From NCBI GenBank assembly GCA_020073605.1, contig JAIQEW010000009.1, positions 1 to 64,000 on the forward strand: a stretch of DNA of 64,000 nucleotides, written 5' to 3'. The notes beneath the pieces were generated by a model, which ran no database searches, was not told the origin of the DNA, and worked only from the letters and a program-made list of their open reading frames with translations. The DNA comes from Terriglobia bacterium. GTDB taxonomy: Bacteria > Acidobacteriota > Terriglobia > Acidiferrales > UBA7541. The first letter of the stretch is position 1. Every line of letters begins with the position of its first letter. Shown in pieces: positions 1 to 64,000 of the stretch. The translations under genes were made by a program, and so were the position numbers.

Positions 1-19
1 CGGGAACCGTGAGGAACAG

Positions 20-1168
20 ATGAGCTACGACGTGCGCGCGCTGCGGGCGCGTGAATTTCCGTGGGCCGAAGCCGGGGAGTCGGTCTATCTCGACCACGCA
101 TCGACGGGCCCGATCCCCGTGCGCTCGCAGAACGCGATCGCGTCGCTCGGCGCGCGCCGCGCGGAGCCCTTCCGCCTACTGCCCGACGATTTCTTCCCCG
201 TGCACGCGAAGGCGCGGGACGCGTGCGCGCGGCTCATCGGCGCGAAGCCGTCGACGATCGCGCTGATGACGAACACGTCGCACGGCGTGAACCTCGCGGC
301 GCGGTCGCTGCCGTACGGCAAGGGCGACGTGATCCTCTCCACGCACGGCGAGTTTCCGGCGAACGTCTATCCGTGGATGGCGGCGGCGCGCCGGCGGGGC
401 GCCGAGTTCCGCCTGCTGCCGCTCGCGGGCGACTGGCCGGATGAAGCGGCGCTGATGCGCGCGATCGAGACGGATCCGCGCGTGAAGGTCGTATCGCTCT
501 CGTGGGTGAGCTTCTGGAGCGGCCACCGCTTCGACATCGCGGCGATCGGCGCGGCGTGCCGCGCGCGCGGGATCCTGTTCTTCGTGGACGCGATCCAGGG
601 GATCGGGCCGCTCGCGCTCGACGTCGTCGCGGCGAACGTCGACGTGCTCGCGTGCGGGGCGCAGAAGTGGCTGCTCTCGCCGTGGGGCACGGGGTTCAGC
701 TACGTGCGCGAGGAGTTGATCGCGAAGCTCGAGCCCGAGGAAGTCGGCTGGTGGGCGCAGGCGTCGAGCGGCGACTACGCGAAATTCCTCGAGTACGACC
801 CGAAGTGGTCGGACGACGCGCGCCGGTTCGAGGTGATCACGCTCGATTTCGTCGGGTTCAACGCGATGAGCGAGTCCATTGGATTGCTGCTGGAGGTGGG
901 CACGGCCGGGATCGAGTCGCACGTGCGCGCGCTCGCGGACCGCGCGATGGCGTTCGCCGACGACACGCCGGGCGTGGAGTTCGTGACGCCGCGCGATCCG
1001 TCGCGCCGCGCGGGGATACTCGCGTTCCGCACGAAGGACGTGGCGGCGACGAGCGAGCGCCTGCTCGCGGCGAAGGTCGCGCACAGCGTGCGCACCGGAT
1101 GCATCCGGCTGGCGCCACACTTGTACAACACGGCGGACGAGCTCGACGCGGCGCTGGCGCTGCTGTAA
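20..1168 (+). CDS. Class V aminotransferase (cysteine desulfurase-like fold)
   Basis: A 382-residue PLP-dependent enzyme of aminotransferase class V, the group containing cysteine desulfurases, isopenicillin N epimerase-like proteins and kynureninase. The motif YLDHASTGPIP near residue 23 is the typical N-terminal substrate and PLP region. The segment ACGAQKWLLSPWGTGF places the Schiff-base lysine at K216, and FFVDAIQG holds the aspartate that contacts the PLP nitrogen. Length is normal for the family. The ATG is preceded by GAGGAA at suitable spacing. No cysteine loop like that of a true IscS/SufS is obvious, so the substrate is unknown and 'cysteine desulfurase' would be over-calling. It stands alone, and the next 240 bases hold only a gene remnant. 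It looks unrelated to the EPS genes that follow. Confidence 0.9.
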   Translation: MSYDVRALRAREFPWAEAGESVYLDHASTGPIPVRSQNAIASLGARRAEPFRLLPDDFFPVHAKARDACARLIGAKPSTIALMTNTSHGVNLAARSLPYGKGDVILSTHGEFPANVYPWMAAARRRGAEFRLLPLAGDWPDEAALMRAIETDPRVKVVSLSWVSFWSGHRFDIAAIGAACRARGILFFVDAIQGIGPLALDVVAANVDVLACGAQKWLLSPWGTGFSYVREELIAKLEPEEVGWWAQASSGDYAKFLEYDPKWSDDARRFEVITLDFVGFNAMSESIGLLLEVGTAGIESHVRALADRAMAFADDTPGVEFVTPRDPSRRAGILAFRTKDVAATSERLLAAKVAHSVRTGCIRLAPHLYNTADELDAALALL

Positions 1169-1311
1169 GACTCAACAGCATCGCTGTTGGCAGACAGCGA
1201 CAAGTCATTGGCTCCAAGACAACGGCGCCGCGAGCGAACTGTGCGGGAGTATGCTTCGTGCCGAGAGGTTCTGGTGTCGGGCCGGCGCTGCCGCGCGCGT
1301 ACGTTCGACGA

Positions 1312-1404
1312 ATGCAGAACTATCATCAGCTGTTGGTGTGGAGAAAGGCTCACGCGATCGCGCTCAATATCCACGAGCTCACAGCAAGAATACCGCGTGA
1401 AGGT
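1312..1404 (+). pseudogene. N-terminal remnant of a four-helix-bundle (23S rRNA IVS-type) protein
   Basis: The reading frame from the ATG at 1312 encodes MQNYHQLLVWRKAHAIALNI followed by a second helix ending in IPREG. This matches the opening of the small four-helix-bundle family (about 120 residues) first described as proteins of 23S rRNA intervening sequences, with its characteristic 'L.VW.KAH.L' helix. After about 31 residues the family resemblance stops abruptly and the frame runs into sequence belonging to the next gene read in another frame. The remaining three quarters of the gene are absent. The break lies where the sugar transferase gene begins, so one rearrangement probably truncated both. 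The family match is from recognition of the motif, not from a search. Confidence 0.6.
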
Positions 1405-1406
1405 AA

Positions 1407-2711
1407 GTGCGTTTCTCGATCCATAACTACGGCTCCGTGTCATTCTACCTGGCTTCATGGCAGACGTTTTTTCGATTTATTCTGGCGATCCTGGTGTGCG
1501 AGGTCTCGCTCTATTTCAATGATGTATACGATTTTCGGCTGATTTCTGCCCGCAGTGAACTCCTGGTGCGCCTGCTGAGAGCGTTTGGCATTGCCTGTTT
1601 CGGCCTTGCGATCTTCTACTATATGGCGCCGGACCTTGGATTCGGCAGAGGCATCGCTGTTTTGGCCGCCCCCCTCATTTTGGTACTAACCCTGGGCTGG
1701 CGCCTCATCTGGCTGAAGAACAAGCAGGCACTCGGGTCCGTGGAGCGAATGCTGGTCATGGGTACGGGACCGACCGGAATATCTCTCGTACGAGACATTA
1801 TTCACCGACCGGAATTACAGCTGAAAGTGGTCGGATTCCTCGACGAGAAGGGCGAGAATATCGGCAAATCCCTTGTCAACCCCGGAATCATCGGGGCTAC
1901 GGCAGACATCGAGTCCATCGTCCAAAACGAAAGAATCGACCACGTTGTAGTTTCGTTGCTGGAGAGGCGCGGGCGCATGCCTATTCGGCAGCTTCTTCAC
2001 TTGAAGTTTGCTGGAGTTCGTGTGGAAGACGCTCACAGCTTCTACGAACGCCTGACAGGCCGCATTAGCCTTGAACATCTTTCCCCAAGCTGGCTGATTT
2101 TTTCGGATGGGTTCCGCAAATCGACGCTACTGGTTTGGGCCAAGCGCACGGTCGACATCATCGTTTCGCTGATGGGGCTTATTCTCTGCTTGCCGATCTT
2201 CGCCGTGGTAGCTATGGCAATTTGGGTGGAATCCGGATCCCCCGTTTTGTACCGACAAGAACGCACAGGGTTGCGGGGGCAGCCGTTTCAAATGCTCAAG
2301 TTCCGCTCCATGCATAACAATGCAGAGAAGGATGGACCGCAATGGACATCTCAGGATGATCACCGAATTACGCGCGTAGGGAAGTGGCTCCGTAGATTCC
2401 GCTTTGATGAATTACCTCAAGTCATCAATGTCCTTCGCGGTGAAATGAGTATCGTTGGCCCGCGGCCGGAGCGCCCGGAATTTGTTTCGATGTTGGAAGA
2501 ACAAATCCCCTATTACGGTCTGCGCCATTCAGTTCGCCCCGGGATCACCGGATGGGCGCAGGTTAAGTATCAATACGGAGCAAGCGTTGAGGAAACCCGC
2601 ACGAAGCTCGAGCACGATTTCTTCTACATCAAGCATCTATCGCTCATGTTGGATTTTGCGGTCATATTCGAAACCTCCAAGGTCATGCTGTCAGGAAGAG
2701 GCTCAAAGTAA
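1407..2711 (+). CDS. Undecaprenyl-phosphate sugar phosphotransferase, EpsB/TIGR03013-like, N-terminus shortened
   Basis: A polyisoprenyl-phosphate hexose-1-phosphate transferase expected to start repeat-unit assembly on undecaprenyl phosphate at the inner membrane. The N-terminal part has membrane segments and a Rossmann-like region (MVMGTGPTGISLVRDI). The C-terminal bacterial sugar transferase domain starts near KRTVDIIVSLMG and carries KFRSM, RFRFDELPQ, VGPRPERPEF and RPGITGWAQ. It resembles the sugar transferase family associated with PEP-CTERM/exosortase systems. The only available start is GTG 1407, immediately after an in-frame TAA (1404-1406). The N-terminus is about 35-45 residues shorter than usual and lacks the first membrane helix. 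The catalytic domain is intact, so activity is possible, but the 5' end appears to have been replaced by rearrangement. Confidence 0.85.
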   Translation: MRFSIHNYGSVSFYLASWQTFFRFILAILVCEVSLYFNDVYDFRLISARSELLVRLLRAFGIACFGLAIFYYMAPDLGFGRGIAVLAAPLILVLTLGWRLIWLKNKQALGSVERMLVMGTGPTGISLVRDIIHRPELQLKVVGFLDEKGENIGKSLVNPGIIGATADIESIVQNERIDHVVVSLLERRGRMPIRQLLHLKFAGVRVEDAHSFYERLTGRISLEHLSPSWLIFSDGFRKSTLLVWAKRTVDIIVSLMGLILCLPIFAVVAMAIWVESGSPVLYRQERTGLRGQPFQMLKFRSMHNNAEKDGPQWTSQDDHRITRVGKWLRRFRFDELPQVINVLRGEMSIVGPRPERPEFVSMLEEQIPYYGLRHSVRPGITGWAQVKYQYGASVEETRTKLEHDFFYIKHLSLMLDFAVIFETSKVMLSGRGSK

Positions 2712-2720
2712 GAGGTCAGC

Positions 2721-2906
2721 GTGGAAGAACACCGATCGGTTTCTCGACTTCGGAAGATCCCGGGAAGATTTCAGGATAAGGTACTGCTGGCAAGTTGGGT
2801 CTTCCTGTACGCTGCGTTACTTAGCGTTTTTGGTCTGCTGCAGCATATGGAATCTCGACCCGCTCCGCTAGCAGGACCACTGAAAAAAGGTGGCCTTCAG
2901 CGCTGA
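2721..2906 (+). CDS. Small putative single-pass membrane protein
   Basis: A 61-residue frame begins at GTG 2721, nine bases after the sugar transferase stop, with GAGG (2712-2715) at good spacing. It has a basic N-terminal stretch (RLRKIPGRFQDK) followed by one hydrophobic segment, LLASWVFLYAALLSVFGLL, and a basic C-terminal tail. That architecture fits a small inner-membrane protein co-transcribed with the sugar transferase. I recognise no family, and a short frame of this kind can arise by chance. Confidence 0.35.
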   Translation: MEEHRSVSRLRKIPGRFQDKVLLASWVFLYAALLSVFGLLQHMESRPAPLAGPLKKGGLQR

Positions 2907-3132
2907 GCTGCAGCAATAGTCGCTTTATGCAGGCCCAGTGGATGGCGCAGCATAGGGTGAAGTAGTTTTCCATATTTCAGTACTTGGTTTCCATGTTTTC
3001 CCCTGAGCCTGGGAAAGATCGAAATTAACTCTCCTATTATGAGGATGTTACACGTAGCCATCGCGGCAGAACCATTGCTACTTGGGAGTCATGAGTCTCC
3101 AGTTCTGCAATGGGTCATTATGGGAGGAAGTC
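2907..3132. other. Intergenic leader before the export gene
   Basis: About 225 bases that are locally less GC-rich than their surroundings (for example around 2970-3045). The stretch probably holds the promoter for the export genes, with TATTAT near 3036 as a weak -10 candidate. I found no convincing matching -35 and no sigma-54 GG/GC pair. An upstream extension of the next gene to 3082 is possible but has no ribosome binding site. Confidence 0.3.
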
Positions 3133-3825
3133 GTGATTAGACATAGTCAGTTCCGATGCGGGTTAATCCTTGCGCTCTCAATTATGACGCTGGTCCTAGT
3201 CTTTGTCTTTGACTCGGCAGCTGTAGCGCAGGAGTTAGATCAGTCAGGCGCGAAGGCCGGTCAGCAATATGCTGCGGCGAGAGAACATGCGGCTACTGGT
3301 GGCTCTGTTGCCTCAACCTCTGATGCCGCCGTCGCTGCTCAACCCCCGAGTGGCTATCGCGTGGGGGCGGCTGACGAGTTGATGATCTCCGTCTGGCACG
3401 AGCCAGAATTGTCCCAAGCGGTGACGGTTCGCCGGGACGGCATGATCACACTTCCGTTGTTGAATGATGTCAAGGTCGCGGGACTAACCACAGGGGAGAT
3501 GCAAAGGCTGCTGACTGAGAAACTGAATACGCTGGTGAATGACCCGCAGGTCACTGTGATCGTGAAAGCCGTGCACAGCCAAAAAGTTTTCGTGGCTGGC
3601 AATGTTGCAAAGCAGGGGGTCTACGCATTAGATGGGAGAAAGACAGTTCTCGAATTGCTTGTGGAAGCCGGAGGGCCCGCCCTGTTCGCGAAGACCGGTT
3701 CAATCTATATCCTTCGCAATGACAATGGGAAAGAGATCCGCATACCCTTCAACTACAAGAAGGCTCTGTCCGCAAAAGGCCCCAATCCAGAATTGCTGCC
3801 AGGCGACATGGTTGTCGTGCCCTGA
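3133..3825 (+). CDS. Polysaccharide export protein (Wza-like, Poly_export/SLBB)
   Basis: A periplasmic or outer-membrane polysaccharide export protein of about 230 residues. GTG 3133 is chosen because GGGAGGAAG sits directly upstream and because it opens a clean signal peptide (basic VIRHSQFR, hydrophobic core, cut near AVAQ). The Poly_export domain starts at GYRVGAADELMISVWHEPELS and includes VRRDGMITLPLL and the 'G.T..E....L' helix. One SLBB-type segment follows (FVAGNVAKQGVYAL). No lipobox cysteine is visible, unlike E. coli Wza, so it may be a soluble or minimal export pore subunit. It is followed by an outer-membrane barrel and a Wzz-type gene, the usual export trio. Confidence 0.9.
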   Translation: MIRHSQFRCGLILALSIMTLVLVFVFDSAAVAQELDQSGAKAGQQYAAAREHAATGGSVASTSDAAVAAQPPSGYRVGAADELMISVWHEPELSQAVTVRRDGMITLPLLNDVKVAGLTTGEMQRLLTEKLNTLVNDPQVTVIVKAVHSQKVFVAGNVAKQGVYALDGRKTVLELLVEAGGPALFAKTGSIYILRNDNGKEIRIPFNYKKALSAKGPNPELLPGDMVVVP

Positions 3826-3872
3826 TCCTGGGTGATTGGGAGCATGGTTGATCGAAAAGATGGGAGAGAGCG

Positions 3873-5294
3873 ATGAAAGTTGTGCGTAGCTGGCCAATGA
3901 AGCTTGTTCTAGTTCTCGCTGTGGTTGTCAACAACCCGGTTCTGGTAGGAGCGCAGCAGGAAGCACCTTCAAAGAACATCGGCGACCAACCGGAAAATAC
4001 TGACACTACAGCAACGACGGCGCAAAACATGCCAACTAACCAGGCGCCTGCGGTCGACGTCCCCACCCCAGGGTACCCCATTGACGCACAGATCCATCCT
4101 GCGCTGAGGGCCATCCCATGGATGGGAACAACCTCACCACTCCGTTGGGGGAGCTTCTATGTCGGTGATTTCTCTATCGATCAAATAAGAGACAACTTCC
4201 GGCCAGCCGGCGGCTTAGCGAGCGAGAATCTCAACCTGAGCATTTTTCACACCTCCATCAATTTCGACAAGACTTTTGCGAAGCAGGAGCTCGTTCTCCA
4301 ATATTCACCACAGTTGGCTGTCCTCAATGGCCACGTAGCGTCAAACGCTGGGGTGAACAATAATTTGATGTTCGGAACAACGTTTCAATTCAGTCCTAGG
4401 TTAAGTATGAAGTTGGAGAATGATTTAGTTCAGGTTGACTCCCGCGCGCTCTTTCCCCCGGATATTCTCGGTGTGGATCAGAAAACCGGAAACTTGGTTC
4501 AGAACGCTTTTCTTGCGAATGACGGCAAGTTCTTCGCGGATAAGGTCGATGCGGTGATCAATTACCAACTCAGCCCAAGGAATCTGCTCACCGTGTCTCC
4601 CGGGTTTCGCTATGCCCAGGACGTTAACCATGACCACCTCAACAACCCGAATTACCTCGCGAATGGGGATACCATCGGCGTGGACGTCGCTCTGACGCAT
4701 GCCCTTACGTCACGACAGAATTTGGGAGTTCTCTACAAACTGCAAGTCCTCCGCGCGACCAATGTTCCTGGTGTCTCCAATTCGGTTTATACGTATTTCA
4801 AGACGTATCACCTTTTCTACGCCAATCAACTCTCCCGGACCTGGTGGTTGCGGAGTGAGATCGGAATGGAAAACGTCGATTATCAAGGATTTGCTCCAAA
4901 TACCACCGAGATTGGGGTTGGCTTCGGGCTACTGAGGACCTTCACGAATTCAGTATTTGGGATCTCCTACAACCGAGGCGCCATGGGTCAAAATATCAAT
5001 TTCATCACCGGGCGCATCGGCGACCGTGCCGACGCCTATTATGAATTGCAGCTGACCCGGCGGCTGAAGTGGTCCAACGGGGGCGGATTTTATCGTGAGA
5101 CCGGAGCACCTCCCCGGACATCGGGCGATTACGGCTCAACAAAGGTTAAGTATTCGGTCCTGACGAGCGTCACTTTGGTTGGAGGCTATACACACATTTT
5201 CCAGGATTCAAACACGCTGCAATTGCTTTCAGGCACGCGCGATACATTCGACTTCGGACTAACATGGGCGCCAGCCGGAATTCCGCGTCGGTAG
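3873..5294 (+). CDS. Probable outer-membrane beta-barrel protein of the EPS locus
   Basis: A 473-residue secreted protein with an N-terminal signal peptide (MKVVRSWPMKLVLVLAVVV, cut near VGAQ), a Q/T/P-rich linker to about residue 70, then a long run of alternating hydrophobic strands with tyrosine and asparagine turns. The chain ends in the strand FDFGLTWAPAG followed by IPRR. This is the profile of an outer-membrane barrel. Its place between the export protein and the chain-length protein suggests the EPS outer-membrane channel or scaffold, a position that barrels of the EpsL type hold in exosortase-associated loci. No close family was recognised. ATG 3873 follows GGGAGAGAG. Confidence 0.7.
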   Translation: MKVVRSWPMKLVLVLAVVVNNPVLVGAQQEAPSKNIGDQPENTDTTATTAQNMPTNQAPAVDVPTPGYPIDAQIHPALRAIPWMGTTSPLRWGSFYVGDFSIDQIRDNFRPAGGLASENLNLSIFHTSINFDKTFAKQELVLQYSPQLAVLNGHVASNAGVNNNLMFGTTFQFSPRLSMKLENDLVQVDSRALFPPDILGVDQKTGNLVQNAFLANDGKFFADKVDAVINYQLSPRNLLTVSPGFRYAQDVNHDHLNNPNYLANGDTIGVDVALTHALTSRQNLGVLYKLQVLRATNVPGVSNSVYTYFKTYHLFYANQLSRTWWLRSEIGMENVDYQGFAPNTTEIGVGFGLLRTFTNSVFGISYNRGAMGQNINFITGRIGDRADAYYELQLTRRLKWSNGGGFYRETGAPPRTSGDYGSTKVKYSVLTSVTLVGGYTHIFQDSNTLQLLSGTRDTFDFGLTWAPAGIPRR

Positions 5295-5393
5295 GAGACC
5301 CCGTCCCTCCGACCCATTGGGGTCTGGGAACCACTTTGGTGTTGCTATTTCAGGTTCTGTTGGAGCTACAAGCGATAAGGAGGCGAGCAACCT

Positions 5394-7001
5394 TTGCATG
5401 CCACATATTCTTCCAATAGTGTGACCACCCCATTGCTTCCGGGTACGGACCTCAAAACGTACTTGGAAATCGGCCGCCGCCGAATGTTGTGGATCATCCT
5501 GGCCACCTTGGGCCTATCTGTGTGCACGGTTGTTGCGACTTCTCGACTGCCCAACATATACCGCGCCGAAACCGTGATTCTCGTGGACTCGCAACAGGTC
5601 CCGGACAAATATGTCCCCGACGTCATACCGGGGGACATTGCAGGCCGTCTCACGACGGTGCAACAGCAGGTGCTCTCCCCGACGCGGCTGAAGACACTTG
5701 TCGAAAGCGAAGGACTTTATCCCGATCCAACGGGAAAGCTAAGCGAAAAACAGGTGATCACGTCTACCCAGAAATCAATCGTTGTGGAACTCATAAATCC
5801 GGGCGCTGGCAAGCTGGGATCCTTCCGAATCCAATACAGCGGTCAGAATCGTTCCATTGTGGCACCGATCGCAAACCGGCTAGCACAAATGTTCATCGAT
5901 GAGAACATGAGCGCGCGCGAGGGGCAGACGGCGGATACCGCAGAATTCTTGGAAAGCCAGCTTGCTGAAACGAAGAAAGAACTCGACGACAAAGATGCAC
6001 AGCTGCAGGCTATAAAAGCGCGCAACATCATGGATCTTCCAGAGTCCAAGCCCTATCATCTTGAGGCACTGGCAAATTTGCGCGGGCAAGTTACGACTAT
6101 CCAAAACAAGATTCAGGACGACCAGAGGGAAAAATCGATCGTCCAATCCATGCTCTCCTCCACCATAGATGCTCCCACAATTGATGTCGATGGTACGGCA
6201 GTGGGTGGCGGCCCGACGGGGCCGTTCGATGCACAGCTGCAGAAACTGGAATCGAAGCTGAGTGAACTCCGGTCACACTACGGCCCGGGGCATCCTGACG
6301 TGCGCAGGACCCAGAATGAGATTAACAAACTGAAGGCAAAAATGGCCGCGGCCGCCGCCGACCCTACCAATGCTCAGGCCGTCGAGGATTCTCGGCCAGC
6401 GATCCAGCCAAGTCCATTGCGGCACAACCCCGTGCTCGAGGCTCAGATCTCACAACTCGATGAGGAGATGCGGGGTCAGACAAATCTCCTAGGGCCGCTT
6501 CAGGAACAAATTGAGTTCCACACGACGAAGCTGCAACAGATGCCCGTATTCGAACAACAGCTTGGGCGCCTGCAACAGGATTACGACATCATCAAAGGGC
6601 AGTATAAAGATCTTCAAGACAAGGAACAAGCGGCCAAGATTTCCCATGCTCTCGAGGTCCACCAAAAGGGAGACAGGTTCGTTGTCCTTGACGAGGCTAC
6701 AACCCCAGAAAGCCCCGCTGCGCCGAATCGCCTGTTGATTAACCTGGCCGGATTAGTCGGCGGCTTGCTCGCCGGGATCGTGCTGGCCGCGATTGCGGAA
6801 GTGAATGATAAGTCCGTCCGAACGGGAAAAGAGGCCGCGAAAATCTTCGGCAGACCAGTACTGACAGAGACTCCCCTGGTAACTTCCGAGCCGGAACGGC
6901 GCTCGCGATTCATACGCTTGGCAGGGGTGCTTGTGGGCACTGCTGCCGGCTCCGCGGCGCTTGGGTTCATCGTTCCGATCGTTGTAGGAAGATTCTTCTA
7001 A
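5394..7001 (+). CDS. Wzz/GNVR-type polysaccharide chain-length determinant, no kinase domain
   Basis: A 535-residue inner-membrane protein with an N-terminal membrane helix (MLWIILATLGLSVCTVVAT), a large periplasmic coiled-coil region rich in E/K/Q (roughly residues 170-440, with FEQQLGRLQQDYDIIKGQY typical of GNVR domains), and a membrane pair near the end (LLINLAGLVGGLLAGIVLAA and the last 25 residues). It resembles the exosortase-locus chain-length family. Only a short cytoplasmic tail remains, and there is no Walker A/B tyrosine-kinase module as in Wzc, nor any such kinase elsewhere in the window. TTG 5394 is chosen because a strong AAGGAGG lies at 5377-5383 with 10-base spacing. It likely sets EPS length with the export protein. 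Confidence 0.88.
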   Translation: MHATYSSNSVTTPLLPGTDLKTYLEIGRRRMLWIILATLGLSVCTVVATSRLPNIYRAETVILVDSQQVPDKYVPDVIPGDIAGRLTTVQQQVLSPTRLKTLVESEGLYPDPTGKLSEKQVITSTQKSIVVELINPGAGKLGSFRIQYSGQNRSIVAPIANRLAQMFIDENMSAREGQTADTAEFLESQLAETKKELDDKDAQLQAIKARNIMDLPESKPYHLEALANLRGQVTTIQNKIQDDQREKSIVQSMLSSTIDAPTIDVDGTAVGGGPTGPFDAQLQKLESKLSELRSHYGPGHPDVRRTQNEINKLKAKMAAAAADPTNAQAVEDSRPAIQPSPLRHNPVLEAQISQLDEEMRGQTNLLGPLQEQIEFHTTKLQQMPVFEQQLGRLQQDYDIIKGQYKDLQDKEQAAKISHALEVHQKGDRFVVLDEATTPESPAAPNRLLINLAGLVGGLLAGIVLAAIAEVNDKSVRTGKEAAKIFGRPVLTETPLVTSEPERRSRFIRLAGVLVGTAAGSAALGFIVPIVVGRFF

Positions 7002-7082
7002 GTGTGTCTTTTCTTATTCGCCAGGCGGAGGACGACACGTCGCTTTGGACTCCAGCAGTGTCCAGCTTAGGAACGATTTGAC

Positions 7083-7352
7083 ATGTACCCAAACCTCAAA
7101 CTGCAAATCTTTCGCCGCGGAAGCCATCAGAACCAGCTTGCGAAGGTTCTGGGAATCGACGAAACCGTGCTGAGCAAGATCATCCGCGGCTATCGTGACC
7201 CAACAGCGGCACAACGCAGACTGCTGGCGAGCTATCTCGACGTGGATGAGGTCTGGTTGTTTGAACGGTTCGAAGCGTCTCCGGATGCAAAACAACCAGT
7301 CTCCGCGCCGCTCACTTTCGAAAAAAAGACGCCCGAGAACGGTGATGATTGA
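7083..7352 (+). CDS. Small helix-turn-helix (XRE-type) regulator
   Basis: An 89-residue protein whose first 65 residues form a compact HTH: QNQLAKVLGIDETVLSKIIR matches the XRE helix-turn-helix pattern ('..LA..LG....LS.ii.G'), followed by R..L..YL.VD in the next helices. The C-terminal tail is polar. Its stop overlaps the start of the FemAB-like gene by eight bases (ATG at 7345, TGA at 7350-7352), so translation is probably coupled. A DNA-binding protein inside the biosynthetic operon suggests local feedback control of EPS genes, but the target site is not identifiable from sequence alone. Confidence 0.7.
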   Translation: MYPNLKLQIFRRGSHQNQLAKVLGIDETVLSKIIRGYRDPTAAQRRLLASYLDVDEVWLFERFEASPDAKQPVSAPLTFEKKTPENGDD

Positions 7353-8433
7353 ATCCTCCGCGGCGCCGCCTCTAGCCGGGCCGGCCCAAGAAAACGGCAC
7401 ACTACCAGAAATAGCCCCCTTCAACGAGGGCGTTGTCGGCCAATGGGATTCCTTCGTGCAGGCGCATCCGAAAGGAACTTTCTTCCATCAGGCTGGCTGG
7501 AAACGGGTCATGGAAAAGACCTATGGCTACCGTGCCTACTACTTCTACACCCACCGAGCTGGCCAGATCACCGGGATAGCTCCAGCATTTCTTATTTCTA
7601 ACTGGATTACAGGGCGCTGTTTGATCTCGATCCCGTTTGCGGTCTACGGGGGCATCTGCGCCGTTGATGCGGAAAGCGAAAGGAAGCTGCTCGGCCATCT
7701 CGAACAGCTCGCTCGGGACTTGAGGGTCGAGTACCTTGAGTTGCGCAACCGCAATGGCGGCTTGATGCCTGGTTATCACGCCAATCCGCGCTATGCCACC
7801 TTCACTGTGCCGGTGGTTGCTGAGACAAAGGCGATGTATGACGGATTCCCAAAAGACATTCGCTACATGATACGCAAGGGCGAGAAGGCGGGGCTAAAGG
7901 CGCGCGGGGGATTCGATCAGTTGGATAGCTTCTACCGGTTGATGACCATTAACCTGCGGCGGCTTGGCACACCCACTTTTCCGCGCGCTCTATTCGAAAA
8001 TCTGATCCGTGAATACCCGGGCCAAGTCGACCTCACGCTTGTGTACGCGGAAAATCAGCCCGTCGCCGGGGGGATGTCGTTTTTCTTCCGCGACTGGATG
8101 CAACCTTACTACATTGGGTCCATGGAAGAAGCGAAAACGTTGGCCGCCAACAATTTTTTGTGGTGGGAGTTGATCAAGATCGCCTCCGAACGCGGTCTAC
8201 GGACATTTGACTTCGGCCGCAGCAAGAAGGAATCCGGTAACTACGCCTTCAAGGCCAAGTGGAATCCACGAATCGAACCTCTCGACTACCAAGTACGCCT
8301 GGTCGGCCGGAACGATGTGCCCAACTTCAACCCGACCAACTCCAAGTTTGAGTTGGCCATGAATCTTTGGAAAAAAGTTCCGCTCGGATTGACGCGGGCG
8401 ATCGGACCTCGCCTCGTGCGATGGTTTCCATGA
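7345..8433 (+). CDS. FemAB/GNAT-fold protein of the exosortase-associated EPS family
   Basis: A 362-residue acyltransferase-fold protein resembling the FemAB-like proteins found with PEP-CTERM/exosortase EPS loci (TIGR03019 type). Visible features include the N-terminal half with HPKGTFFHQAGWKRVMEKTYG, the central DIRYMIRKGEKAGLKA, and the C-terminal FDFGRSKKESGNYAFKAKW, a strongly conserved end motif of the group. FemAB enzymes transfer aminoacyl groups from tRNA to peptidoglycan precursors. The role of this subgroup is unknown and could be aminoacylation of the polysaccharide or its lipid carrier. The start is ATG 7345; upstream in-frame codons would overlap the HTH gene too deeply. The stop overlaps the next start (ATGATGA). 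Confidence 0.85.
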   Translation: MIESSAAPPLAGPAQENGTLPEIAPFNEGVVGQWDSFVQAHPKGTFFHQAGWKRVMEKTYGYRAYYFYTHRAGQITGIAPAFLISNWITGRCLISIPFAVYGGICAVDAESERKLLGHLEQLARDLRVEYLELRNRNGGLMPGYHANPRYATFTVPVVAETKAMYDGFPKDIRYMIRKGEKAGLKARGGFDQLDSFYRLMTINLRRLGTPTFPRALFENLIREYPGQVDLTLVYAENQPVAGGMSFFFRDWMQPYYIGSMEEAKTLAANNFLWWELIKIASERGLRTFDFGRSKKESGNYAFKAKWNPRIEPLDYQVRLVGRNDVPNFNPTNSKFELAMNLWKKVPLGLTRAIGPRLVRWFP

Positions 8434-9650
8434 TGCCAGTCCAAATCCAACACGAGAACGCTGCCACCGCTTCTCCTCCTTCGCACACCATGCTGCTGCA
8501 GAACGGGGAGCGTCTGCGCGTCCTGCACGTTGTGAGCTGCCTGGGAATGGGCGGCACGGAACACGGTGTGCTGAAAGTGATCAACGGGCTCGGTGAGGAT
8601 CAATTTGAGCACCGCATCTGCGCCGTGCGCGGCATCGACGCAGATTTTGCGCGCCGCATGAACGCGCCGCATGCGTATTCTGTGGGTAGCGCGAAACCGG
8701 GATTCCAGTTCCCGCTGTTTCGGCTGGTCCGGATCATGAAGGAATTCCGGCCGCATATTGTGCATACGAGAAATTTCGGCGCACTGGAAGCCATCCCGGC
8801 CGCGCGGATGGCTCGAGTCCCGGTCGCTATTCACAGCGAGCACGGCTACGAATTGGAGATTCTTGCCGGACTTCCCCTTCGGCGGCGCGTCCTATGCCGC
8901 GCGTTCTACGCAATGGCTGACGCGGTGTTCGCTGTAACTGGGGACTTGCGGACGTACCATTCGAAGCAGTCCTGGCTACCTGCCACAAATTTCCGTGTGA
9001 TCTACAACGGCGTGAATTTGGAGAGGTTTTCCCGCCGCGTGGACGCCGCGCCTGAAGTTCGCAGGAAGTACGGTATTCCGGAGGGGCGTGTCGTGGTTGG
9101 CAGCGTCGGAAGGCTCGTGCCGATCAAGGATCATGCCACGTTGCTTCGGGCAGCCGAGGCGCTGTTGCGCCAGGGAAAAGACATGCAGGTTCTTCTGGTG
9201 GGCGACGGGCCTGAGTCAGCTAAATTGAAAGAGAGTGCGGCCGCGTCGCCTGCACTTGCGGGACGCGTGACGTTTACGGGAGCCTCCGACTGCGTTCCGG
9301 AGCTGTTGTCGGCGATGGATGTGTTTGTTCTCCCGTCGATTTGCGAAGGGATGTCGAACACCCTTCTCGAGGCGATGGCGAGCGGCTTGCCGGTCGTCGC
9401 GACTCGTACCGGCGGCAACCCGGAGCTTGTCGAGGATGGACAGTCTGGCTGCTTGTTCTCTCCGCGGGACGCGGAGGGATTGGCGCATGTTCTCGGGCAG
9501 CTAACGGAAGATGCCTCGAATCGCCGCAAGTTTGGCAAAGCGGCGCGAGATCGCGCGGTCGAGCAATTCAGCTTGACTGGAATGATGCAGCGCTACCGGG
9601 ATTTGTATCTCGAGCTCGCTTCACGCCGCGGCTCTGGGAAAAGGAACTAG
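8430..9650 (+). CDS. Glycosyltransferase family 4 (exosortase-locus type, TIGR03088-like)
   Basis: A GT-B glycosyltransferase of 406 residues. The N-terminal domain has LRVLHVVSCLGMGGTEHGVL, typical of the sugar transferase family tied to PEP-CTERM/EpsH loci. The C-terminal glycosyl transferase group 1 domain shows VGSVGRLVPIKDHATLL, LLVGDGPE and the E-x7-E region SICEGMSNTLLEAMASGLPV. It should act on the cytoplasmic face, adding one sugar to the lipid-linked repeat unit. ATG 8430 overlaps the FemAB-like stop (ATGA); in-frame ATG 8421 and 8433 are alternatives. Eleven bases separate it from the amidotransferase gene, consistent with one transcript. Confidence 0.92.
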   Translation: MMPVQIQHENAATASPPSHTMLLQNGERLRVLHVVSCLGMGGTEHGVLKVINGLGEDQFEHRICAVRGIDADFARRMNAPHAYSVGSAKPGFQFPLFRLVRIMKEFRPHIVHTRNFGALEAIPAARMARVPVAIHSEHGYELEILAGLPLRRRVLCRAFYAMADAVFAVTGDLRTYHSKQSWLPATNFRVIYNGVNLERFSRRVDAAPEVRRKYGIPEGRVVVGSVGRLVPIKDHATLLRAAEALLRQGKDMQVLLVGDGPESAKLKESAAASPALAGRVTFTGASDCVPELLSAMDVFVLPSICEGMSNTLLEAMASGLPVVATRTGGNPELVEDGQSGCLFSPRDAEGLAHVLGQLTEDASNRRKFGKAARDRAVEQFSLTGMMQRYRDLYLELASRRGSGKRN

Positions 9651-9661
9651 GCGAAGACTCT

Positions 9662-11536
9662 ATGTGCGGCATTTGCGGAATTTTCGAATACGAACGCCGG
9701 ACCGACATCCTTACGGATGTCGTGCGCCGAATGAACCAGACCATGATTCATCGCGGCCCGGATGACGGCGGTGTCTTCGTGGGTCCGGGCATAGGGTTGG
9801 GACACCGGCGCCTCAGCATCATCGACCTCGCCGGCGGGCATCAGCCCATGTCAAATGAGGACGGTACAGTCTGGGTGTTGCTCAACGGCGAAATCTACAA
9901 CTACCCGGAACTGCACGCCGACCTGCTGCAGCGGGGCCACAAGTTCGCATCGAAATCCGACACCGAAGCAATCGTCCATCTCTACGAAGATTACGGCGAA
10001 GAATGCTTCGCCAAACTTCGCGGGATGTTTTCCATCGCCATTTGGGATTCACGCCATCGAAAGCTTGTCCTGGCGCGTGACCGCGTGGGGAAGAAGCCAC
10101 TTTTCTATGCCGCCGATCATAAGCGGATTCTCTTCGGCTCTGAGCTGAAGGCGCTGCTGGCGGGCGATTCCCTACCTCGCGAAATGGACGAACACGCGCT
10201 CTCCGACTATTTTTCATTCGGATACATCCCCGCGCCCAAGACGATCTACCGCTCCGTGCGCAAAGTCATGCCCGGGCATTACCTGGTGGCGTCGGCCAAC
10301 GGCGTTCGTGAAACCTGCTACTGGGACATCTCGTTTGCCAACGTAGAGCAGCACACCGAGGCCGAGTGGGGCGAAATGTTGCGGCACGAACTCTGTGAAG
10401 CCACCCGAATCCGTTTGATGAGCGACGTTCCGCTTGGGGCCTTCCTCAGCGGGGGCATCGATTCTTCGTCGGTTGTGGCCATGATGAGCCATCTGATGAA
10501 GCGAGCGGTCACGACATGCTCGATCGGCTTCACCGAAGAGAAGTACAACGAGGGCGAGTACGCGAGGCAGGTCTCCAAACTGTTTTCGACCGACCATCAT
10601 GAAGAAGTGGTTGAACCGAATGCGGTCGATATTGTCGATAAGCTTGCGTGGCACTACGACGAGCCTTTCGCCGATTCGTCCGCGATTCCAACCTACTACG
10701 TCTCCAAGATCGCGCGAAGCCATGTGACCGTTGCGCTGGGCGGTGACGGTGGCGACGAGAACTTTGCCGGATACCGCCGCTACAAGCTGGACTACTACGA
10801 GAACCGCCTGCGGAGCCATGTGCCCGCTGCCCTGCGCCGTACCGTCTTCGGCCCTCTCGGACGCTGGTATCCCGCGCTGGCTTGGGCGCCACGCGTTTTC
10901 CGCGCCAAGGCCACTTTCCAGAGTCTATCGCGTTCGCCGCTCGAGGGTTACTTCAACTCCATCTCCTATTTTCGCCCGGACGACAAAGCGCGTCTCTTCA
11001 CGTCCGATTTCCGTAGCCGCCTGGGCGGCTACGATTCGATGGACGTCTTCCGGCACTACTACGACCGCGCCGACACGGACGATCCCCTCTCGAAGATCCA
11101 ATATGTGGATATCAAGACGTATTTGACGGACGACATTCTGACGAAAGTTGATCGCGCGAGCATGGCCGTGTCGCTCGAAGTTCGGGCGCCTTTGCTCGAT
11201 CACAAATTGATGGAACGCGTCGCCGCGATACCCAGCTCACTCAAGCTGCACAACGGCACAGGCAAGTACATTCTGAAAAAATCGCTCGAACCGGTTCTTC
11301 CGGAAAATATTCTTTACCGCGCCAAGCAGGGGTTCGCTATTCCGCTCGACATCTGGTTCAAACGTGAACTGAAGGACATGGCCCACCGGGTGATCGTGGA
11401 AACGGATGACGGAATTCTGGACAAGCGCTTTCTGAAGAAGATCTGGGACCAGCACCAGAAGGGTTACTACGATCGTTCCGCGCTTCTTTGGGCCACGCTG
11501 ATGTTCCGGAAGTGGCACCAGACATTTTGTGATTAA
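9662..11536 (+). CDS. Asparagine synthase-like amidotransferase 1 (exosortase-locus type)
   Basis: A 624-residue class II glutamine amidotransferase fused to an asparagine synthetase (PP-loop) domain. MCGICGIFEYE exposes the catalytic Cys2, and HRGPDDGG, LGHRRLSIIDL and LLNGEIYNY are intact glutaminase motifs. The synthetase domain has FLSGGIDSSSVVAM (S263 begins the ATP pyrophosphatase loop) and YDEPFADSSAIPTYYVS. The run YFSFGYIPAPKTIYRSV fits the amidotransferase family found with exosortase A loci (TIGR03108 type). In polysaccharide clusters such proteins are thought to amidate sugar carboxylates, but the substrate is unknown. ATG 9662 is fixed by the need for Cys2. A second, degenerate homologue follows directly. 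Confidence 0.92.
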   Translation: MCGICGIFEYERRTDILTDVVRRMNQTMIHRGPDDGGVFVGPGIGLGHRRLSIIDLAGGHQPMSNEDGTVWVLLNGEIYNYPELHADLLQRGHKFASKSDTEAIVHLYEDYGEECFAKLRGMFSIAIWDSRHRKLVLARDRVGKKPLFYAADHKRILFGSELKALLAGDSLPREMDEHALSDYFSFGYIPAPKTIYRSVRKVMPGHYLVASANGVRETCYWDISFANVEQHTEAEWGEMLRHELCEATRIRLMSDVPLGAFLSGGIDSSSVVAMMSHLMKRAVTTCSIGFTEEKYNEGEYARQVSKLFSTDHHEEVVEPNAVDIVDKLAWHYDEPFADSSAIPTYYVSKIARSHVTVALGGDGGDENFAGYRRYKLDYYENRLRSHVPAALRRTVFGPLGRWYPALAWAPRVFRAKATFQSLSRSPLEGYFNSISYFRPDDKARLFTSDFRSRLGGYDSMDVFRHYYDRADTDDPLSKIQYVDIKTYLTDDILTKVDRASMAVSLEVRAPLLDHKLMERVAAIPSSLKLHNGTGKYILKKSLEPVLPENILYRAKQGFAIPLDIWFKRELKDMAHRVIVETDDGILDKRFLKKIWDQHQKGYYDRSALLWATLMFRKWHQTFCD

Positions 11537-11545
11537 GGGAATCGC

Positions 11546-13432
11546 ATGAGCGGGATTTGCGGAATCTGTGAACAGGGTCGCGAGTTAAGCACCAGAAATC
11601 TGGCGCCCATGCTCGACGCTCTCACTCTGCCGGGTGAACAGGAGCGACAGGAACATGCTAGCCGATCAATCGCTCTTGGTGTTGCCCGGCGCTGGGATTT
11701 CCAGCGGGTGGCGGATCTGAACGGAGTCTCGGTAGCCGCCGACGCCGATCTCGTGGATTTCGACCCGTTGGCTCAAGCGTTGTCTATCTCTACTGCCGAA
11801 GCCGCTTCGGCACCCGTGGCGGAATTGATCGCCCGGCTCTATCTTCAGCGAGGCGTGGATTTCCTGGGCCTGCTCCACGGCGGCTTTTCCCTCGCGCTAT
11901 GGGATGAAAAGACCCAGCAACTCATCCTGGGGATCGACCGCATCGGCGTGAAGAGCCTCTATTGGCGCAGAGAGGGCGATCGACTGCTGTTTGCGTCTCG
12001 CGTCGGAGGAATCCGCGCGATCCAGAGAGATCCCGTGGATGTGAATCCCACGGCGATCCTGCAATTCCTGCTTTTTTCCGCAGTGCCTGCTCCGATTTCA
12101 AGCGACCAGGGAACGGAGAAGCTCCGGCCCGGAACATTCCTGACGTTTCGATCCGGAATCGTTGTCGAGCATCAATATTGGGATCTCGAGTATCCGGAGA
12201 GCGATGACCAAAGTGTCTCGCACTGGTCCCAAGAGTTGCGCGAGGGGATGCGGGCCGCCGTGCATCGTCATCTCGACGGTTGCGAACAGACGACAACCGG
12301 CTGCTATTTGAGCGGCGGGACTGACAGCAGCTCTGTCGTTGCCTTCGCGAGCGAACGGCACAAGCCGGCGCGTTCATTTTCCATCGCGTTCGAAGAATCA
12401 GGCTTCAGCGAAATTGAGTTCGCAAGAACTGCCGCAGCGGCTTTCCACACCGACCATTCCGAGAAGTTTCTGACGCCGCAAGACGCTTCAAATGCGCTCG
12501 ACAAGATCATCGCGTATTACGACGAGCCGTTCGCGAACTCATCGGCGATCGGGTCTTACTACTGCGCGGTACTTGCGCGCGAAAAAGGAGTCGGAACGCT
12601 CCTCGCTGGCGATGGAGGCGACGAGCTGTTTGGTGGAAATGAGCGCTACGCGACGGACAAGCGGTTTGCTCTTTACTACTCGCTTCCCAAATGGCTTCGC
12701 CGGGGACTCATTGAACCGGTTGTCAGCCTGCTACCGCAGGACGGCAGCAAACTGAGCCTTCCGCGCAAGTACGTTCGCCGTGCGAACATTCCGAATCCGC
12801 GGCGGATTCTCTCCTATGGCTTTTTTCTGAGCATGCCGCCGGAGGAAATCTTTGAGGACGGTTTTCTGCAGCAAGTGGGCACTCAGAACTGGCTTGGTGT
12901 TCCGGAGGAGCATTTCCGCCGCGTGCGGGCCTCAAGCGAGCTCAACCGCATCCTCTATCTTGATGTGAAAATGACGCTCGCGGACAACGATCTCCGCAAA
13001 GTCTCGGGCACGGCCGAGCTGGCAGGGGTGAATGTGCGCTATCCCTTGCTGGACGACCGGTTGGCGGAGCTTTCCGGGCGGATTCCCGTAGCGCTCAAGC
13101 TGAGGGGTTTTGAAAAGCGCTACATCTTTAAGCAAGCGATGAAGGACATCCTTCCACGGAAGGTGCTTTACAAGAAGAAGCATGGCTTCGGTGTGCCTCT
13201 GGCCCAGTGGCTACTACAGGAACCACGGATGCGGGAATTGGTGGGTGATCTGATGCACGATCCGCATACGCGTCAGCGCGGCTATTTCCGGGCTGGCTTT
13301 GTTGAGCGCCTGATGAATCTTCACAAGGAACAACCGAATTTTTACGGCGAAATCGTCTGGTATTTGGTGGCGCTCGAGCTGTGGCATCGCAAACATCTCG
13401 GACAGAGCCGAGAGACCGTTCATGCAACATAA
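11546..13432 (+). CDS. Asparagine synthase-like protein with a degenerate glutaminase domain
   Basis: A 628-residue homologue of the preceding gene. The synthetase domain is intact: YLSGGTDSSSVVAFASER (loop begins at S256), YDEPFANSSAIGSYYC, GDGGDELFGGNERY and the C-terminal KKHGFGVPLAQW. The glutaminase domain is not: the chain begins MSGICGICEQ, with serine where the catalytic Cys2 should be, and the 'NGEIYN' and 'RGPD' segments cannot be found. It should therefore be unable to release ammonia from glutamine itself. It may use free ammonia, receive ammonia from its partner, or make a different adenylate-driven bond. It starts nine bases after the first amidotransferase and its stop overlaps the next gene. 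Confidence 0.9.
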   Translation: MSGICGICEQGRELSTRNLAPMLDALTLPGEQERQEHASRSIALGVARRWDFQRVADLNGVSVAADADLVDFDPLAQALSISTAEAASAPVAELIARLYLQRGVDFLGLLHGGFSLALWDEKTQQLILGIDRIGVKSLYWRREGDRLLFASRVGGIRAIQRDPVDVNPTAILQFLLFSAVPAPISSDQGTEKLRPGTFLTFRSGIVVEHQYWDLEYPESDDQSVSHWSQELREGMRAAVHRHLDGCEQTTTGCYLSGGTDSSSVVAFASERHKPARSFSIAFEESGFSEIEFARTAAAAFHTDHSEKFLTPQDASNALDKIIAYYDEPFANSSAIGSYYCAVLAREKGVGTLLAGDGGDELFGGNERYATDKRFALYYSLPKWLRRGLIEPVVSLLPQDGSKLSLPRKYVRRANIPNPRRILSYGFFLSMPPEEIFEDGFLQQVGTQNWLGVPEEHFRRVRASSELNRILYLDVKMTLADNDLRKVSGTAELAGVNVRYPLLDDRLAELSGRIPVALKLRGFEKRYIFKQAMKDILPRKVLYKKKHGFGVPLAQWLLQEPRMRELVGDLMHDPHTRQRGYFRAGFVERLMNLHKEQPNFYGEIVWYLVALELWHRKHLGQSRETVHAT

Positions 13433-14630
13433 GGACGCAAATTTGCCTCAGACGGCAGCCAGCGGCGCGGGCGCCGACGCATCCTCTTCATCCCGGCGCT
13501 TCAGGGAGCGGTTCAAGCAGGTTGTCGCCAGCAGTTTGTATCACTCGGGCCTGCTTCGGTTGGCGCAACCCCTAGAAGGCACGCATGAGCTTACCTCGGT
13601 CGAAGGCTCGCGGCTCCCGCGCCTGCGCCGCTTCGCAGGCTCAAAGTTCGGCATCCTTTGCTATCACCGCGTGGGGACGGAAGGAGTTCCCCTGTTTTCG
13701 CGGCTGGAACCTCGCGTGTTTGAAGCGCAGATGCGTTACATCAAGAAGCATTACAGGGTCGTTCCACTTGGACAAATGTGCCGTGAATTGCATGAAGAGC
13801 GTCCGGTTGCGCCAACTCTCGCTGTTACATTCGATGACGGGTATCGAGATCTGTACAGATATGCCTTCCCAGTGCTGCAAAAATACGGCATTCCTGCGAC
13901 GATTTATCTGATCGGCCGGTGTATGGAAACCGGTGAGGCCCCCTGGTACGACCGGATTTTTGCCGCGCTGAAAGCGGCTCCAGTCACGACGCTGGATGTG
14001 GAAATGGAGACGCCGCGCAGTTTTGTGCTCTCTTCTCCGGCGGCGCGCGCCAAGGCCGCATGCGAAATCGTGTGTTATCTCCGCACGATTCCGGATGCAC
14101 GCCGTCGCAAATGGTGTGCGGCATTCGAGAGCCGGGTCGCACCACTAGAATCGGACCTTTCGGATCGCATGCTGGACTGGGAGCGGGTTCGAACAATGCA
14201 TCGGGATGGTGTCTCTTTCGGTGCGCACACGATGACTCATCCTGCTGTTAGCCGTCTCGACGCCGCCGCGCTCGAAAACGAGCTCGGCCTGTCGAAACGT
14301 GTTTTGGAGAATGGTCTCGACGCTCCCGTCGAAGACTTCGCCTATCCCTTCGGCAAGCCAGACGATTGCAGCCCAGCCGCGGAGGAGTTTCTTGGGCGCA
14401 GTGGCTATCGCTCTGCTGCGACGACATCGGAAGGTCACAATGCAGCTGGGACGAATCCCTGCCGATTGCGGCGTCTCCAAATAGGCGATAGCACGGCGAT
14501 GTCATCCTTCGCGTTTACTGTTAGCAGGATGTTACTGGAAGCGATGCCAATCTCACCCGCCGGAATATCCAGTAGTCCCAGCCAGCAAGCCTTGCAAGTA
14601 CGCGCGGAATCAGGAAGGGGCGCGCTGTGA
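13422..14630 (+). CDS. NodB-type polysaccharide deacetylase
   Basis: A 402-residue carbohydrate esterase family 4 protein. VTFDDGYRDLYRYAFPVLQK gives the catalytic aspartate pair (D138, D139), and FGAHTMTHPAVSRL gives the metal-binding histidines (H269, H273). FAYPFGKPDD and the later RSAATT region complete the NodB pattern. A basic N-terminal region of about 75 residues precedes the domain and has no clear signal peptide, so cytoplasmic or membrane-peripheral action is possible. The likely role is removing acetyl groups from N-acetylated sugars of the EPS or its precursor. ATG 13422 overlaps the preceding stop by 11 bases. Confidence 0.9.
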   Translation: MQHKDANLPQTAASGAGADASSSSRRFRERFKQVVASSLYHSGLLRLAQPLEGTHELTSVEGSRLPRLRRFAGSKFGILCYHRVGTEGVPLFSRLEPRVFEAQMRYIKKHYRVVPLGQMCRELHEERPVAPTLAVTFDDGYRDLYRYAFPVLQKYGIPATIYLIGRCMETGEAPWYDRIFAALKAAPVTTLDVEMETPRSFVLSSPAARAKAACEIVCYLRTIPDARRRKWCAAFESRVAPLESDLSDRMLDWERVRTMHRDGVSFGAHTMTHPAVSRLDAAALENELGLSKRVLENGLDAPVEDFAYPFGKPDDCSPAAEEFLGRSGYRSAATTSEGHNAAGTNPCRLRRLQIGDSTAMSSFAFTVSRMLLEAMPISPAGISSSPSQQALQVRAESGRGAL

Positions 14631-14639
14631 GGGCATTCT

Positions 14640-15989
14640 ATGCGTGACTTTCTCCTGCTCGCAATAATTCTCGGGTCAGTCCCGTGTTGTTTCGTGAATC
14701 CCTACTTCGGCGTGCTGATGTGGTATTGGGTCACGTATTTCAACCCTCACCGTTTTACGTGGGGGATTACTTACGATTTTCCGGTCGCACTTGTCGTCGC
14801 GGCCCCGACAATCCTGGGCGCTGTATTTACGCGGAAATCGTTTCGATCCTTGGCCGCAAGGGAAAGCATTCTCCTGCTGATGCTGTGGGCTTGGTTCGCG
14901 ATCACGTACATCCATGCACAAAGTGTTCCCCTCTTCGCAGGCAACATGGCCGATGCGGCCTACGAGATGGGACACATGAGCAAGATTCTCCTGTTCACCT
15001 TCGTCATGATTCTTATCGTGATGACGAAAGAAAGGTTGCGAGGGGTATTGCTTGTCACGGCAGGCAGCCTTGGATTGCTGGCTGTTAAAGGCACGCTCTT
15101 CGGTATACGAACCGGAGGCGAATCGCGCGTGTGGGGTCCCCCGGACTCCTTCCTTTCGGACAACAATGCGTTTGGTCTTGCGCTCAACATGTGTCTTCCG
15201 CTCTTATTTTTCTTGGCCTCGCAGGAAAAACGCCGCTGGTTGCGCATTGGCCTCTACATTACGTTCGTTTGCGCAGTCTTGGCTGTTTTGCTGACATATT
15301 CCCGAGGCGGCCTTCTTGGTCTCGCGGTGGTTCTAATGGCGATTATGCTAAAGACCCGACACAAAGTTGTGGGGACGGCTCTAGCGATAGTTGCCGCTGT
15401 TGTGGTGTTCAGTTACGCCCCCGACGCCTGGATGAACCGCATGAGCCAGTTCGCGAGTGGCGATCTCGATGCCTCTGCCGAACAGCGGCTCGTCTCTTGG
15501 GGAACAGCGTGGAATTTTTCACACGATCACCCGATCACGGGCGGATCATTTGACGTCCTTCCCAATGTGGTCGTTTTCCAACGCTATCAACCGCGACCGT
15601 TGCCCCTAGGTTTTCCTTCGAGTGGGCCTCATAGCATCTACTTCCAACTCTTGGCGGATCAAGGGTTCCCCGGATTGATTCTATTTCTATTTCTGATTGG
15701 ATCCTGCTTCTGGAGTTTGTGGAAAATTCGTCGTCAGGCGAGATACCTGCCTTCGGCCACGTATCTGGCAGATTATGCTCACATGGTTGAAGTCTCAATC
15801 TTGGGCTTCATGGTAAGCGGCGCGTTCCTTGGTTTCGTCTATCTCGATGTCATTTACGAGATGATTGGATTGGTCATCGTGATGAAAATGCTCTTCAGGC
15901 ATGAATTGGAGACGAACGGTGGTCGCCTGGAGGAAATAGAAAGCGAACCCATCCCAACCGGTCAGGAAGAGATGGTTGTGTCTGGGTGA
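14640..15989 (+). CDS. O-antigen ligase/polymerase-type membrane protein (exosortase A-associated)
   Basis: A 449-residue polytopic inner-membrane protein with ten or more hydrophobic segments. The opening MRDFLLLAIILGSVPCCF and YFGVLMWYWVTYFNPHRFTWG, plus LSDNNAFGLALNMCLPLL, LLTYSRGGLLGLAVVLM and the large periplasmic loop containing GPHSIYFQLLADQGFPGL, match the putative O-glycosylation ligase family linked to exosortase A (TIGR03097 type) within the Wzy/WaaL superfamily. It may act here as the EPS polymerase, because no separate Wzy is visible, or as a ligase attaching glycan to an acceptor. It starts nine bases after the deacetylase stop. Confidence 0.9.
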   Translation: MRDFLLLAIILGSVPCCFVNPYFGVLMWYWVTYFNPHRFTWGITYDFPVALVVAAPTILGAVFTRKSFRSLAARESILLLMLWAWFAITYIHAQSVPLFAGNMADAAYEMGHMSKILLFTFVMILIVMTKERLRGVLLVTAGSLGLLAVKGTLFGIRTGGESRVWGPPDSFLSDNNAFGLALNMCLPLLFFLASQEKRRWLRIGLYITFVCAVLAVLLTYSRGGLLGLAVVLMAIMLKTRHKVVGTALAIVAAVVVFSYAPDAWMNRMSQFASGDLDASAEQRLVSWGTAWNFSHDHPITGGSFDVLPNVVVFQRYQPRPLPLGFPSSGPHSIYFQLLADQGFPGLILFLFLIGSCFWSLWKIRRQARYLPSATYLADYAHMVEVSILGFMVSGAFLGFVYLDVIYEMIGLVIVMKMLFRHELETNGGRLEEIESEPIPTGQEEMVVSG

Positions 15990-16032
15990 GATCTCGAAGA
16001 TATTCGGAAATGGTTTGAGGAAGGAAGCCGAT

Positions 16033-17196
16033 ATGTTCACTCTCTCACATAGGATAAAGATGAGATCTAGGTGCGTGCTCTGCGCTGTCGTTACAATCAT
16101 GGTTCTGTCTTCGCGCAATGCGAGCGCGCAGTCGTGGACCTGGACCATGGAAGACAAAGCGATTGACACGGAAGGTAGCAACACGTCAATGGTTGCTGAC
16201 GAGCAGGGAAATTTACACCTCAGCTACTATTTCCCGACAGGGGGGCAGCTGAAGTACGCGTTCAAGAGCATCGGCACCGACCACTGGGACAAGATGTCTT
16301 TGGAACACGGCCTGAATGTCTTTGTGACGAGAATTGCGCTCGATTCCAAGGACAACCCACACATTTGTTACACTCCGCAGAAAGTGAAGTACGCCTTCTT
16401 CGACGGCTCCAAGTGGCACACGCAATCTGTCGATTCAGCGGCTGGTCTTGTCGGTTACTACTGCTCCATTCAGATCACACCAGATGGAAAACCCGAGATG
16501 TCCTGGTACATGGAAGGAGGCACTTATTTCCGGTACGCGATCCTACAAGACGGTGCATGGCAGGTCCGCTCGATCGAGGGGGGTGGCGGAGCGTACCCCG
16601 GCAAGTGGAATTCCATGGTGCTTGATGCCGAGGGCAATCCGCACATGGCATACAGTTGGTTCCCCACTGGCCAACTAAAGTACACAGCTTTCGACGGAAA
16701 GAAATGGAGTGTCAGCATCCTAGATTCCCCGGATCAGAGCGCGGGCGGAGAGCGGGGGATGGGCGTGTCGCTTGCGCTGAGATCATCCGGCGACCCGATT
16801 ATCAGCTATTACGATACGCAGTCTTTGCGGGTCGCGCAGTTGTCAAATGGGGCATGGAAGAAAGATATTGTCGCATCGCTTCCTCCGTTCGGTCCATACA
16901 GCTGGAAGAACTTCAGGAGCACGCTCGTTCTCGACAGCAAAGGCAATCCGCATATCAGCTTCGAGAGCCTCGCCGGGCTGGAACATACCTGGTGGGACGG
17001 AAAGAGATGGCACAGGCAGCTGATCCTGGCGCCGAGGGGAACAACCTATTTCGAGAGTTCCATGGCGATCGACAAAGAGGACAACTTATTCATCTGTTTC
17101 AAGGATCCCTCGGACGGAGCTCTGAGACTAGCAACTGGTCGTTTTCAAGCGGCGCAGCAAACCACCAAAGTGGAGCGCGACAAGACAGCCAATTGA
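16033..17196 (+). CDS. Secreted beta-propeller-like repeat protein
   Basis: A protein of about 387 residues with a signal peptide (hydrophobic run after MRSRCVL, cut near ASAQ), followed by five or six repeats of 50-60 residues. Each repeat carries 'D..GNPH.SY' and then 'LKYA..DG..W': examples are DEQGNLHLSYYF, DSKDNPHICYT, DAEGNPHMAYSW, DSKGNPHISFES and DKEDNLFICFK. This pattern resembles BNR/sialidase-like propeller blades. No catalytic residues of sialidases are apparent. Lying between the ligase-type protein and a glycosyltransferase, it could be a polysaccharide-binding exoprotein. ATG 16033 follows GAGGAAGGA. The enzymatic role is unknown. Confidence 0.75.
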   Translation: MFTLSHRIKMRSRCVLCAVVTIMVLSSRNASAQSWTWTMEDKAIDTEGSNTSMVADEQGNLHLSYYFPTGGQLKYAFKSIGTDHWDKMSLEHGLNVFVTRIALDSKDNPHICYTPQKVKYAFFDGSKWHTQSVDSAAGLVGYYCSIQITPDGKPEMSWYMEGGTYFRYAILQDGAWQVRSIEGGGGAYPGKWNSMVLDAEGNPHMAYSWFPTGQLKYTAFDGKKWSVSILDSPDQSAGGERGMGVSLALRSSGDPIISYYDTQSLRVAQLSNGAWKKDIVASLPPFGPYSWKNFRSTLVLDSKGNPHISFESLAGLEHTWWDGKRWHRQLILAPRGTTYFESSMAIDKEDNLFICFKDPSDGALRLATGRFQAAQQTTKVERDKTAN

Positions 17197-17260
17197 GTTC
17201 CGTCATCGCATTTGATTCATTACGAAATACACTAATGAACTGCACCAGAAGGAGCCCTTC

Positions 17261-18469
17261 TTGAACGCGACGGTGTTCGAGGTTCTGTTTTGGGTCACCG
17301 CGGGGCTTGTGATTTACACCTACGCGGGCTACCCGCTTCTTCTATGGGCATTTGCTCGATTGTTTCCGCATCGCGAAGCCACACCTGTTGAGCCGTTGCC
17401 GCGTGTCACGCTGATCATTTCGGCATACAACGAGAGCGCGGTGATCGCAGAAAAGCTCGACAATACACTCGCTTTGGACTACCCGAGAAAGCAGCTTGAA
17501 ATCATCGTTGTATCGGATTCCTCGAGTGATGGCACCGATGGAATCGCGGCAGGCTATGCCGCACGCGGTGTGCGACTGATCCGGCAACCGGACCGCCTGG
17601 GCAAGAGCTGCGGCCTGAATCTTGGCGTTGCCAAAGCCACCGGCGACATCATTGTGTTCTCTGATGCGAATGCGATCTACTGCCATGACGCAATTCATCA
17701 GTTGGTGCGGCACTTCTCCGATCCGCGGGTCGGCTATGTCGTCGGCAACGCACGCTACATGGATTATCCCGGCCAGCCGCCGTCTGCCGAATCCGAAGGG
17801 TTGTACTGGAAACTGGAGACTTGGCTCAAGCAGAAGGAATCAGAGTTCGACTCAGTCGTAGGTGGCGACGGAGCAATTTATGCGATCCGCCGCGAACTTT
17901 TCACACCGCTGTTGGCGACGGACATCAACGACTTCCTTAACCCGCTTCAAATCATCGCTCGTGGCTACCGGGGAGTGTATGAATCGGCTGCGGTGTGCTT
18001 CGAGGATGCCGGTGACAGTTTCGAGAAGGAATTTCACCGCAAAAGTCGAATCGTTAGCCGAAGCTTGAACGCTCTGCGCCGTGCACCTGCCGTGCTGCTT
18101 CCTTGGACGCAGCCCCGCCATTGGTTCTCTCTGATTTCTCATAAGGTGCTGCGTTGGTTCGCTCCTGTGTTTCTCCTGATCTTGCTTCTCGCCACGATTG
18201 CCCTTTGGAATTCGCCCTTCTATCGGTTGTTTTTGTTGCTTCAAGTCGGGTTCTATGTTTTGGCGGCAATAGGTTGGCTAATCGAAAGCCGTGCCAGTGC
18301 GCCAAAGATACTTTACCTGCCCTATTACTTCTGCCTCGTGAACCTGGCCTCTCTGATTGGTATTGCCAAGTGTTTCCAGGGCGCGCTCTCTCCCACTTGG
18401 GAAACGATTCGCCAACAACAATCAGCTGGGAAAGACTCTGCTGTGGGCATCGTCCGACGAGAGTCCTGA
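17261..18469 (+). CDS. Membrane glycosyltransferase family 2
   Basis: A 402-residue processive-type GT2. One N-terminal membrane helix (VLFWVTAGLVIYTYAGYPLL) precedes the GT-A domain with VTLIISAYNESAVI, VVSDSSSDGTD, FSDANAIY (DxD-type) and VVGGDGAIYAIRR. Two or three C-terminal membrane helices follow (LRWFAPVFLLILLLATIAL and later). This layout resembles cellulose- or hyaluronan-synthase-like transferases, although the QxxRW motif is not clear; RSLNALRRAP lies near that position. It may be the transferase that extends the chain at the inner membrane. TTG 17261 is used because AGAAGGAG (17247-17254) precedes it. Confidence 0.9.
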   Translation: MNATVFEVLFWVTAGLVIYTYAGYPLLLWAFARLFPHREATPVEPLPRVTLIISAYNESAVIAEKLDNTLALDYPRKQLEIIVVSDSSSDGTDGIAAGYAARGVRLIRQPDRLGKSCGLNLGVAKATGDIIVFSDANAIYCHDAIHQLVRHFSDPRVGYVVGNARYMDYPGQPPSAESEGLYWKLETWLKQKESEFDSVVGGDGAIYAIRRELFTPLLATDINDFLNPLQIIARGYRGVYESAAVCFEDAGDSFEKEFHRKSRIVSRSLNALRRAPAVLLPWTQPRHWFSLISHKVLRWFAPVFLLILLLATIALWNSPFYRLFLLLQVGFYVLAAIGWLIESRASAPKILYLPYYFCLVNLASLIGIAKCFQGALSPTWETIRQQQSAGKDSAVGIVRRES

Positions 18470-18472
18470 GCT

Positions 18473-19717
18473 GTGCCGCTGCGCGTTCTTCATGTGCTCG
18501 ACCATTCCTGGCCGGTGTTGGACGGGTACGCCCAGCGAAGCCGGAGCATCGTGGCGGCACAACATCAGCTCGGCATGGAACCAGTGGTGCTGACAAGCCC
18601 ATTGCATCAATCCGACGATCCTTCCGCGTCTGATACCTCGCTTGATGAAGTCCGCTATTTCCGCACGCGCGCGGATTTGGGGATCACGGCGGCTGCGATT
18701 CGTGGCCGTTGGCCGATTCTCCGTGAGACGGCCATCGTGCGATTGCTCCAGAAGAGGATCGAATCGCTTGTTCAACGTGAGCCATTCGACGTCATTCACG
18801 CGCACTCTCCCGCCCTTTGCGGCCTCGCGGCTCTGAGGGCCTCTCGAAAACGCGGCCTCCCATTCGTGTACGAGATACGGTCCTTTTGGGAGGATTCTGA
18901 TCTCAGCCAGAGTAAGAGCTGGCCGAGGAAACTGCGCTATAAGTTGGGACGAGGCCTGGAAACGTTTGTGACGAGACGAGCGGATGCAATCGTAGGAATC
19001 GCGCAATCCATTATTGGTGATCTCCAGTCACGAGGGGTCTCATCGGCCAAGCTGTTTCACGTTCCAAACGGTGTAGACGTAATGCGTTTCACGCCGCGTC
19101 CACGAGACTCCGCTCTCGCCGCAGAGCTGGGCGTTACTGGAATTCCCACGCTGGGTTTCATCGGCACACTGTTCTCATGGGAGGGTGTTGCGTGGTTGGT
19201 GCGCGCAGCAACAGAACTTCATCGGAGGGGCGAGCCGTTCAAGCTGGTGATCATCGGTGATGGCGCGGAGGGGCCTGAAGTCCGAAAAGTGATCGCAGAA
19301 ACCAAGTCCGAAGATTACGTATCCCTCTTGGGCCGCGTTCCGAACGACCAAATTGAGCGGTACTACTCGGTGTTGGATTTCCTGGTCTATCCGCGGGTCA
19401 GCGTGCGCATCACCGAACTCGTCACTCCGCTGAAGCCGCTCGAGGCCATGGCTTTGGGAAAGGCCATACTGGGCAGCGGAGTGGGCGGAATCCGCGAGTT
19501 GATCGAGCCGGAAACAACCGGGCTCCTGTTCGAGCCAGGAAACATCGACGAGTTCTGCGGGCAAGCATCGCGCCTATTGCGGCAACCGGATCTGCGGCGC
19601 ACATTGGGTGATCATGCGCGTGAGAGGTGCGTTCGAGAAAGGGACTGGAAAATAGTGGTCCGACGCTACGAAGACGTATACGAGTCCGCCATCCAAAATA
19701 CGCGGGCACGCTCCTGA
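18473..19717 (+). CDS. Glycosyltransferase family 4 (Daro_2409/exosortase-associated type)
   Basis: A 414-residue GT-B enzyme. PLRVLHVLDHSWPVLDGYAQ is the recognisable opening of the exosortase A-associated glycosyltransferase family (TIGR04063 type). The acceptor domain has FVYEIRSFWEDS, and the donor domain has FHVPNGVDVMRF, LGFIGTLFSWEGV and TELVTPLKPLEAMALGKAIL. GTG 18473 lies three bases after the GT2 stop, so the pair is almost certainly co-translated. It is the last plus-strand gene before a convergent minus-strand gene, so this transcription unit ends near 19717-19795, where I saw no strong terminator. Confidence 0.92.
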   Translation: MPLRVLHVLDHSWPVLDGYAQRSRSIVAAQHQLGMEPVVLTSPLHQSDDPSASDTSLDEVRYFRTRADLGITAAAIRGRWPILRETAIVRLLQKRIESLVQREPFDVIHAHSPALCGLAALRASRKRGLPFVYEIRSFWEDSDLSQSKSWPRKLRYKLGRGLETFVTRRADAIVGIAQSIIGDLQSRGVSSAKLFHVPNGVDVMRFTPRPRDSALAAELGVTGIPTLGFIGTLFSWEGVAWLVRAATELHRRGEPFKLVIIGDGAEGPEVRKVIAETKSEDYVSLLGRVPNDQIERYYSVLDFLVYPRVSVRITELVTPLKPLEAMALGKAILGSGVGGIRELIEPETTGLLFEPGNIDEFCGQASRLLRQPDLRRTLGDHARERCVRERDWKIVVRRYEDVYESAIQNTRARS

Positions 19718-19795
19718 TGCCAAATCCATTCTTATGTGCATCCGGAGTAAGGCAGGCACATTGAATGCTCATCTCTCACAATTCGAGGCCTGAGG

Positions 19796-21022
19796 TTATA
19801 CTTCGACGGTCCGGTCAGCACGCTTGGGAATCTGCGTCATGAGCACTTCCTCCACCTCAGTAGCAACCACGTCCCATGTCCGCGCGCGTGTTTGGCGAGA
19901 AATTGCTTCCCGATTCCAGCTTCTGGACAGGGCTTGTTCCAGTCCTGCCGCCAATGATTCGGGGGTTTCTTCCACGAGGACCCCGAGTTCGGGACTGTGA
20001 AGGATTTCAGGAATTCCTCCCACCCGCGTGGCGACAACGGGTGTGCCACAAGCCAGCGATTCGGTCACCACGTTTGGCCAACCCTCCCTCGCGCTGGTGA
20101 GGCAACTTAGGTCCGCGGCGCTGAACCAAAGACGCAAGGTTTCGTTTGGAATTTTCCCGGGCAGATGAACCTGTTCGACGAGCCCCAATTCCTGAACGAG
20201 TCTCTCCAGCGCGTCGCGACACGGGCCCTCGCCAAAGATAAAGAGCTGGATGCCGGGGTACCGCGGCGCAATCCCTCGAATGGCGCGAATCAGCAATTGA
20301 TGCCTTTTCGTTTCCGTTAGCGAGCCGACCGCAACAATCAGTCGGTTCGTCTTGGAAAGACTAAGTGCCTCTCGCGCCTCTCCGATGTCGGTGCGCCAAA
20401 ACCGATCCGTATCCACGCCGTTTGGAATCGTGTGAATCGAAATGTCCTCACCGCAGACTTCCGTCATTTTTTCTTTGAGTGCTGCCGAAACAGCCACGCA
20501 TGCCGCGGCTTTCCGCAACGTCCACCGGACCATCGGACGGATCAGCGCGTGCGACGGATATGAATTGATGTCCGTGCCGCGCGCGGAAACCATCACCGGG
20601 ATACCCAGTCTTCTGCCGAGAAGCACGGCCGCGAATCCATCCGGGTAGACGAAGTGTGCATCGATACAGTCGAACTTCTTTTCCGCGTGCAACTTGCGCA
20701 CTAGCGGTAGGCTTCCCCAGTACATGAACAACCCATGCAAGGGCATCGATATCTTGGGCAGAAGGAAGTATCTCGGATGATGGACTGTTAACGGACCAAT
20801 GCGTTCCGTGGCAGGCAATTGGCTGACTGCGCTCCAGCGTTTCGCGGGCAGCCACCTCGGGAAGAAAGGGACCGGCGCGACAACTTCGACGAAGTTCCCG
20901 GCCCGGCGCGACAAGTGAACTATCCGCTGGTAGATGAAAACCCCGAATGTGGGGTCGGCACCATTTGGAAAGAGGTTGGTGAATGCCAGTACGCGCAACG
21001 GTTCACTCTCGGTTCGAAACAC
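19796..21022 (-). CDS. Glycosyltransferase family 4
   Basis: A 408-residue GT-B enzyme on the minus strand, convergent with the previous gene. It shows LRVLAFTNLFPNGADPTFGV, VMVSARGTDINSYP, IHTIPNGVDTDRFW, LIVAVGSLTETKRHQLLIRA and the E-x7-E region SAREGWPNVVTESLACGTPV. It should add a sugar to the EPS repeat unit. GTG 21022 is the only sensible start; a GGGG lies shortly upstream on that strand. Its divergent orientation gives it a separate promoter from the deacetylase at 21370, so this sugar might be added conditionally. Confidence 0.9.
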   Translation of the reverse strand: MFRTESEPLRVLAFTNLFPNGADPTFGVFIYQRIVHLSRRAGNFVEVVAPVPFFPRWLPAKRWSAVSQLPATERIGPLTVHHPRYFLLPKISMPLHGLFMYWGSLPLVRKLHAEKKFDCIDAHFVYPDGFAAVLLGRRLGIPVMVSARGTDINSYPSHALIRPMVRWTLRKAAACVAVSAALKEKMTEVCGEDISIHTIPNGVDTDRFWRTDIGEAREALSLSKTNRLIVAVGSLTETKRHQLLIRAIRGIAPRYPGIQLFIFGEGPCRDALERLVQELGLVEQVHLPGKIPNETLRLWFSAADLSCLTSAREGWPNVVTESLACGTPVVATRVGGIPEILHSPELGVLVEETPESLAAGLEQALSRSWNREAISRQTRARTWDVVATEVEEVLMTQIPKRADRTVEV

Positions 21023-21369
21023 CGTACCCCAAGCAAGTCGAGATAATTGGAGTATTCTTCCACAAGATTGTCACGTTGTGACCCCCAGCTCAGCTGCCTC
21101 TTCGGCTTTCGAGATCACCCGTACTAAATTGAAAATGCATGACATAGAATGGGCGAAGGCCAAAGCTTGAACTGGCGCCTGATTTGCTGCCATCGTCCAA
21201 GCTGGCGTTTATGACCTGGGTCCCCAACATCGGCACCACGCAGCAGTGTCATTCAAATTCCGGTATCATACATGGATTGGGTGCCCAGGTAGAACTTTGA
21301 GTGCCGGATATCGCGGCTCGCCGGATTCTATTCGGGGACGCTCAGGGTGGGCTTGAGCACGAACTCGAT
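21023..21369. other. Divergent intergenic region
   Basis: About 350 bases between a minus-strand glycosyltransferase and a plus-strand deacetylase. It must contain the promoter of the minus-strand gene and probably that of the deacetylase. No clear promoter pair, palindrome or small gene was recognised. In-frame GTG 21301 could lengthen the deacetylase by 23 residues. Confidence 0.4.
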
Positions 21370-22200
21370 ATGAAGAACGCACTCACAATTGATCTTGAGG
21401 ACTACTACCACGTAAGCGCTTTTCGCGATCAGATGCCCGCGAACCAATGGAATTCGCAGCAGAGCCGCGTGGAACGCAACACGGACCTGCTACTCGATCT
21501 GTTCGATGAGGCTGGTTGCAAAGCGACTTTCTTCACGCTCGGATGGGTCGCTGAACAGCACCCTCACGTCGTCCGGCGCGTGGCCGAGCGCGGCCATGAA
21601 GTGGCGTGTCATAGCTTGCGCCACCGCACCGTCTATGAAATGATTCGGGAAGATTTCCGAGAGGATACGCGTCAGGCCAAGCAGCTGCTCGAGGATTGCG
21701 GTGGCGTTCCCGTACGTGGGTACCGTGCTCCTAGTTTCTCGATAACGCGTGACTCCTTGTGGGCCTTCGATATTCTTGCGGAACTCGGCTTCACATATGA
21801 CTCGAGTATCTTTCCGGTAGAGCACCCAAACTATGGGATCCCGGATGGGTCCCGCATTCCATATCGGGTTCAGACGCCGAGTGGGCCGATTGTCGAATTC
21901 CCCATGACCACTCTTGAGTTTGCGGGCCGCCGATCGCCGTTCGGCGGGGGGGCATACTTCCGATTTCTACCCTACTGGTATACGCGTTGGGGAATTCGCT
22001 TCGTCAACGCACACGAACATCGCCCAGTGTGTGTATATCTTCATCCTTGGGAATTGGACCCTCAACAGCCGCGGATGAACGGCAGCCTCACCTCGCGACT
22101 GCGGCACTATCTGGGACTCCGAAATACGCCGCGGAAATTCCGAAGCCTCATTCGTGATTTTGAATTTTGCCCTTTAGGCGAGCTTGCGAGTTGTGTATAA
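21370..22200 (+). CDS. Polysaccharide deacetylase, exosortase-locus subfamily (NodB plus C-terminal DUF3473-like)
   Basis: A 276-residue CE4 protein that closely fits the deacetylase subfamily of PEP-CTERM/exosortase loci (TIGR03006 type). It begins MKNALTIDLEDYYHVSAF, with the catalytic-type aspartates D8 and D11, then KATFFTLGWVAEQHPHVVRR, EVACHSLRHRTVYEM (metal histidines), RGYRAPSFSIT and the C-terminal CVYLHPWELDPQQPRM with YLGLRNTPRKFRSLI. ATG 21370 matches the usual family start; GTG 21301 is an alternative. It lacks a signal peptide. It is the second deacetylase of the locus and shares little sequence with the one at 13422, so two different deacetylation steps are likely. Confidence 0.9.
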   Translation: MKNALTIDLEDYYHVSAFRDQMPANQWNSQQSRVERNTDLLLDLFDEAGCKATFFTLGWVAEQHPHVVRRVAERGHEVACHSLRHRTVYEMIREDFREDTRQAKQLLEDCGGVPVRGYRAPSFSITRDSLWAFDILAELGFTYDSSIFPVEHPNYGIPDGSRIPYRVQTPSGPIVEFPMTTLEFAGRRSPFGGGAYFRFLPYWYTRWGIRFVNAHEHRPVCVYLHPWELDPQQPRMNGSLTSRLRHYLGLRNTPRKFRSLIRDFEFCPLGELASCV

Positions 22201-22249
22201 GTCACGCTAACTGAGGGCTCACACCGCCCCCACCTAATTCGACCGAGGG

Positions 22250-23827
22250 CTAGCCGCGCGCGAAAACCCGCTCGAACAGATGCGAGAACTTCTGGGAATA
22301 GTCTTCCCTATGGCCTTGGTCCAGGCACAACAGCCAGTAGCCCGCCGCCGCGAGCGGCAAGGTGATCAGCACCTGAGAGAAAAACACAAGCAGATGGTCC
22401 GCTGGCCAGTAGTGTTCGATAGCATATGTGCCTAATACGAAGGGCACGATGGCAACTGCGGGGCGAATCCACGCGGACTTCATATAGGTTAGGGGATGTA
22501 TGCCCAACGTGCGACGAATATACCAAGGCCAGAAGAGCAAACTGGTTGCTAGGCTAGGTATAGCAGTTCCCCAAGCCACTCCTAAGATCCCAAGACTCCC
22601 TCGAACGAGCAGTATACTCAACGCGAGATTGCAGACTCCCTCCGCGAGCAATGCGGGCACGAGAGGCCTGTGCTTGCTCATGCCCAGAAGAGAGCCCGAG
22701 GTCACTGAATTGGCTGGCCAAAACAAAAGCGTTAAGGACAATATCAGCAGCACTGTTCCTGAGGTGTGCGCATACTGAGCACCCATCCAAAGGCCAATGA
22801 ACGTTCTTCCCCTCAAAATGAAAGTGATCGCAATAGGAAGTACGGTCATCGTGCCCGCTCGGCTGCTGAATAACACGATGCGCTGAACTTGGCTCCAATC
22901 CTTCTGCGCTTCGACTGAACTGGCCAGCGGCGTCATCGTCTGTGATATTCCACTCAGTAGTGTCCGGGTGTATTCGATAAGATTACCGCCAATCACGTAG
23001 AAGGTGACCGCGGTTACGGGCAGAAATGCCCCGATGACCACGTTGTCGCTCGCATAGATTAGGCTGCCACTCACATGCAACAAGAAGGAGAAAGCACTGA
23101 AAGAAAAAATCAACTTCACGCCGGCCCGGTCAGCTTCGGACAAACCAATCCGCAATTCTCGATAGAAATGGCGCGCCAGCCCTATGTTCGCAACCCAGCG
23201 AAGAAGGTTGAAACCGAGTTGAATGGTCGCCAGCATAACGATGCCGTAACCTTCGTAGAGTGCCAAAACGATTGTAGCCGCTCGTAGAAGACTGATCCCA
23301 ATTTCAATGCTGTTCGTGATATCGAAACGCTGGAGTCCTACAAGGATCCCACCGAACACGCCGTTTACGAGCGAGGTGGCGACACTGAGCCCAGCTAGTA
23401 CCAATACAACCCGCGAGGCGGTGAGGTATTGGGCGGGAATCTTCAGGTGCCCGACCACGAACGCAGCCAGGATGACGGAACCAAGAATTGCAACTAGCCC
23501 AGCCGAGGAAAAGATGACCATCGCCGATGATGCGACGTTACTCGCTCTCTTGTGGTCTGCTTCGGCGTGAAACTTGGCAACGTATCGGGTAACCGCACCC
23601 CGAACACCTAGGTCGAGGAGCCCCAAGTAGCCTGTCAGGGCGAGAATTAGGGTCCAGACTCCGTACTCCGTGTTCCCCAAATGACGGACCACAAATGGAG
23701 ACATAAAGAAGTTGATGCCGGTGCCGAGAACATAGGCTCCCCAATTCGACATAACGTTGCGCACAACGCGGGGTTTACGCTGCGCCGGATAAGCTTGCGC
23801 CGGAGAACTTCCAACTTGAGTTGACAT
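22250..23827 (-). CDS. Wzx-type polysaccharide flippase (MATE/MOP superfamily)
   Basis: A 525-residue polytopic membrane protein with about 12-14 helices. NVMSNWGAYVLGTGINFFMS and RHLGNTEYGVWTLILALTGY at the start are hallmark Wzx/RfbX sequences, and LLDLGVRGAVTRYVAKFHAE follows. It should flip the lipid-linked repeat unit across the inner membrane. ATG 23827 is preferred over an upstream in-frame codon at 23875 because the family similarity begins shortly after it. It lies alone on the minus strand, transcribed away from the methyltransferase-pyruvyltransferase cluster. Confidence 0.9.
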   Translation of the reverse strand: MSTQVGSSPAQAYPAQRKPRVVRNVMSNWGAYVLGTGINFFMSPFVVRHLGNTEYGVWTLILALTGYLGLLDLGVRGAVTRYVAKFHAEADHKRASNVASSAMVIFSSAGLVAILGSVILAAFVVGHLKIPAQYLTASRVVLVLAGLSVATSLVNGVFGGILVGLQRFDITNSIEIGISLLRAATIVLALYEGYGIVMLATIQLGFNLLRWVANIGLARHFYRELRIGLSEADRAGVKLIFSFSAFSFLLHVSGSLIYASDNVVIGAFLPVTAVTFYVIGGNLIEYTRTLLSGISQTMTPLASSVEAQKDWSQVQRIVLFSSRAGTMTVLPIAITFILRGRTFIGLWMGAQYAHTSGTVLLILSLTLLFWPANSVTSGSLLGMSKHRPLVPALLAEGVCNLALSILLVRGSLGILGVAWGTAIPSLATSLLFWPWYIRRTLGIHPLTYMKSAWIRPAVAIVPFVLGTYAIEHYWPADHLLVFFSQVLITLPLAAAGYWLLCLDQGHREDYSQKFSHLFERVFARG

Positions 23828-24323
23828 GAGTATCCGCAGAGGGCGGCTTTTCGTGAACGGCAAGTTTATGACCAACTACCTCCACATATATAGATCACGG
23901 ATAGAAAAGAACTTACGCATGATTTGCCCGAAGACCTTGCGCATCCCAAGGATTTCGGGTCCTAGACTGGGTAAACAACTACCACTATTTGGAAGTCCCC
24001 TGCCGATGGCAGGGCGGACTAGCTGAATCAAGTTCAGTAGCCCCCATAGGTAACACATTCATTCTAATTGTCTTATTTGGAGAGCAGCGTAACTATCCTT
24101 TGGTGTCAGCCGTGCTTTTCCGATCCCCGAGACTATAGCGGCCCTCTGGCGCCAGCAGGCGGTACCCTTGGTGTGCGGGGAAGACCCCTCAGGAGTTTGT
24201 CTCGGATAGTTGCAGTGGTCAGGAAATGGGTCTCCCCAGAGGGACTGTTGATATGGACGAAGAGCGCAGTGCTGGGAAACCTTGGATAAATGCATGACAA
24301 GTCGTCGCACGAAGGGGGACAAG
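23828..24323. other. Divergent intergenic region with one perfect hairpin
   Basis: About 495 bases between divergently transcribed Wzx and the methyltransferase. It contains a perfect 7-bp hairpin at 23998-24014 (CCCTGCC, loop GAT, GGCAGGG), not followed by a T-run in either direction, and a small GGGG-AAGA-CCCC hairpin near 24178. Short frames in this stretch have no ribosome binding site and were rejected. Promoters for both units must lie here. Confidence 0.4.
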
Positions 24324-25064
24324 ATGGCGAGTGCGCAACAGGTGCCGCCTATCCAAGAGCAGCAGCAATTCTGGGATTGGCATTGGCAGAACTTGGAGGA
24401 ACGAAAGGTACTGAACGATTGGACAGAGCGGCGCGCGCGAGAAATCTTTCGGCTGATTCAAGGCCTTCACCTTGAGCGCCCGCGCATCTTGGATATGGGC
24501 TGCGGTCAGGGCTGGTTTACGGAACGTCTTTCGGATCTGGGCGACGTCACCGGAATTGACCTTTCGCCTGAGGCCATTGCTGCGGCGCGAGCGCGCCGCC
24601 CGGACATCAAATACATTGCCGCAAACGTTTATGAGGCTCGTCTGCCTGAGAATCACTACGACGTCGTTGTCTCGCAAGAAGTGATCGCACATGTGGAGAA
24701 CCAGCCAATGTATGTGGAACGGGCTGCCGATTCGCTGAAGATTGGCGGCCACCTCATCATGACGACCGGCAACAAGTTCGTGATGGATCGGATGGGGGAT
24801 GTGGGCTGGAATGTACAACCTCCCCAGCATATCGCACACCAGCTCAGCAGAGTGCAGCTCAAGAATATGCTGGCTCCCCGGTTTGATATCCTGAAAATAT
24901 TCACCATCATTCCGCACGGGCAGCGAGGAATTCTGCGCGTTGTCAACTCGTACAAGCTCAACGCTTTGGTCCGCCGGCTCATCCCTCAGGAAAAGGTCGA
25001 AAGACTTAAAGAGAAGAGCGGGTTCGGCTGGCAGATAGTTTTTCTGGCACAGAAGAAGGCCTAA
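24324..25064 (+). CDS. SAM-dependent class I methyltransferase
   Basis: A 246-residue methyltransferase. RILDMGCGQGWFTERLSDLG is motif I, TGIDLSPEAIAAARAR is motif II, YDVVVSQEVIAHVEN is the post-I region, and GGHLIMTTGNK is motif III. It resembles UbiG/methyltransf_11 enzymes that O-methylate small molecules and sugars. It opens a transcription unit with pyruvyl transferase and nucleotide-sugar genes, so methylation of a sugar in the EPS is the most economical role. ATG 24324 follows GGGGGA (24315-24319); upstream ATGs at 24282-24294 lack one. Confidence 0.85.
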   Translation: MASAQQVPPIQEQQQFWDWHWQNLEERKVLNDWTERRAREIFRLIQGLHLERPRILDMGCGQGWFTERLSDLGDVTGIDLSPEAIAAARARRPDIKYIAANVYEARLPENHYDVVVSQEVIAHVENQPMYVERAADSLKIGGHLIMTTGNKFVMDRMGDVGWNVQPPQHIAHQLSRVQLKNMLAPRFDILKIFTIIPHGQRGILRVVNSYKLNALVRRLIPQEKVERLKEKSGFGWQIVFLAQKKA

Positions 25065-25071
25065 AAGCGCC

Positions 25072-26505
25072 GTGATTGCGCCAGACAATTCGGAGAAAGT
25101 CACTTCACCAGCCAGAAGAATAGGGATTTTCGGCCACGTCGGCACAAAGAATCTCGGCGATGAAACGATTATCGCCGCAGTAATTCAGAATACGCGGCGC
25201 CGCTTCCCCGAAGCCGAAATCCGCGCCTTTACGTTTCAACCCGAAGATACGCGCCTAAGGCACGGGATCGCCGCTTTTCCGATACGTCAAGTCGTTCAAT
25301 CGCGTGTCGATCCGGAAGCGCCTACCAAGGGCGAGCATCGCACAGACTCATCGGACGGCCCGGGTGCAAGGATCCAAGCTAGCTTGAAGAAGATTCCACT
25401 TTTGTATTCCTGCCTGAAGGGAATACGGGACGGCTTTGGTTTCCTGCGGGGGATCTGGAGGGAAGTGGGATTCTTGGCGCAATCCTATCGCAATCTAAAA
25501 GGCACAGAGCTCTTGATGATCGCCGGCTCAGGACAACTGACGGATCAAAGCGGGGGCTCATGGGCGTACCCCTATACTTTCTTCAAATGGTCGTTCCTCG
25601 CCCGCGCGACGGGGACCAAGCTCGCGTTCATGAGCATCGGAACCGGTTGGATAGATTCGCCTTTGAGTAAATTCTTCTTTAGGTCTGCACTCTCCCGGGC
25701 GGACTATCTCTCCTTTCGAGGTGAAGACTTCCGCAAGCAGGTCGGGGAATGGGGTCTTCGAGGAGAAAGCATTGTTGTTCCAGACTTGGCGTACAGCTTT
25801 CACATGCCGAACATTGCGGCACAGCCGAAGTCTTCTCACTCTTCTCCAGTAGTCGGTATCAATCCCGTACCGTTCTTTCATGAAACGATGTGGCACAAGG
25901 CTGACAAACAGATCTACGACCAATACGTGCAAACGCAATCCAGCTTTGCGTCTTGGTTGATTCGCAGAGGATATACAGTACTTTTCTTCCCGACCCAATT
26001 GCGCGCTGACCCGCCGGTAATTCAAGACATTGTTCAGGCGCTGGAGCGAAACCACCCCGGACTTTCGGGATATCAAACCGTGGACCCGCCGATGCGCTCG
26101 CATGAAGATCTCATCTCCGTGATGAGCGGGATGGATATCGTCGTTGCAGCTCGCTTCCATGGCGTTCTTATATCGCATCTGCTTCACAAGCCGGTCCTGG
26201 CGGTTTCCTATCACGCAAAGACGGCGGACCTCATGGCGCAAATGGGGCAATCCCAGTGTGTATTGCATATTGATGCCTGCAGCTTGGACGCGCTGACAAG
26301 CCGTTTCCTCTTCCTGGAATCACAAAGCAAGGCTATTGCGGCAGAACTGGAACGAAGGGTTCCTTCGTGTCGCGCAGCTCTGGATTCTCAGTACGAACGG
26401 GTGTTTGGTTTATTGGAACAAGGCGTGGTGCGAGCCCAAACGCCTAACAAATCGAAAGCCTGGCCGAAGGAGCCATCGAATGCGCGTATTGATTACGGGT
26501 CATAG
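25072..26505 (+). CDS. Polysaccharide pyruvyl transferase family protein
   Basis: A 477-residue protein of the PS_pyruv_trans family, which transfers pyruvate from phosphoenolpyruvate to form ketals on polysaccharide sugars. Features: IGIFGHVGTKNLGDETIIAA at the N-terminus (typical 'G..N.GDE'), LLMIAGSGQLTDQSGGSWAY, FMSIGTGWIDSPLS, VVGINPVPFFHET, and near the C-terminus VVAARFHGVLISHLLHKPVL, the hallmark 'RfH' region. Pyruvyl groups would add negative charge to the EPS. GTG 25072 lies seven bases after the methyltransferase stop. Its end overlaps the next gene by 26 bases. Confidence 0.9.
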   Translation: MIAPDNSEKVTSPARRIGIFGHVGTKNLGDETIIAAVIQNTRRRFPEAEIRAFTFQPEDTRLRHGIAAFPIRQVVQSRVDPEAPTKGEHRTDSSDGPGARIQASLKKIPLLYSCLKGIRDGFGFLRGIWREVGFLAQSYRNLKGTELLMIAGSGQLTDQSGGSWAYPYTFFKWSFLARATGTKLAFMSIGTGWIDSPLSKFFFRSALSRADYLSFRGEDFRKQVGEWGLRGESIVVPDLAYSFHMPNIAAQPKSSHSSPVVGINPVPFFHETMWHKADKQIYDQYVQTQSSFASWLIRRGYTVLFFPTQLRADPPVIQDIVQALERNHPGLSGYQTVDPPMRSHEDLISVMSGMDIVVAARFHGVLISHLLHKPVLAVSYHAKTADLMAQMGQSQCVLHIDACSLDALTSRFLFLESQSKAIAAELERRVPSCRAALDSQYERVFGLLEQGVVRAQTPNKSKAWPKEPSNARIDYGS

Positions 26506-27541
26506 AGGATATATCGGGACAGTCCTGGCGCCATTTGTTGCCGCGGCAGGGCACGATGTCGTTGGTTTGGACACCGATCTTTTCGAACATTGTACCTTTG
26601 GGAAGCCTCCGGCAGATTTTCCCTCCATGCACAAGGATCTTCGAGACGTTTCGGCTTCCGATCTGGAAGGTTTCGACGCAATCATCCACTTGGCGGGTCT
26701 CTCAAACGATCCCCTCGGCAATCTCAATCCTGACCTGACTTACGAGATCAATCATCGGGCATCGGTTCGGCTGGCGGCACTTGCGAAGGATGCAGGCGTG
26801 CCACGTTATCTTTTCTCCTCCTCCTGCAGCACGTACGGAGCAGCCGGCGATAAGTTCCTCGATGAAACTGCGGAGTTCAATCCCGTCACGCCGTACGCCC
26901 GCTCCAAAGTTCTTGTGGAAATGGACGTGGCAAAGCTCGCCGACGATAGTTTCAGCCCCACATTTCTCCGCAATGCTACTGCCTACGGCGTTTCTCCGCG
27001 CCTTCGCTTCGATCTTGTGCTGAATAATCTGGTGGCATGGGCGATGTGCACGGGACGCGTTCTCCTGAAGAGTGACGGAACACCCTGGCGGCCTCTCGTT
27101 CATATCGAGGACATCTCTCGCGCGTTTCTGGCGGCGTTGGAAAGCCCCCGGGAGCGCGTACACAACCTTGCTGTAAACATCGGCCGGACCGATCAGAACT
27201 ATCAGATCCGGGACATCGCGGAGATCGTTGAAAAGACAGTGCCGGGTTGCCGAATCGAATTTGCCGGCGATGCGGAGCCGGACAAGCGTTGCTATCGTGT
27301 CGATTTCGGCCTCGTTCAGAAGGTTCTTCCCGCATTCAAGCCCGTGTGGGATATCCCGAAAGGCGCTAAAGAGCTTTACGAGGCTTACAGGAATGCGAGC
27401 CTGAGCGTCGAGGATTTCGAGGGAATCCGTTACAAACGCATTGATCACATCAAGAACCTGCTGGCGACGGGCCGCTTGGATCTGTCGTTGCGGTGGACAG
27501 CGCCGGCTTCACCGCACATGGTATCAACGAGAGCTCTCTAA
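26480..27541 (+). CDS. NAD-dependent epimerase/dehydratase (extended SDR)
   Basis: A 353-residue extended short-chain dehydrogenase of the nucleotide-sugar group. RVLITGHRGYIGTVLAPFVA is the NAD-binding glycine motif, FDAIIHLAGLSNDPLG follows, LFSSSCSTYG carries the catalytic Ser region, and PYARSKVLVEM is the YxxxK motif. VHIEDISRAFLAALE is typical of sugar epimerases and reductases. It resembles SDRs next to RfbC-like and cytidylyltransferase genes rather than RmlB, so a reductase or epimerase role on a keto-deoxy sugar is likely. The exact reaction cannot be told. ATG 26480 overlaps the pyruvyl transferase gene by 26 bases. Confidence 0.88.
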   Translation: MRVLITGHRGYIGTVLAPFVAAAGHDVVGLDTDLFEHCTFGKPPADFPSMHKDLRDVSASDLEGFDAIIHLAGLSNDPLGNLNPDLTYEINHRASVRLAALAKDAGVPRYLFSSSCSTYGAAGDKFLDETAEFNPVTPYARSKVLVEMDVAKLADDSFSPTFLRNATAYGVSPRLRFDLVLNNLVAWAMCTGRVLLKSDGTPWRPLVHIEDISRAFLAALESPRERVHNLAVNIGRTDQNYQIRDIAEIVEKTVPGCRIEFAGDAEPDKRCYRVDFGLVQKVLPAFKPVWDIPKGAKELYEAYRNASLSVEDFEGIRYKRIDHIKNLLATGRLDLSLRWTAPASPHMVSTRAL

Positions 27542-27568
27542 GCGCCTGATTGCGCGGGAGGATGAGGC

Positions 27569-28111
27569 TTGCTCTTTACCGAGACAAAACTGAAGGGCGC
27601 ATTCGTGCTTGAACCGGAGCGGCGGGAGGACAATCGTGGTTTTTTTGCCCGCACCTTTTGCCAGCATGAATTCGAAGCGCATGGGCTGAATCCCCTGGTA
27701 GTGCAATGCAATATTGCCTACAACAAGAAGAAGGGAACTTTGCGCGGAATGCACTTCCAAAATGCACCCTTCCAGGAGGCCAAACTGGTCCGGTGCACCA
27801 GGGGAGCGATCCAGGACGTGATTCTGGACTTGCGGCCCGATTCACCGACTTACAAGCAGTGGGTCAGTGCAGAACTGAACGAAGACAACCACAGGATGCT
27901 CTACGTTCCAGAAGGATTTGCGCACGGCTACCAAACGCTCACGGAGACGGCGGAGGTCATTTATCAGGTTTCTCAATTCTACGCTCCCGAGTCGGCAAGC
28001 GGCGTGCGGCACAACGACCCCGCTTTTGGCATTCGATGGCCGCTTGAGGTCACGTCGATTTCGGAACTGGACAAGAAATGGCCCGATTTCAAGGATTCAA
28101 AGACCACATAA
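27569..28111 (+). CDS. rfbC: dTDP-4-dehydrorhamnose 3,5-epimerase family protein
   Basis: A 180-residue cupin-fold epimerase of normal RmlC length. It shows DNRGFFARTFCQHEFEAHGL, KGTLRGMHFQ with the catalytic-base histidine, VRCTRGAIQDVILDLRPDSP, and EGFAHGYQTLTETAEVIYQV with the partner tyrosine region. In rhamnose pathways it epimerises C3 and C5 of a 4-keto-6-deoxy nucleotide sugar. No rmlA, rmlB or rmlD is in the window, and the neighbours point to a CDP-linked sugar, so its substrate may be different from dTDP-4-keto-rhamnose. TTG 27569 is supported by GGGAGGATGAGG just upstream. Confidence 0.88.
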   Translation: MLFTETKLKGAFVLEPERREDNRGFFARTFCQHEFEAHGLNPLVVQCNIAYNKKKGTLRGMHFQNAPFQEAKLVRCTRGAIQDVILDLRPDSPTYKQWVSAELNEDNHRMLYVPEGFAHGYQTLTETAEVIYQVSQFYAPESASGVRHNDPAFGIRWPLEVTSISELDKKWPDFKDSKTT

Positions 28112-28194
28112 GTGCGGTCTTCTAACCCTTGGAGACTCGGTTCTGTGACTTTGGAGTGCCAATTGAAGATCGGTAAGAACCAAGGAGAACTGGA

Positions 28195-29505
28195 ATGATT
28201 CTGGTGGATACGGCACTCGAGAAACGCAAGTCTGCGGGCAATCCCATCCGTGTTGCGCTGATCGGCGCGGGATTCTCGGCTCGCGCTGTCGCACTGAACA
28301 TCGTCACGGGAGTCCCAGGAATGGAGCTCGTCGCCATCGCGAATCGCACGCTCGAAGGAGCGCGGCGAGCCTATCGCGAGGCGGGGGTGGACTCGGTGAA
28401 GTCCGTGGAAACCGTAGCCCAACTGGAGCAGGCAATCCAATCCGGGCAGCCCGCGATTACCGACGACGCCATGCTGGTCTGCCAAGCGGCAGGGATTGAG
28501 GCCATCATAGAGGCCACCGGGCAGGTCGAATTCGGCGCTCGCGTGTCGATGAAAGCCATTGAAAACGGCAAGCATGTTGTTCTGATGAATGCCGAGTTGG
28601 ACGCCACGATTGGGCCGATCCTGAAAGTGTATGCCGATCGCGCAGGCGTTGTCTTTACCGACACCGACGGCGAGGAACCTGGCGTGGCCATGAATCTGTA
28701 TCGCTTTGCGAAGGCGATGGGATATCAACCCGTCGCGACCGGCAATATCAAGGGCATCCTGGATCGCTACAGAACCCCGGAAACGCAGATGGAAAGGGCT
28801 GCGCAATGGGGTCAGAATGCGCAGATGATCACCTCGTTTGCCGATGGCACGAAGTTAAACATGGAGTGCGCCATCATGGCCAACGCCACCGGATTCCGCG
28901 CCGGGAAGCGGGGCATGTATGGACCGGCTTGTGCCGATGTGCGAGAGGCCGCCAAGCTGTTCCCCGCGGATCAACTGCTCAACGGTGGGTTAGTGGATTA
29001 TGTGCTGGGCGCCGAGCCGAGGACGGGGGCGTGGGTTCTTGCCTACACCGAGCACCCCGTAAAGAAGTTCTATCTCGATCTATTCAAACTTGGGAGTGGT
29101 CCTTTCTATTGCCTCTATACTCCCTATCACCTGCCGCCCCTGCAAATAGGCGCCTCGGTTGCCCGCGCAGTTCTCTTTCACGATGCGACAGTTGCCCCCA
29201 TGGGCGCGCCCGTTTGCGATGTGCTCGCGGTGGCCAAGCGGGATCTAAAAGCTGGTAACGTACTCGACGGGACCGGCGGTTTTATGGCCTACGGATTGAT
29301 TGACAACGCGGAGGTTCACCAGGTGGAAGGTTTTCTGCCCGTTGGGCTCTCGGAAGGTTGCCGGCTGAAGCACGACCTTCCTAAGGACGCCCCGATCCGA
29401 TACGCGGACGTTGTGTTACCCGAAGGCCGTTTGTGCGACAAGCTGCGCGCCGAGCAAGACGATTACTTCTCGGCAGCCGTTTCCGCAAGGATGGCGAGCC
29501 GTTAG
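28195..29505 (+). CDS. NAD(P)-dependent oxidoreductase, homoserine dehydrogenase-like, with SAF-like C-terminus
   Basis: A 436-residue oxidoreductase. The N-terminal Rossmann domain has RVALIGAGFSARAVALNIVT, and the substrate region has VFTDTDGEEPGVAMNLYRFA. The C-terminal 110 residues (from about VCDVLAVAKRDLKAGNVLDG) look like a SAF domain, as in proteins that bind sugar acids or antifreeze-like folds. The overall shape resembles predicted homoserine dehydrogenase-like oxidoreductases found in lipopolysaccharide clusters beside glucose-1-phosphate cytidylyltransferases. It probably reduces or oxidises a nucleotide-sugar intermediate. AAGGAGAA precedes ATG 28195. The role is inferred from context. 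Confidence 0.8.
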   Translation: MILVDTALEKRKSAGNPIRVALIGAGFSARAVALNIVTGVPGMELVAIANRTLEGARRAYREAGVDSVKSVETVAQLEQAIQSGQPAITDDAMLVCQAAGIEAIIEATGQVEFGARVSMKAIENGKHVVLMNAELDATIGPILKVYADRAGVVFTDTDGEEPGVAMNLYRFAKAMGYQPVATGNIKGILDRYRTPETQMERAAQWGQNAQMITSFADGTKLNMECAIMANATGFRAGKRGMYGPACADVREAAKLFPADQLLNGGLVDYVLGAEPRTGAWVLAYTEHPVKKFYLDLFKLGSGPFYCLYTPYHLPPLQIGASVARAVLFHDATVAPMGAPVCDVLAVAKRDLKAGNVLDGTGGFMAYGLIDNAEVHQVEGFLPVGLSEGCRLKHDLPKDAPIRYADVVLPEGRLCDKLRAEQDDYFSAAVSARMASR

Positions 29506-29516
29506 GGAGAAGTGCA

Positions 29517-30305
29517 ATGAAAGTGGTTCTCTTCTGTGGCGGGTTGGGACTTCGGTTGCGAGAATATGCCGAGAACATTCCCAAACCCCTTGCGACGATC
29601 GGCTATCGGCCGATCCTTTGGCACGTGATGAAGTACTATGCTCATTACGGCCACAAGGAATTCATCCTGTGCCTCGGCCACCGAGCTGATGCCATCAAGA
29701 ACTACTTCGTCCACTACGATGAATATGTGTCGAACGATTTCACACTGACGGGCGATGGCAAGAACATGAACCTGATCAACCGGGACATCCATGACTGGAA
29801 GATCACCTTCGTCGACACAGGTCTTAATTCGAACATCGGCCAGCGTCTCTGCGCCGTCGAAAAGCATCTCGAAGGCGAAGAGATGTTCATGGCCAATTAC
29901 ACTGATGGTCTCTCCGACCTGCCGCTCCCGGAACACATCGATCACTTCCGGCGCCACGGAAAGACCGCCAGCTTTCTTTGCATCCGGCCCAATCTGAGTT
30001 ATCACCTTGTCACGCTAAACGGCGGAGACCTCGTAACGGGTATCGAGGATATCACTCGCAGCAACATCCGTATCAACGGCGGCTTTTTCATTTTCCGCAA
30101 GAACATCTTCAAGTACATCAAGGAAGGTGAGGAGCTCGTACAGGAGCCCTTTCGCCGCCTTGTGGCGGAGCAGCAGCTTCTTGCGTACCGCTATGACGGT
30201 TTCTGGGCTGGCATGGACACTTTTAAGGACAAGCAGCAGCTTGACGACCTCTACGCCAGGGGCAGTGCCCCCTGGGAGGTCTGGAAGACTCCCAGCGGTT
30301 ACTGA
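29517..30305 (+). CDS. rfbF: Glucose-1-phosphate cytidylyltransferase-like nucleotidyltransferase
   Basis: A 262-residue sugar-1-phosphate nucleotidyltransferase. KVVLFCGGLGLRLREYAENI is the glycine-rich nucleotide-binding loop, PKPLATIGYRPILWHVMKYY follows, and the C-terminal INGGFFIFRKNIFKYI, VQEPFRRLV and DGFWAGMDTFKDKQQLDDLY match RfbF (CDP-glucose synthase) closely in order and spacing. It should make CDP-glucose or a related CDP-sugar from CTP. The usual partner, CDP-glucose 4,6-dehydratase (RfbG), is absent from the window. ATG 29517 has GGGAGAAG upstream and follows the SAF-domain gene by 11 bases. The loop CGGLGLRLREYAE differs slightly from the common GGLGTRL, so nucleotide preference is not certain. 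Confidence 0.85.
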   Translation: MKVVLFCGGLGLRLREYAENIPKPLATIGYRPILWHVMKYYAHYGHKEFILCLGHRADAIKNYFVHYDEYVSNDFTLTGDGKNMNLINRDIHDWKITFVDTGLNSNIGQRLCAVEKHLEGEEMFMANYTDGLSDLPLPEHIDHFRRHGKTASFLCIRPNLSYHLVTLNGGDLVTGIEDITRSNIRINGGFFIFRKNIFKYIKEGEELVQEPFRRLVAEQQLLAYRYDGFWAGMDTFKDKQQLDDLYARGSAPWEVWKTPSGY

Positions 30306-30315
30306 GCGACCTTAG

Positions 30316-30975
30316 ATGCTTCCCCTGAATTTCGCCACGAACCGCCGCGGAAACTATAGGATTCTGTGCCTCGGCGCTCATTCAGACGACATTGAGATCG
30401 GGTGCGGTGGTTCGATTCTTCAGCTTCTCCAGCGCCACCGGAATCTCGACTTCCATTGGGTCGTATTCAGCTCTGGCCACAAGCGCGAACGTGAGGCACG
30501 TCGCAGCGCGGGTCTCTTCCTCAGGGGCGCAGCGAAGGAAAACGTCGTCGTTCATGACTTTCGGAATGGCTACTTCCCATCTGTGCTGAGTGACATCAAG
30601 GATTACTTTGAGGAGCTGAAGGCGGAGATTTCGCCTGACATCATATTCACGCATACGCGGCACGACCTGCACCAGGATCACCGCGCACTCAATCAGCTCA
30701 CCTGGAATACGTGGCGGAACCACGTCATACTGGAGTACGAGATCCCGAAGTACGACGGCGATCTTGGCACGCCGAATTTCTATATTCCCTTCGACCGGAA
30801 GATCGGCGCGCGCAAGATCAAATACCTGATGGATTGTTTCGGAACGCAGCGCGACAAGCATTGGTTCACGCCCGATACCTTCCACGGGTTGATGAGGATT
30901 CGCGGTATCGAAGCAAATTCGGAAGGCGGCTTGGCGGAGGGTTTCTACGCCCGAAAGGTTGTTTTGGGCGGATGA
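30316..30975 (+). CDS. PIG-L/LmbE family deacetylase
   Basis: A 219-residue zinc-dependent N-deacetylase-type protein. ILCLGAHSDDIEIGCGG is the PIG-L metal site (HxDD), and FTHTRHDLHQDHRALNQL supplies the second histidine motif. The family includes GlcNAc-PI de-N-acetylase, MshB and BshB, so deacetylation of an N-acetylated sugar is likely. Its position right after the cytidylyltransferase (11-base gap) suggests it acts on the same sugar path. If so, the final sugar could carry a free amine. ATG 30316 is the chosen start. Confidence 0.9.
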   Translation: MLPLNFATNRRGNYRILCLGAHSDDIEIGCGGSILQLLQRHRNLDFHWVVFSSGHKREREARRSAGLFLRGAAKENVVVHDFRNGYFPSVLSDIKDYFEELKAEISPDIIFTHTRHDLHQDHRALNQLTWNTWRNHVILEYEIPKYDGDLGTPNFYIPFDRKIGARKIKYLMDCFGTQRDKHWFTPDTFHGLMRIRGIEANSEGGLAEGFYARKVVLGG

Positions 30976-31006
30976 ATCGGTTTTGAGAGGAGAGCGGAGG
31001 AAACGC

Positions 31007-31912
31007 ATGGGAGAGGCCACACCTAAGCCCCGCGTAAGCGTGGGGATGCCGCTATATAATTGCGAGAAGTACGTCGCCGAAGCGATCGAGTCGCATCTCC
31101 GCCAGACGTATACGGATTTTGAGCTCATCATCACCGACAATGCCTCCACCGATCGCAGCGAAGAGATCTGCCGTGCCTACGCCGCCAGAGACTCGCGAAT
31201 CAAGTATCACCGCAATCCTGAAAACATTGGAGCGGGAGGCAACTTCAGACGGTGTTTCGAGTTGGCGCAGGGCGAATATTTCCGCTGGACTCCATCCGAT
31301 GACGTTGTCGGCCCCGAACTGCTTGAACTCTGTGTCGAAGTGCTTGACCGGGATCCCTCCGTTCTCGTCGCCTATCCTCAGACCCGTTTGATCGATGCCG
31401 ATGGCCGAATCATTGAGGATTATGACGAGAACCTTCACCTCGTCCAGGAACGTCCCAGCACGCGATTTATCGAGGTGATGCGCCGGTTGCGCCTATGCAA
31501 TCTGCAATACGGACTTACACGGCGCGAGGTATTCGGCCGGACGGGCTTGATGCGCAATTACGCTGGTGGCGACATCCCCTTGATTCTTGAGCTTTCACTC
31601 TACGGGAAGTTCTATGAAGTGCCTGAGCACCTCTTTTACCGCCGGATGCATGAAGGTGCCTCCAGCGCGATGAAAGATAACAAAGACGTTATGGCCCTGT
31701 ACGACCCCAAGAAACGGGACAAGTTTTTCGCCAGGAACTGGGTGCATTTCGGAGCGAATCTGTTGTCCGTAAGCCGCGCACCGATTCCGTTCTCTGACAA
31801 ATTGAGGCTCTACGGCTTTCTGTGCCGCGTGGTCGTATGGAGTCGAGGAGAGTATTTCAACGAGCTGGCTGGCGCCGTGCGCCATACCACGCGGAAAATC
31901 ACACACCCGTAG
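31007..31912 (+). CDS. Glycosyltransferase family 2
   Basis: A 301-residue soluble GT-A enzyme. RVSVGMPLYNCEKYVAEAIE opens the domain, with LIITDNASTDRSEEICRAYA, the DxD-like TPSDDVVGPELL, and a C-terminal extension of about 100 residues. The pattern is typical of enzymes adding a single sugar to a repeat unit. GCGGAGGAAA precedes ATG 31007, and the gene overlaps nothing. It is the last gene of the sugar cassette, so it may transfer the product of the CDP-sugar genes. Confidence 0.9.
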   Translation: MGEATPKPRVSVGMPLYNCEKYVAEAIESHLRQTYTDFELIITDNASTDRSEEICRAYAARDSRIKYHRNPENIGAGGNFRRCFELAQGEYFRWTPSDDVVGPELLELCVEVLDRDPSVLVAYPQTRLIDADGRIIEDYDENLHLVQERPSTRFIEVMRRLRLCNLQYGLTRREVFGRTGLMRNYAGGDIPLILELSLYGKFYEVPEHLFYRRMHEGASSAMKDNKDVMALYDPKKRDKFFARNWVHFGANLLSVSRAPIPFSDKLRLYGFLCRVVVWSRGEYFNELAGAVRHTTRKITHP

Positions 31913-32139
31913 TTCCTTCAAGCGAGCGAGACTCCGGTTGCGCAATGGCCTCGGACCGGAATCTGCGCAATGCCGTCTTCTGTGAATAGTGAGCGAAGGA
32001 AGGCTTGTGCACCTCATGCGCACAATTTTTCCTATGGAATGCTCCTGAGTGCTCCGTGCGAACAGCATTTCACTGAGTGCAAGGGGGATATGACTCCGCC
32101 TAGACTGGCGCGTGGCCTGCAACAGGTTAAGGAGTGCGC

Positions 32140-32295
32140 TTGGTTTTGATGTTTTTCGGCATACTTCGGGAGGCTGGGGGGTTGGCGGTTTTGGGCCTTG
32201 TGTTAGTCGGTGGAGCAGTTCTTCTCCGCAGGGTCAGCCGCCACAAACACCCCGACTTAATCTCAGCCCGAGACGCAGCAGGATCTCGAGTCTAG
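32140..32295 (+). CDS. Candidate 51-residue single-pass membrane protein
   Basis: A short frame that starts at TTG 32140, five bases after a good AAGGAG (32129-32134); in-frame ATG 32149 is an alternative. It ends at TAG 32293. It encodes one hydrophobic helix, GGLAVLGLVLVGGAVLLRR, followed by basic residues and a polar tail ending ARDAAGSRV. The helix-then-arginine layout recalls a C-terminal sorting helix, but there is no Pro-Glu-Pro motif and no large exoprotein attached. It may be a small membrane protein or a degenerate gene end. Confidence is low because of its size. Confidence 0.3.
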   Translation: MVLMFFGILREAGGLAVLGLVLVGGAVLLRRVSRHKHPDLISARDAAGSRV

Positions 32296-32615
32296 CTCAA
32301 ATTTTCGGAGGGTTGTCGCCCGCGCCCCTCTTCCCCCGTCAGACAATATCCATGGCACGCCCTGGTTCTACGAATCGTTCTGCACAATCTGCGTAATTGA
32401 CGAGGCGGGAGTGGCGTAACGGTGATCGTTGCGCTGACCGTCTTCGTGCGCGGTATTCACCCCAGCCCTGCGGGAGAGTGCTGGCATCCTGGTTCCCCCG
32501 CATGGAGTGGACAGACAACCCTCGCGCTCCGCTTGCTCTGTGCGGGCGAAGGCGTGAGAATCGATCTACCCCAGAACCGCACTCTCGAACTGCTCGCTAG
32601 AGGGAGGCACCACCG
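32296..32615. other. Intergenic stretch without a recognised gene
   Basis: About 320 bases between the small membrane frame and the coiled-coil protein. Two overlapping short frames (32397-32600 and 32422-32619) lack any family resemblance and a convincing start. No terminator, repeat or promoter pair stands out. Confidence 0.3.
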
Positions 32616-33191
32616 ATGACATCCGGCACATCAGAGCTACAGATCATCGTGCAACGCTTAGGAAAGCTGGAAGCGCAAAATCGAAGACTCAAGTGGGCCG
32701 GCGTCACGATCCTTGCGACTCTCTCTGCTGTCGTCTTAATGGGCCAAGCGGCGCCTACGCCTCGCGTCGTCGAAGCTCAGAGGTTCATACTCAAGGACAG
32801 TGACGGGAATGTGCGCGGTTGGATGGGGACCATCGGAAAGGGGTCGGAATTCACCCTGGGAAACGTCAATGCGCAACCAATGATGCGACTGATCGTGGGC
32901 ACGGACGCTAGCGACCTCCACTTCTTTGGTAGTCGCAAGAGCGGAATGAATCTGGGCCTCGATTCTGGCAACCCAGATATTTCCATGGTGGGTGCCGAAG
33001 AGAACGGCGGAGCACGAATTACGTTCGGGAAAGACGGACCCACCTTGACGTTAGAAGACGCGAAAGGATCCTCCACGATTGTGGGAGCGACCCAGCTCGG
33101 GATACCGGCCAACAGTGAGACTCATCCTATGTCGGCTGCGTCCATCGTTCTCTTGGACAGGGACAAGAGGGTAATCTGGCAAACGCCCTGA
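32616..33191 (+). CDS. Membrane-anchored coiled-coil protein with 'LKDSDGNVRG' domain, unknown function
   Basis: A 191-residue protein: a short coiled coil (ELQIIVQRLGKLEAQNRRLK), one membrane helix (WAGVTILATLSAVVLMG), and an extracytoplasmic domain made of short beta repeats. The first repeat contains VVEAQRFILKDSDGNVRGWM, and later ones MGTIGKGSEFTLGN, GGARITFGKDG and RDKRVIW. I recall many acidobacterial proteins with this 'aeqfvLrD..G.vRa.lG' arrangement, all of unknown function. The repeats suggest a small beta-solenoid displayed outside the membrane. The next gene is convergent. Confidence 0.7.
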   Translation: MTSGTSELQIIVQRLGKLEAQNRRLKWAGVTILATLSAVVLMGQAAPTPRVVEAQRFILKDSDGNVRGWMGTIGKGSEFTLGNVNAQPMMRLIVGTDASDLHFFGSRKSGMNLGLDSGNPDISMVGAEENGGARITFGKDGPTLTLEDAKGSSTIVGATQLGIPANSETHPMSAASIVLLDRDKRVIWQTP

Positions 33192-33234
33192 TCTACAAGC
33201 GGCAAAAAGACCTGTGGATGCTGAATTCACACAG

Positions 33235-36200
33235 CTAATTTGGGAGCAGGCCGAATACCGTGAAAGCAAGCTGCCCACCCACATAGACCTTACCGTTTGC
33301 CACGGTCGGGACCGTAAACTTACTTGCGATTGTAGCCGCTCCCGGCCCGCTGCTTGGGCTGCTGTAGAGGAGGGTGGACACATTGGTCGCGTCGTATGCA
33401 TCCAGAATCACCGCGCCGTTGTTCTGATAGGAGGCGATGTCCGCAACCCAGACGATGCCATTGGTTGTGCTGTTGGCGGACACAGCAGGAGTCGCGCCGC
33501 GGAACGAAAAGAGGTTGTTCGAACTGGAGATGGACACAGTTGAGATGCTTCCATTCGAAATTGGATACTGCCTAAGGGAGTCACCTACAATTACGGTATA
33601 GATGTTCCCATTCCAGTAGGCTGGCTGACCGTAGAAGCCGCCATCGCCATTACCTAGGTTGAATCCGACGCTCGCTTCCCCTACATCCTGATTGGCGGCT
33701 GTGTTGTACTTGCCCATATTTGTCTGATCCAGAAGGTAAACCACGCCCACCTTGCCAGTGGCAATCATCAGATGCGGATTCGTGGTCGACCCGACGGCGT
33801 CAGGGAGAATGATTGGACCGGATGAACCGAGGTCGATGTCATCTTGCTGCATTACTAACTGATCCAACGGAGTGAAGTAGTCGAGCACGGTTCCCGTCGG
33901 GCTGAGTTTGATGACAGAATCGGAGTAATTATTGGTTCCGTCAAAGGTGCCGTTGCCAGTTTCCACGTAGATGTTTCCGCTTGCGTCCAGGGCAGGACCG
34001 TTCCCTGAGCCCCAAATCGCACCCTCGTTACCATGGTTACTATTGTTGGTCTGGTTCGTGGGATCGGTTGCATGCCAAATCCACTGTTGCGCGAGCGACG
34101 TTGCGCTGTAGGCCACCAGCCATCCCTGATAGACGTTGTTGTCTCCGTGGGATCCAAAACCAATGTAAATGGTCCCGTTGCTAAGCAGCAATGCAGGCCG
34201 CTGGAGATGATATAGGGGTACAAAATTGGGCGCGGCTACCACAACGGGACCTCCGAACTTCTCCACTCCTGTGCTGAGGTCCAACGCGTGCAGCCGATGG
34301 ACGTAGCAAGGATTGCCTGTGGAGCAGCCCGAACCCACCGTTTCCTTAGTCTTGGCCATGACGTAGATTGTGTTGGTCGACCGATCAATGACCGGCGTGG
34401 AAGTGATGCCGATTTCCGGATCGAGGTCTCCAGTTCCCGTGTCTGACGATGGGACAGTCGCTACGCCGGACGAGAGGAAACTGTCCTTCCACAGTTGTAT
34501 GCAGCCAGGAGAATCGGCGTCGAAGGCGTAGACGCTGTCGTGTTCTGTGGCGATGAACACTACGTTGCGCGTCTGCCCCCCCACATTGAAATTGGCGACG
34601 TAAAGCGGCGATGCATAGATGTAACCATCCACGGGGCACGAAAATAGCACCCCGAACGTTGATGAGTTCACGGTTGCAGGGGTCAACGCATACTCCTGCA
34701 AGTTCTGGCCTGTTCGTGCCGTGTCGTTATGATACGTAAACACGCCCGTGAGGTCTGTCACCGCAATCATTGCGGAGGCGATTGCCGAGCTTTTGGAGTT
34801 GCTTGTGGCCGCGACGGTGTGGACCCCAGGCTGCGTGCCTGGAGTGAAAAGGCCAGCCGACGAGATAGTGCCGCTCGTGGTGTTACCGCCGTTAATTCCA
34901 TCCACTGACCAACTCACGCCGCCATTTTGAGGGTCGTTATTGACAGTGGCCGCGAACTGCTCACTTTGAGACATCGTCACGGCGGCGCGCTTGGGGCTGA
35001 CTGTGACCGTTAGGGTCGTCCCGAGCGTCACTGTGATGGCCGCGCCGGCCGACTTTGTTGTGTCCGACACGGACGTTGCTGTCAGCGTAACCGTTGCAGG
35101 ACTGGGCACGCTGGCTGGAGCCGTGTAGCTCGCCGAAGTCGCAGTAACGCTGCTCAACGAGCCACATGTCGCCCCCGAGCATCCTGCCCCCGACAAGCTC
35201 CACGTCACACCCTTGTTCTGCGAGTCATTTTGCACCGTCGCTGTGAACGGGGAAGACTGACCCGCTTGCACGCTAGTGCTCACGGGCGAGACCGAAACTG
35301 AAATGGGTGGTGGAGGTAAAGCCAGCGTGATGCTCGCATTGGCCGACTTGGTGGTGTCGGTAACAGAAGTCGCCGTCAACGTAACAGTCGCGGGGCTAGG
35401 CACGCTGGCTGGGGCCGTGTAAGTCACCGAAGTTGCCGTGACATTGCTCAGCGAGCCGCACGTCGCTCCCGAGCATCCCGCCCCCGACAAGGCCCATGTC
35501 ACACCCTTGTTCTGCGAATCGTTCTGCACCGTCGCCGTGAACGTCAAGAACTGATTCACCTGCATACTCGTACTTATTGGAGCGACGCTCACCGATATCG
35601 GCGGTGGCGGGAGGGATACGCCACCCGGTACCAGCGCTGCGGTGATTAAGGTCCAAGACATCGTCGCCGGGAAACTCAAGCTCACCGCTCCCGCCGTCGT
35701 CGGCGTGCGGCTCGTCACCAGGTTGCCGTCGTAGCTGGAGAGCGATGTCCAGCCCGATGCATTGGTCACCTGCCCCGACTGAATGAAAGCCCACACGAAC
35801 TCTCCGGCAGCGGTGGTCGTCAAGGTAGCCTTCGCGGGGCCAGGATAGCCCACCGCCACAATCTGTGTGTCAATCGGGTGAGCCAGATTCACGCCCTTGA
35901 GTTCGGTGACATAGATTTCATTGCCCTGAGTAACGGAGGCGGTGGTGCACTGGACGGTTGTGGGGCCACCCTTGACGTTGGTGGCGATGTACGCCCGAGA
36001 GGAGAAGTCTCCGGTGTCGGCTTCGGTGCCGATCTGGGCAAAGGAGTCTCCTACCGTATCGGAGATTGCGGAGAAGCGGATCCCGGCATCGAAGTTGCAA
36101 CCTACTAGGAGGGTATCACCGGCGACAGGCGTGACAGCGACCGACCACTGCGCCGACCCGTTGTTGCTCGATGCCTTGGTGGTGCTGACGGTCGCAATTT

Positions 36201-36261
36201 GCGCCTGCAATCCGAAGCTGGCCGCCAAAGACAAGGCCATCACCAGCAAAACTCTTTTCAC
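33235..36261 (-). CDS. Secreted Ig-like repeat and PQQ-type beta-propeller protein
   Basis: A 1008-residue exoprotein. GTG 36261 is chosen because GGAGGGA lies directly upstream on the minus strand and it opens a signal peptide (VKRVLLVMALSLAASFGLQA). Residues about 25-215 form a first beta domain. Three Ig-like (BIG-type) domains of about 100 residues follow, two nearly identical (from ISVSVAPISTSM and ISVSVSPVSTSV). The C-terminal 500 residues form a propeller with PVDGYIYASPLYVANF, YAFDADSPG, TPVIDRSTNTIYVMAKT and NGTIYIGFGSHGD blades, like PQQ/outer-membrane assembly propellers. No sorting helix or catalytic motif is visible. It is probably a surface adhesin or binding protein. Confidence 0.85.
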   Translation of the reverse strand: MKRVLLVMALSLAASFGLQAQIATVSTTKASSNNGSAQWSVAVTPVAGDTLLVGCNFDAGIRFSAISDTVGDSFAQIGTEADTGDFSSRAYIATNVKGGPTTVQCTTASVTQGNEIYVTELKGVNLAHPIDTQIVAVGYPGPAKATLTTTAAGEFVWAFIQSGQVTNASGWTSLSSYDGNLVTSRTPTTAGAVSLSFPATMSWTLITAALVPGGVSLPPPPISVSVAPISTSMQVNQFLTFTATVQNDSQNKGVTWALSGAGCSGATCGSLSNVTATSVTYTAPASVPSPATVTLTATSVTDTTKSANASITLALPPPPISVSVSPVSTSVQAGQSSPFTATVQNDSQNKGVTWSLSGAGCSGATCGSLSSVTATSASYTAPASVPSPATVTLTATSVSDTTKSAGAAITVTLGTTLTVTVSPKRAAVTMSQSEQFAATVNNDPQNGGVSWSVDGINGGNTTSGTISSAGLFTPGTQPGVHTVAATSNSKSSAIASAMIAVTDLTGVFTYHNDTARTGQNLQEYALTPATVNSSTFGVLFSCPVDGYIYASPLYVANFNVGGQTRNVVFIATEHDSVYAFDADSPGCIQLWKDSFLSSGVATVPSSDTGTGDLDPEIGITSTPVIDRSTNTIYVMAKTKETVGSGCSTGNPCYVHRLHALDLSTGVEKFGGPVVVAAPNFVPLYHLQRPALLLSNGTIYIGFGSHGDNNVYQGWLVAYSATSLAQQWIWHATDPTNQTNNSNHGNEGAIWGSGNGPALDASGNIYVETGNGTFDGTNNYSDSVIKLSPTGTVLDYFTPLDQLVMQQDDIDLGSSGPIILPDAVGSTTNPHLMIATGKVGVVYLLDQTNMGKYNTAANQDVGEASVGFNLGNGDGGFYGQPAYWNGNIYTVIVGDSLRQYPISNGSISTVSISSSNNLFSFRGATPAVSANSTTNGIVWVADIASYQNNGAVILDAYDATNVSTLLYSSPSSGPGAATIASKFTVPTVANGKVYVGGQLAFTVFGLLPN
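35021..35609. repeat. Tandem duplication encoding two near-identical Ig-like domains
   Basis: Two adjacent copies of about 290 bases (about 35325-35609 and 35021-35316) within the exoprotein gene share long identical blocks. Examples are the sequences coding QNDSQNKGVTW, SGAGCSGATCGSL and TAPASVPSPATVTLTAT. Differences are mostly third-position or conservative. This looks like an internal duplication of one Ig domain, still similar enough to recombine and change domain number. Confidence 0.75.
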
Positions 36262-37035
36262 ACATCCCTCCACAAAAGGTCTCGGCTGGCGTCGTCAAGG
36301 GGTGCAAGCCAGTGACATGAATGCGCGCCGAAGTCATGGATCCACCGAGTTCGGTCGCCTGAGCAACCCCGTGTTGCAGCGTTTCGATCTCCCGCCGCGC
36401 GGTTAGAACGAAAGACCCTGCAAATGGAAAGACCGGCAGCGCCGCTTCCTGAGTGCGTGAGCTGTGCTGGATTCAGTCCGGTCTGCGATGCGGTCGTTGG
36501 AGCCGGTGAACGCATGAAGCCCCCAAATGGCCCCCAGCAACTCCGGCGCAATGACAAAACCGCCCGTAGATGCACCGGCGTGTCGATTCTGCGCTTCTGC
36601 TTTGTTCCGGCTAGACTCCGGTTTCTTTCTAGACACGTGGCGGCGCGCTGCACGACTACATTCCCTCACGCCTAGTCCTGCTCGTACACTACAAGTTGGA
36701 ACTGAAGCGTGAAAGACTTGCGATCAGCATCAGCTATGCTTTGATCGGTCACTTTTACATCACGGATACACTGATGTAAAGAGTTTGCGTCACGAAACCG
36801 AGGATTTCTTGTGGAAATTTCCCTGCATATCGTGTCGGGCACAACTTGCCTTCCACGTGTCAACCTGGACACCCTAGGGGAATGGATGAACGGCGGCATT
36901 TCGATAGCGATAATAGAATATCAAGAGGGGGTATCACCCTAGAGGTTGCGTCAGCGGCGAAGCCGAGGCCAGATAGGAGAGAGGCAACCGCAAGATAGTA
37001 CCGTTTACCTTATTCTGTTTCTTTGTCGCTCCGCC
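36262..37035. other. Divergent intergenic region between exoprotein and dehydrogenase
   Basis: About 770 bases with no convincing gene. Frames here show no family resemblance or ribosome binding site. The stretch from about 36680 to 36930 is locally richer in A and T and carries a palindrome at 36754-36780. It must contain the promoters of both flanking genes. Confidence 0.4.
36754..36780. promoter_or_regulatory. Perfect inverted repeat, possible operator
   Basis: TTTACATCA at 36754-36762 and TGATGTAAA at 36772-36780 form a perfect 9-bp inverted repeat with a 9-base spacer (CGGATACAC). The arm length and an 18-base centre-to-centre distance are suitable for a dimeric regulator. It is in the AT-richer part of the divergent region. 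No flanking regulator gene is present. Confidence 0.35.
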
Positions 37036-39186
37036 ATGAGATCAAATAAACGTCCGCTGCGCATTTTTGGAGCCATCTTTGTCATCTTCATCATGGGGCT
37101 GACTGCAGCCGGGTTTGCCTCCAGCGAGGTGGCCTGGAGGTTCACCGTACTTGAAGAAAAGTTGTCAGGAAAGATCCCCGAGATTCCCTTTCTGACTTTA
37201 ATAAGATGGATGCGACCGGGCAGCGCTGTATATCTGCGGGATTTGGCCGAGTTGCCGAATGTCAACGCAAGCATCAACAGTTTTCATAGCGATCGCAAGT
37301 CGGCGGAAGCGGGTGCCCGGGTCTATGGCCGGGTTTGCACGGAGTGCCACGGAGACAATGCCCGAGGCCGAACCGGTCCCGACTTAGTTGCTGCGCTCGC
37401 CAGTATGAGCGACTGGTCGTTCTTCTCCACAGTTAAGTGGGGACGTCCGCGCACCATCATGGTCGCACAGCCATTATCGGATCTAGAGATCTGGCAAGTG
37501 CACGCCTTCATTAGGCAAACTACGATAGAAATGGCCGTTGGGCGACATTCCCCGGAGGCCATGCTCCCGGCGTTTCAACCAGTGACCTTCGACATGCTAC
37601 GGGAAGCAGATCGCACGGGCGAGTGGCTCACCTATTCTGGCAATTACGCTGGATTCCGACACGGCATGCAGAACCAAATCTCCCGTCGGAACGTAAGGGA
37701 GCTCCGCTTGACCTGGGCAGCCCAACTGCCCGGGGAAGGCATGCCCCTCGAATCGACCCCCGTTGTCGTTGGAGATCGGTTGTTTGTTACCCAATCCCCC
37801 GAGGGGGTGACAGCCCTCGACACCAAGACCGGAGCCGTAATATGGGCGTTCCATCGTCCGGTCCCAACTGATATTCCACTGTGCTGCGGCGCTCAGAATC
37901 GGGGCGTTGCGATCTTGGGCGACACGATCTTTGTTGAGACCCTTGATGCTCATCTTATTGCACTCGATGCGGCCACTGGCGCTAAGCGCTGGGACGCAAG
38001 AGTTGCCGACTGGCGCGACGGTTATTCGATGACTGGAGCCCCGCTCGCGGTCGAGGATTGCATTGTTGTGGGTGTGGGGGGGGGCGACTTAGGCATCCGG
38101 GGTTTTCTCGCCGCGTACGCTGCAAAAGACGGCAGTCCGAAATGGAGGTTCGATACCGTGCCCGGTCCCGGCCAGCCAGGGAACGAAACGTGGGGGAACG
38201 ATTCGTGGAAACGTGGCGGCGCAGCAACTTGGACCACGGGTGCCTACGATCCGACGCTCAATCTCATTTATTGGGGGACTGGCAACCCCGTTCCGGCGTA
38301 CTTCTCGGGAACGCGCCCCGGCATTAATCTGTATGCGAATTCGTTGATTGCAGTTGACGCGCGAACAGGCCAACTGAGGTGGTACTTCCAATTCACACCT
38401 TCCGACACTCATGACTGGGACGCCACCCAGCAGCCCGTCCTAGCCGACATCCCGTGGCATGGCCAGACGCGGCCCGTGCTATTGCTTGCCAACCGCAACG
38501 GATTCTTTTACGTACTTGACCGGCAAACCGGGCGCTTCCTGCAGGCCGAGCCATTCGCCAAGCAGACGTGGGCGTCAGGTTTCACCGCCGACGGCCGTCC
38601 AATTGTTCGACCCGGCTCTGAACCGAGCCGCTCCGGGAGCCTCGTGTGGCCCACGGCCAATGGCGCGACGAATTGGTGGCCGCCTTCCTTCGATCCGAAG
38701 CGCAATCTCCTTTTTGTGCCGTCGGTCGACTCGGCTGCGATCTATTTCCACGATCAGACTCCACGTTTCCATCACGGCGAGTCGTTCGGTGGCAGTTCTT
38801 ACGACCGCGCGGCCAATCAGTCCACATCGGTGGCCATCCGGGCGATCGACGCGACAACAGGCGACAAACGTTGGGAGGCTCTGCTTGCGACCGGCGGCGT
38901 AGAGGTGCGGGGCGAGATGAGCGGCGTCTTATCGACCGAGGGGCATCTTGTGTTTGTAGGATATGCAGGCGAATTTCTTGCGCTCGACTCGGACACGGGG
39001 AAAACGCTCTGGACCACGCCTCTCGGCGCCGACATCCACGCACCGCCCATCACCTACACGGTTGCGGGCCAGCAATACGTCGCGGTGTTTGCGGGCAGGA
39101 CCCTGTTCACATTTGGGCTACCGCCAAAGGACGAAAGCATCGACGTGCACGTCGCGGCGGTGAAAACAAAATCGACCGACCATTGA
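37036..39186 (+). CDS. PQQ-dependent dehydrogenase with N-terminal cytochrome c domain
   Basis: A 716-residue periplasmic quinohaemoprotein. A membrane or signal helix (FGAIFVIFIMGLTAAGFASS) is followed by a cytochrome c domain with CTECH (C101, C104, H105) and a later TIMVAQPLSD that could supply the axial methionine. From about residue 200 the eight-bladed PQQ propeller begins: WLTYSGNYAGFRH, TPVVVGDRLFV, the vicinal cysteine pair C283-C284 (LCCGAQNRG), WGTGNPVPAY, TPSDTHDWDATQQ and FFYVLDRQTGRFLQAEPF. The family oxidises alcohols or sugars and passes electrons to cytochromes. In the common type II enzymes the haem domain is C-terminal, so the order here is unusual. ATG 37036 is preferred to an upstream in-frame extension. 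Confidence 0.88.
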   Translation: MRSNKRPLRIFGAIFVIFIMGLTAAGFASSEVAWRFTVLEEKLSGKIPEIPFLTLIRWMRPGSAVYLRDLAELPNVNASINSFHSDRKSAEAGARVYGRVCTECHGDNARGRTGPDLVAALASMSDWSFFSTVKWGRPRTIMVAQPLSDLEIWQVHAFIRQTTIEMAVGRHSPEAMLPAFQPVTFDMLREADRTGEWLTYSGNYAGFRHGMQNQISRRNVRELRLTWAAQLPGEGMPLESTPVVVGDRLFVTQSPEGVTALDTKTGAVIWAFHRPVPTDIPLCCGAQNRGVAILGDTIFVETLDAHLIALDAATGAKRWDARVADWRDGYSMTGAPLAVEDCIVVGVGGGDLGIRGFLAAYAAKDGSPKWRFDTVPGPGQPGNETWGNDSWKRGGAATWTTGAYDPTLNLIYWGTGNPVPAYFSGTRPGINLYANSLIAVDARTGQLRWYFQFTPSDTHDWDATQQPVLADIPWHGQTRPVLLLANRNGFFYVLDRQTGRFLQAEPFAKQTWASGFTADGRPIVRPGSEPSRSGSLVWPTANGATNWWPPSFDPKRNLLFVPSVDSAAIYFHDQTPRFHHGESFGGSSYDRAANQSTSVAIRAIDATTGDKRWEALLATGGVEVRGEMSGVLSTEGHLVFVGYAGEFLALDSDTGKTLWTTPLGADIHAPPITYTVAGQQYVAVFAGRTLFTFGLPPKDESIDVHVAAVKTKSTDH

Positions 39187-39352
39187 GCGATTTTTCGCAA
39201 AGTGAAGTTTCTGATGGATGCGTCGCTCGTTTTGAGATATGCCGATCCCGCAGTCAAGGGGGGCAGGTGCTGGGCAGTCGGCGCGCGGGGGCTGGATCTC
39301 TTCGCCGCGACGATTCTCTCGAATTACGGCCAGATGGATGGGCGGAACTAGA

Positions 39353-40366
39353 ATGAACGACGCTCACTTGAACCCGAACACCGCATCAAGCCGTGCGAGC
39401 TTCGTCCCCAGGAGCCGCATAACGGCGTACATTTTCATCGTCCTCGCTGCGATCCTCGCTGCTTCATACTACCGACTGAGAACTGACAGCATCTTCGCAT
39501 GCCAAGCGAATGGGTACTCAAAAGGGCAATATCTCGCTTATTGCCAGAGCGATGGCTACGGCGACTTCGATCACGGAGCGTTCTGGTTTGATCTCGAACC
39601 TGCCGCGACACGATCCGCCGCGGCGGCTGACGTGCTATTCATCGGCAACAGTCGCATGCAATACGGATTCTCGAGCACTGCGGCACAAGACTGGCTGGCC
39701 AAGAATACCCCGTCTTACTACCTGCTCGGATTCGCATATAATCCGAGGGTGCAATTCGAACGCGCATTGCTGAGCAAACTCGCCGCGCGCCCCCGCGTCT
39801 ATGTAATTAACCTCGATACTTTCTTCGAGGAGAATGGAGATGTGCCGGCAAGAATCGTCATGGATGAGCCGAACGCACTATCCCGTTATCAACACAAGCA
39901 GCGCTGGCAATACCTGCACCGCGCAGTGTGCGGAAAGGTTGCCGGATTCTGCGGCAACTCCTATTCCTTTTTCAGAACGCGCCAAACGGGCGTGTGGCAA
40001 TCATCAGGAGCGATTTCGGCCAATAAGGCGGTATCCGTCGACCCCAAATTCGACGCCGAAATGGTGGCGCGTGAAACTGTATCCGGCAGAGTCTTTCTAG
40101 ACAGCCTCGGCGTGGTTCCAGGTTGCATAATCTTCACGCTCGTGCCGACCGTCGATACACCATCCGCGACATCTTCGGCAATCGCGACGGCACTGCACAC
40201 CGATTTCATTGCGCCTGAGCTCGGGGGCCTCGTGACCTTTGACGGCTCACACCTCAACCGCGCGAGCGCTGAGCGATGGTCGGCAGCCTTTTTCCAAGCT
40301 GCTGGCCCCAAGATTCGGGATTGCCTGCGGACGCAGACCGCGCCGCAAGTGACGTCGGCGAATTAG
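39353..40366 (+). CDS. SGNH-like (DltD/AlgX-type) membrane-anchored acyl-transfer protein
   Basis: A 337-residue protein with an N-terminal membrane anchor (ITAYIFIVLAAILAASYY) and an extracytoplasmic SGNH-hydrolase-like domain. VLFIGNSRMQYGFS gives the nucleophile serine S100 in a GNS block, and FDGSHLNRASAERW gives the D297/H300 pair. This is the arrangement of DltD, AlgX/AlgJ and PatB-type partners of MBOAT O-acyltransferases. It begins the FkbH-ACP-MBOAT group. It probably transfers, or helps transfer, the acyl group to a glycan in the periplasm. ATG 39353 starts two bases after the stop of a doubtful 49-codon frame. Confidence 0.8.
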   Translation: MNDAHLNPNTASSRASFVPRSRITAYIFIVLAAILAASYYRLRTDSIFACQANGYSKGQYLAYCQSDGYGDFDHGAFWFDLEPAATRSAAAADVLFIGNSRMQYGFSSTAAQDWLAKNTPSYYLLGFAYNPRVQFERALLSKLAARPRVYVINLDTFFEENGDVPARIVMDEPNALSRYQHKQRWQYLHRAVCGKVAGFCGNSYSFFRTRQTGVWQSSGAISANKAVSVDPKFDAEMVARETVSGRVFLDSLGVVPGCIIFTLVPTVDTPSATSSAIATALHTDFIAPELGGLVTFDGSHLNRASAERWSAAFFQAAGPKIRDCLRTQTAPQVTSAN

Positions 40367-40423
40367 ATGTCGATGACTACGTCATTATCTGCATGTTCCA
40401 CGAACGCTATACGGAATCTCTAA

Positions 40424-42322
40424 ATGCTGGACTGGCTGCCATACCCGCATGATTTCAGCGCACAGCTTCGTGACGCCGTCCGTGCCGACTCAGCAGCGGA
40501 GCGCGTCGGGCGCCTGATCGCTCTTTCCCAATACCGGCTCGACTTTCTTCAGACAATTCAACTCAATCGGGCCATGGATACCATATTGCTGCAGGCCGGC
40601 GAAGTCCTGCCTCATTACCGGCTCGCCATTCTGGGGTCTGCCACAGTGGAGCACCTTGCTCCCGCAATTCGGGTGGCAGCTTTGCGTCGCCAATTATGGG
40701 TCGATGTCTATTGCTGCGGGTACGGCCAATACCGCCAGGAAATTATGGATCCGGGGTCCGCGTTGCACCGATTTGCTCCCCAAACGATTCTCTTTTCGAT
40801 AGCGACCATGCACGCTGTTCCCGCCGTGGAGCCTGCGGCGACCGCAGACGAAGTCGACCGTCTGACCGGCGGCGTCGTTGAGGATCTTAAATCGCTCTGG
40901 CGGCGCGCACGACAGGACCTCGGAGCGGCTATCATTCATCAGACCCTCTTAAATGTGACCGAACCCCTGTTTGGCAGTTTCGATCGCTTGGTCCCAGGAT
41001 CCCCTTGGCGGGTTGTCGAACGGTTGAATCATTTCCTCGCGGAAACTGCCTCGGCCGAAGGAGTGTCGCTGCTCGACATTGCGCGGGCCGCCCAGCGCGA
41101 TGGTCAGGATTCGTGGTTCGACGCTGCTCGCATGCTGCAGGCGAAGCAGGAAATCGCTCCGCAGTCAGCCCCCATGTACGGCGAGCTCGTTGCACGCCTC
41201 TTAGGTGCTCATCGCGGCAAATCAAGGAAGTGCCTGGTACTCGATCTCGACAACACATTGTGGGGCGGGGTGCTTGGCGATGACGGCGTAACCGGCCTCG
41301 TATTGGGACAAGGCAGTGCGGCGGGAGAGGCTTACTTAGGCGTGCAGCGCTACGCCCGACAGCTCAAAGAACGGGGCATCATTCTCGCGGTTTGTTCAAA
41401 GAACGATCCTGTTGCCGCAGAGGAAGCCTTTTCGTCCCACCCGGAGATGATCTTGAAGCGCTCCGATATCGCCGCGTTCATGGCAAATTGGGACGACAAG
41501 GCACAGAATCTCGAAGCCATCGCGGGTCAGTTAAATATAGGCTTGGACAGTCTCGTATTCCTCGACGACAACCCGGTGGAACGAGCTCGAGTGCGTGAGG
41601 CGCTTCCGGTCGTCGCTGTTCCGGAATTGCCGGACGATGTCTCGGGATACGTCCGCCGCCTTGCCGACGCCGGATATTTCGAAGCCATCAGCTTTACAAT
41701 GGAAGATCAGCAGCGAGCTTCTCAATACTCGCAAAACGTCGAGCGAGAGTCGATGCGAGGATCGGCTCAGAGTGTTGACGAATTCCTACAAGGGCTGCAG
41801 ATGTTCGTCCAATATGGACCTTTTGCAGCCGTCGACTTGCCGCGCGTCACCCAGCTGATCAACAAAACGAATCAGTTTACCCCGACGACACGGCGATATT
41901 CGGCAGAACAGATTGCGAATTACCTCAGCACGGCGGGAACCATAAACTTGCAGTTCCGTCTTCGGGACCGATTTGGCGACAATGGTCTGGTTAGCGCGAT
42001 GCTGATGTTGCCGGTCGAAGGTGCAGCGGGCTGCATTGAGATCGATACGTGGGTCATGAGTTGCCGCGTGTTCGGTCGGCAACTCGAATATGAAGCGATG
42101 AATATCGCCGTGGAGACTGCTCGGTGCAACGGGATCCGGGAAATCATTGCCACATATATCCCCACGCAAAAGAACTCTGTGATTCGTGATCTGTATCCGA
42201 AACTCGGGTTTCGGGCTGCGAACCTTCCGAATCAAAACCCGGAGGCGTCACGGTGGTCGCTGCTACTATCGGAATACATACCCTGCGCAACGCACATAAC
42301 GCGAGAAGTGAGGCGCCCATGA
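40424..42322 (+). CDS. FkbH-like HAD-IIIC family protein
   Basis: A 632-residue protein with three parts: an N-terminal SGNH-like domain of about 265 residues without clear catalytic residues, a HAD-IIIC phosphatase domain (LDLDNTLWGGVLGDDGV, catalytic D274 and D276; VCSKNDP; FLDDNPVERARVR), and a C-terminal GNAT-like domain (LRDRFGDNGLVSAML, YIPTQKNSVIRDLYPKLGF). FkbH-type enzymes dephosphorylate 1,3-bisphosphoglycerate and load the glyceryl unit onto an acyl carrier protein in polyketide and tetronate pathways. Here the next gene is a carrier protein, joined by an ATGA overlap. The loading of glycerate is inferred from the family and not proved. Confidence 0.88.
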   Translation: MLDWLPYPHDFSAQLRDAVRADSAAERVGRLIALSQYRLDFLQTIQLNRAMDTILLQAGEVLPHYRLAILGSATVEHLAPAIRVAALRRQLWVDVYCCGYGQYRQEIMDPGSALHRFAPQTILFSIATMHAVPAVEPAATADEVDRLTGGVVEDLKSLWRRARQDLGAAIIHQTLLNVTEPLFGSFDRLVPGSPWRVVERLNHFLAETASAEGVSLLDIARAAQRDGQDSWFDAARMLQAKQEIAPQSAPMYGELVARLLGAHRGKSRKCLVLDLDNTLWGGVLGDDGVTGLVLGQGSAAGEAYLGVQRYARQLKERGIILAVCSKNDPVAAEEAFSSHPEMILKRSDIAAFMANWDDKAQNLEAIAGQLNIGLDSLVFLDDNPVERARVREALPVVAVPELPDDVSGYVRRLADAGYFEAISFTMEDQQRASQYSQNVERESMRGSAQSVDEFLQGLQMFVQYGPFAAVDLPRVTQLINKTNQFTPTTRRYSAEQIANYLSTAGTINLQFRLRDRFGDNGLVSAMLMLPVEGAAGCIEIDTWVMSCRVFGRQLEYEAMNIAVETARCNGIREIIATYIPTQKNSVIRDLYPKLGFRAANLPNQNPEASRWSLLLSEYIPCATHITREVRRP

Positions 42323-42573
42323 CGGCAGGCGAAGTTCTGAAATCGTTCACGCAGATTCTCAGGGACTTGCTCGGTGATGACTCAATCGTTCTGAGTCCCT
42401 CTACGAGGCGGATCGACGTGTCTGGATGGGACTCCTTTAACTACGTGAATTTTGTGGTCGCCGTCGAAATGAAGTTCGGCGTCAAGTTTGGTGTCGCAGA
42501 AGTCGAATCGTTCCAGACCGTGGGTGAGATCGTTCAGCGCACACTGGCGTTGCTTCAGGCATCTCCGAGGTAA
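42319..42573 (+). CDS. Acyl carrier protein
   Basis: An 84-residue carrier protein with four helices. SGWDSFNYVNFVVAVEMKFG contains the phosphopantetheine attachment serine S39 in a 'DS' context, and the remainder (FGVKFGVAEVESFQTVGEIV) is typical of the helix II-III region. It is not close to the fatty acid AcpP motif DSLD, so it is a specialised carrier. ATG 42319 overlaps the FkbH stop (ATGA), and the MBOAT gene begins 14 bases after its stop. It probably carries the acyl group delivered by the FkbH-like enzyme. Confidence 0.9.
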   Translation: MTAGEVLKSFTQILRDLLGDDSIVLSPSTRRIDVSGWDSFNYVNFVVAVEMKFGVKFGVAEVESFQTVGEIVQRTLALLQASPR

Positions 42574-42587
42574 GCAGGCCGACATCG

Positions 42588-44222
42588 ATGCTTTTCAACT
42601 CCTACCAATTCATTCTCGGCTTTCTTCCAGTAACTCTGGCGATCTTCTACATTTTTGGCCGGTTCTCCAGGACATCCGCCCTGCGCTGGCTGATTTTTGC
42701 GTCTCTCGTCTTCTACGCTTGGTGGAGGCTTCTGAACGTTGCAATCATTCTGCCGTCGATCTTGATCAACTTCCTGCTCGCGCAGCGGCTGCAGCGACTC
42801 GGCGTAGATGAATCAAATCGCCGCGCTTCGAAACTGACTCTCATTGCAGGCATCGCCTTCAACGTGGCTTTTCTCGGTTACTTCAAATACACGAATTTCT
42901 TGGCCGGCGCGATCAACGATGCTTTTGGCACTCATTTCATTCTGACGCACATCATCCTGCCGCTCGGCATCTCGTTCATCACGTTTCAAAAGATCGCGTT
43001 CCTGATCGACGTTCACGGCAAACGGATCGAACCGTTCACGTTCGGAGACTACGCGCTATTCGTGCTTTTCTTTCCGCAGCTCATTGCCGGACCTATCGTC
43101 CATTACCGGGAAGTCATGCCTCAGTTCCGGCGCGCAAGCTGCAGATTTAATGGCACGGACATGTGCGTGGGGCTCACGATGTTTTTCTTTGGTTTGTTCA
43201 AGAAGGTATTCCTGGCAGACGGCATCGCACCCTTCGTTTCGCCGATCTATGAACGAGCAGCACACGGTGATCCAGTCTCCGTCCTGCCGGCGTTGATGGG
43301 TGCTGTCGGCTTTACGCTGCAGATCTACTTCGATTTTTCCGGTTATTCGGACATGGCTATCGGCATCGCCCGGTTGTTCGGAGTGCGATTGCCGCTTAAT
43401 TTCGATTCACCGCTAAAGGCCTCCAGCATCATCGATTACTGGTTGCGGTGGCACATCACACTGACCAGGTTTCTCACGGCCTATATCTATAATCCGTTGC
43501 TGCTGTGGCTTACGCGACGCAGGCTCGCTCGCGGCCGACCGGCGCTCGGCGGCCGTAACGTAACGTTCGGTGCGTTCCTTAACCTGCTCGCCCTTCCGAC
43601 GATCCTGACAATGTTCATCTCGGGGTTGTGGCACGGCGCCGGTTACACGTTCATCATCTGGGGACTGCTGCACGGCGTGTTTCTCTCGATCAATCACGGG
43701 TGGCGTCTGCTGAAAGCGAAACTGCGGCCGGCTCAAGCTAAACATGATCAGTCCGGAGGCATCGCCGGTTTTGTGCTGACCTTTGCCATAGTTTCCATCG
43801 CGATGGTGTTCTTCCGCGCCCCCACTCTCAAGGGAGCGTCGGTGATCCTCGCCGGGATGGTCGGCGTGCACGGGATCGGCTTGCCCGCCTCGATCTTTGA
43901 ACACTTGGGTCCGCTTGCAAATCTGCTGCAACGAACACGAGTCGGACGTGAAACGTGGTGGAGCGCCGTCAACTTCGCGTGGCTTACGGCCTGGACATCG
44001 CTTGCGCTGGGCATTGCGCTGCTCTGCCCGAATTCCTCGCAACTGCTCGCGCACTACGAACCCGCGTTGGGCGTCCGACCCACCGATCAAGAACAACGTG
44101 GAGCATTTGCGCGACTGGCGTGGAGTCCTTCACTGAAATGGGCCTTGGCGGTTGCAGCGGTGGCCGCCGCTGCGATCCTGCGATTCGGAGGGCCAAGTGA
44201 GTTTTTATACTGGCAGTTTTAA
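42588..44222 (+). CDS. MBOAT-family membrane O-acyltransferase (AlgI/DltB-like)
   Basis: A 544-residue polytopic membrane protein. LPLGISFITFQKIAFLIDVH, FPQLIAGPIVHYREVMPQF, FDFSGYSDMAIGIARLFGV, FDSPLKASSIIDYWLRWHIT and FISGLWHGAGYTFIIWGLLH are hallmark AlgI/DltB segments; the conserved histidines are H349 and H362. MBOATs move acyl groups from a cytoplasmic donor across the membrane to a glycan: AlgI uses an acetyl donor and DltB uses D-alanyl-DltC. Following an acyl carrier gene, this one could take its acyl group from the carrier in the DltB manner. ATG 42588 is the clear start. Confidence 0.93.
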   Translation: MLFNSYQFILGFLPVTLAIFYIFGRFSRTSALRWLIFASLVFYAWWRLLNVAIILPSILINFLLAQRLQRLGVDESNRRASKLTLIAGIAFNVAFLGYFKYTNFLAGAINDAFGTHFILTHIILPLGISFITFQKIAFLIDVHGKRIEPFTFGDYALFVLFFPQLIAGPIVHYREVMPQFRRASCRFNGTDMCVGLTMFFFGLFKKVFLADGIAPFVSPIYERAAHGDPVSVLPALMGAVGFTLQIYFDFSGYSDMAIGIARLFGVRLPLNFDSPLKASSIIDYWLRWHITLTRFLTAYIYNPLLLWLTRRRLARGRPALGGRNVTFGAFLNLLALPTILTMFISGLWHGAGYTFIIWGLLHGVFLSINHGWRLLKAKLRPAQAKHDQSGGIAGFVLTFAIVSIAMVFFRAPTLKGASVILAGMVGVHGIGLPASIFEHLGPLANLLQRTRVGRETWWSAVNFAWLTAWTSLALGIALLCPNSSQLLAHYEPALGVRPTDQEQRGAFARLAWSPSLKWALAVAAVAAAAILRFGGPSEFLYWQF

Positions 44223-44247
44223 CACGAGGCGACCGCACCCGGCGCTC

Positions 44248-44281
44248 GGTTATAGGCTGCCAATCCCGGCGGCCTATAACC
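44248..44281 (+). terminator. Stem-loop after the MBOAT gene
   Basis: GGTTATAGGCTGCC and GGCGGCCTATAACC form a 14-bp stem (one G-U pair) with loop AATCCC. It begins 26 bases after the MBOAT stop. No strong T-run follows (CTCTCGTTCC), so it may stabilise the 3' end, or be an imperfect terminator, rather than a strong intrinsic one. Confidence 0.5.
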
Positions 44282-44406
44282 CTCTCGTTCCACCAAACTC
44301 GATTTCACAGCTCGAGGCTGTGATGTAAACTCTCTCATTCGCCGTGGTACAAAAACTCGGTCCGGTCGTGCCGTCCTCGTCGCGGCCTGCAAGTGAGGTG
44401 TGATTC

Positions 44407-45132
44407 TTGTTCGTCGTCGCCAGCCCTGAGCCGTGGTTCGCTGAGTGGAATCACGCAGTTCTCGAACATTTGTTCCGAGTTCTGCCGTTCACGTGGCTGC
44501 GGATCACGATCGCTGAAATCTTCACTTACAACTCGCTTGCGAGCACCTGGGTTTTTGCGATCGTCTTCTATCTGTACTGGCGACGGGAAGATGAGCGAAC
44601 TCTGTGGCGAAGGACCCGCCTGGTCGAGGGCACGATCGCCTGCTGGTTCGTTGTTTTAGCGACGCTGCCGATGCGGCCGTTGATTTCCTGGCCTTCTCCG
44701 ACGCGCGTCCCATTCTTTCAGGATCTCTATCCGAGCCATCTTGGTACGGTCGGCACGCCCGACTCCTTTCCGAGCGATTCGACTCTCGTTTACTTAACGG
44801 TAGCGATTGGCTTCGCTCCGCTGAGCCGAAAAGCGTGTGCCAGCCTGATTGCGTTCACATTGCTCGCAATTTCCTTTCCGCGAATCTATTTGGGGGGGCA
44901 CTATCCGATCGACGTGCTTGCTTCGATCATCATGGCCGTTGTGGCCGCGATTTTGGTTCGGCTCTGGGGCGCGCGGTCCGGCATGTCTCGCTTCCTGGAA
45001 TGGGCTGCCACGCGCGGGCGCGTGACCGAGTTTTTTGTTTTTGCCTGGCTCTTCGAATTAGGGGAGGGATTTCGTTCGGGAATGGATCTATTTCACACGC
45101 TTCTTCGCTCGGTGCACCATGTGGCTCGATAG
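44407..45132 (+). CDS. PAP2-family membrane phosphatase
   Basis: A 241-residue membrane protein of the phosphatidic acid phosphatase type 2 superfamily. The catalytic region has PSDSTLVYLTVAIG (core 'PSxH'-like segment with serine in place of the usual histidine) and SFPRIYLGGHYPIDVLAS, the second SRxxxxxHxxxD motif in the form FPRIYLGGHYPID. Five or six membrane helices are visible. A likely substrate is undecaprenyl pyrophosphate, recycled after EPS polymerisation. The substitution at the first histidine position could lower activity. TTG 44407 follows GTGAGGTG. Confidence 0.8.
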   Translation: MFVVASPEPWFAEWNHAVLEHLFRVLPFTWLRITIAEIFTYNSLASTWVFAIVFYLYWRREDERTLWRRTRLVEGTIACWFVVLATLPMRPLISWPSPTRVPFFQDLYPSHLGTVGTPDSFPSDSTLVYLTVAIGFAPLSRKACASLIAFTLLAISFPRIYLGGHYPIDVLASIIMAVVAAILVRLWGARSGMSRFLEWAATRGRVTEFFVFAWLFELGEGFRSGMDLFHTLLRSVHHVAR

Positions 45133-45179
45133 CAATCTGCTCTCCTGATGGCAAAGGCACGACCATTCCCGTCTTGCCC

Positions 45180-45476
45180 GACTTCGTCTGCTTGCTCAGC
45201 CACGCTCGGCTCGTGCTGACCGACTCGGGAGGCATTCAGGAGGAAACCGCGGCCCTAGGGGTGCCCTGCCTCACGCTCCGCCAAAACACTGAGCAGCCCA
45301 TTGCGGTAACCGATGGGACGAAACATATCGTCGGCACAGACCGCGCAAAAGTCGCCCGCGCCGCATCCGACATTCTTGCCGGCGAGGCCAAGGCAGGGCG
45401 CGTTCCTGACCTTCGGGACGGCAAGGCCGCACAGCGCATCGTCGAGATCATTCTCAATGAAGTGGCTCGTCACTGA
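45180..45476 (+). pseudogene. 3' fragment of a UDP-GlcNAc 2-epimerase (wecB) copy
   Basis: From DFVCLLSHARLVLTDSGGIQ to the stop, this stretch encodes a 98-residue C-terminus of a non-hydrolysing UDP-GlcNAc 2-epimerase. It is about 84% identical at protein level (16 differences counted by eye) to the end of the intact gene at 48734-49837. The first 270 residues of the enzyme are missing, and no start codon with a ribosome binding site precedes it, so it is a pseudogene. The upstream 45 bases belong to no recognised gene. It marks a past duplication or recombination event between the two sites. Confidence 0.85.
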
Positions 45477-45847
45477 GAAGCGCGCGGCCTGCGTTCCCAG
45501 TCTCGACTTGCTTGCCACCCTTTCCCACCGCAGCTTCCCACTCTGCCAGGGTCTTGCGAGCCGATACGAGGGCAATGTCCTGCCCATTGTCGGCAAGCAT
45601 TTGGAGTTCGATTGGCCGCATCGAGGTTCCGGCTGTACCGGGAGCTCGCGGGGTCACATAAAGATCATAACACATTGAAAATAGGCTACTTGTCGCACGT
45701 TCGAATCCGGCCTGGTCCCCCTCATTCTGCCAGGATTGGTATCGGAGGTGCGGAAGGATTCCTCATTCTGCCTTGGCCTCTACCCGTTGACGGGAGGAGG
45801 TTAACGTGCCGCTGGACTAGTCCCCAGCCAATTCTGAGAGGGGCGTG
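45477..45847. other. Intergenic stretch after the wecB fragment
   Basis: About 370 bases. A minus-strand frame (45454-45675) reads protein-like in part (NGQDIALVSARKTLAEWEAA) but has no ribosome binding site or family, and overlaps the wecB fragment. The sequence TCATTCTGCC occurs twice within 60 bases (near 45721 and 45764). No other structure was found. Confidence 0.3.
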
Positions 45848-46708
45848 ATGAACTCACGATCTGAGAAGCCAACCTCGGGGATCCCGCTAACACATGAGAC
45901 GCCGGCGCTCGGGATCCCAATCTCGATCATCATTCCGGCATATAACGAGGCGGCTCGACTGCCGCGCGCTCTCGAGCGCATTCGCGATTACATTGAGCAG
46001 CGTCAGCGCGGCTCCAGTGTGCTGACTGGTGAGCCTGGACCGATTGAGGTCATCGTCGTCGACGACGGCTCGCAGGACGGCACCGCTGAAATCGTCCTTT
46101 CCGCGCGGGAGGCTTTCCCCGGCTTGCGCCTCGTGTCCAACGGACGTAACCGCGGAAAAGGCTATAGCGTTCGGCACGGAATGCTCGAAGCCGCAGGTCG
46201 CATAGCACTCTTTACGGATGCCGATCTTTCTGCCCCGATTGAAGAAATGGAGAAGCTGCTCGGGCCTTTGGCTTCTGCAGATGTCGCCATCGGCTCGCGC
46301 GCGCTGGAACGATCTCTTATCGCGGTCCGGCAGTCGAAGCTGCGCGAAATCGCCGGCAAGACCTTCAACGCACTTGTTCAGCTGATTACGGGAGTTCGTT
46401 TCCGCGACACCCAGTGTGGATTCAAGGCATTTGTCGTCTCGCGCACGCGCATTATCTTTGAACAACAACGCATTGAAGGTTTCGGCTTTGATCCCGAGCT
46501 TCTCTTTCTCGCCAAACGCCACGGCTTTAGCTGCGTGGAGATCCCCATCCGCTGGGCCCATGACCCAGCTACCAAAGTCCGGGTTGTGCGGGACAGTTTC
46601 CGGATGTTTTGCGACCTGGCACGCATTCGGTGGAACTGGTTCATCGGGCGGTATCCAAGAGCAGAATCGCACGCGTTTGCCGCCGATTCGCCCTTGGAAA
46701 TTGACTGA
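45848..46708 (+). CDS. Dolichyl-phosphate glucose/mannose synthase-like glycosyltransferase family 2
   Basis: A 286-residue GT2. ISIIIPAYNEAARLPRALER, VIVVDDGSQDGTAE, GKGYSVRHGMLEAAG, the DxD motif TDADLSAPIEEM and FRDTQCGFKAF are the signature of ALG5/DPM1-type polyprenyl-phosphate sugar transferases. It lacks the C-terminal membrane helices of some relatives. It should make a polyprenyl-phosphate-linked glucose or mannose used to decorate the EPS on the outer face of the membrane. ATG 45848 has GAGAGGGG directly upstream. Confidence 0.88.
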   Translation: MNSRSEKPTSGIPLTHETPALGIPISIIIPAYNEAARLPRALERIRDYIEQRQRGSSVLTGEPGPIEVIVVDDGSQDGTAEIVLSAREAFPGLRLVSNGRNRGKGYSVRHGMLEAAGRIALFTDADLSAPIEEMEKLLGPLASADVAIGSRALERSLIAVRQSKLREIAGKTFNALVQLITGVRFRDTQCGFKAFVVSRTRIIFEQQRIEGFGFDPELLFLAKRHGFSCVEIPIRWAHDPATKVRVVRDSFRMFCDLARIRWNWFIGRYPRAESHAFAADSPLEID

Positions 46709-47202
46709 GCTTTTGCTTCACGTCGGGAACTTTGACCCGGCTTAAGGTGTGAATGCCAAGAGCCGGAAGACCTTTCGGGGCCTGCTGCGAAGCGCTGTCT
46801 TCTAGGTTGATGGGTACTCAGGCTGGAATCCGTCCATCACGATTGACACTGCGTCCCCACCCAATCCCATTATTGGTGGGGATACTTCTTGCGTCCCTCT
46901 CCCGTCAGATTCGCTCGCAGTTCATCTTGGTCTAATTTGGCAGCAGGTCGTAGACATCATGTTTCATTTGAGTTCAGACGTATACCTTGCCATTGGCCAC
47001 GGTTGACAAACTACATTTGATGGCCAACCCTGGCGTCTGCGATCCGCCACCCGGGGTCCCCCACAACAGGTTTTGAAGATTCGCCGCATCGCGACAGGCG
47101 CGCATCCTGTTTCAAGTGAGAGTCACCAACTCGTGTCTTATTCCCGGGCCAGTGACCATCACCTAACCGGACGAATTCGATTCCCGGGCCTGAGCAATTG
47201 AC
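46709..47202. other. Intergenic stretch, mostly empty
   Basis: Nearly 500 bases without a convincing gene. A 60-codon frame at 46753-46935 has no recognisable family. A hairpin at 46855-46881 is listed separately. The promoter of the dehydrogenase gene should be near the right end. Confidence 0.35.
46855..46892 (+). terminator. Possible terminator hairpin
   Basis: CCCCACCCAAT and ATTGGTGGGG pair with one bulge around loop CCCATT, then a moderately T-rich ATACTTCTTG follows. It lies about 150 bases after the glycosyltransferase stop and would close that transcript. Confidence 0.4.
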
Positions 47203-48606
47203 GTGCGATATACTGCGGTTGCACAAACGCCTGAACCGGCACGTCGGTTAACCTTGCAAATCTCAGTAATCGGCTGCGGCTATGTGGGTCTGGTGACGGG
47301 AGCATGTCTCGCCGAAATCGGGCACGATGTAGTGTGCGCCGATAAAGACGAATCCATCATCAATGCATTAAAGGACGGGAAATCCCCCATCTATGAGCCG
47401 CACCTCGATGAAATGCTGGCCCGGTGCAGCCGGGAAGGCCGCCTGACGTTCACCACTAATTCCGCGGAGGCCGTTCGCTCGAGCGATATCATCTTCATCT
47501 GCGTCGGCGTACCACAGATGGAGACTGGCGACGCCGACCCGTCCGCCATCGAAAGTGTGGCACGGCTCATCGCGACCGCATCGCCTTCCGAGAAACTCGT
47601 GGTGGTAAGAAGCGGCGTTCCTGTTGAAACGGGGCAGAAGATTCGGCATCTGCTCGCAGTCTACAGCCGCGGAGACGGACACAACTTCCGCGTGGCCGCG
47701 AACCCTCAGTTCCTCCGGGAAGGGACCGGTGTAGAAGATCTTCTCCATCCCGACCGCATCCTGGTAGGTGTGAGCGAGCCGGAAACCGAGCAGCAACTCC
47801 GTGAAGCCTACCAACCGATCCTGGATCGTCGATTCGTCTGTCCTATCCATACGACTGGCTGTCCGCCGAGCGCGCCGCCAAAGTTCGTGGCCACGAGCGT
47901 CCAGAGCGCAGAGCTGATCAAGCACGTCTCGAATTCATTCTTGGCCATGAAGATCTCGTACGCCAATATGGTCGGCGACCTCTGCGAACAGATCGGCGGA
48001 GATGTGCAACAAGTGACGCGAGCGCTTGGGCTAGACCGGCGCATCGGCTCTCAGTTTCTGAATGCCGGCCTCGGTTTTGGCGGCCCCCGTTTGCCCCGTG
48101 ACATCCGCGCACTATGCCGGCTGGCAGACCGGATCGGAATCGATTTCGGAATGCTCGAAGAAGCCGAACGCATCAACCAGCAGCGCGTCAATCGCTTTCT
48201 GGCAAGGATGCAGCGGGCCCTGTGGGTCATCAAAGACAAACGCATCGGTTTTCTCGGGCTCGCCGCCAAGCCGGATACCGACGACATCCGCTCTTCACCT
48301 GCCATCGAATTGATCCGACGCCTTGTGGCGGAGGGCGCGCAAGTACGCGCCTACGATCCCCAGGCGTTGGCCAAGGCGCAAGCCGAGTGCCCGCAACTCA
48401 CCATCGGCGCAAGTCCGTACGAAGCCGCCGAAGGCGCGGATGCCCTCCTGATCGCCACGGAATGGAATGATTTTCGGGAGCTGGATTGGGAGCGTATTCG
48501 CGATGCCATGGCGCGTCCCCTCGTGTTTGACGGACGCAACTTGATGGACCCCCGCAAAATGAAGTTGCTCGGATTCGAATACCATTCAGTCGGACGGCCT
48601 GACTAA
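47203..48606 (+). CDS. UDP-glucose/GDP-mannose dehydrogenase family protein lacking the catalytic cysteine
   Basis: A 467-residue member of the nucleotide-sugar 6-dehydrogenase family. The NAD domain (SVIGCGYVGLVTGACLAEIG), FICVGVP, NPQFLREGTGVEDLLHPDRI and SAELIKHVSNSFLAMKI (conserved Lys and Asn) are present, as is the C-terminal GLAAKPDTDDIRSSP. The catalytic block, normally GFGGSCFPKD or GFGGPCLPRD, reads GLGFGGPRLPRD: arginine R296 replaces the nucleophilic cysteine (codon CGT at 48088-48090). The usual four-electron oxidation to the uronate should be impossible. A two-electron reaction, a structural role or an inactivating mutation remain possible. GTG 47203 is used; TTG 47254 is an alternative nearer the NAD motif. 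Confidence 0.85.
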   Translation: MRYTAVAQTPEPARRLTLQISVIGCGYVGLVTGACLAEIGHDVVCADKDESIINALKDGKSPIYEPHLDEMLARCSREGRLTFTTNSAEAVRSSDIIFICVGVPQMETGDADPSAIESVARLIATASPSEKLVVVRSGVPVETGQKIRHLLAVYSRGDGHNFRVAANPQFLREGTGVEDLLHPDRILVGVSEPETEQQLREAYQPILDRRFVCPIHTTGCPPSAPPKFVATSVQSAELIKHVSNSFLAMKISYANMVGDLCEQIGGDVQQVTRALGLDRRIGSQFLNAGLGFGGPRLPRDIRALCRLADRIGIDFGMLEEAERINQQRVNRFLARMQRALWVIKDKRIGFLGLAAKPDTDDIRSSPAIELIRRLVAEGAQVRAYDPQALAKAQAECPQLTIGASPYEAAEGADALLIATEWNDFRELDWERIRDAMARPLVFDGRNLMDPRKMKLLGFEYHSVGRPD

Positions 48607-48707
48607 TCTCACCCATCTCAGACAGCCCGCTCGCCGCAGAAGCAACCGGGGATAGGCTTTCGACACTCCGACTCTTCGCCACAAAACGAGCGAAACCGCC
48701 CGAATGC

Positions 48708-48713
48708 TATACT
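48708..48713 (+). promoter_or_regulatory. Candidate -10 element upstream of wecB
   Basis: TATACT at 48708-48713 matches the -10 consensus closely and lies 20 bases before the wecB ATG. The -35 side (AACGAG at 48685-48690) is poor, so the call is tentative. Confidence 0.35.
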
Positions 48714-48733
48714 CCGTCCGAAGCTGATTCGAA

Positions 48734-49837
48734 ATGAAGATCGCCAACATCGTCGGCGCGCGTCCCAATCTGGTGAAGATCGCGCCCTTGCTGCGCGCGA
48801 TGCGTGAGCACCCGGAGATTCAGCCTCTGCTGGTCCACACAGGCCAGCACTACGACGAGAAGCTTTCCGACATCTTTTTCCGCCAAATGGCCATCCCTGA
48901 GCCGGACGTCAATCTCGAGGTGGGTTCCGGCTCGCAAGCGTTCCAAACCGCTGAAATCCTGAAGCGGATCGAGCCTGTTTTGCTCGAGCATCGCCCGGAC
49001 CTGCTGCTCGTGGTCGGCGATGTCAACTCGACAATCGCCGCCTCTCTGGCCGCCGCAAAATTGGGAATACCGATCGCGCACGTGGAAGCGGGTCTGCGCA
49101 GCTTCGACCGCGCGATGCCGGAAGAGATCAATCGCGTTCTGACCGATTCGATCTCGGACTATCTTTTCGTCACCGAAAGGAATGCGATCGAAAACCTGCT
49201 ACGCGAAGGGCGCCCCCGCGAACGAATCTACTTCGTGGGCAACGTGATGATCGACGCCCTGCAGCACTTCTTACCGATCGCGCGGCAATCGAAGATCGGC
49301 GCGGAGCTCGGCCTCATGAACGGAAATGGCGCGTTCCATCCGTTCGCGGTGCTAACGCTCCACAGACCCTCGAACGTCGATTCCGTCGATACGCTGCGGA
49401 ACCTGATGGGCGCCGTCGAGGAAGTGGCGGCGAAAATGCCGGTCATCTTCCCCGTCCACCCGCGGACCCAGCAGAAACTCGAGCAACTCGGTTCGCAAAG
49501 CCACTACCGCACCCGCACGGTTCCGCCGCTCGGGTACCTCGACTTCGTTTGTTTGCTCAGCCACGCCCGGCTCGTGCTGACCGACTCCGGCGGAATCCAA
49601 GAGGAAACCACCGCTCTGGGGGTACCCTGCCTCACGCTGCGCGAAAACACGGAACGGCCCATCACTGTCACCGAAGGGACGAATCAGATTGTCGGCACAG
49701 ACCGCGCCAAGATCGCCCGCGCCGCGTCCGAGATACTCGCCGGCAAGGCCAAAACAGGCCGCGTTCCGGAGCTATGGGACGGCAAGGCCGCACAGCGAAT
49801 CGTCGAAATCATTCTCAAGGAAGTACCTCACCACTAG
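48734..49837 (+). CDS. wecB: UDP-N-acetylglucosamine 2-epimerase (non-hydrolysing)
   Basis: A 367-residue enzyme converting UDP-GlcNAc to UDP-ManNAc. KIANIVGARPNLVKIAPLLR, LLVHTGQHYDEKLSDIFFRQ, PIAHVEAGLRSFDRAMPEEI, LTLHRPSNVDS and TDSGGIQEETTALGVPCLTL are the family signatures, with the conserved Asp, Glu and His residues in place. Length is normal. The gene follows the UGDH-family gene by 127 bases and has its own -10 candidate. The classic partner of WecB is WecC, a UDP-ManNAc dehydrogenase in the same superfamily as the upstream gene, so that gene's missing cysteine is all the more striking. A truncated copy sits at 45180. Confidence 0.95.
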   Translation: MKIANIVGARPNLVKIAPLLRAMREHPEIQPLLVHTGQHYDEKLSDIFFRQMAIPEPDVNLEVGSGSQAFQTAEILKRIEPVLLEHRPDLLLVVGDVNSTIAASLAAAKLGIPIAHVEAGLRSFDRAMPEEINRVLTDSISDYLFVTERNAIENLLREGRPRERIYFVGNVMIDALQHFLPIARQSKIGAELGLMNGNGAFHPFAVLTLHRPSNVDSVDTLRNLMGAVEEVAAKMPVIFPVHPRTQQKLEQLGSQSHYRTRTVPPLGYLDFVCLLSHARLVLTDSGGIQEETTALGVPCLTLRENTERPITVTEGTNQIVGTDRAKIARAASEILAGKAKTGRVPELWDGKAAQRIVEIILKEVPHH

Positions 49838-49911
49838 CCAATGCGCGCACACACGCAATCACGCTCCGTCGCAATAGCGAATCCTACAGCGCGCATCTTT
49901 GCGCCTTAGCA

Positions 49912-51045
49912 ATGGACCAGGCCAACATCGTTATCATCGGCGGCGGCGTCGTAGGCTGTGCGATCGCTCGCGCGCTGTCGGCGCGCTGGGATGACGTCTT
50001 CGTTCTCGAAGCTCTTCCGAAAATCGGAATGCTCACGAGCACGCGCAACAGCGGCGTGATTCATTCCGGCCTGTACTACGCTCCCGGCTCGCTGAAGGCC
50101 AAGCATTGTGTGCGGGGAAATCAGCTCACGTACGAATTCTGCCGGACGTACGGAGTGCCTCACCGCCGGATCGGGAAACTTGTCGTTGCATCTTCCGAAG
50201 GAGATTTCGAAGAACTCAAGGCACTCGCCCGCACCGGCGCCGCGAATGGTCTCGAAGGTTTGCGGATCGTCGACCGCGCGGCGATTCGCGCGCGCGAGCC
50301 GCACGTTGAAGGCGCTCACGCTCTCGAAGTTCCCTCAACGGGTATTCTTTCCAGCGAAGATCTCGTGAAGGCCTACGCGCGCGTTGCAGTTGACCACGGC
50401 GCGCACATCGTCAAAAACGCAAAAGTGAGCAAAATCGAGGCCGTGCGCGGCAATATCCGCGTCTTGAGCGAGGCCGGCGAAATCGAGGCTCGATGTCTCG
50501 TGAACAGCGCGGGGCTTTTTGCCGACGACGTTGCTGCCCTGCTCGGTTCGGATATGGCCGCGCACCGCATCTATCCGGTCCGCGGCGAATATTGCGAACT
50601 GGTCCGCGCGAAGCAGGACTGGATCCGCGGCCTGGTCTATCCGATGCCCCATCCCCAGGGCCTCAGTCTCGGCACCCACTTCACGAAGACGCTGTGGGGC
50701 AACGTCCTGATCGGCCCGACGGCGCGTTACATCCAGGACAAGAATGATTACGAGAAGGACCGCGAGCCTGTCGAAGAGTTCGCGCGCCACGCCCGCCTTC
50801 TTTTGCCCGACATCGAGGCGGCCGATCTAGTCCCGGCTTTTTCCGGCATCCGTCCGAAGCTCACTCCGCCTTCGCAATCCTCCACCGCACACGCACACTC
50901 GAAAGGGGCGCCCGATTTCATCATTCAGCGCGATCCACAGTTTCCGAACGTGGTTCAGCTGATAGGTATCGAATCTCCAGGATTGACCTCAGCGCCCGCC
51001 ATCGCCGAGCAGGTGGATGAACTGGTCGGCGAAATTCTCGCCTAG
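49912..51045 (+). CDS. lhgO: FAD-dependent L-2-hydroxyglutarate oxidase-type oxidoreductase
   Basis: A 377-residue DAO-family flavoprotein. NIVIIGGGVVGCAIARALSA is the FAD-binding dinucleotide fold, TSTRNSGVIHSGLYYAPGSL is the LhgO-specific block after it, and IYPVRGEYCELVR, LSLGTHFTKT and FSGIRPKL follow. The family oxidises L-2-hydroxyglutarate to 2-oxoglutarate at the membrane. The symbol is given by this resemblance. ATG 49912 opens directly on the FAD motif; upstream in-frame sequence overlaps wecB and is not coding. The next gene is convergent, only nine bases away. Confidence 0.88.
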   Translation: MDQANIVIIGGGVVGCAIARALSARWDDVFVLEALPKIGMLTSTRNSGVIHSGLYYAPGSLKAKHCVRGNQLTYEFCRTYGVPHRRIGKLVVASSEGDFEELKALARTGAANGLEGLRIVDRAAIRAREPHVEGAHALEVPSTGILSSEDLVKAYARVAVDHGAHIVKNAKVSKIEAVRGNIRVLSEAGEIEARCLVNSAGLFADDVAALLGSDMAAHRIYPVRGEYCELVRAKQDWIRGLVYPMPHPQGLSLGTHFTKTLWGNVLIGPTARYIQDKNDYEKDREPVEEFARHARLLLPDIEAADLVPAFSGIRPKLTPPSQSSTAHAHSKGAPDFIIQRDPQFPNVVQLIGIESPGLTSAPAIAEQVDELVGEILA

Positions 51046-51054
51046 AGTTTCTCT

Positions 51055-53982
51055 CTACAGCAACGGCTCGCCCGAATTCCGCGCGATGATTTCTCGCGTG
51101 GTGTCCCGCAGCCGAACGATCTCCTGCCAGTCATCGCCCGCGGCTGGATTCGGTGTAATCAGCGGACCAAACGTCACGGTCACGCGTCCCGGCCGGGGCA
51201 GGTACGTGCCGTCGCGCAGAATGCGGCGCGCGCCGCGCACGGCCACAGGGCAGATCGGCTTTTGCGTTAAGGCCGCCGCCTTGAACGCGCCAAGATGAAA
51301 CGGACGGATCCCCGTGATCGGCGTGAATGTCCCTTCGGGATAGATCGCCACCGACTCGCCTTGTTCGAGCGCCGCATCCACTTCCTGCGCCAACTCGAGC
51401 CGCGCCTCGGGATCGTTGCGGTCAAATGCAAATTGTCCCGACCGCCGTACGATCGTGCCGACGAATGGCATTGCCAGCACCTCGCCCTTTGCTGCAAACC
51501 GGACGCCCGCGGGCAGGAACGCAAGTGTGACGAGGATATCGATGTAGCTCGAATGGTTCGGCGCGAAAATGCACGGCCCCTTGCGCGCTTCGGCCAAAAC
51601 ATCTCCGCCCTCGACATTCACCGGAATCCCCGCGGCAAACAACATGGCGCGCGCCCCGGCGCGCAACAGCCGCGCCGCTCGCCTTCGATCCCGCATGATC
51701 GCGATCGCGAGCCATAGCGGGAGGAGCAACACGCCGACCGCCAGAAGCGCCCAGACGCCATACAGAAAATTGACTACGCTCTTCCCGCCGTCCTTAACGG
51801 CGGCCCACAGTCGCGGACCAGCGCTCCGCAGCGATAGCCTCGCCACCTGCATCCACGCTGGCTCCGATTTCTTTCCCAGTTTTCCATCAAGGAAGAGCTG
51901 GCGCGTATCGCTGCGGCGCAACTTCCCGCTGGATGTTTTCGGGATCGAGCGCGGCGGAAGCAGCTCGACCGAATCGGGCGGCATTCCCATCGCGGCGTCC
52001 ACAGCGCGGATGATTTCCGCCGTGATGCGTTTCGCTTCCGCCATGCTGCGCACCTCGGCCGCGATGATGAGTCTTTCCGTCCCGCTGCGTTCATCGGGTG
52101 CGCCGAACGCGACCACGTATCCGGCCCGCACGCCGGGGATTGTCCCGGCGATCTCTTCGATCTCGTGCGGATATAGATTGCGCCCGCCTTTGATGATGAC
52201 GTCCTTGGCCCGGCCTGTGATGTAGATCTCGCCTCCGGCCACATACGCGCGATCGCCGGAATCGAGCCATCCGGGCTCGCGCACAAGCTCCAGCGTCGCC
52301 GCCGGATTCCGGTAGTAGCCGCTCGTTGCCGATGGGCTCCGGAACCACAGCCTCCCTTCGACGCGCTCGCCCGCATCTCGACCGTCAGCTTCGATGATGC
52401 GCACCTGGACGTCAGCAAACGGTTTTCCCGCGCTCACGAACTCCAGTGGCGAAGGATCGCCCGGCGCCGCCGGAATCGCGCGGCCCTCGGATTCAAACGC
52501 GTCGCGTTCGATCCTATCCACCTTGTAGCCCGACCCGGCCTTCGCCGCCGAAATACCGAGCGTCGCTTCGGCCAGTCCATAGACCGGCAGCAGGGCCTCG
52601 CGGCGGAAGCCGTAGGGAGCAAAGCGGGCCGCAAACCGCTCGATCGTCGCGGCGTGGACCGGCTCTGCGCCGTTGAACGCCGCACGCCACGAACTCAGAT
52701 CGAGGCCCTCCAGGTCTTTGTCCGCGATCTTTCTCACGCACAACTCGTAAGCAAAATTCGGCGCCGGACTGATTGTCCCGCGATGGCGGTGAATCGCCCG
52801 GAGCCAGCGCTCCGGGCGGCTCAAAAAAGCGAGCGGCGACATTACCACCACCGGATTGGCGGAAAAGAGCGGCACGAGCCACGCTCCGATCAATCCCATG
52901 TCGTGATAGAGCGGCAGCCAGCTCACGGCCACGTCTTCCGGCTGCAACTCGACGGCGGAGGCGATCGAGCGGATGTTCGCCAGCAGGTTCGCATGCGTCA
53001 ACGTGACGCCCTTCGGATCGCCCGTTGACCCTGATGTGTATTGCAGGAATGCGATGTCCTCGCCCCGCGCGCGATGCGAAAGATTCTCCACGGGCCGCCA
53101 TTCGCCTGGACGTGCCTGTCGCGCTTCTTCGGCGGGCACGGCGCTCGCGATCCGTGCGGCGTTCAATACCCCGCGGAGCGAAGGCACGCGCGGCCGCAAC
53201 AGGCGCGCAAGCGCTTCGGCCTGCCGGAAGGTAATCAGGAACTGGGCTTCGGCGTTGCAAAGGATATTCGCCTGCCGCGTCGCGTACTCCGCGATGCGGT
53301 CGGCCCGGAACGGCGGATAGATCGGTACGGGAATCCCGCCCGCGAGCAGGATTCCCGCAAATGAGTAGTAAAACTCAGCGCAGGTGGGAAGCATGATGGC
53401 GACCGTCTGGCCATGTTCGAGGCCGCGGCGCCGCAATTCCCCCGCGACGGCCGAAGCGCGGGCGTAGAGTTCGCCGAACGTGATCGTGCGCAACTGTTCG
53501 TTTTCTTCGTAGAGGTGGATGTGCGCGCGAGCGGGCTCGCCGATGCCGCGCAGCCTCAGAATTTCCGTCAGCGATTCGGCGCCGCGGATTCGCTGCTCGA
53601 GATCCGCGCGTTGCGTGTGGCGGGGCGGTGAAATCGTGGCGGGAGCCGCAGCCGGGCCGCCGGCGGCGTGGACGTGGGACGCCAAATCCTCCCGAAAACT
53701 CTCGTGGACGAGGGCATCGGCGAGATCCTGCACCGTGTCCGCTTCAGCGACCACGCGATCGGGCAATCGCACGCCGCAAGCATCGCCCAGGCGTAGCATC
53801 AGCTCGACACGTTCGAGGCTGCCAAGCCCGAGTTCGCGTTCGAGGTTCGCCGCCGCTCCGCGCGCCGCCAACTCCTCGATCCCCCGCGACCCTCCCAACT
53901 CGGTCAGCAGTTGGCGCACGGTTGCGAGTGTCTGCGTTTCGATGGAAGCGACGCGGTCGAGTCTCGTTCCTGTAGCGCTCAT
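51055..53982 (-). CDS. ACP-acyl-AMP ligase-PlsC acyltransferase fusion
   Basis: A 975-residue three-domain protein. Residues about 15-95 form a carrier domain ([17 protein letters not shown], attachment serine S55). Residues about 130-700 form a FadD32/FAAL-type adenylating domain ([80 protein letters not shown]). After two membrane helices a PlsC acyltransferase domain has NHSSYID (HX4D) and YPEGTFTP. Such a protein could activate a fatty acid, load it on its own carrier and transfer it to a lysophospholipid or other acceptor. ATG 53982 is chosen to open the carrier domain. The gene is convergent with lhgO and divergent from prfA. Confidence 0.9.
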
Positions 53983-54238
53983 GAAAGGGCCGTTTGGGCG
54001 GTCTCTCCGGTGGAGTGATTGTACAGCCGTCCGTGTCATCCGCAAGGCCGGTCCACCTGCACGAGGCCTCTCCCGCTGCCGGTTTGACTCCGGGGCCAGT
54101 TGCCGCTATCCTAGTGATAGTAACTATGATGTTCGCCGCTTTCTATTAGCGCACCACGTTCCGCTCCTCTCGGAGCGCCGCCCAAGCGCATTTCTCTGTC
54201 TTCCGATTTCCCGTTTCTATTTTCCGTTTTCCGGGTGC

Positions 54239-55336
54239 ATGACCATGGCTAATTTGACGCTTTTTGAAAAACTCAACCAGATCGAATCGCGCTACGACGA
54301 GATGACGCGCGAGCTTTCCTCGCCCGAAGTCCACTCCGACTCGGCGCGTTACCAGAAGCTCGCCCGGACGCACTCCGATCTCGGCGAGATCGTCGCCAAG
54401 TATCGCGAATGGAAGGATATTGAGAAGGGTTTGCAGGGCGCGAAGCAGTTGCTCGCCGAATCCGACGACGCCGAGATGAAGCAAATGGCGCACGAGGAGG
54501 AACGCGCTCTCGAAGCTCGCCGTGAAATCGTCGAGCGCGAGGTAAAATCCCTGCTGATCCCGAAAGACCCGAACGACGAGAAAAACGTCATCCTCGAAAT
54601 CCGCGCCGGCACGGGCGGCGATGAGGCGTCGCTCTTCGCCGGCGAGCTTTTCCGCATGTACTCGCGCTATGCGGAATCGCAGGGCTGGCGCGTCGAGGTA
54701 CTCGAAAGCTCTGCTTCTCCCGTGGGCGGCATGAAGGAAATTGTCGCCGCCATTCAGGGAAGGAAGGTCTATTCGAAGCTGAAATATGAAAGCGGCGTGC
54801 ATCGCGTCCAACGCGTCCCCTCGACCGAGCAGCAGGGCCGCATCCACACGTCCGCGGCAACTGTTGCGGTGCTACCCGAAGCGGACGACATCGACATCAA
54901 GATCGAGCCGAAGGATCTGCGCATCGACACGTTCTGCTCCTCCGGTCCGGGCGGGCAGTCCGTGAACACCACCTACTCCGCCGTGCGCATCACCCACATT
55001 CCCAGCGGCCTCGTTGTCTCGCAGCAGGACGAGAAATCGCAGATCAAGAATCGCGCCAAGGCCATGCGCGTCCTCCGCACCCGCCTCTACGAAATGGAGC
55101 AGGAAAAGCAGCATCAACTGCTCGCCGCCGAGCGTCGCGGGCAGATCAAGACCGGCGACCGCAGCGAAAAAATCCGCACGTACAATTTCCCGCAGAACCG
55201 CGTCACCGACCATCGCATCAATTTCACCCTGCATCAGCTCACGGAAGCGATGGACGGCAAACTCGCACCGCTTGTCGATGCGCTGGTCACGCATTTCGAA
55301 TCCGAGCGCCTGAAGCAGGAGCTCGTGGAAGCATGA
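54239..55336 (+). CDS. prfA: Peptide chain release factor 1
   Basis: A 365-residue class I release factor that reads UAA/UAG stop codons and hydrolyses peptidyl-tRNA on the ribosome. The GGQ motif ([17 protein letters not shown], residues 238-240) is intact, and [14 protein letters not shown] and the RF1 domain 2 region ([12 protein letters not shown]) follow the RF1 pattern. ATG 54239 (MTMANL) and ATG 54245 are both possible. A much longer in-frame extension to 53519 overlaps the opposite gene and is not used. It overlaps prmC by ATGA, the standard prfA-prmC pair. Confidence 0.96.
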
Positions 55337-56289
55337 GAAGCGCGGCCGGAACTCGATCGGCAGATCCGATGGCGCTGGACGTTCGCGGGGCGCTGAGGGA
55401 AGGCATGGCGCGCCTGCGCGCGGCGCAGGTCCCTTCGTCCACCCTCGCCGCGGAACTGCTGCTGATGCACGCCATCGGCCGCGATCGCACGTGGCTCTAT
55501 ACGAATTCAGAGGCCATGCTCGATCTTGCCGCGTCAGAGAAGTATTTCGCGCTCGTCGCTCGGCGCGCCGCCGGCGAGCCCACGCAATACCTCACAGGCA
55601 AGCAGGAATTCTGGGGGTTGGAATTCGAAGTCACTCCTGCCGTCCTCATCCCACGCCCTGAGACCGAGCACATCATCGAAGTCGCGCTCGAGCGGCTCGG
55701 TCCACGCGGAATCAAGATCGACATGGTGACCGGCGCGCCCAGTCCGCGCCTCCGCATCGCCGATGTCGGCACGGGCTCGGGCTGTCTCGCCGTCGCTCTC
55801 GCGCACGAATTGCCGCACGCCGAAATCTTTGCGACGGACATTTCCGCAGCCGCCCTCGAAGTCGCCCGCCGCAACGCTGCGCGACGCGGTGTCTCCGACC
55901 GCATCCATTTCATAGAGACCAATCTTCTTGAGGCCGTTATTCACGAGTCACAAGTCACGGGTCACGAGCCACGCCTCTTTGACCTGATTGTCAGCAATCC
56001 GCCTTACGTCGCGCGCAACGAGGCCGCCACGCTCCCCCGCGAAGTCCGCGACCACGAGCCCCACGCGGCCCTTTTCGGCGGCCCCACGGGCGTCGAGATC
56101 TACTCGCGCCTCATCGAACAGGCCGGCTCGCTCTTGCGCGAAGGCGGCGTCCTGGTGCTCGAACTCGGCCACAATGCAGCGGACGAAGTTCGCAGAATGT
56201 TCCACGTGCAACCAGGATGGGTTAACGTGAGCATTACCAACGATCTTGCGGGCATTCCCCGCGTACTCGCCGCCGAACACAGAGTGTGA
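55333..56289 (+). CDS. prmC: Release factor glutamine methyltransferase
   Basis: A 318-residue methyltransferase (HemK) that methylates the GGQ glutamine of release factors. [20 protein letters not shown] is the SAM-binding motif, and the NPPY motif is at residues 222-225 ([14 protein letters not shown]). The N-terminal helical domain has [33 protein letters not shown]. Between the SAM domain strands lies a tandem heptamer insert (55941-55968) that lengthens a loop by about 10 residues. It starts in an ATGA overlap with prfA. The following dinB start is four bases after its stop. Confidence 0.95.
55941..55968 (+). repeat. Tandem heptamer repeat inside prmC
   Basis: Four heptamers in direct succession: TCACGAG, TCACAAG, TCACGGG, TCACGAG. 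They encode part of a loop ([10 protein letters not shown]) between SAM-domain strands. The 28-base length is not a multiple of three by itself, but the frame is kept by flanking bases. Confidence 0.7.
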
Positions 56290-56293
56290 TGCC

Positions 56294-57529
56294 GTGCCCA
56301 AGCTGGCCCATTTCCGCGCGAAGCATGGCGCACCATCGGCCAGCCCAATCGATTCGACTGCAGCGATTCTGCACATCGACATGGACGCATTTTTCGTGTC
56401 GGTCGAGCTGCTCGCGCGTCCCGAGCTGAAAGGCCTGCCTGTCGTCGTCGGAGGCCAGCGCGACCAGCGCGGCGTGGTTACCTCCGCGAGCTATGAAGCG
56501 CGCCGCTTCGGCGTGCAATCCGCGATGCCGCTCCGCACCGCCGCGAAGCTCTGCCCCCAGGCAGTCTTCCTCGACGGCCATCACGAACTGTATGGCCAGT
56601 GGAGCGACCGGGTCGCCGCGATCCTGGCGAAATATTCCCCAGTCGTCGAAATGGCTTCGATCGACGAGGCGTATCTCGATCTTGCGGGCACGGAACGGCT
56701 CCACGGTCCTCCGCTTTCCGCAGCGAACAAGCTATTGCGCGAAATCACTTCCGCGACGGGCCTGCCCTGTTCGGGCGGCCTCGGCTCGACGCGCCTTGTG
56801 GCAAAAGTGGCGAGCGAGCAGGCCAAGCCGCGCGGCCTCGTCTGGGTTCCATCGGGCAGCGAAGCCGCTTTTCTGGCACCTCTCGCTGCAAGGAGAATTC
56901 CCGGGATTGGCAAGGTCACTGAGGCTGCGTTGAAGAATCTCGGCATCGAGACCATCGCGCAGCTGCAACTCCTGCCGCTCGAGCGATTGGAGGAAACCTT
57001 CGGCCGGTGGGGAACGGCGCTCTATCGCAAGGCGCGCGGCATCGATTCCTATGAATTCTTCGTTGATGCCGAAGCGAAGTCGCTCTCGCACAATCAGACG
57101 TTCGGCCACGACACGAACGACCGCGAGCAGTTGCAATCCACACTCAGCCATCTGTGCCAGAAAGCGTCCAAGCGCCTGCGCGACGCTGGGCTGCATGCCC
57201 GCACCGTGACTCTGACGCTCCGTTTCGCCGATTTCACGACGATCACGCGTAGCCAAACCCTTGCGGAACCCTCGGACCTCGACGCTGTGTTCCTGAAACC
57301 AATTCGCGAGCTCTTCTCGCGCTCCTGGAACGGCTCGGCCATGTTGCGGCTCGTGGGTGTCGCTCTTTCTTCGTTTTCCGCCGGATCGGGGCAACTCGAT
57401 CTCCTTGATCCCGGCCGGCGGGAAAAGCTCGAGCGCCTCGCGCGCACCACGGATCGTCTCCGCGATCGCTTCGGTTTTTCGAAGCTCCAGCTTGGCGGCT
57501 CTCTCACCCGCAGGGACACCCGCGATTGA
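56294..57529 (+). CDS. dinB: DNA polymerase IV (Y family)
   Basis: A 411-residue translesion DNA polymerase. ILHIDMDAFFVSVELLARPE supplies the metal-binding aspartate of the palm, ASIDEAYLDL supplies the second acidic pair, and SYEARRFGVQSAMPLRTA is the fingers region. KVASEQAKPRGLVWV, RRIPGIGKVTEAALKNLGI (helix-hairpin-helix) and the C-terminal little-finger domain complete it. A beta-clamp motif may lie in GSGQLDLLDP near the C-terminus (QLDLL). GTG 56294 is chosen as it directly follows prmC; a start inside prmC (56246) is possible. No SOS box is recognised. Confidence 0.93.
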   Translation: MPKLAHFRAKHGAPSASPIDSTAAILHIDMDAFFVSVELLARPELKGLPVVVGGQRDQRGVVTSASYEARRFGVQSAMPLRTAAKLCPQAVFLDGHHELYGQWSDRVAAILAKYSPVVEMASIDEAYLDLAGTERLHGPPLSAANKLLREITSATGLPCSGGLGSTRLVAKVASEQAKPRGLVWVPSGSEAAFLAPLAARRIPGIGKVTEAALKNLGIETIAQLQLLPLERLEETFGRWGTALYRKARGIDSYEFFVDAEAKSLSHNQTFGHDTNDREQLQSTLSHLCQKASKRLRDAGLHARTVTLTLRFADFTTITRSQTLAEPSDLDAVFLKPIRELFSRSWNGSAMLRLVGVALSSFSAGSGQLDLLDPGRREKLERLARTTDRLRDRFGFSKLQLGGSLTRRDTRD

Positions 57530-57553
57530 GTCCCGACGAGTCCCCGCCTGCCA

Positions 57554-57568
57554 TATAATCGCGCTGCC
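57554..57568 (+). promoter_or_regulatory. TATAAT -10 element just before the phosphatase gene
   Basis: TATAAT at 57554-57559 is a perfect -10 hexamer. The ATG is at 57569, only 9 bases past it, so a transcript starting 6-8 bases downstream would be nearly leaderless. The -35 region is weak (TTGAGT at 57526 gives too long a spacer). The block ATAATCGCGCT recurs before cca. Confidence 0.5.
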
Positions 57569-58741
57569 ATGCCGCCTGCTCCGAAACGTCCGCCCAAAGA
57601 CCCTCGAGGATTCGTGCGCGCGATACGGACGTTTTGGGCCCGCGTGACCGAAGGCCTCGAAATGCAACAGCTCTGGGGCCAGTTCCTTTCCGAGGCCAAG
57701 TCCAGCTACCACTTCTACTCGAAAGACGTCGACTGGGACGAGATCGGCCGCAAATCACGCGGACCCGGAAGGATTTGGATGTCCGCGTGGGCGCTCTTTC
57801 AGGCGATGCTGATGAAGCTCTCGCCCGCGCGGCGTGTGCTGCTTCTTCTCGCGATCTTTCTGCTCGTCGTGCAGCCCGACATCCACTGGGGCACCAAAGC
57901 AGAATTCGCGTTTCGATTCGGCGGCATCGGCGTGGTGATTCTGTTTGTTCTGCTTGCGGTCGAGCTGGCCGATCGCGTGACAATGAAGCGCGATCTCGAA
58001 ATCGCCCGCGAAATCCAGCAATGGCTCGTTCCCGACCGACCGCCCGACGTGCCAGGGTTCGACATCGCATTCGCAACGCGCCCGCAAAACACCGTGGCGG
58101 GCGACTACTACGACGCGTTTCTACGTCCAATTTCGGATGCCGCCGGGGCTCCGCCCTTATTCATCGCGGTCGCTGATGTTGCCGGGAAGAGCGTCCCGGC
58201 AGCTCTGCTGATGGCGACTTTTCAGGCCAGTTTGCGTGCGCTCACGGCCACGCCGGCGACACTCGACGAGATCGTGACAGGCCTCGACCGCTACTGTCGC
58301 ACCAACAGTCTCGAAGGACGCAGGTTCACCACCGCCTTCCTTGCGCAAATCGATCCACAAACGCGCCAAATGCGCTACACAAATGCCGGGCATAACTATC
58401 CAATTCTGCGCAGGGTTTCGGGTGAAATTGAAAGGCTCTCGACCGGCGGCCCGCCATTCGGTGTGCCGCTCTTCTCGGATGGCGAAGTGACCTATGGATT
58501 GTCGAGCGTTCAGCTAGAGCCTGGCGATTTGCTCGTCATTTTCACCGACGGTGTCGTCGAGGCGGTAGACAGCCGGGGCGAGGAATTCGGTGAATCCCGC
58601 TTGATTCCACTCATTCAGTCGGCGCGGCCCGAAAGTGCGGCCGATACGCTGGCCGGCGTGATGGCACAGGTGAATACGTTCGTAGGCCAAGTGCGACAGC
58701 ACGACGACATCACCTGCTTCGTGCTTTGCGTGAAGGGCTAG
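57569..58741 (+). CDS. SpoIIE-type PP2C serine phosphatase (RsbU-like)
   Basis: A 390-residue protein. An N-terminal cytoplasmic stretch of about 85 residues precedes two membrane helices (RRVLLLLAIFLLVVQP and FGGIGVVILFVLLAVEL), then the phosphatase domain with IAREIQQWLVPDRPPDVPGF, AGDYYDAFL, VADVAGKSVPAALLMAT, YTNAGHNYPILRR and IFTDGVVEAVDSRGEEFGE. RsbU-type enzymes dephosphorylate anti-sigma-antagonist proteins in partner-switching control. No STAS-domain or anti-sigma kinase gene is nearby. The region before the phosphatase domain has no recognised sensor domain. The gene probably links envelope or stress signals to a distant regulator. Confidence 0.92.
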   Translation: MPPAPKRPPKDPRGFVRAIRTFWARVTEGLEMQQLWGQFLSEAKSSYHFYSKDVDWDEIGRKSRGPGRIWMSAWALFQAMLMKLSPARRVLLLLAIFLLVVQPDIHWGTKAEFAFRFGGIGVVILFVLLAVELADRVTMKRDLEIAREIQQWLVPDRPPDVPGFDIAFATRPQNTVAGDYYDAFLRPISDAAGAPPLFIAVADVAGKSVPAALLMATFQASLRALTATPATLDEIVTGLDRYCRTNSLEGRRFTTAFLAQIDPQTRQMRYTNAGHNYPILRRVSGEIERLSTGGPPFGVPLFSDGEVTYGLSSVQLEPGDLLVIFTDGVVEAVDSRGEEFGESRLIPLIQSARPESAADTLAGVMAQVNTFVGQVRQHDDITCFVLCVKG

Positions 58742-58815
58742 CACGTTTCCAGAAGCGCTTCCGGTGGCCCGCTTCGGATTACCCGGCTCTGGCTTCCAAC
58801 CTCCGCCACTTTCGC

Positions 58816-58828
58816 TCATAATCGCGCT
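58816..58828 (+). promoter_or_regulatory. CATAAT -10-like element abutting the cca start
   Basis: CATAAT at about 58817-58822 matches a -10 hexamer with one mismatch and ends six bases before ATG 58829. The block ATAATCGCGCT is the same as the one before 57569. Transcription from it would give a leaderless cca mRNA. Confidence 0.4.
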
Positions 58829-60181
58829 ATGAACGCTCGTGCTCTCGCCGAACATGTCTGCCGCACCTTGCGAGGAGCGGGCAATCAGGCCTACCTCGTC
58901 GGCGGGTGTGTGCGCGATATCCTGCTCGGGCGCGAGCCTGCCGACTACGATGTCGCCACCGACGCCACGCCGGACCGCGTCCAGGGGCTTTTTCCGCACA
59001 GTCTGGCCGTGGGCGCGCGGTTTGGAGTCATCATCGTCACGGACGAGGCGGACACGGGCGAGTCCGTGCAAGTCGAGGTCGCGACGTTTCGCTCCGACAT
59101 CGGCTATTCCGACGGCCGCCACCCCGATCACGTCGTGTACGCGAAATCGGCCGCGGAAGACGTTAAGCGCCGAGACTTCACGATCAACGCCTTGTTGCTC
59201 GATCCGGAGACGAAGGAAGTTCTTGACTATGTAGGCGGGCGCGATGACCTTCGCGCCGGAATCATTCGCGCCATTGGCCGAGCGGAGGACCGGTTTCGCG
59301 AGGACAAGCTCCGCATGGTTCGCGCCGTGCGCTTCGCCGCGCGATTTCGCTACGCCATCGAATCGGCCACGTTCAGCGCGATCCCGAAACTTGCGCCGGA
59401 GATTCACCAGGTCTCGGCGGAGCGCCTTCGCGATGAGCTCACGAAGCTCCTCACGGAAGGCGCCGCGCGGCGCGGATTCGAGCTTCTCGATGAGACGCGG
59501 CTCCTGGCCGAGTTGCTCCCGGAGATTGCGCGCATGAAGGGCGTGGAACAGCCGCCGCAATTTCATCCCGAAGGCGACGTATGGACGCACACGCTGATCA
59601 TGCTGGAAAATTTGCCGGCCGGATGCGCTCCCGCGCTGGCCTGGGGCGTCCTGCTTCACGACGTTGGAAAACCTCCCACGTTCACGCCGCCCTCCGGTCC
59701 GAACGGGCGGATCCGCTTTGACGAGCACACCGAGGTCGGCACGCGCATGGCCGAGGAAATCTGCCGCCGCCTGCGCTTCTCGAACGACGAGACCGGCCAG
59801 ATTGCCGCGCTCGTGGCGAACCACATGCGGTTCAAGGATGCGCCCCAGATGAAGCAGGCCACGCTCAAGCGCTTCGTCCGGCTCAACCGATTTGGCGAGC
59901 ATCTCGAATTGCACCGGCTCGATTGCGTCTCAAGCCACGGCCATCTCGACAACTACGAATACGTCCGCCGGTTCCTGGCCGAGACCCCGCCGGAGCAGGT
60001 ACGTCCGCCGCGTCTTTTGAACGGCGACGATCTGATCGCCCTGGGATTCGCCCCCGGACCGCCCTTCCACGCGATCCTGGAGGCCGTGGAGGAGGCCCAG
60101 CTCAATGGCAAGGTTAACACCCGCGAAGACGCGCTCCGCCTCGTACAGGACTCATACAAGCCCGCCTCGGGAAGCCGTTAA
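58829..60181 (+). CDS. cca: CCA tRNA nucleotidyltransferase/poly(A) polymerase family protein with HD domain
   Basis: A 450-residue class II nucleotidyltransferase. AYLVGGCVRDILLGREPADY and VATDA carry the G-G and DxD catalytic motifs, RRDFTINALLLDPETKEVLD is motif B, and FREDKLRMVRAVRFAARF is the helical motif C-D region. The C-terminal HD domain has WGVLLHDVGKPPTF. HD-containing members often act as CCA-adding enzymes with phosphohydrolase activity. The alternative is poly(A) polymerase; the two are hard to tell apart by eye. ATG 58829 directly follows the -10-like element. Confidence 0.9.
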   Translation: MNARALAEHVCRTLRGAGNQAYLVGGCVRDILLGREPADYDVATDATPDRVQGLFPHSLAVGARFGVIIVTDEADTGESVQVEVATFRSDIGYSDGRHPDHVVYAKSAAEDVKRRDFTINALLLDPETKEVLDYVGGRDDLRAGIIRAIGRAEDRFREDKLRMVRAVRFAARFRYAIESATFSAIPKLAPEIHQVSAERLRDELTKLLTEGAARRGFELLDETRLLAELLPEIARMKGVEQPPQFHPEGDVWTHTLIMLENLPAGCAPALAWGVLLHDVGKPPTFTPPSGPNGRIRFDEHTEVGTRMAEEICRRLRFSNDETGQIAALVANHMRFKDAPQMKQATLKRFVRLNRFGEHLELHRLDCVSSHGHLDNYEYVRRFLAETPPEQVRPPRLLNGDDLIALGFAPGPPFHAILEAVEEAQLNGKVNTREDALRLVQDSYKPASGSR

Positions 60182-60409
60182 GGCCTTTTATTTCATTTCA
60201 TTAGGTATGGTTCACGCTGCGTCTTTGTGTAAGTCCAATGGAAACTTGCAATTATAGATTTAGCATGATACGCTCATATCTTCTTATAGCAGTAGGCGAA
60301 CATGATGAAATCCTTTCTGCTGGCCGCGCATCTAACCGTTTAGACAGCCGATAAAGCTGTCGAACGGTTTTATTTGCATTTGTCGCGTATGTTGTCCAAG
60401 GGGGCCAAA
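60182..60409. other. lon leader region
   Basis: About 230 bases that are clearly AT-rich in the first half. TTGCAA (about 60246) and TACGCT (17-base spacing) form a tentative promoter, and a hairpin lies at 60334-60369. Downstream of it the lon start is only 20-40 bases away. Confidence 0.35.
60334..60375 (+). terminator. Hairpin with T-rich tail in the cca-lon gap
   Basis: AACCGTTTAGACAGC pairs with GCTGTCGAACGGTT (one mismatch or bulge) and is followed by TTATTT. The form is that of an intrinsic terminator and lies 152 bases after cca. It also sits inside the expected lon leader, so it could be an attenuator instead. Confidence 0.45.
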
Positions 60410-62833
60410 TTGGCTAAGTCCACGACCGCTGTTCCAAAAGAACTCGCTATTCTTCCCGTGCGAGACACGGTCCTGTTTCCGGGCGCGGTGATGCCGCTGC
60501 CGGTGGGCCGCGAGAGTTCGCTTGCGCTTCTCGATTCGCTGGAAGGACCTGAGAAACTCCTAGGCGTGGTCGCGCAGCTCGATCCGCGCGTTGAGGTGCC
60601 GACGGGCGCCGATCTTCACGCCATCGGTACGATTGCGAAAGTTCACAAGATGGTGCGCATGCCCAACGGGAACGTCGTTGCGTTCCTGGAGGGCCTGAGC
60701 CGCATCCGCGTGGCCGAAGTGATCATGCTGAAGCCCTTTCTTCGCGCGCGGGTGGATGCCCAGCCCGATATCGAAGACCAGCCCGATGCCGAGCTGACCG
60801 CGCTCGAACGCAACGTCCAGGAATTGTTCAAGGAAGTGGTGGCGCGTTCGCCGCAACTTTCCGATGATCTTCAAACCGAGGCCGCGAGCATCGATTCGCC
60901 CGCCCGGCTGGCGGATTTCGTTGCATCGACGCTGCCCTCGCTCAACACGATGGTGCGCCAGGAACTACTGGAAACATTCAGCGTGCGCAAGCGCCTTGAG
61001 ACCTTGATCAACGAGCTTTCCAAGGAGAAAGAGGTCCTCGAGCTGCGCAGCAAGATTCACGAACAGGTGCAGGAGCAGGTCAACCAGAGCCAGCGCGAGT
61101 TCCTGTTGCGCGAGCAGATGAAGGCCATTCAAAAGGAATTGGGCGAATCCGACGACTCGCAAACGGAGGTTGAAGAGCTCCGCAAGAAGGTTGAAGAGTC
61201 GGGGATGTCCGCCGAGGCAAAGAAGGAGTGCGAGCGCGAGCTGAAGCGCCTCTCGAAGATGACTCCGGCTTCCGCCGAGTACATGGTTTCGCGGACGTAC
61301 CTCGAATGGATGACCGCGCTTCCGTGGAACAAGACTTCCGGCACGGGCGAAGAGCAAATCGATATCGCCAAGGCGGAGGAAATCCTGAATGAGGATCACT
61401 ACGACCTCGAAAAGGTGAAACAGCGGATCCTCGACTATTTCGCGGTGAAGAAGCTCCAGCCCGGGATGAAGGGGCCCATTCTTTGCTTCGTCGGGCCTCC
61501 CGGAGTGGGCAAAACCTCACTCGGCAAGTCGATCGCACGCGCGATGGGGCGTAAGTTTGTGCGCATCTCCCTCGGGGGCATGCACGACGAAGCCGAGATT
61601 CGCGGCCACCGGCGCACGTACATCGGCGCTCTGCCCGGCCAGATCATCCAGGGAATCAAGCGCGCCGAAACGTCCGACCCCGTCCTCATGCTGGACGAAG
61701 TGGACAAGCTCGGCCGCGATTTCCGCGGCGATCCGTCGGCGGCGCTGATGGAGGTGCTCGATCCGGAACAGAATTCCACATTCCGCGATCATTATCTCGA
61801 CGTGCCGTTCGATCTGTCGAAGGTCATCTTCGTGATGACCGCAAACTGGCTCGATCCGATTCCCGAGCCGCTGCGCGACCGCATGGAGATTCTGGAACTC
61901 CCCGGCTACACCGAGGAAGAAAAGATCCACATCGCCAAGCGCTTCCTGATCCCGCGCCAGACCAAGGAACACGGTCTTGCGCTGGGAGAGCAGATCGAGT
62001 TCAGCGATGAATCGCTGCACGACTTGATCCACCATTACACGCGCGAGGCGGGCGTGCGAAATCTCGAACGCGAGATCGCCACGCTCGTGCGCAAGCAGGC
62101 TCGGCGCATCGCCGAAGGCAAGACGGACAAGCTGATCGTCACGCCGGAAGTGATTCGCGAGGCGCTCGGCATTCCCAAGTTCCGCCTCGAGAAGGAAGTC
62201 GAAGAGCGAGTCAAGCAGCCCGGCGTCTCGGTGGGGCTCGTCTGGACGCCTGTCGGCGGCGACATCGTCTTCATCGAAGCCAGCAAGGCCCGCGGCGGCA
62301 AGGGCTTCACCATGACCGGACATCTCGGCGAGGTGATGCAGGAATCCATGCGCGCTGCTCTGAGCTGGGTGCGATCGAATTCGGACCGCTACGGCATCGA
62401 CCCGGACTTCTTCCGCAAGCTCGACTTGCACATCCACGTGCCGTCGGGCGCGATTCCGAAGGACGGGCCGTCGGCGGGCATCGCCATGGTCACGGCTCTC
62501 GTGAGCCTGCTGACCGGGCGCCCCATCCGGCCGCGCGTCGCGATGACGGGAGAAATTTCACTCTCCGGAGTCGTGCTGCCGATCGGCGGGGTCAAGGAAA
62601 AGGTGCTTGGAGCCAAGCGTGCGGGCATCCGCGAGGTCATCCTGCCGTCGGAGAACGAGGCCAACGTGCAAGAGGACTTGCAGCCCCCCATGCTCGAGGG
62701 CATCCAGATCCACTTCGTGCGTACGGTGGAAGAGGCGCTCGAGATCGCGCTGGGCAAATTCGATAAGCCGGTCCGCCCGGTAACGGGCGGACCGCGCGGT
62801 GAAGATCGCCCGGCCGCAGGCCCCGTCCACTAA
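60410..62833 (+). CDS. lon: ATP-dependent protease La
   Basis: An 807-residue AAA+ protease. The N-terminal Lon domain has ELAILPVRDTVLFPGAVMPL; the AAA+ Walker A is GPPGVGKTSLGKSIARAMGR (K368 with this start) and Walker B is PVLMLDEVDKLG. The protease domain has the Ser-Lys dyad: S688 in KDGPSAGIAM and K731 in PIGGVKEKVLGAKRAG. It degrades misfolded and regulatory proteins. TTG 60410 is chosen because AAGGGGG (60398-60404) lies directly upstream. ATG 60389 is an alternative with no ribosome binding site. Confidence 0.95.
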   Translation: MAKSTTAVPKELAILPVRDTVLFPGAVMPLPVGRESSLALLDSLEGPEKLLGVVAQLDPRVEVPTGADLHAIGTIAKVHKMVRMPNGNVVAFLEGLSRIRVAEVIMLKPFLRARVDAQPDIEDQPDAELTALERNVQELFKEVVARSPQLSDDLQTEAASIDSPARLADFVASTLPSLNTMVRQELLETFSVRKRLETLINELSKEKEVLELRSKIHEQVQEQVNQSQREFLLREQMKAIQKELGESDDSQTEVEELRKKVEESGMSAEAKKECERELKRLSKMTPASAEYMVSRTYLEWMTALPWNKTSGTGEEQIDIAKAEEILNEDHYDLEKVKQRILDYFAVKKLQPGMKGPILCFVGPPGVGKTSLGKSIARAMGRKFVRISLGGMHDEAEIRGHRRTYIGALPGQIIQGIKRAETSDPVLMLDEVDKLGRDFRGDPSAALMEVLDPEQNSTFRDHYLDVPFDLSKVIFVMTANWLDPIPEPLRDRMEILELPGYTEEEKIHIAKRFLIPRQTKEHGLALGEQIEFSDESLHDLIHHYTREAGVRNLEREIATLVRKQARRIAEGKTDKLIVTPEVIREALGIPKFRLEKEVEERVKQPGVSVGLVWTPVGGDIVFIEASKARGGKGFTMTGHLGEVMQESMRAALSWVRSNSDRYGIDPDFFRKLDLHIHVPSGAIPKDGPSAGIAMVTALVSLLTGRPIRPRVAMTGEISLSGVVLPIGGVKEKVLGAKRAGIREVILPSENEANVQEDLQPPMLEGIQIHFVRTVEEALEIALGKFDKPVRPVTGGPRGEDRPAAGPVH

Positions 62834-62857
62834 GAGCCCGAAAAACCGAAAAATGAA

Positions 62858-62890
62858 GGCCCGGACGGAAACGTCCGGGCCTTTTCTTTT
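62858..62890 (+). terminator. Rho-independent terminator of lon
   Basis: GGCCCGGACG, loop GAAA, CGTCCGGGCC, then TTTTCTTTT. A perfect 10-bp GC-rich stem with a tetraloop and a T-run, 24 bases after the lon stop. Confidence 0.93.
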
Positions 62891-62948
62891 GGGCTCACGA
62901 AAAACCTTTCCTGTTGCGGCGCGCCGCGCATTCGCGTAGACGTAGCCG

Positions 62949-63611
62949 ATGCCCTACCGCCCCCGTGAACTCGTCGTGCGCGCGCGCGAAGCCGCGGCGG
63001 TGCTGCTCGCAACGCTCGACCGCAACGAGATGGTCGCGCGCTTCCTCGACCTTTACGCGGCGGAGCATCGCCGCCCGGGCCGCGCCGATCAGCCGGCGTT
63101 CTACCGCGAACAGCTTCAGATGATCCGCCGCGAGGCGATTCTGGCATCGGTGTTGCGCATCGAAGCGGCGCTGCCGGCCCGGCTCAAGGTGAGCGTCACG
63201 GTGCGCGGCGCGAATCGGCGACAGAAGAAGAAAAAGGGGAAAAGAAGCGTCCGAACGAAGCCGAACAGGAAGAAAGCGGGCCTGGAGCTCGCGATTCCTT
63301 TTCTCGATCTATTTCGCGAGGAATTCTTCGTCGCGCTGGGGCAAGCCCTCGACTGGACCGACGATGACGCTCAGGAATTCTGGCGCGACCTCGAACTGTA
63401 CGAGAAGCTCTCCGCTCGGGATCCCGTGCGCCGCGTCGGGCGCGCGGCCAGGGCTGCCGCTTCGGGGCCCTTCGTCGATCGCGTGGCGCTGCTGCTCGAC
63501 CCCTCGCTGATGGAGCAGGCACGCCGCGAGGCCGGAAAATTTCAGCTCGAGCTCAACGCCAACGCCGACCGCGTCCTGCGAAAAGTCTTCTCCCGCCGCC
63601 GCGCGAATTGA
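62949..63611 (+). CDS. Hypothetical protein with basic linker
   Basis: A 220-residue soluble protein. The first 75 residues are helical and charged (RPRELVVRAREAAAVLLATL, MVARFLDLYAAEHR). A strongly basic lysine-rich linker follows (QKKKKGKRSVRTKPNRKK, about residues 91-110), then a second helical domain (FLDLFREEFFVALGQALDWT, DDDAQEFWRDLELYEKL) and a tail. No known motif or signal peptide was recognised. It lies between lon's terminator and a convergent methyltransferase, so it is transcribed alone. Function unknown. Confidence 0.65.
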   Translation: MPYRPRELVVRAREAAAVLLATLDRNEMVARFLDLYAAEHRRPGRADQPAFYREQLQMIRREAILASVLRIEAALPARLKVSVTVRGANRRQKKKKGKRSVRTKPNRKKAGLELAIPFLDLFREEFFVALGQALDWTDDDAQEFWRDLELYEKLSARDPVRRVGRAARAAASGPFVDRVALLLDPSLMEQARREAGKFQLELNANADRVLRKVFSRRRAN

Positions 63612-63633
63612 CCTTTGCTCCGTCCCGGCGATC

Positions 63634-64000
63634 CTACGGCCGCGCTTCAAGCACGATATTGAACGGCGTCTCCGCGGCGCGCCGGACGCGCGTGAATCCC
63701 GCGGATTTCAGAATCTTAGTCAACCGTCCTTCGCCCGCCTGCGCTCCCAGCCCGAGCCCGACCTCCTGCGAAAGCGAGGCGGGCGTGCACACCATCGTGG
63801 ATGCCCCGTAAAACACCCGCCCGATGGGATTCAGATTGTCTTCCAGTTTGTCGTGCGCAAATGGTTCGACGATCATCCAGGTGCCGTTGGGCTCGAGCGT
63901 CCCCAGCACATGCCGCGCCGCGCCCTCCGGGTCGCCCATGTCGTGCAGGCAATCGAAGAACGCGACCAGACTGTAGCCCGTGCCCGGGTAGTCCTTCGCT
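63634..64000 (-). CDS. SAM-dependent methyltransferase, 5' end cut by window edge
   Basis: The C-terminal 121 residues of a class I methyltransferase on the minus strand. The frame stays open to the window edge and reads YPGTGYSLVAFFDCLHDMGD, then GTWMIVEPFAHDKLEDNLNP, RVFYGASTMVCTPASLSQEV and AGFTRVRRAAETPFNIVLEA. This matches a common family of about 350 residues with a winged-helix N-terminus and a FFDCLHDMGDP signature. The first two thirds lie outside. Substrate unknown. Confidence 0.8.
   Translation of the reverse strand, partial: AKDYPGTGYSLVAFFDCLHDMGDPEGAARHVLGTLEPNGTWMIVEPFAHDKLEDNLNPIGRVFYGASTMVCTPASLSQEVGLGLGAQAGEGRLTKILKSAGFTRVRRAAETPFNIVLEARP

Follow-up and report, generated by a model that had tools for sequence, protein, structure and literature searches.

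Among the described systems closest to the locus studied here, the Dlt system (DltA-DltB-DltC-DltD-DltX) serves teichoic acid D-alanylation, and its carrier DltC docks on helix HC of the membrane acyltransferase DltB, according to one report (PMC11035591). The PatA-PatB and AlgI-type O-acetylation systems combine an MBOAT bearing a fused C-terminal FXYXXF motif with a separate SGNH protein, and PMC12148441 describes them without a carrier protein. FkbH-like enzymes have been proposed (PMC7489565) to load glyceryl from 1,3-bisphosphoglycerate with a discrete acyl carrier protein (ACP), and in the tetronate and methoxymalonyl pathways this glyceryl goes to a polyketide. A further system, on a Niveispirillum plasmid, links FkbH and ACP with the polysaccharide acyltransferase WcbI. 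WcbI is soluble, so transfer in that system would take place on the cytoplasmic side.

In the window, a stretch of 64,000 nucleotides from a Terriglobia bacterium, four genes share parts with each of these systems (Table 1). Like Dlt, the cluster has a carrier, a DltB-like MBOAT with the same two histidines, a similar carrier-docking segment, a putative anchored SGNH-type partner and an acyl-shuttle motif. Unlike Dlt, it has FkbH and no adenylating ligase DltA in the cluster, its shuttle is fused to the MBOAT, and its DltB and DltC model scores fall far below the cut-offs; to our knowledge, teichoic acid is not expected in such bacteria. The fused motif and a separate, putative SGNH protein are shared with PatA-PatB and AlgI, yet those systems work without a carrier, and a true AlgI has LGGNR where the window MBOAT has a hydrophobic and basic segment. 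The FkbH-type enzyme and discrete ACP, with catalytic residues conserved, recall the tetronate and methoxymalonyl pathways, although the partner here is a membrane acyltransferase. Judged from its sequence, the window form appears to be a hybrid: it is carrier-fed like Dlt, whereas its MBOAT bears the shuttle itself, as PatA does. We consider it probable that these genes specify an MBOAT-SGNH acyl relay fed by a carrier that an FkbH enzyme charges, and our literature searches found no paper describing such a relay.

The four genes and their products

The initial annotation had placed four plus-strand genes here, with FkbH and ACP overlapping by ATGA and ACP and MBOAT separated by 14 bases; all four frames were found, the overlap lies at 42319-42322, and the gap is as described. 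An alternative start for the SGNH gene lies at 39239 in the same open frame. The individual residues that had been named (S100, D297, H300, D274, D276, S39, H349 and H362) are each correct in the sequence.

Table 1. Positions of the four genes, two MBOAT segments and the upstream locus in the window
Feature	Positions	Strand	Details
SGNH-type protein, membrane-anchored, DltD/PatB-like role (putative)	39353..40366	+	S100 = 39650-39652; D297-H300 = 40241-40252
FkbH-type HAD-IIIC glyceryl transferase/phosphatase (predicted), in DltA's place	40424..42322	+	D274/D276 = 41243-41251; conserved C547 = 42062-42064
Acyl carrier protein (ACP), DltC-like role (predicted)	42319..42573	+	phosphopantetheine Ser39 = 42433-42435
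MBOAT O-acyltransferase, DltB/PatA-like	42588..44222	+	H289 = 43452-43454; H349 = 43632-43634
Segment matching DltB helix HC, MBOAT residues 299-317	43482..43538	+	L305, L306, R312, R317
C-terminal acyl-shuttle motif FLYWQF, MBOAT residues 539-544	44202..44219	+	Y541 = predicted acyl acceptor
XrtA/PEP-CTERM-type exopolysaccharide (EPS) locus, upstream	1407..33191	.	possible source of acceptor glycan, by proximity only

The FkbH protein is assigned by TIGR01686 (296 bits, cut-off 147), and its residues D274, D276, K326, D381, D382 and C547 are kept in at least 90 of 92 sequences. The ACP is assigned by PF00550 (28.8, cut-off 20.8), and the phosphopantetheine serine is present in 66 of 66 carriers. 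Models of DltC stay below their cut-offs on the window ACP (18.0 of 68 and 14.9 of 52 bits), and the nearest solved carrier structure is 2lml (GmACP3). A search of the literature on this carrier found no usable paper.

The MBOAT is assigned by PF03062 (70 bits, cut-off 27), and the DltB model reaches 174 of 375 bits, below its cut-off. The predicted structure of the window MBOAT has a pLDDT of 91.5, and its best fold match is DltB. Aligned to DltB, the window residues H289, H349 and H362 correspond to DltB H289, H336 and H349, and H289 and H349 are invariant across 34 aligned MBOATs. Of the two histidines that had been named for the MBOAT, H349 and H362, the first stands, and the DltB alignment gives H289, not H362, as the second histidine of catalytic type. 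The C-terminal FLYWQF fits FXYXXF, the acyl-shuttle motif of DltX and PatA, and F539, Y541 and F544 are invariant in 34 of 34 aligned MBOATs. We dropped FXYXXF as a marker of FkbH-linked MBOATs or of their cargo, since MBOATs unlinked to FkbH have it too; the motif therefore marks the class and not the cargo.

The SGNH protein has no match in Pfam or NCBIfam up to E 0.1. We assign it to the SGNH class because the GxS...DxxH signature (S100, D297, H300) is invariant in the window protein and three relatives, and because of weak fold matches: its predicted model is poor (pLDDT 51), and its matches lie at E 0.01-0.04, with none at E <0.001. The first five of these are GDSL-lipase, PAF-acetylhydrolase and PatB chains, all of which we presume to have the SGNH fold. 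The same weak model has an N-terminal helix.

Two candidate features of the locus were rejected. A PAP2 gene at 44407-45132 is not counted as part of the set, as it has no relative in L068, L088, L089, L139, L150 or L178, loci that served for comparison. A foreign origin by base composition was also dropped, because the GC content of the four-gene set (53-58%) is close to that of the EPS locus (56%), which makes composition uninformative on this point.

Recurrence of the set and the neighbors of FkbH-ACP

Of the 80 loci retained because their FkbH is closest to that of the window, 69 carry an ACP gene no more than 300 bp from FkbH, 49 carry an MBOAT gene no more than 3 kb away, and 44 carry both; in 36 loci the MBOAT is as near as 400 bp. 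These counts were made on mechanically called ORFs with phmmer matches, as were those given below for the 53 further loci, the SGNH-signature ORFs, the gene order and the small shuttle genes, and an ACP match may therefore sit in an over-long frame. In 53 other above-cut-off FkbH loci, drawn from 396 genomes of the window's phylum, both MBOAT and ACP lie within 3 kb in 19. ORFs with an SGNH signature are concentrated near the FkbH block (24 of 104, vs 3 of 306 farther off). Of the four-gene order that the initial annotation had singled out, it is the set that proves to be conserved; the exact order occurs only in the closest relatives found, at two loci (L088 and L089), with L068 having the order plus one extra gene. 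Within 19 genomes of the same genus, several of them incomplete, an FkbH match is present in only two, one at 29% identity and one a fragment. No FkbH relative was found in the viral contigs searched.

The FkbH-ACP pair is not tied to an MBOAT and is also found without one. No MBOAT lies within 3 kb at 31 of the 80 and 34 of the 53 loci, in some cases owing to contig ends; of ten genomes in which FkbH has no MBOAT close by, eight encode a match to that of the window at another place and two have none, and on the Niveispirillum plasmid the pair stands with WcbI. It is conceivable, then, that the MBOAT and SGNH protein form an ordinary AlgI/PatA-type acetyl-CoA O-acetylation pair and that FkbH-ACP belongs to an unrelated neighboring glycerate pathway, the more so as MBOATs occur without an adjacent FkbH and the shuttle motif is common to linked and unlinked MBOATs. 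Against this stand the frequency of MBOATs within 3 kb of FkbH in both samples, the FkbH/ACP overlap with the MBOAT 14 bp on, a locus (L178) at which an ACP-MBOAT pair occurs without an adjacent FkbH, and the docking site described below. We regard an O-acetylation pair as very unlikely.

The putative carrier-docking site and DltX-like proteins

From H289 onward the window MBOAT is colinear with DltB without gaps, and its residues L305, L306, R312 and R317 face V305, I306, K312 and R317. Mismatches in the HC segment are N302 (M302 in DltB) and T309 (M309), and a helix spans residues 290-314 in the predicted model. LGG[NS]R after the RWH motif is a mark that emerged in the present analysis and has no published definition. 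It is absent at the docking site from all 55 FkbH-linked MBOATs, a set that contains that of the window and several near-identical Stutzerimonas sequences, whereas 20 of the 29 MBOATs unlinked to FkbH have it (Fisher 9e-13). The linked MBOATs cluster together, as seen after eight duplicate or FkbH-linked loci were removed from the unlinked set, so this contrast is confounded with phylogeny. Among the nine unlinked MBOATs that lack LGG[NS]R, four come from genomes in which no FkbH match was found. Within one Pseudomonas genome, the AlgI beside AlgF has LGGNR and the FkbH-linked MBOAT does not.

At single positions, readable in 53 of the 55 linked rows, residues 305 and 306 are both hydrophobic in 38 of 53 linked vs 4 of 29 unlinked MBOATs, which leaves 15 of the 53 where at least one of the two is not, and K or R occurs within 310-312 in 51 of 53 vs 16 of 29. 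The segment after RWH also differs strongly in length between the two groups (p 2e-8). Net charge after RWH was tried as a separator and set aside as weak (p 0.02), the LGG[NS]R site being clearer. On the carrier side, only 14 of the 66 sequences have an acidic residue at the position of DltC Glu40. The window MBOAT appears to have a helix like the carrier-docking helix of DltB in place of the LGGNR site of AlgI-type enzymes.

Seven complete FkbH-linked MBOAT frames are without the fused motif, and a small DltX-like gene lies nearby in six of them, one of these being marginal. In the 2.24 Mb examined, such small proteins occur only in these six places, all at linked MBOAT loci without the motif. 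They end in LVYxxF rather than in strict FXYXXF. The exception is the frame at L111, which lacks a small shuttle gene as well as the fused motif. Five loci (L218, L219, L220, L222 and L224) hold all five Dlt-like parts, including the separate small shuttle-type protein, with the SGNH signature checked in three of the five. From the docking site, the shuttle motif and the DltX-like small genes we conclude that some relatives have the Dlt architecture with FkbH replacing DltA. The same replacement had been claimed for the window, and it is backed there by recurrence of the set, the shuttle motif and the HC-type helix, and by the DltX-like proteins of relatives. The tests applied to the relay could each have failed.

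The proposed relay and its cargo

We infer the chemistry and the acceptor of the relay from related systems, and glyceryl as its cargo because the loading enzyme belongs to the FkbH family. FkbH would take D-glyceryl from 1,3-bisphosphoglycerate, remove the phosphate and load the phosphopantetheine of the ACP, as the family and the active-site residues present suggest. The ACP would then dock on the MBOAT at its HC-type helix, which faces the cytoplasm and in which the sites known from DltB and PatA are conserved, and the MBOAT, with H349, would move the acyl group to Tyr541 of its own FLYWQF, again as modeled on DltB and PatA. From there the group may pass, on the outer side of the membrane, to the anchored SGNH protein at its Ser100. 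This protein would then attach it as an ester to a hydroxyl group of some surface glycan, for which the EPS of the upstream genes is the most plausible candidate in view of their proximity. The energy would be that of the mixed anhydride of glycolysis, with neither ATP-driven adenylation nor acyl-CoA required.

The same relay might instead move a tailored group. In relatives, a MaoC dehydratase and an SDR ketoreductase encoded near FkbH-ACP would provide a path from glyceryl-ACP through pyruvoyl-ACP to lactyl-ACP, with a VOC protein as a possible C2 epimerase and methyltransferases as a possible source of O-methylglyceryl. Neighbors were tabulated for 40 loci after removal of nine near-duplicates (181 ORFs), and 83 proteins were scanned for families, made up of 79 of these ORFs hand-picked by strand and length plus four plasmid proteins; PF13669 occurs in 6 of the 83. 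MaoC-SDR fusions lie near FkbH-ACP in L068, L090, L092, L141, L147 and L216, MaoC and SDR occur as two genes in L069, L110, L129, L156, L219 and L077, and VOC genes lie near the set in L071 and on S. meliloti and Rhodobacteraceae plasmids. A lactyl route via glyceryl-ACP has a precedent in bryostatin biosynthesis; a literature search for this precedent found nothing useful. In relatives with dehydratase-reductase genes, lactyl may be the group moved. For suomilide, PMC13122637 proposes that an FkbH domain loads glycerate and that O-methylation comes next. The window cluster, however, has no MaoC, SDR, VOC or methyltransferase gene and only 14 bp between ACP and MBOAT, and any tailoring would depend on enzymes encoded at another genomic location. 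We consider a tailored cargo unlikely.

The suomilide cluster also combines its FkbH domain with an MBOAT (same source), and the FkbH literature that we found deals with polyketide or peptide pathways. The set could accordingly make or export a small secreted molecule, as in the tetronate or methoxymalonyl pathways, which the MBOAT would acylate in place of a polysaccharide. We hold this to be highly improbable: a Pfam scan of 37 window proteins found no PKS, NRPS or ketosynthase, the putative anchored SGNH partner and the shuttle motif point to an extracytoplasmic transfer, and the upstream locus is of the EPS type.

If the glyceryl-charged relay is real, the logic of Dlt is modular, with a loading enzyme that can be swapped and groups beyond D-alanine or acetate placed on surface polymers. 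Genes labeled HAD-IIIC family phosphatase, acyl carrier protein, MBOAT family protein or hypothetical protein would gain a suggested function. It makes testable by what route glycerate-type esters reach polysaccharides, whether surface acylation is tuned to glycolysis, and what lets an MBOAT discriminate between a carrier protein and acyl-CoA, with the HC-type segment and LGG[NS]R as the features to contrast. There is perhaps an even chance that such relays form a widespread third acylation route for bacterial surface polysaccharides, running from 1,3-bisphosphoglycerate to an FkbH-loaded carrier, through optional remodelling (lactyl, epimerised or O-methylated glyceryl), to MBOAT, shuttle tyrosine and SGNH protein. 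Decoration of the cell surface would then be coupled to flux through glycolysis, and the route could provide the enzymes that make glyceryl esters, among them the L-glycerate carried by gellan, a polymer for whose acetylation a 2015 review names a single acetyltransferase as verified. An FkbH match of at least 560 residues is present in 17 of 250 genomes of the genus Sphingomonas, a count that implies no tie to gellan.

Proposed relay architecture and the shuttle motif

The four-gene set reads as a new form of the MBOAT-SGNH relay and not as a Dlt system proper, because the cluster lacks DltA and its MBOAT and ACP score far below the cut-offs of the DltB and DltC models. The consecutive plus-strand genes described in the initial annotation are all present and encode an anchored SGNH-type protein, an FkbH-type protein, an ACP and an MBOAT. 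Every residue named in these proteins is correct, and we confirm the ATGA overlap of the FkbH and ACP genes and the 14 bp gap between those for the ACP and MBOAT. In its passages on PatA, PMC12148441 describes an acyl-tyrosine shuttle motif, FXYXXF, carried by the microprotein DltX in Dlt and by the MBOAT C-terminus elsewhere, and describes pathways other than Dlt as having no carrier protein. The window set differs from Dlt in that the motif is fused to its MBOAT, whereas Dlt has it on a separate protein, and from PatA-type pathways in that a carrier gene lies beside the MBOAT.

The last six residues of the window MBOAT, FLYWQF, fit FXYXXF exactly, and all 34 aligned MBOATs keep F539, Y541 and F544. 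Among MBOAT frames near FkbH in the best 80 of 566 confirmed loci, 45 of 49 end in [FIVL]xYxxF; two of the other four are cut by contig ends (L089, L109) and two lack the motif (L111, L156). Unlinked MBOATs, which have no FkbH beside them, share this ending, so the motif marks the relay class and not the cargo.

Five short MBOATs of the window's phylum (428-463 aa; L218, L219, L220, L222 and L224) lack a fused motif and, on the relay reading, should need a DltX. A small gene lies directly before the MBOAT in all five, overlapping its open frame in L219, and encodes a protein with a single hydrophobic helix and LVYQAF or LVYKGF as its C-terminus. Across the 2.24 Mb of fetched sequence, six of 17,965 ORFs of 30-110 aa combine a hydrophobic helix with a terminal [FILVM]xYxxF, these five and one ending in IAYQQF in L156. 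None has F in first position, so all six fit only the loosened motif; the same is true of IVYKAF and VVYKAF, fused ends seen in other linked MBOATs. The L156 gene is marginal, since it shares 85 bases with the start of an SGNH-like frame and is not next to the MBOAT; with it, six of the seven complete linked frames lacking the motif have a small shuttle-like gene. The seventh (L111) has no fused motif and no such gene nearby. Three of the small proteins were scanned against Pfam, with no match over cut-off. In the five loci the gene order is FkbH-ACP-SGNH-small protein-MBOAT (SGNH signature checked in L218, L219 and L222), a Dlt architecture in which FkbH replaces DltA. The relay interpretation is stronger than first shown, through recurrence, the motif, the small proteins and the docking site.

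Coordinates of the window features and of related loci
Feature	Locus	Position	Remark
EPS locus, XrtA/PEP-CTERM type	window	1407-33191	upstream of four-gene set; profile matches
Quinoprotein with cytochrome c domain	window	36946-39186	
Four-gene set	window	39353-44222	plus strand
PAP2-family gene	window	44407-45132	directly 3' of MBOAT
FkbH-linked MBOAT frame, 498 aa	L111	11156-12652	Hyphomicrobium MAG
Small shuttle-like protein	L218	8403-8537	candidate DltX analogue
Small shuttle-like protein	L219	8317-8544	candidate DltX analogue
Small shuttle-like protein	L220	4464-4685	candidate DltX analogue
Small shuttle-like protein	L222	4451-4585	candidate DltX analogue
Small shuttle-like protein	L224	4464-4772	candidate DltX analogue
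Small shuttle-like protein	L156	10837-10953	candidate DltX analogue
MaoC-SDR fusion	L068	688-2229	near FkbH-ACP
MaoC-SDR fusion	L090	15317-16867	near FkbH-ACP
MaoC-SDR fusion	L092	11137-12597	near FkbH-ACP
MaoC-SDR fusion	L141	7983-9476	near FkbH-ACP
MaoC-SDR fusion	L147	10806-12365	near FkbH-ACP
MaoC-SDR fusion	L216	9958-11466	near FkbH-ACP
FkbH-ACP-WcbI-MaoC/SDR	L216	6980-11466	Niveispirillum plasmid
ACP-MBOAT pair of window type	L178	5214-7195	7.4 kb contig
Five-gene row	L214	13206-19235	Sinorhizobium meliloti 1021 pSymB

A probable carrier docking site on the MBOAT

The docking passages of PMC11035591 place DltC on helix HC of DltB, where its Met36 and Val39 touch DltB Met302, Val305, Ile306 and Met309 and its Glu40 bridges to Lys312 and Arg317. 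The window MBOAT aligns colinearly and without gaps to DltB from H289 to residue 317, has N302, L305, L306, T309, R312 and R317 at these positions, and is modelled as a helix at 290-314. By sequence, the MBOAT profile matches no solved structures other than DltB entries, which also lead the fold matches of the MBOAT. On the carrier side, all 66 proteins have I, V or L four residues after the serine, and only 14 of the 66 have an acidic residue next to it.

At this site LGG[NS]R occurs in none of 55 linked MBOATs versus 20 of 29 unlinked ones (Fisher 9e-13); the rows are not independent, as the tree groups linked MBOATs together (9 changes versus 25.6 in shuffles). Hydrophobic residues occupy 305 and 306 together in 38 of 53 linked proteins, compared with 4 of 29 unlinked ones; less telling is a K or R in 310-312 (51 of 53 versus 16 of 29). 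In one Pseudomonas genome AlgI, recognised by its downstream AlgF, and two further MBOATs have LGGNR, and the FkbH-linked MBOAT does not. The five short MBOATs likewise lack LGG[NS]R. Five of the nine unlinked MBOATs without it come from genomes with FkbH elsewhere (L044, L052, L169, L170, L171). The other four (L040, L055, L060, L065) come from genomes with no FkbH match in the 396-genome phylum scan, and may belong to a further carrier-fed system that uses a different loading enzyme.

Recurrence of the set and its SGNH partner

Four aligned FkbH proteins, used as a query to scan genomes, returned at least 594 candidate stretches, of which 566 were confirmed and the best 80 kept, a sample that leans to the window's kind because it is made of the FkbH proteins closest to the window's. 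Of these 80 loci, 69 have an ACP no more than 300 bp from FkbH, 49 have an MBOAT up to 3 kb away (36 up to 400 bp), and 44 have both nearby; the 31 with no MBOAT within 3 kb are partly owing to contig ends. Hosts of MBOAT-linked loci include Acidobacteriota, Alpha-, Beta- and Gammaproteobacteria, Magnetococcales and Nitrospinota. Conservation of the exact gene order, the test proposed earlier, holds in part: SGNH-FkbH-ACP-MBOAT returns in a betaproteobacterial MAG (L088) and in a Bryobacteraceae MAG whose MBOAT is cut by the contig end (L089), and elsewhere the order varies (MBOAT-FkbH-ACP, ACP-FkbH-MBOAT, FkbH-ACP-MBOAT and others). L068, from another family of the window's phylum, has the window order, interrupted between ACP and MBOAT by a MaoC-SDR gene.

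A second, less biased sample covered 396 genomes of the window's phylum, in which 54 FkbH matches passed a curated cut-off (the window and 53 others, all fetched). An ACP lies within 3 kb in 36 of the 53 and an MBOAT in 19, all 19 with both. Of 19 same-genus genomes, just two gave an FkbH match of any kind, in one case at 29% identity and in the other a fragment. Recurrence across phyla and rarity within the genus suggest that the four-gene set is accessory and spread across phyla.

Three relatives of the window SGNH protein were found in the fetched loci searched, each directly upstream of FkbH; in other loci the SGNH partner is a different sequence. A signature of an N-terminal hydrophobic segment, GxS and late DxxH marked 24 of 104 candidate ORFs near FkbH or MBOAT versus 3 of 306 further away. 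Judged by eye, such a neighbour is present in 20 of the 40 non-redundant MBOAT-linked loci; L131 and L145 are doubtful extras, and L088 and L089 add two more. The structure model of the window SGNH protein is weak (pLDDT 51), and its top five fold matches (E 0.01 to 0.04) are chains of GDSL lipase, PAF acetylhydrolase and PatB, with unrelated or weaker matches from rank 6 down.

Cargo, modularity and genomic setting

The HAD aspartates and C-terminal Cys of FkbH are kept in at least 90 of 92 proteins, and our guess is that this Cys holds the acyl group. With no gene for tailoring in the window cluster, the simplest candidate for the cargo is plain glyceryl. Relatives repeatedly carry a MaoC dehydratase and a ketoreductase, fused (about 490-520 aa) or separate, and some also have VOC proteins or methyltransferases. 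By analogy with bryostatin, where a dehydratase and a ketoreductase convert glyceryl to lactyl on the carrier, MaoC-SDR may remodel carrier-bound glyceryl, perhaps to lactyl.

The FkbH-ACP cassette is modular. On a Niveispirillum plasmid it is joined to WcbI and MaoC/SDR, which may be a version of the relay that works on the cytoplasmic side. FkbH-ACP is also present in two genomes that gave no match to the window MBOAT. The contig of the L178 ACP-MBOAT pair has no FkbH, and its Rhodopila genome has FkbH-ACP elsewhere (L105).

Our open-access search, in the text it returned, found no account of an FkbH-charged MBOAT polysaccharide relay. Gellan carries L-glycerate, according to the relevant passage of PMC9104527; a 2015 review, in its section on gellan acetylation, counts one acetyltransferase only as verified (PMC4443731), and a sphingan paper, where it touches on acyl addition, calls the mechanism unclear (PMC5399355). 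In S. meliloti, a tractable host for the set, genes for VOC, MBOAT, SGNH-like, ACP and FkbH proteins are consecutive on pSymB; FkbH is in two frames in strain 1021, and most other listed strains give a one-piece match.

The window genome (3.66 Mb in 30 contigs) has the MBOAT, FkbH and window SGNH family once each, and its one phosphopantetheinyl transferase match indicates a means of converting the ACP to its holo form. The genome is probably acidobacterial: in the MBOAT tree the protein from G178, a genome of the same class, sits with named Acidobacteriota loci, and the model nearest to the window quinoprotein is an 'acido' one. The upstream EPS locus has, over cut-off, a priming transferase (TIGR03013), FemAB (TIGR03019), amidotransferase (TIGR03108), ligase (TIGR03097) and deacetylase (TIGR03006), together with flippase, export and chain-length genes; it also holds a pyruvyl transferase and two asparagine-synthase-like genes. 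The PAP2-family gene resembles undecaprenyl-diphosphate phosphatase and had no relative in six related loci searched. The quinoprotein is nearest to the model 'acido-empty-quinoprotein group A', with a score below cut-off.
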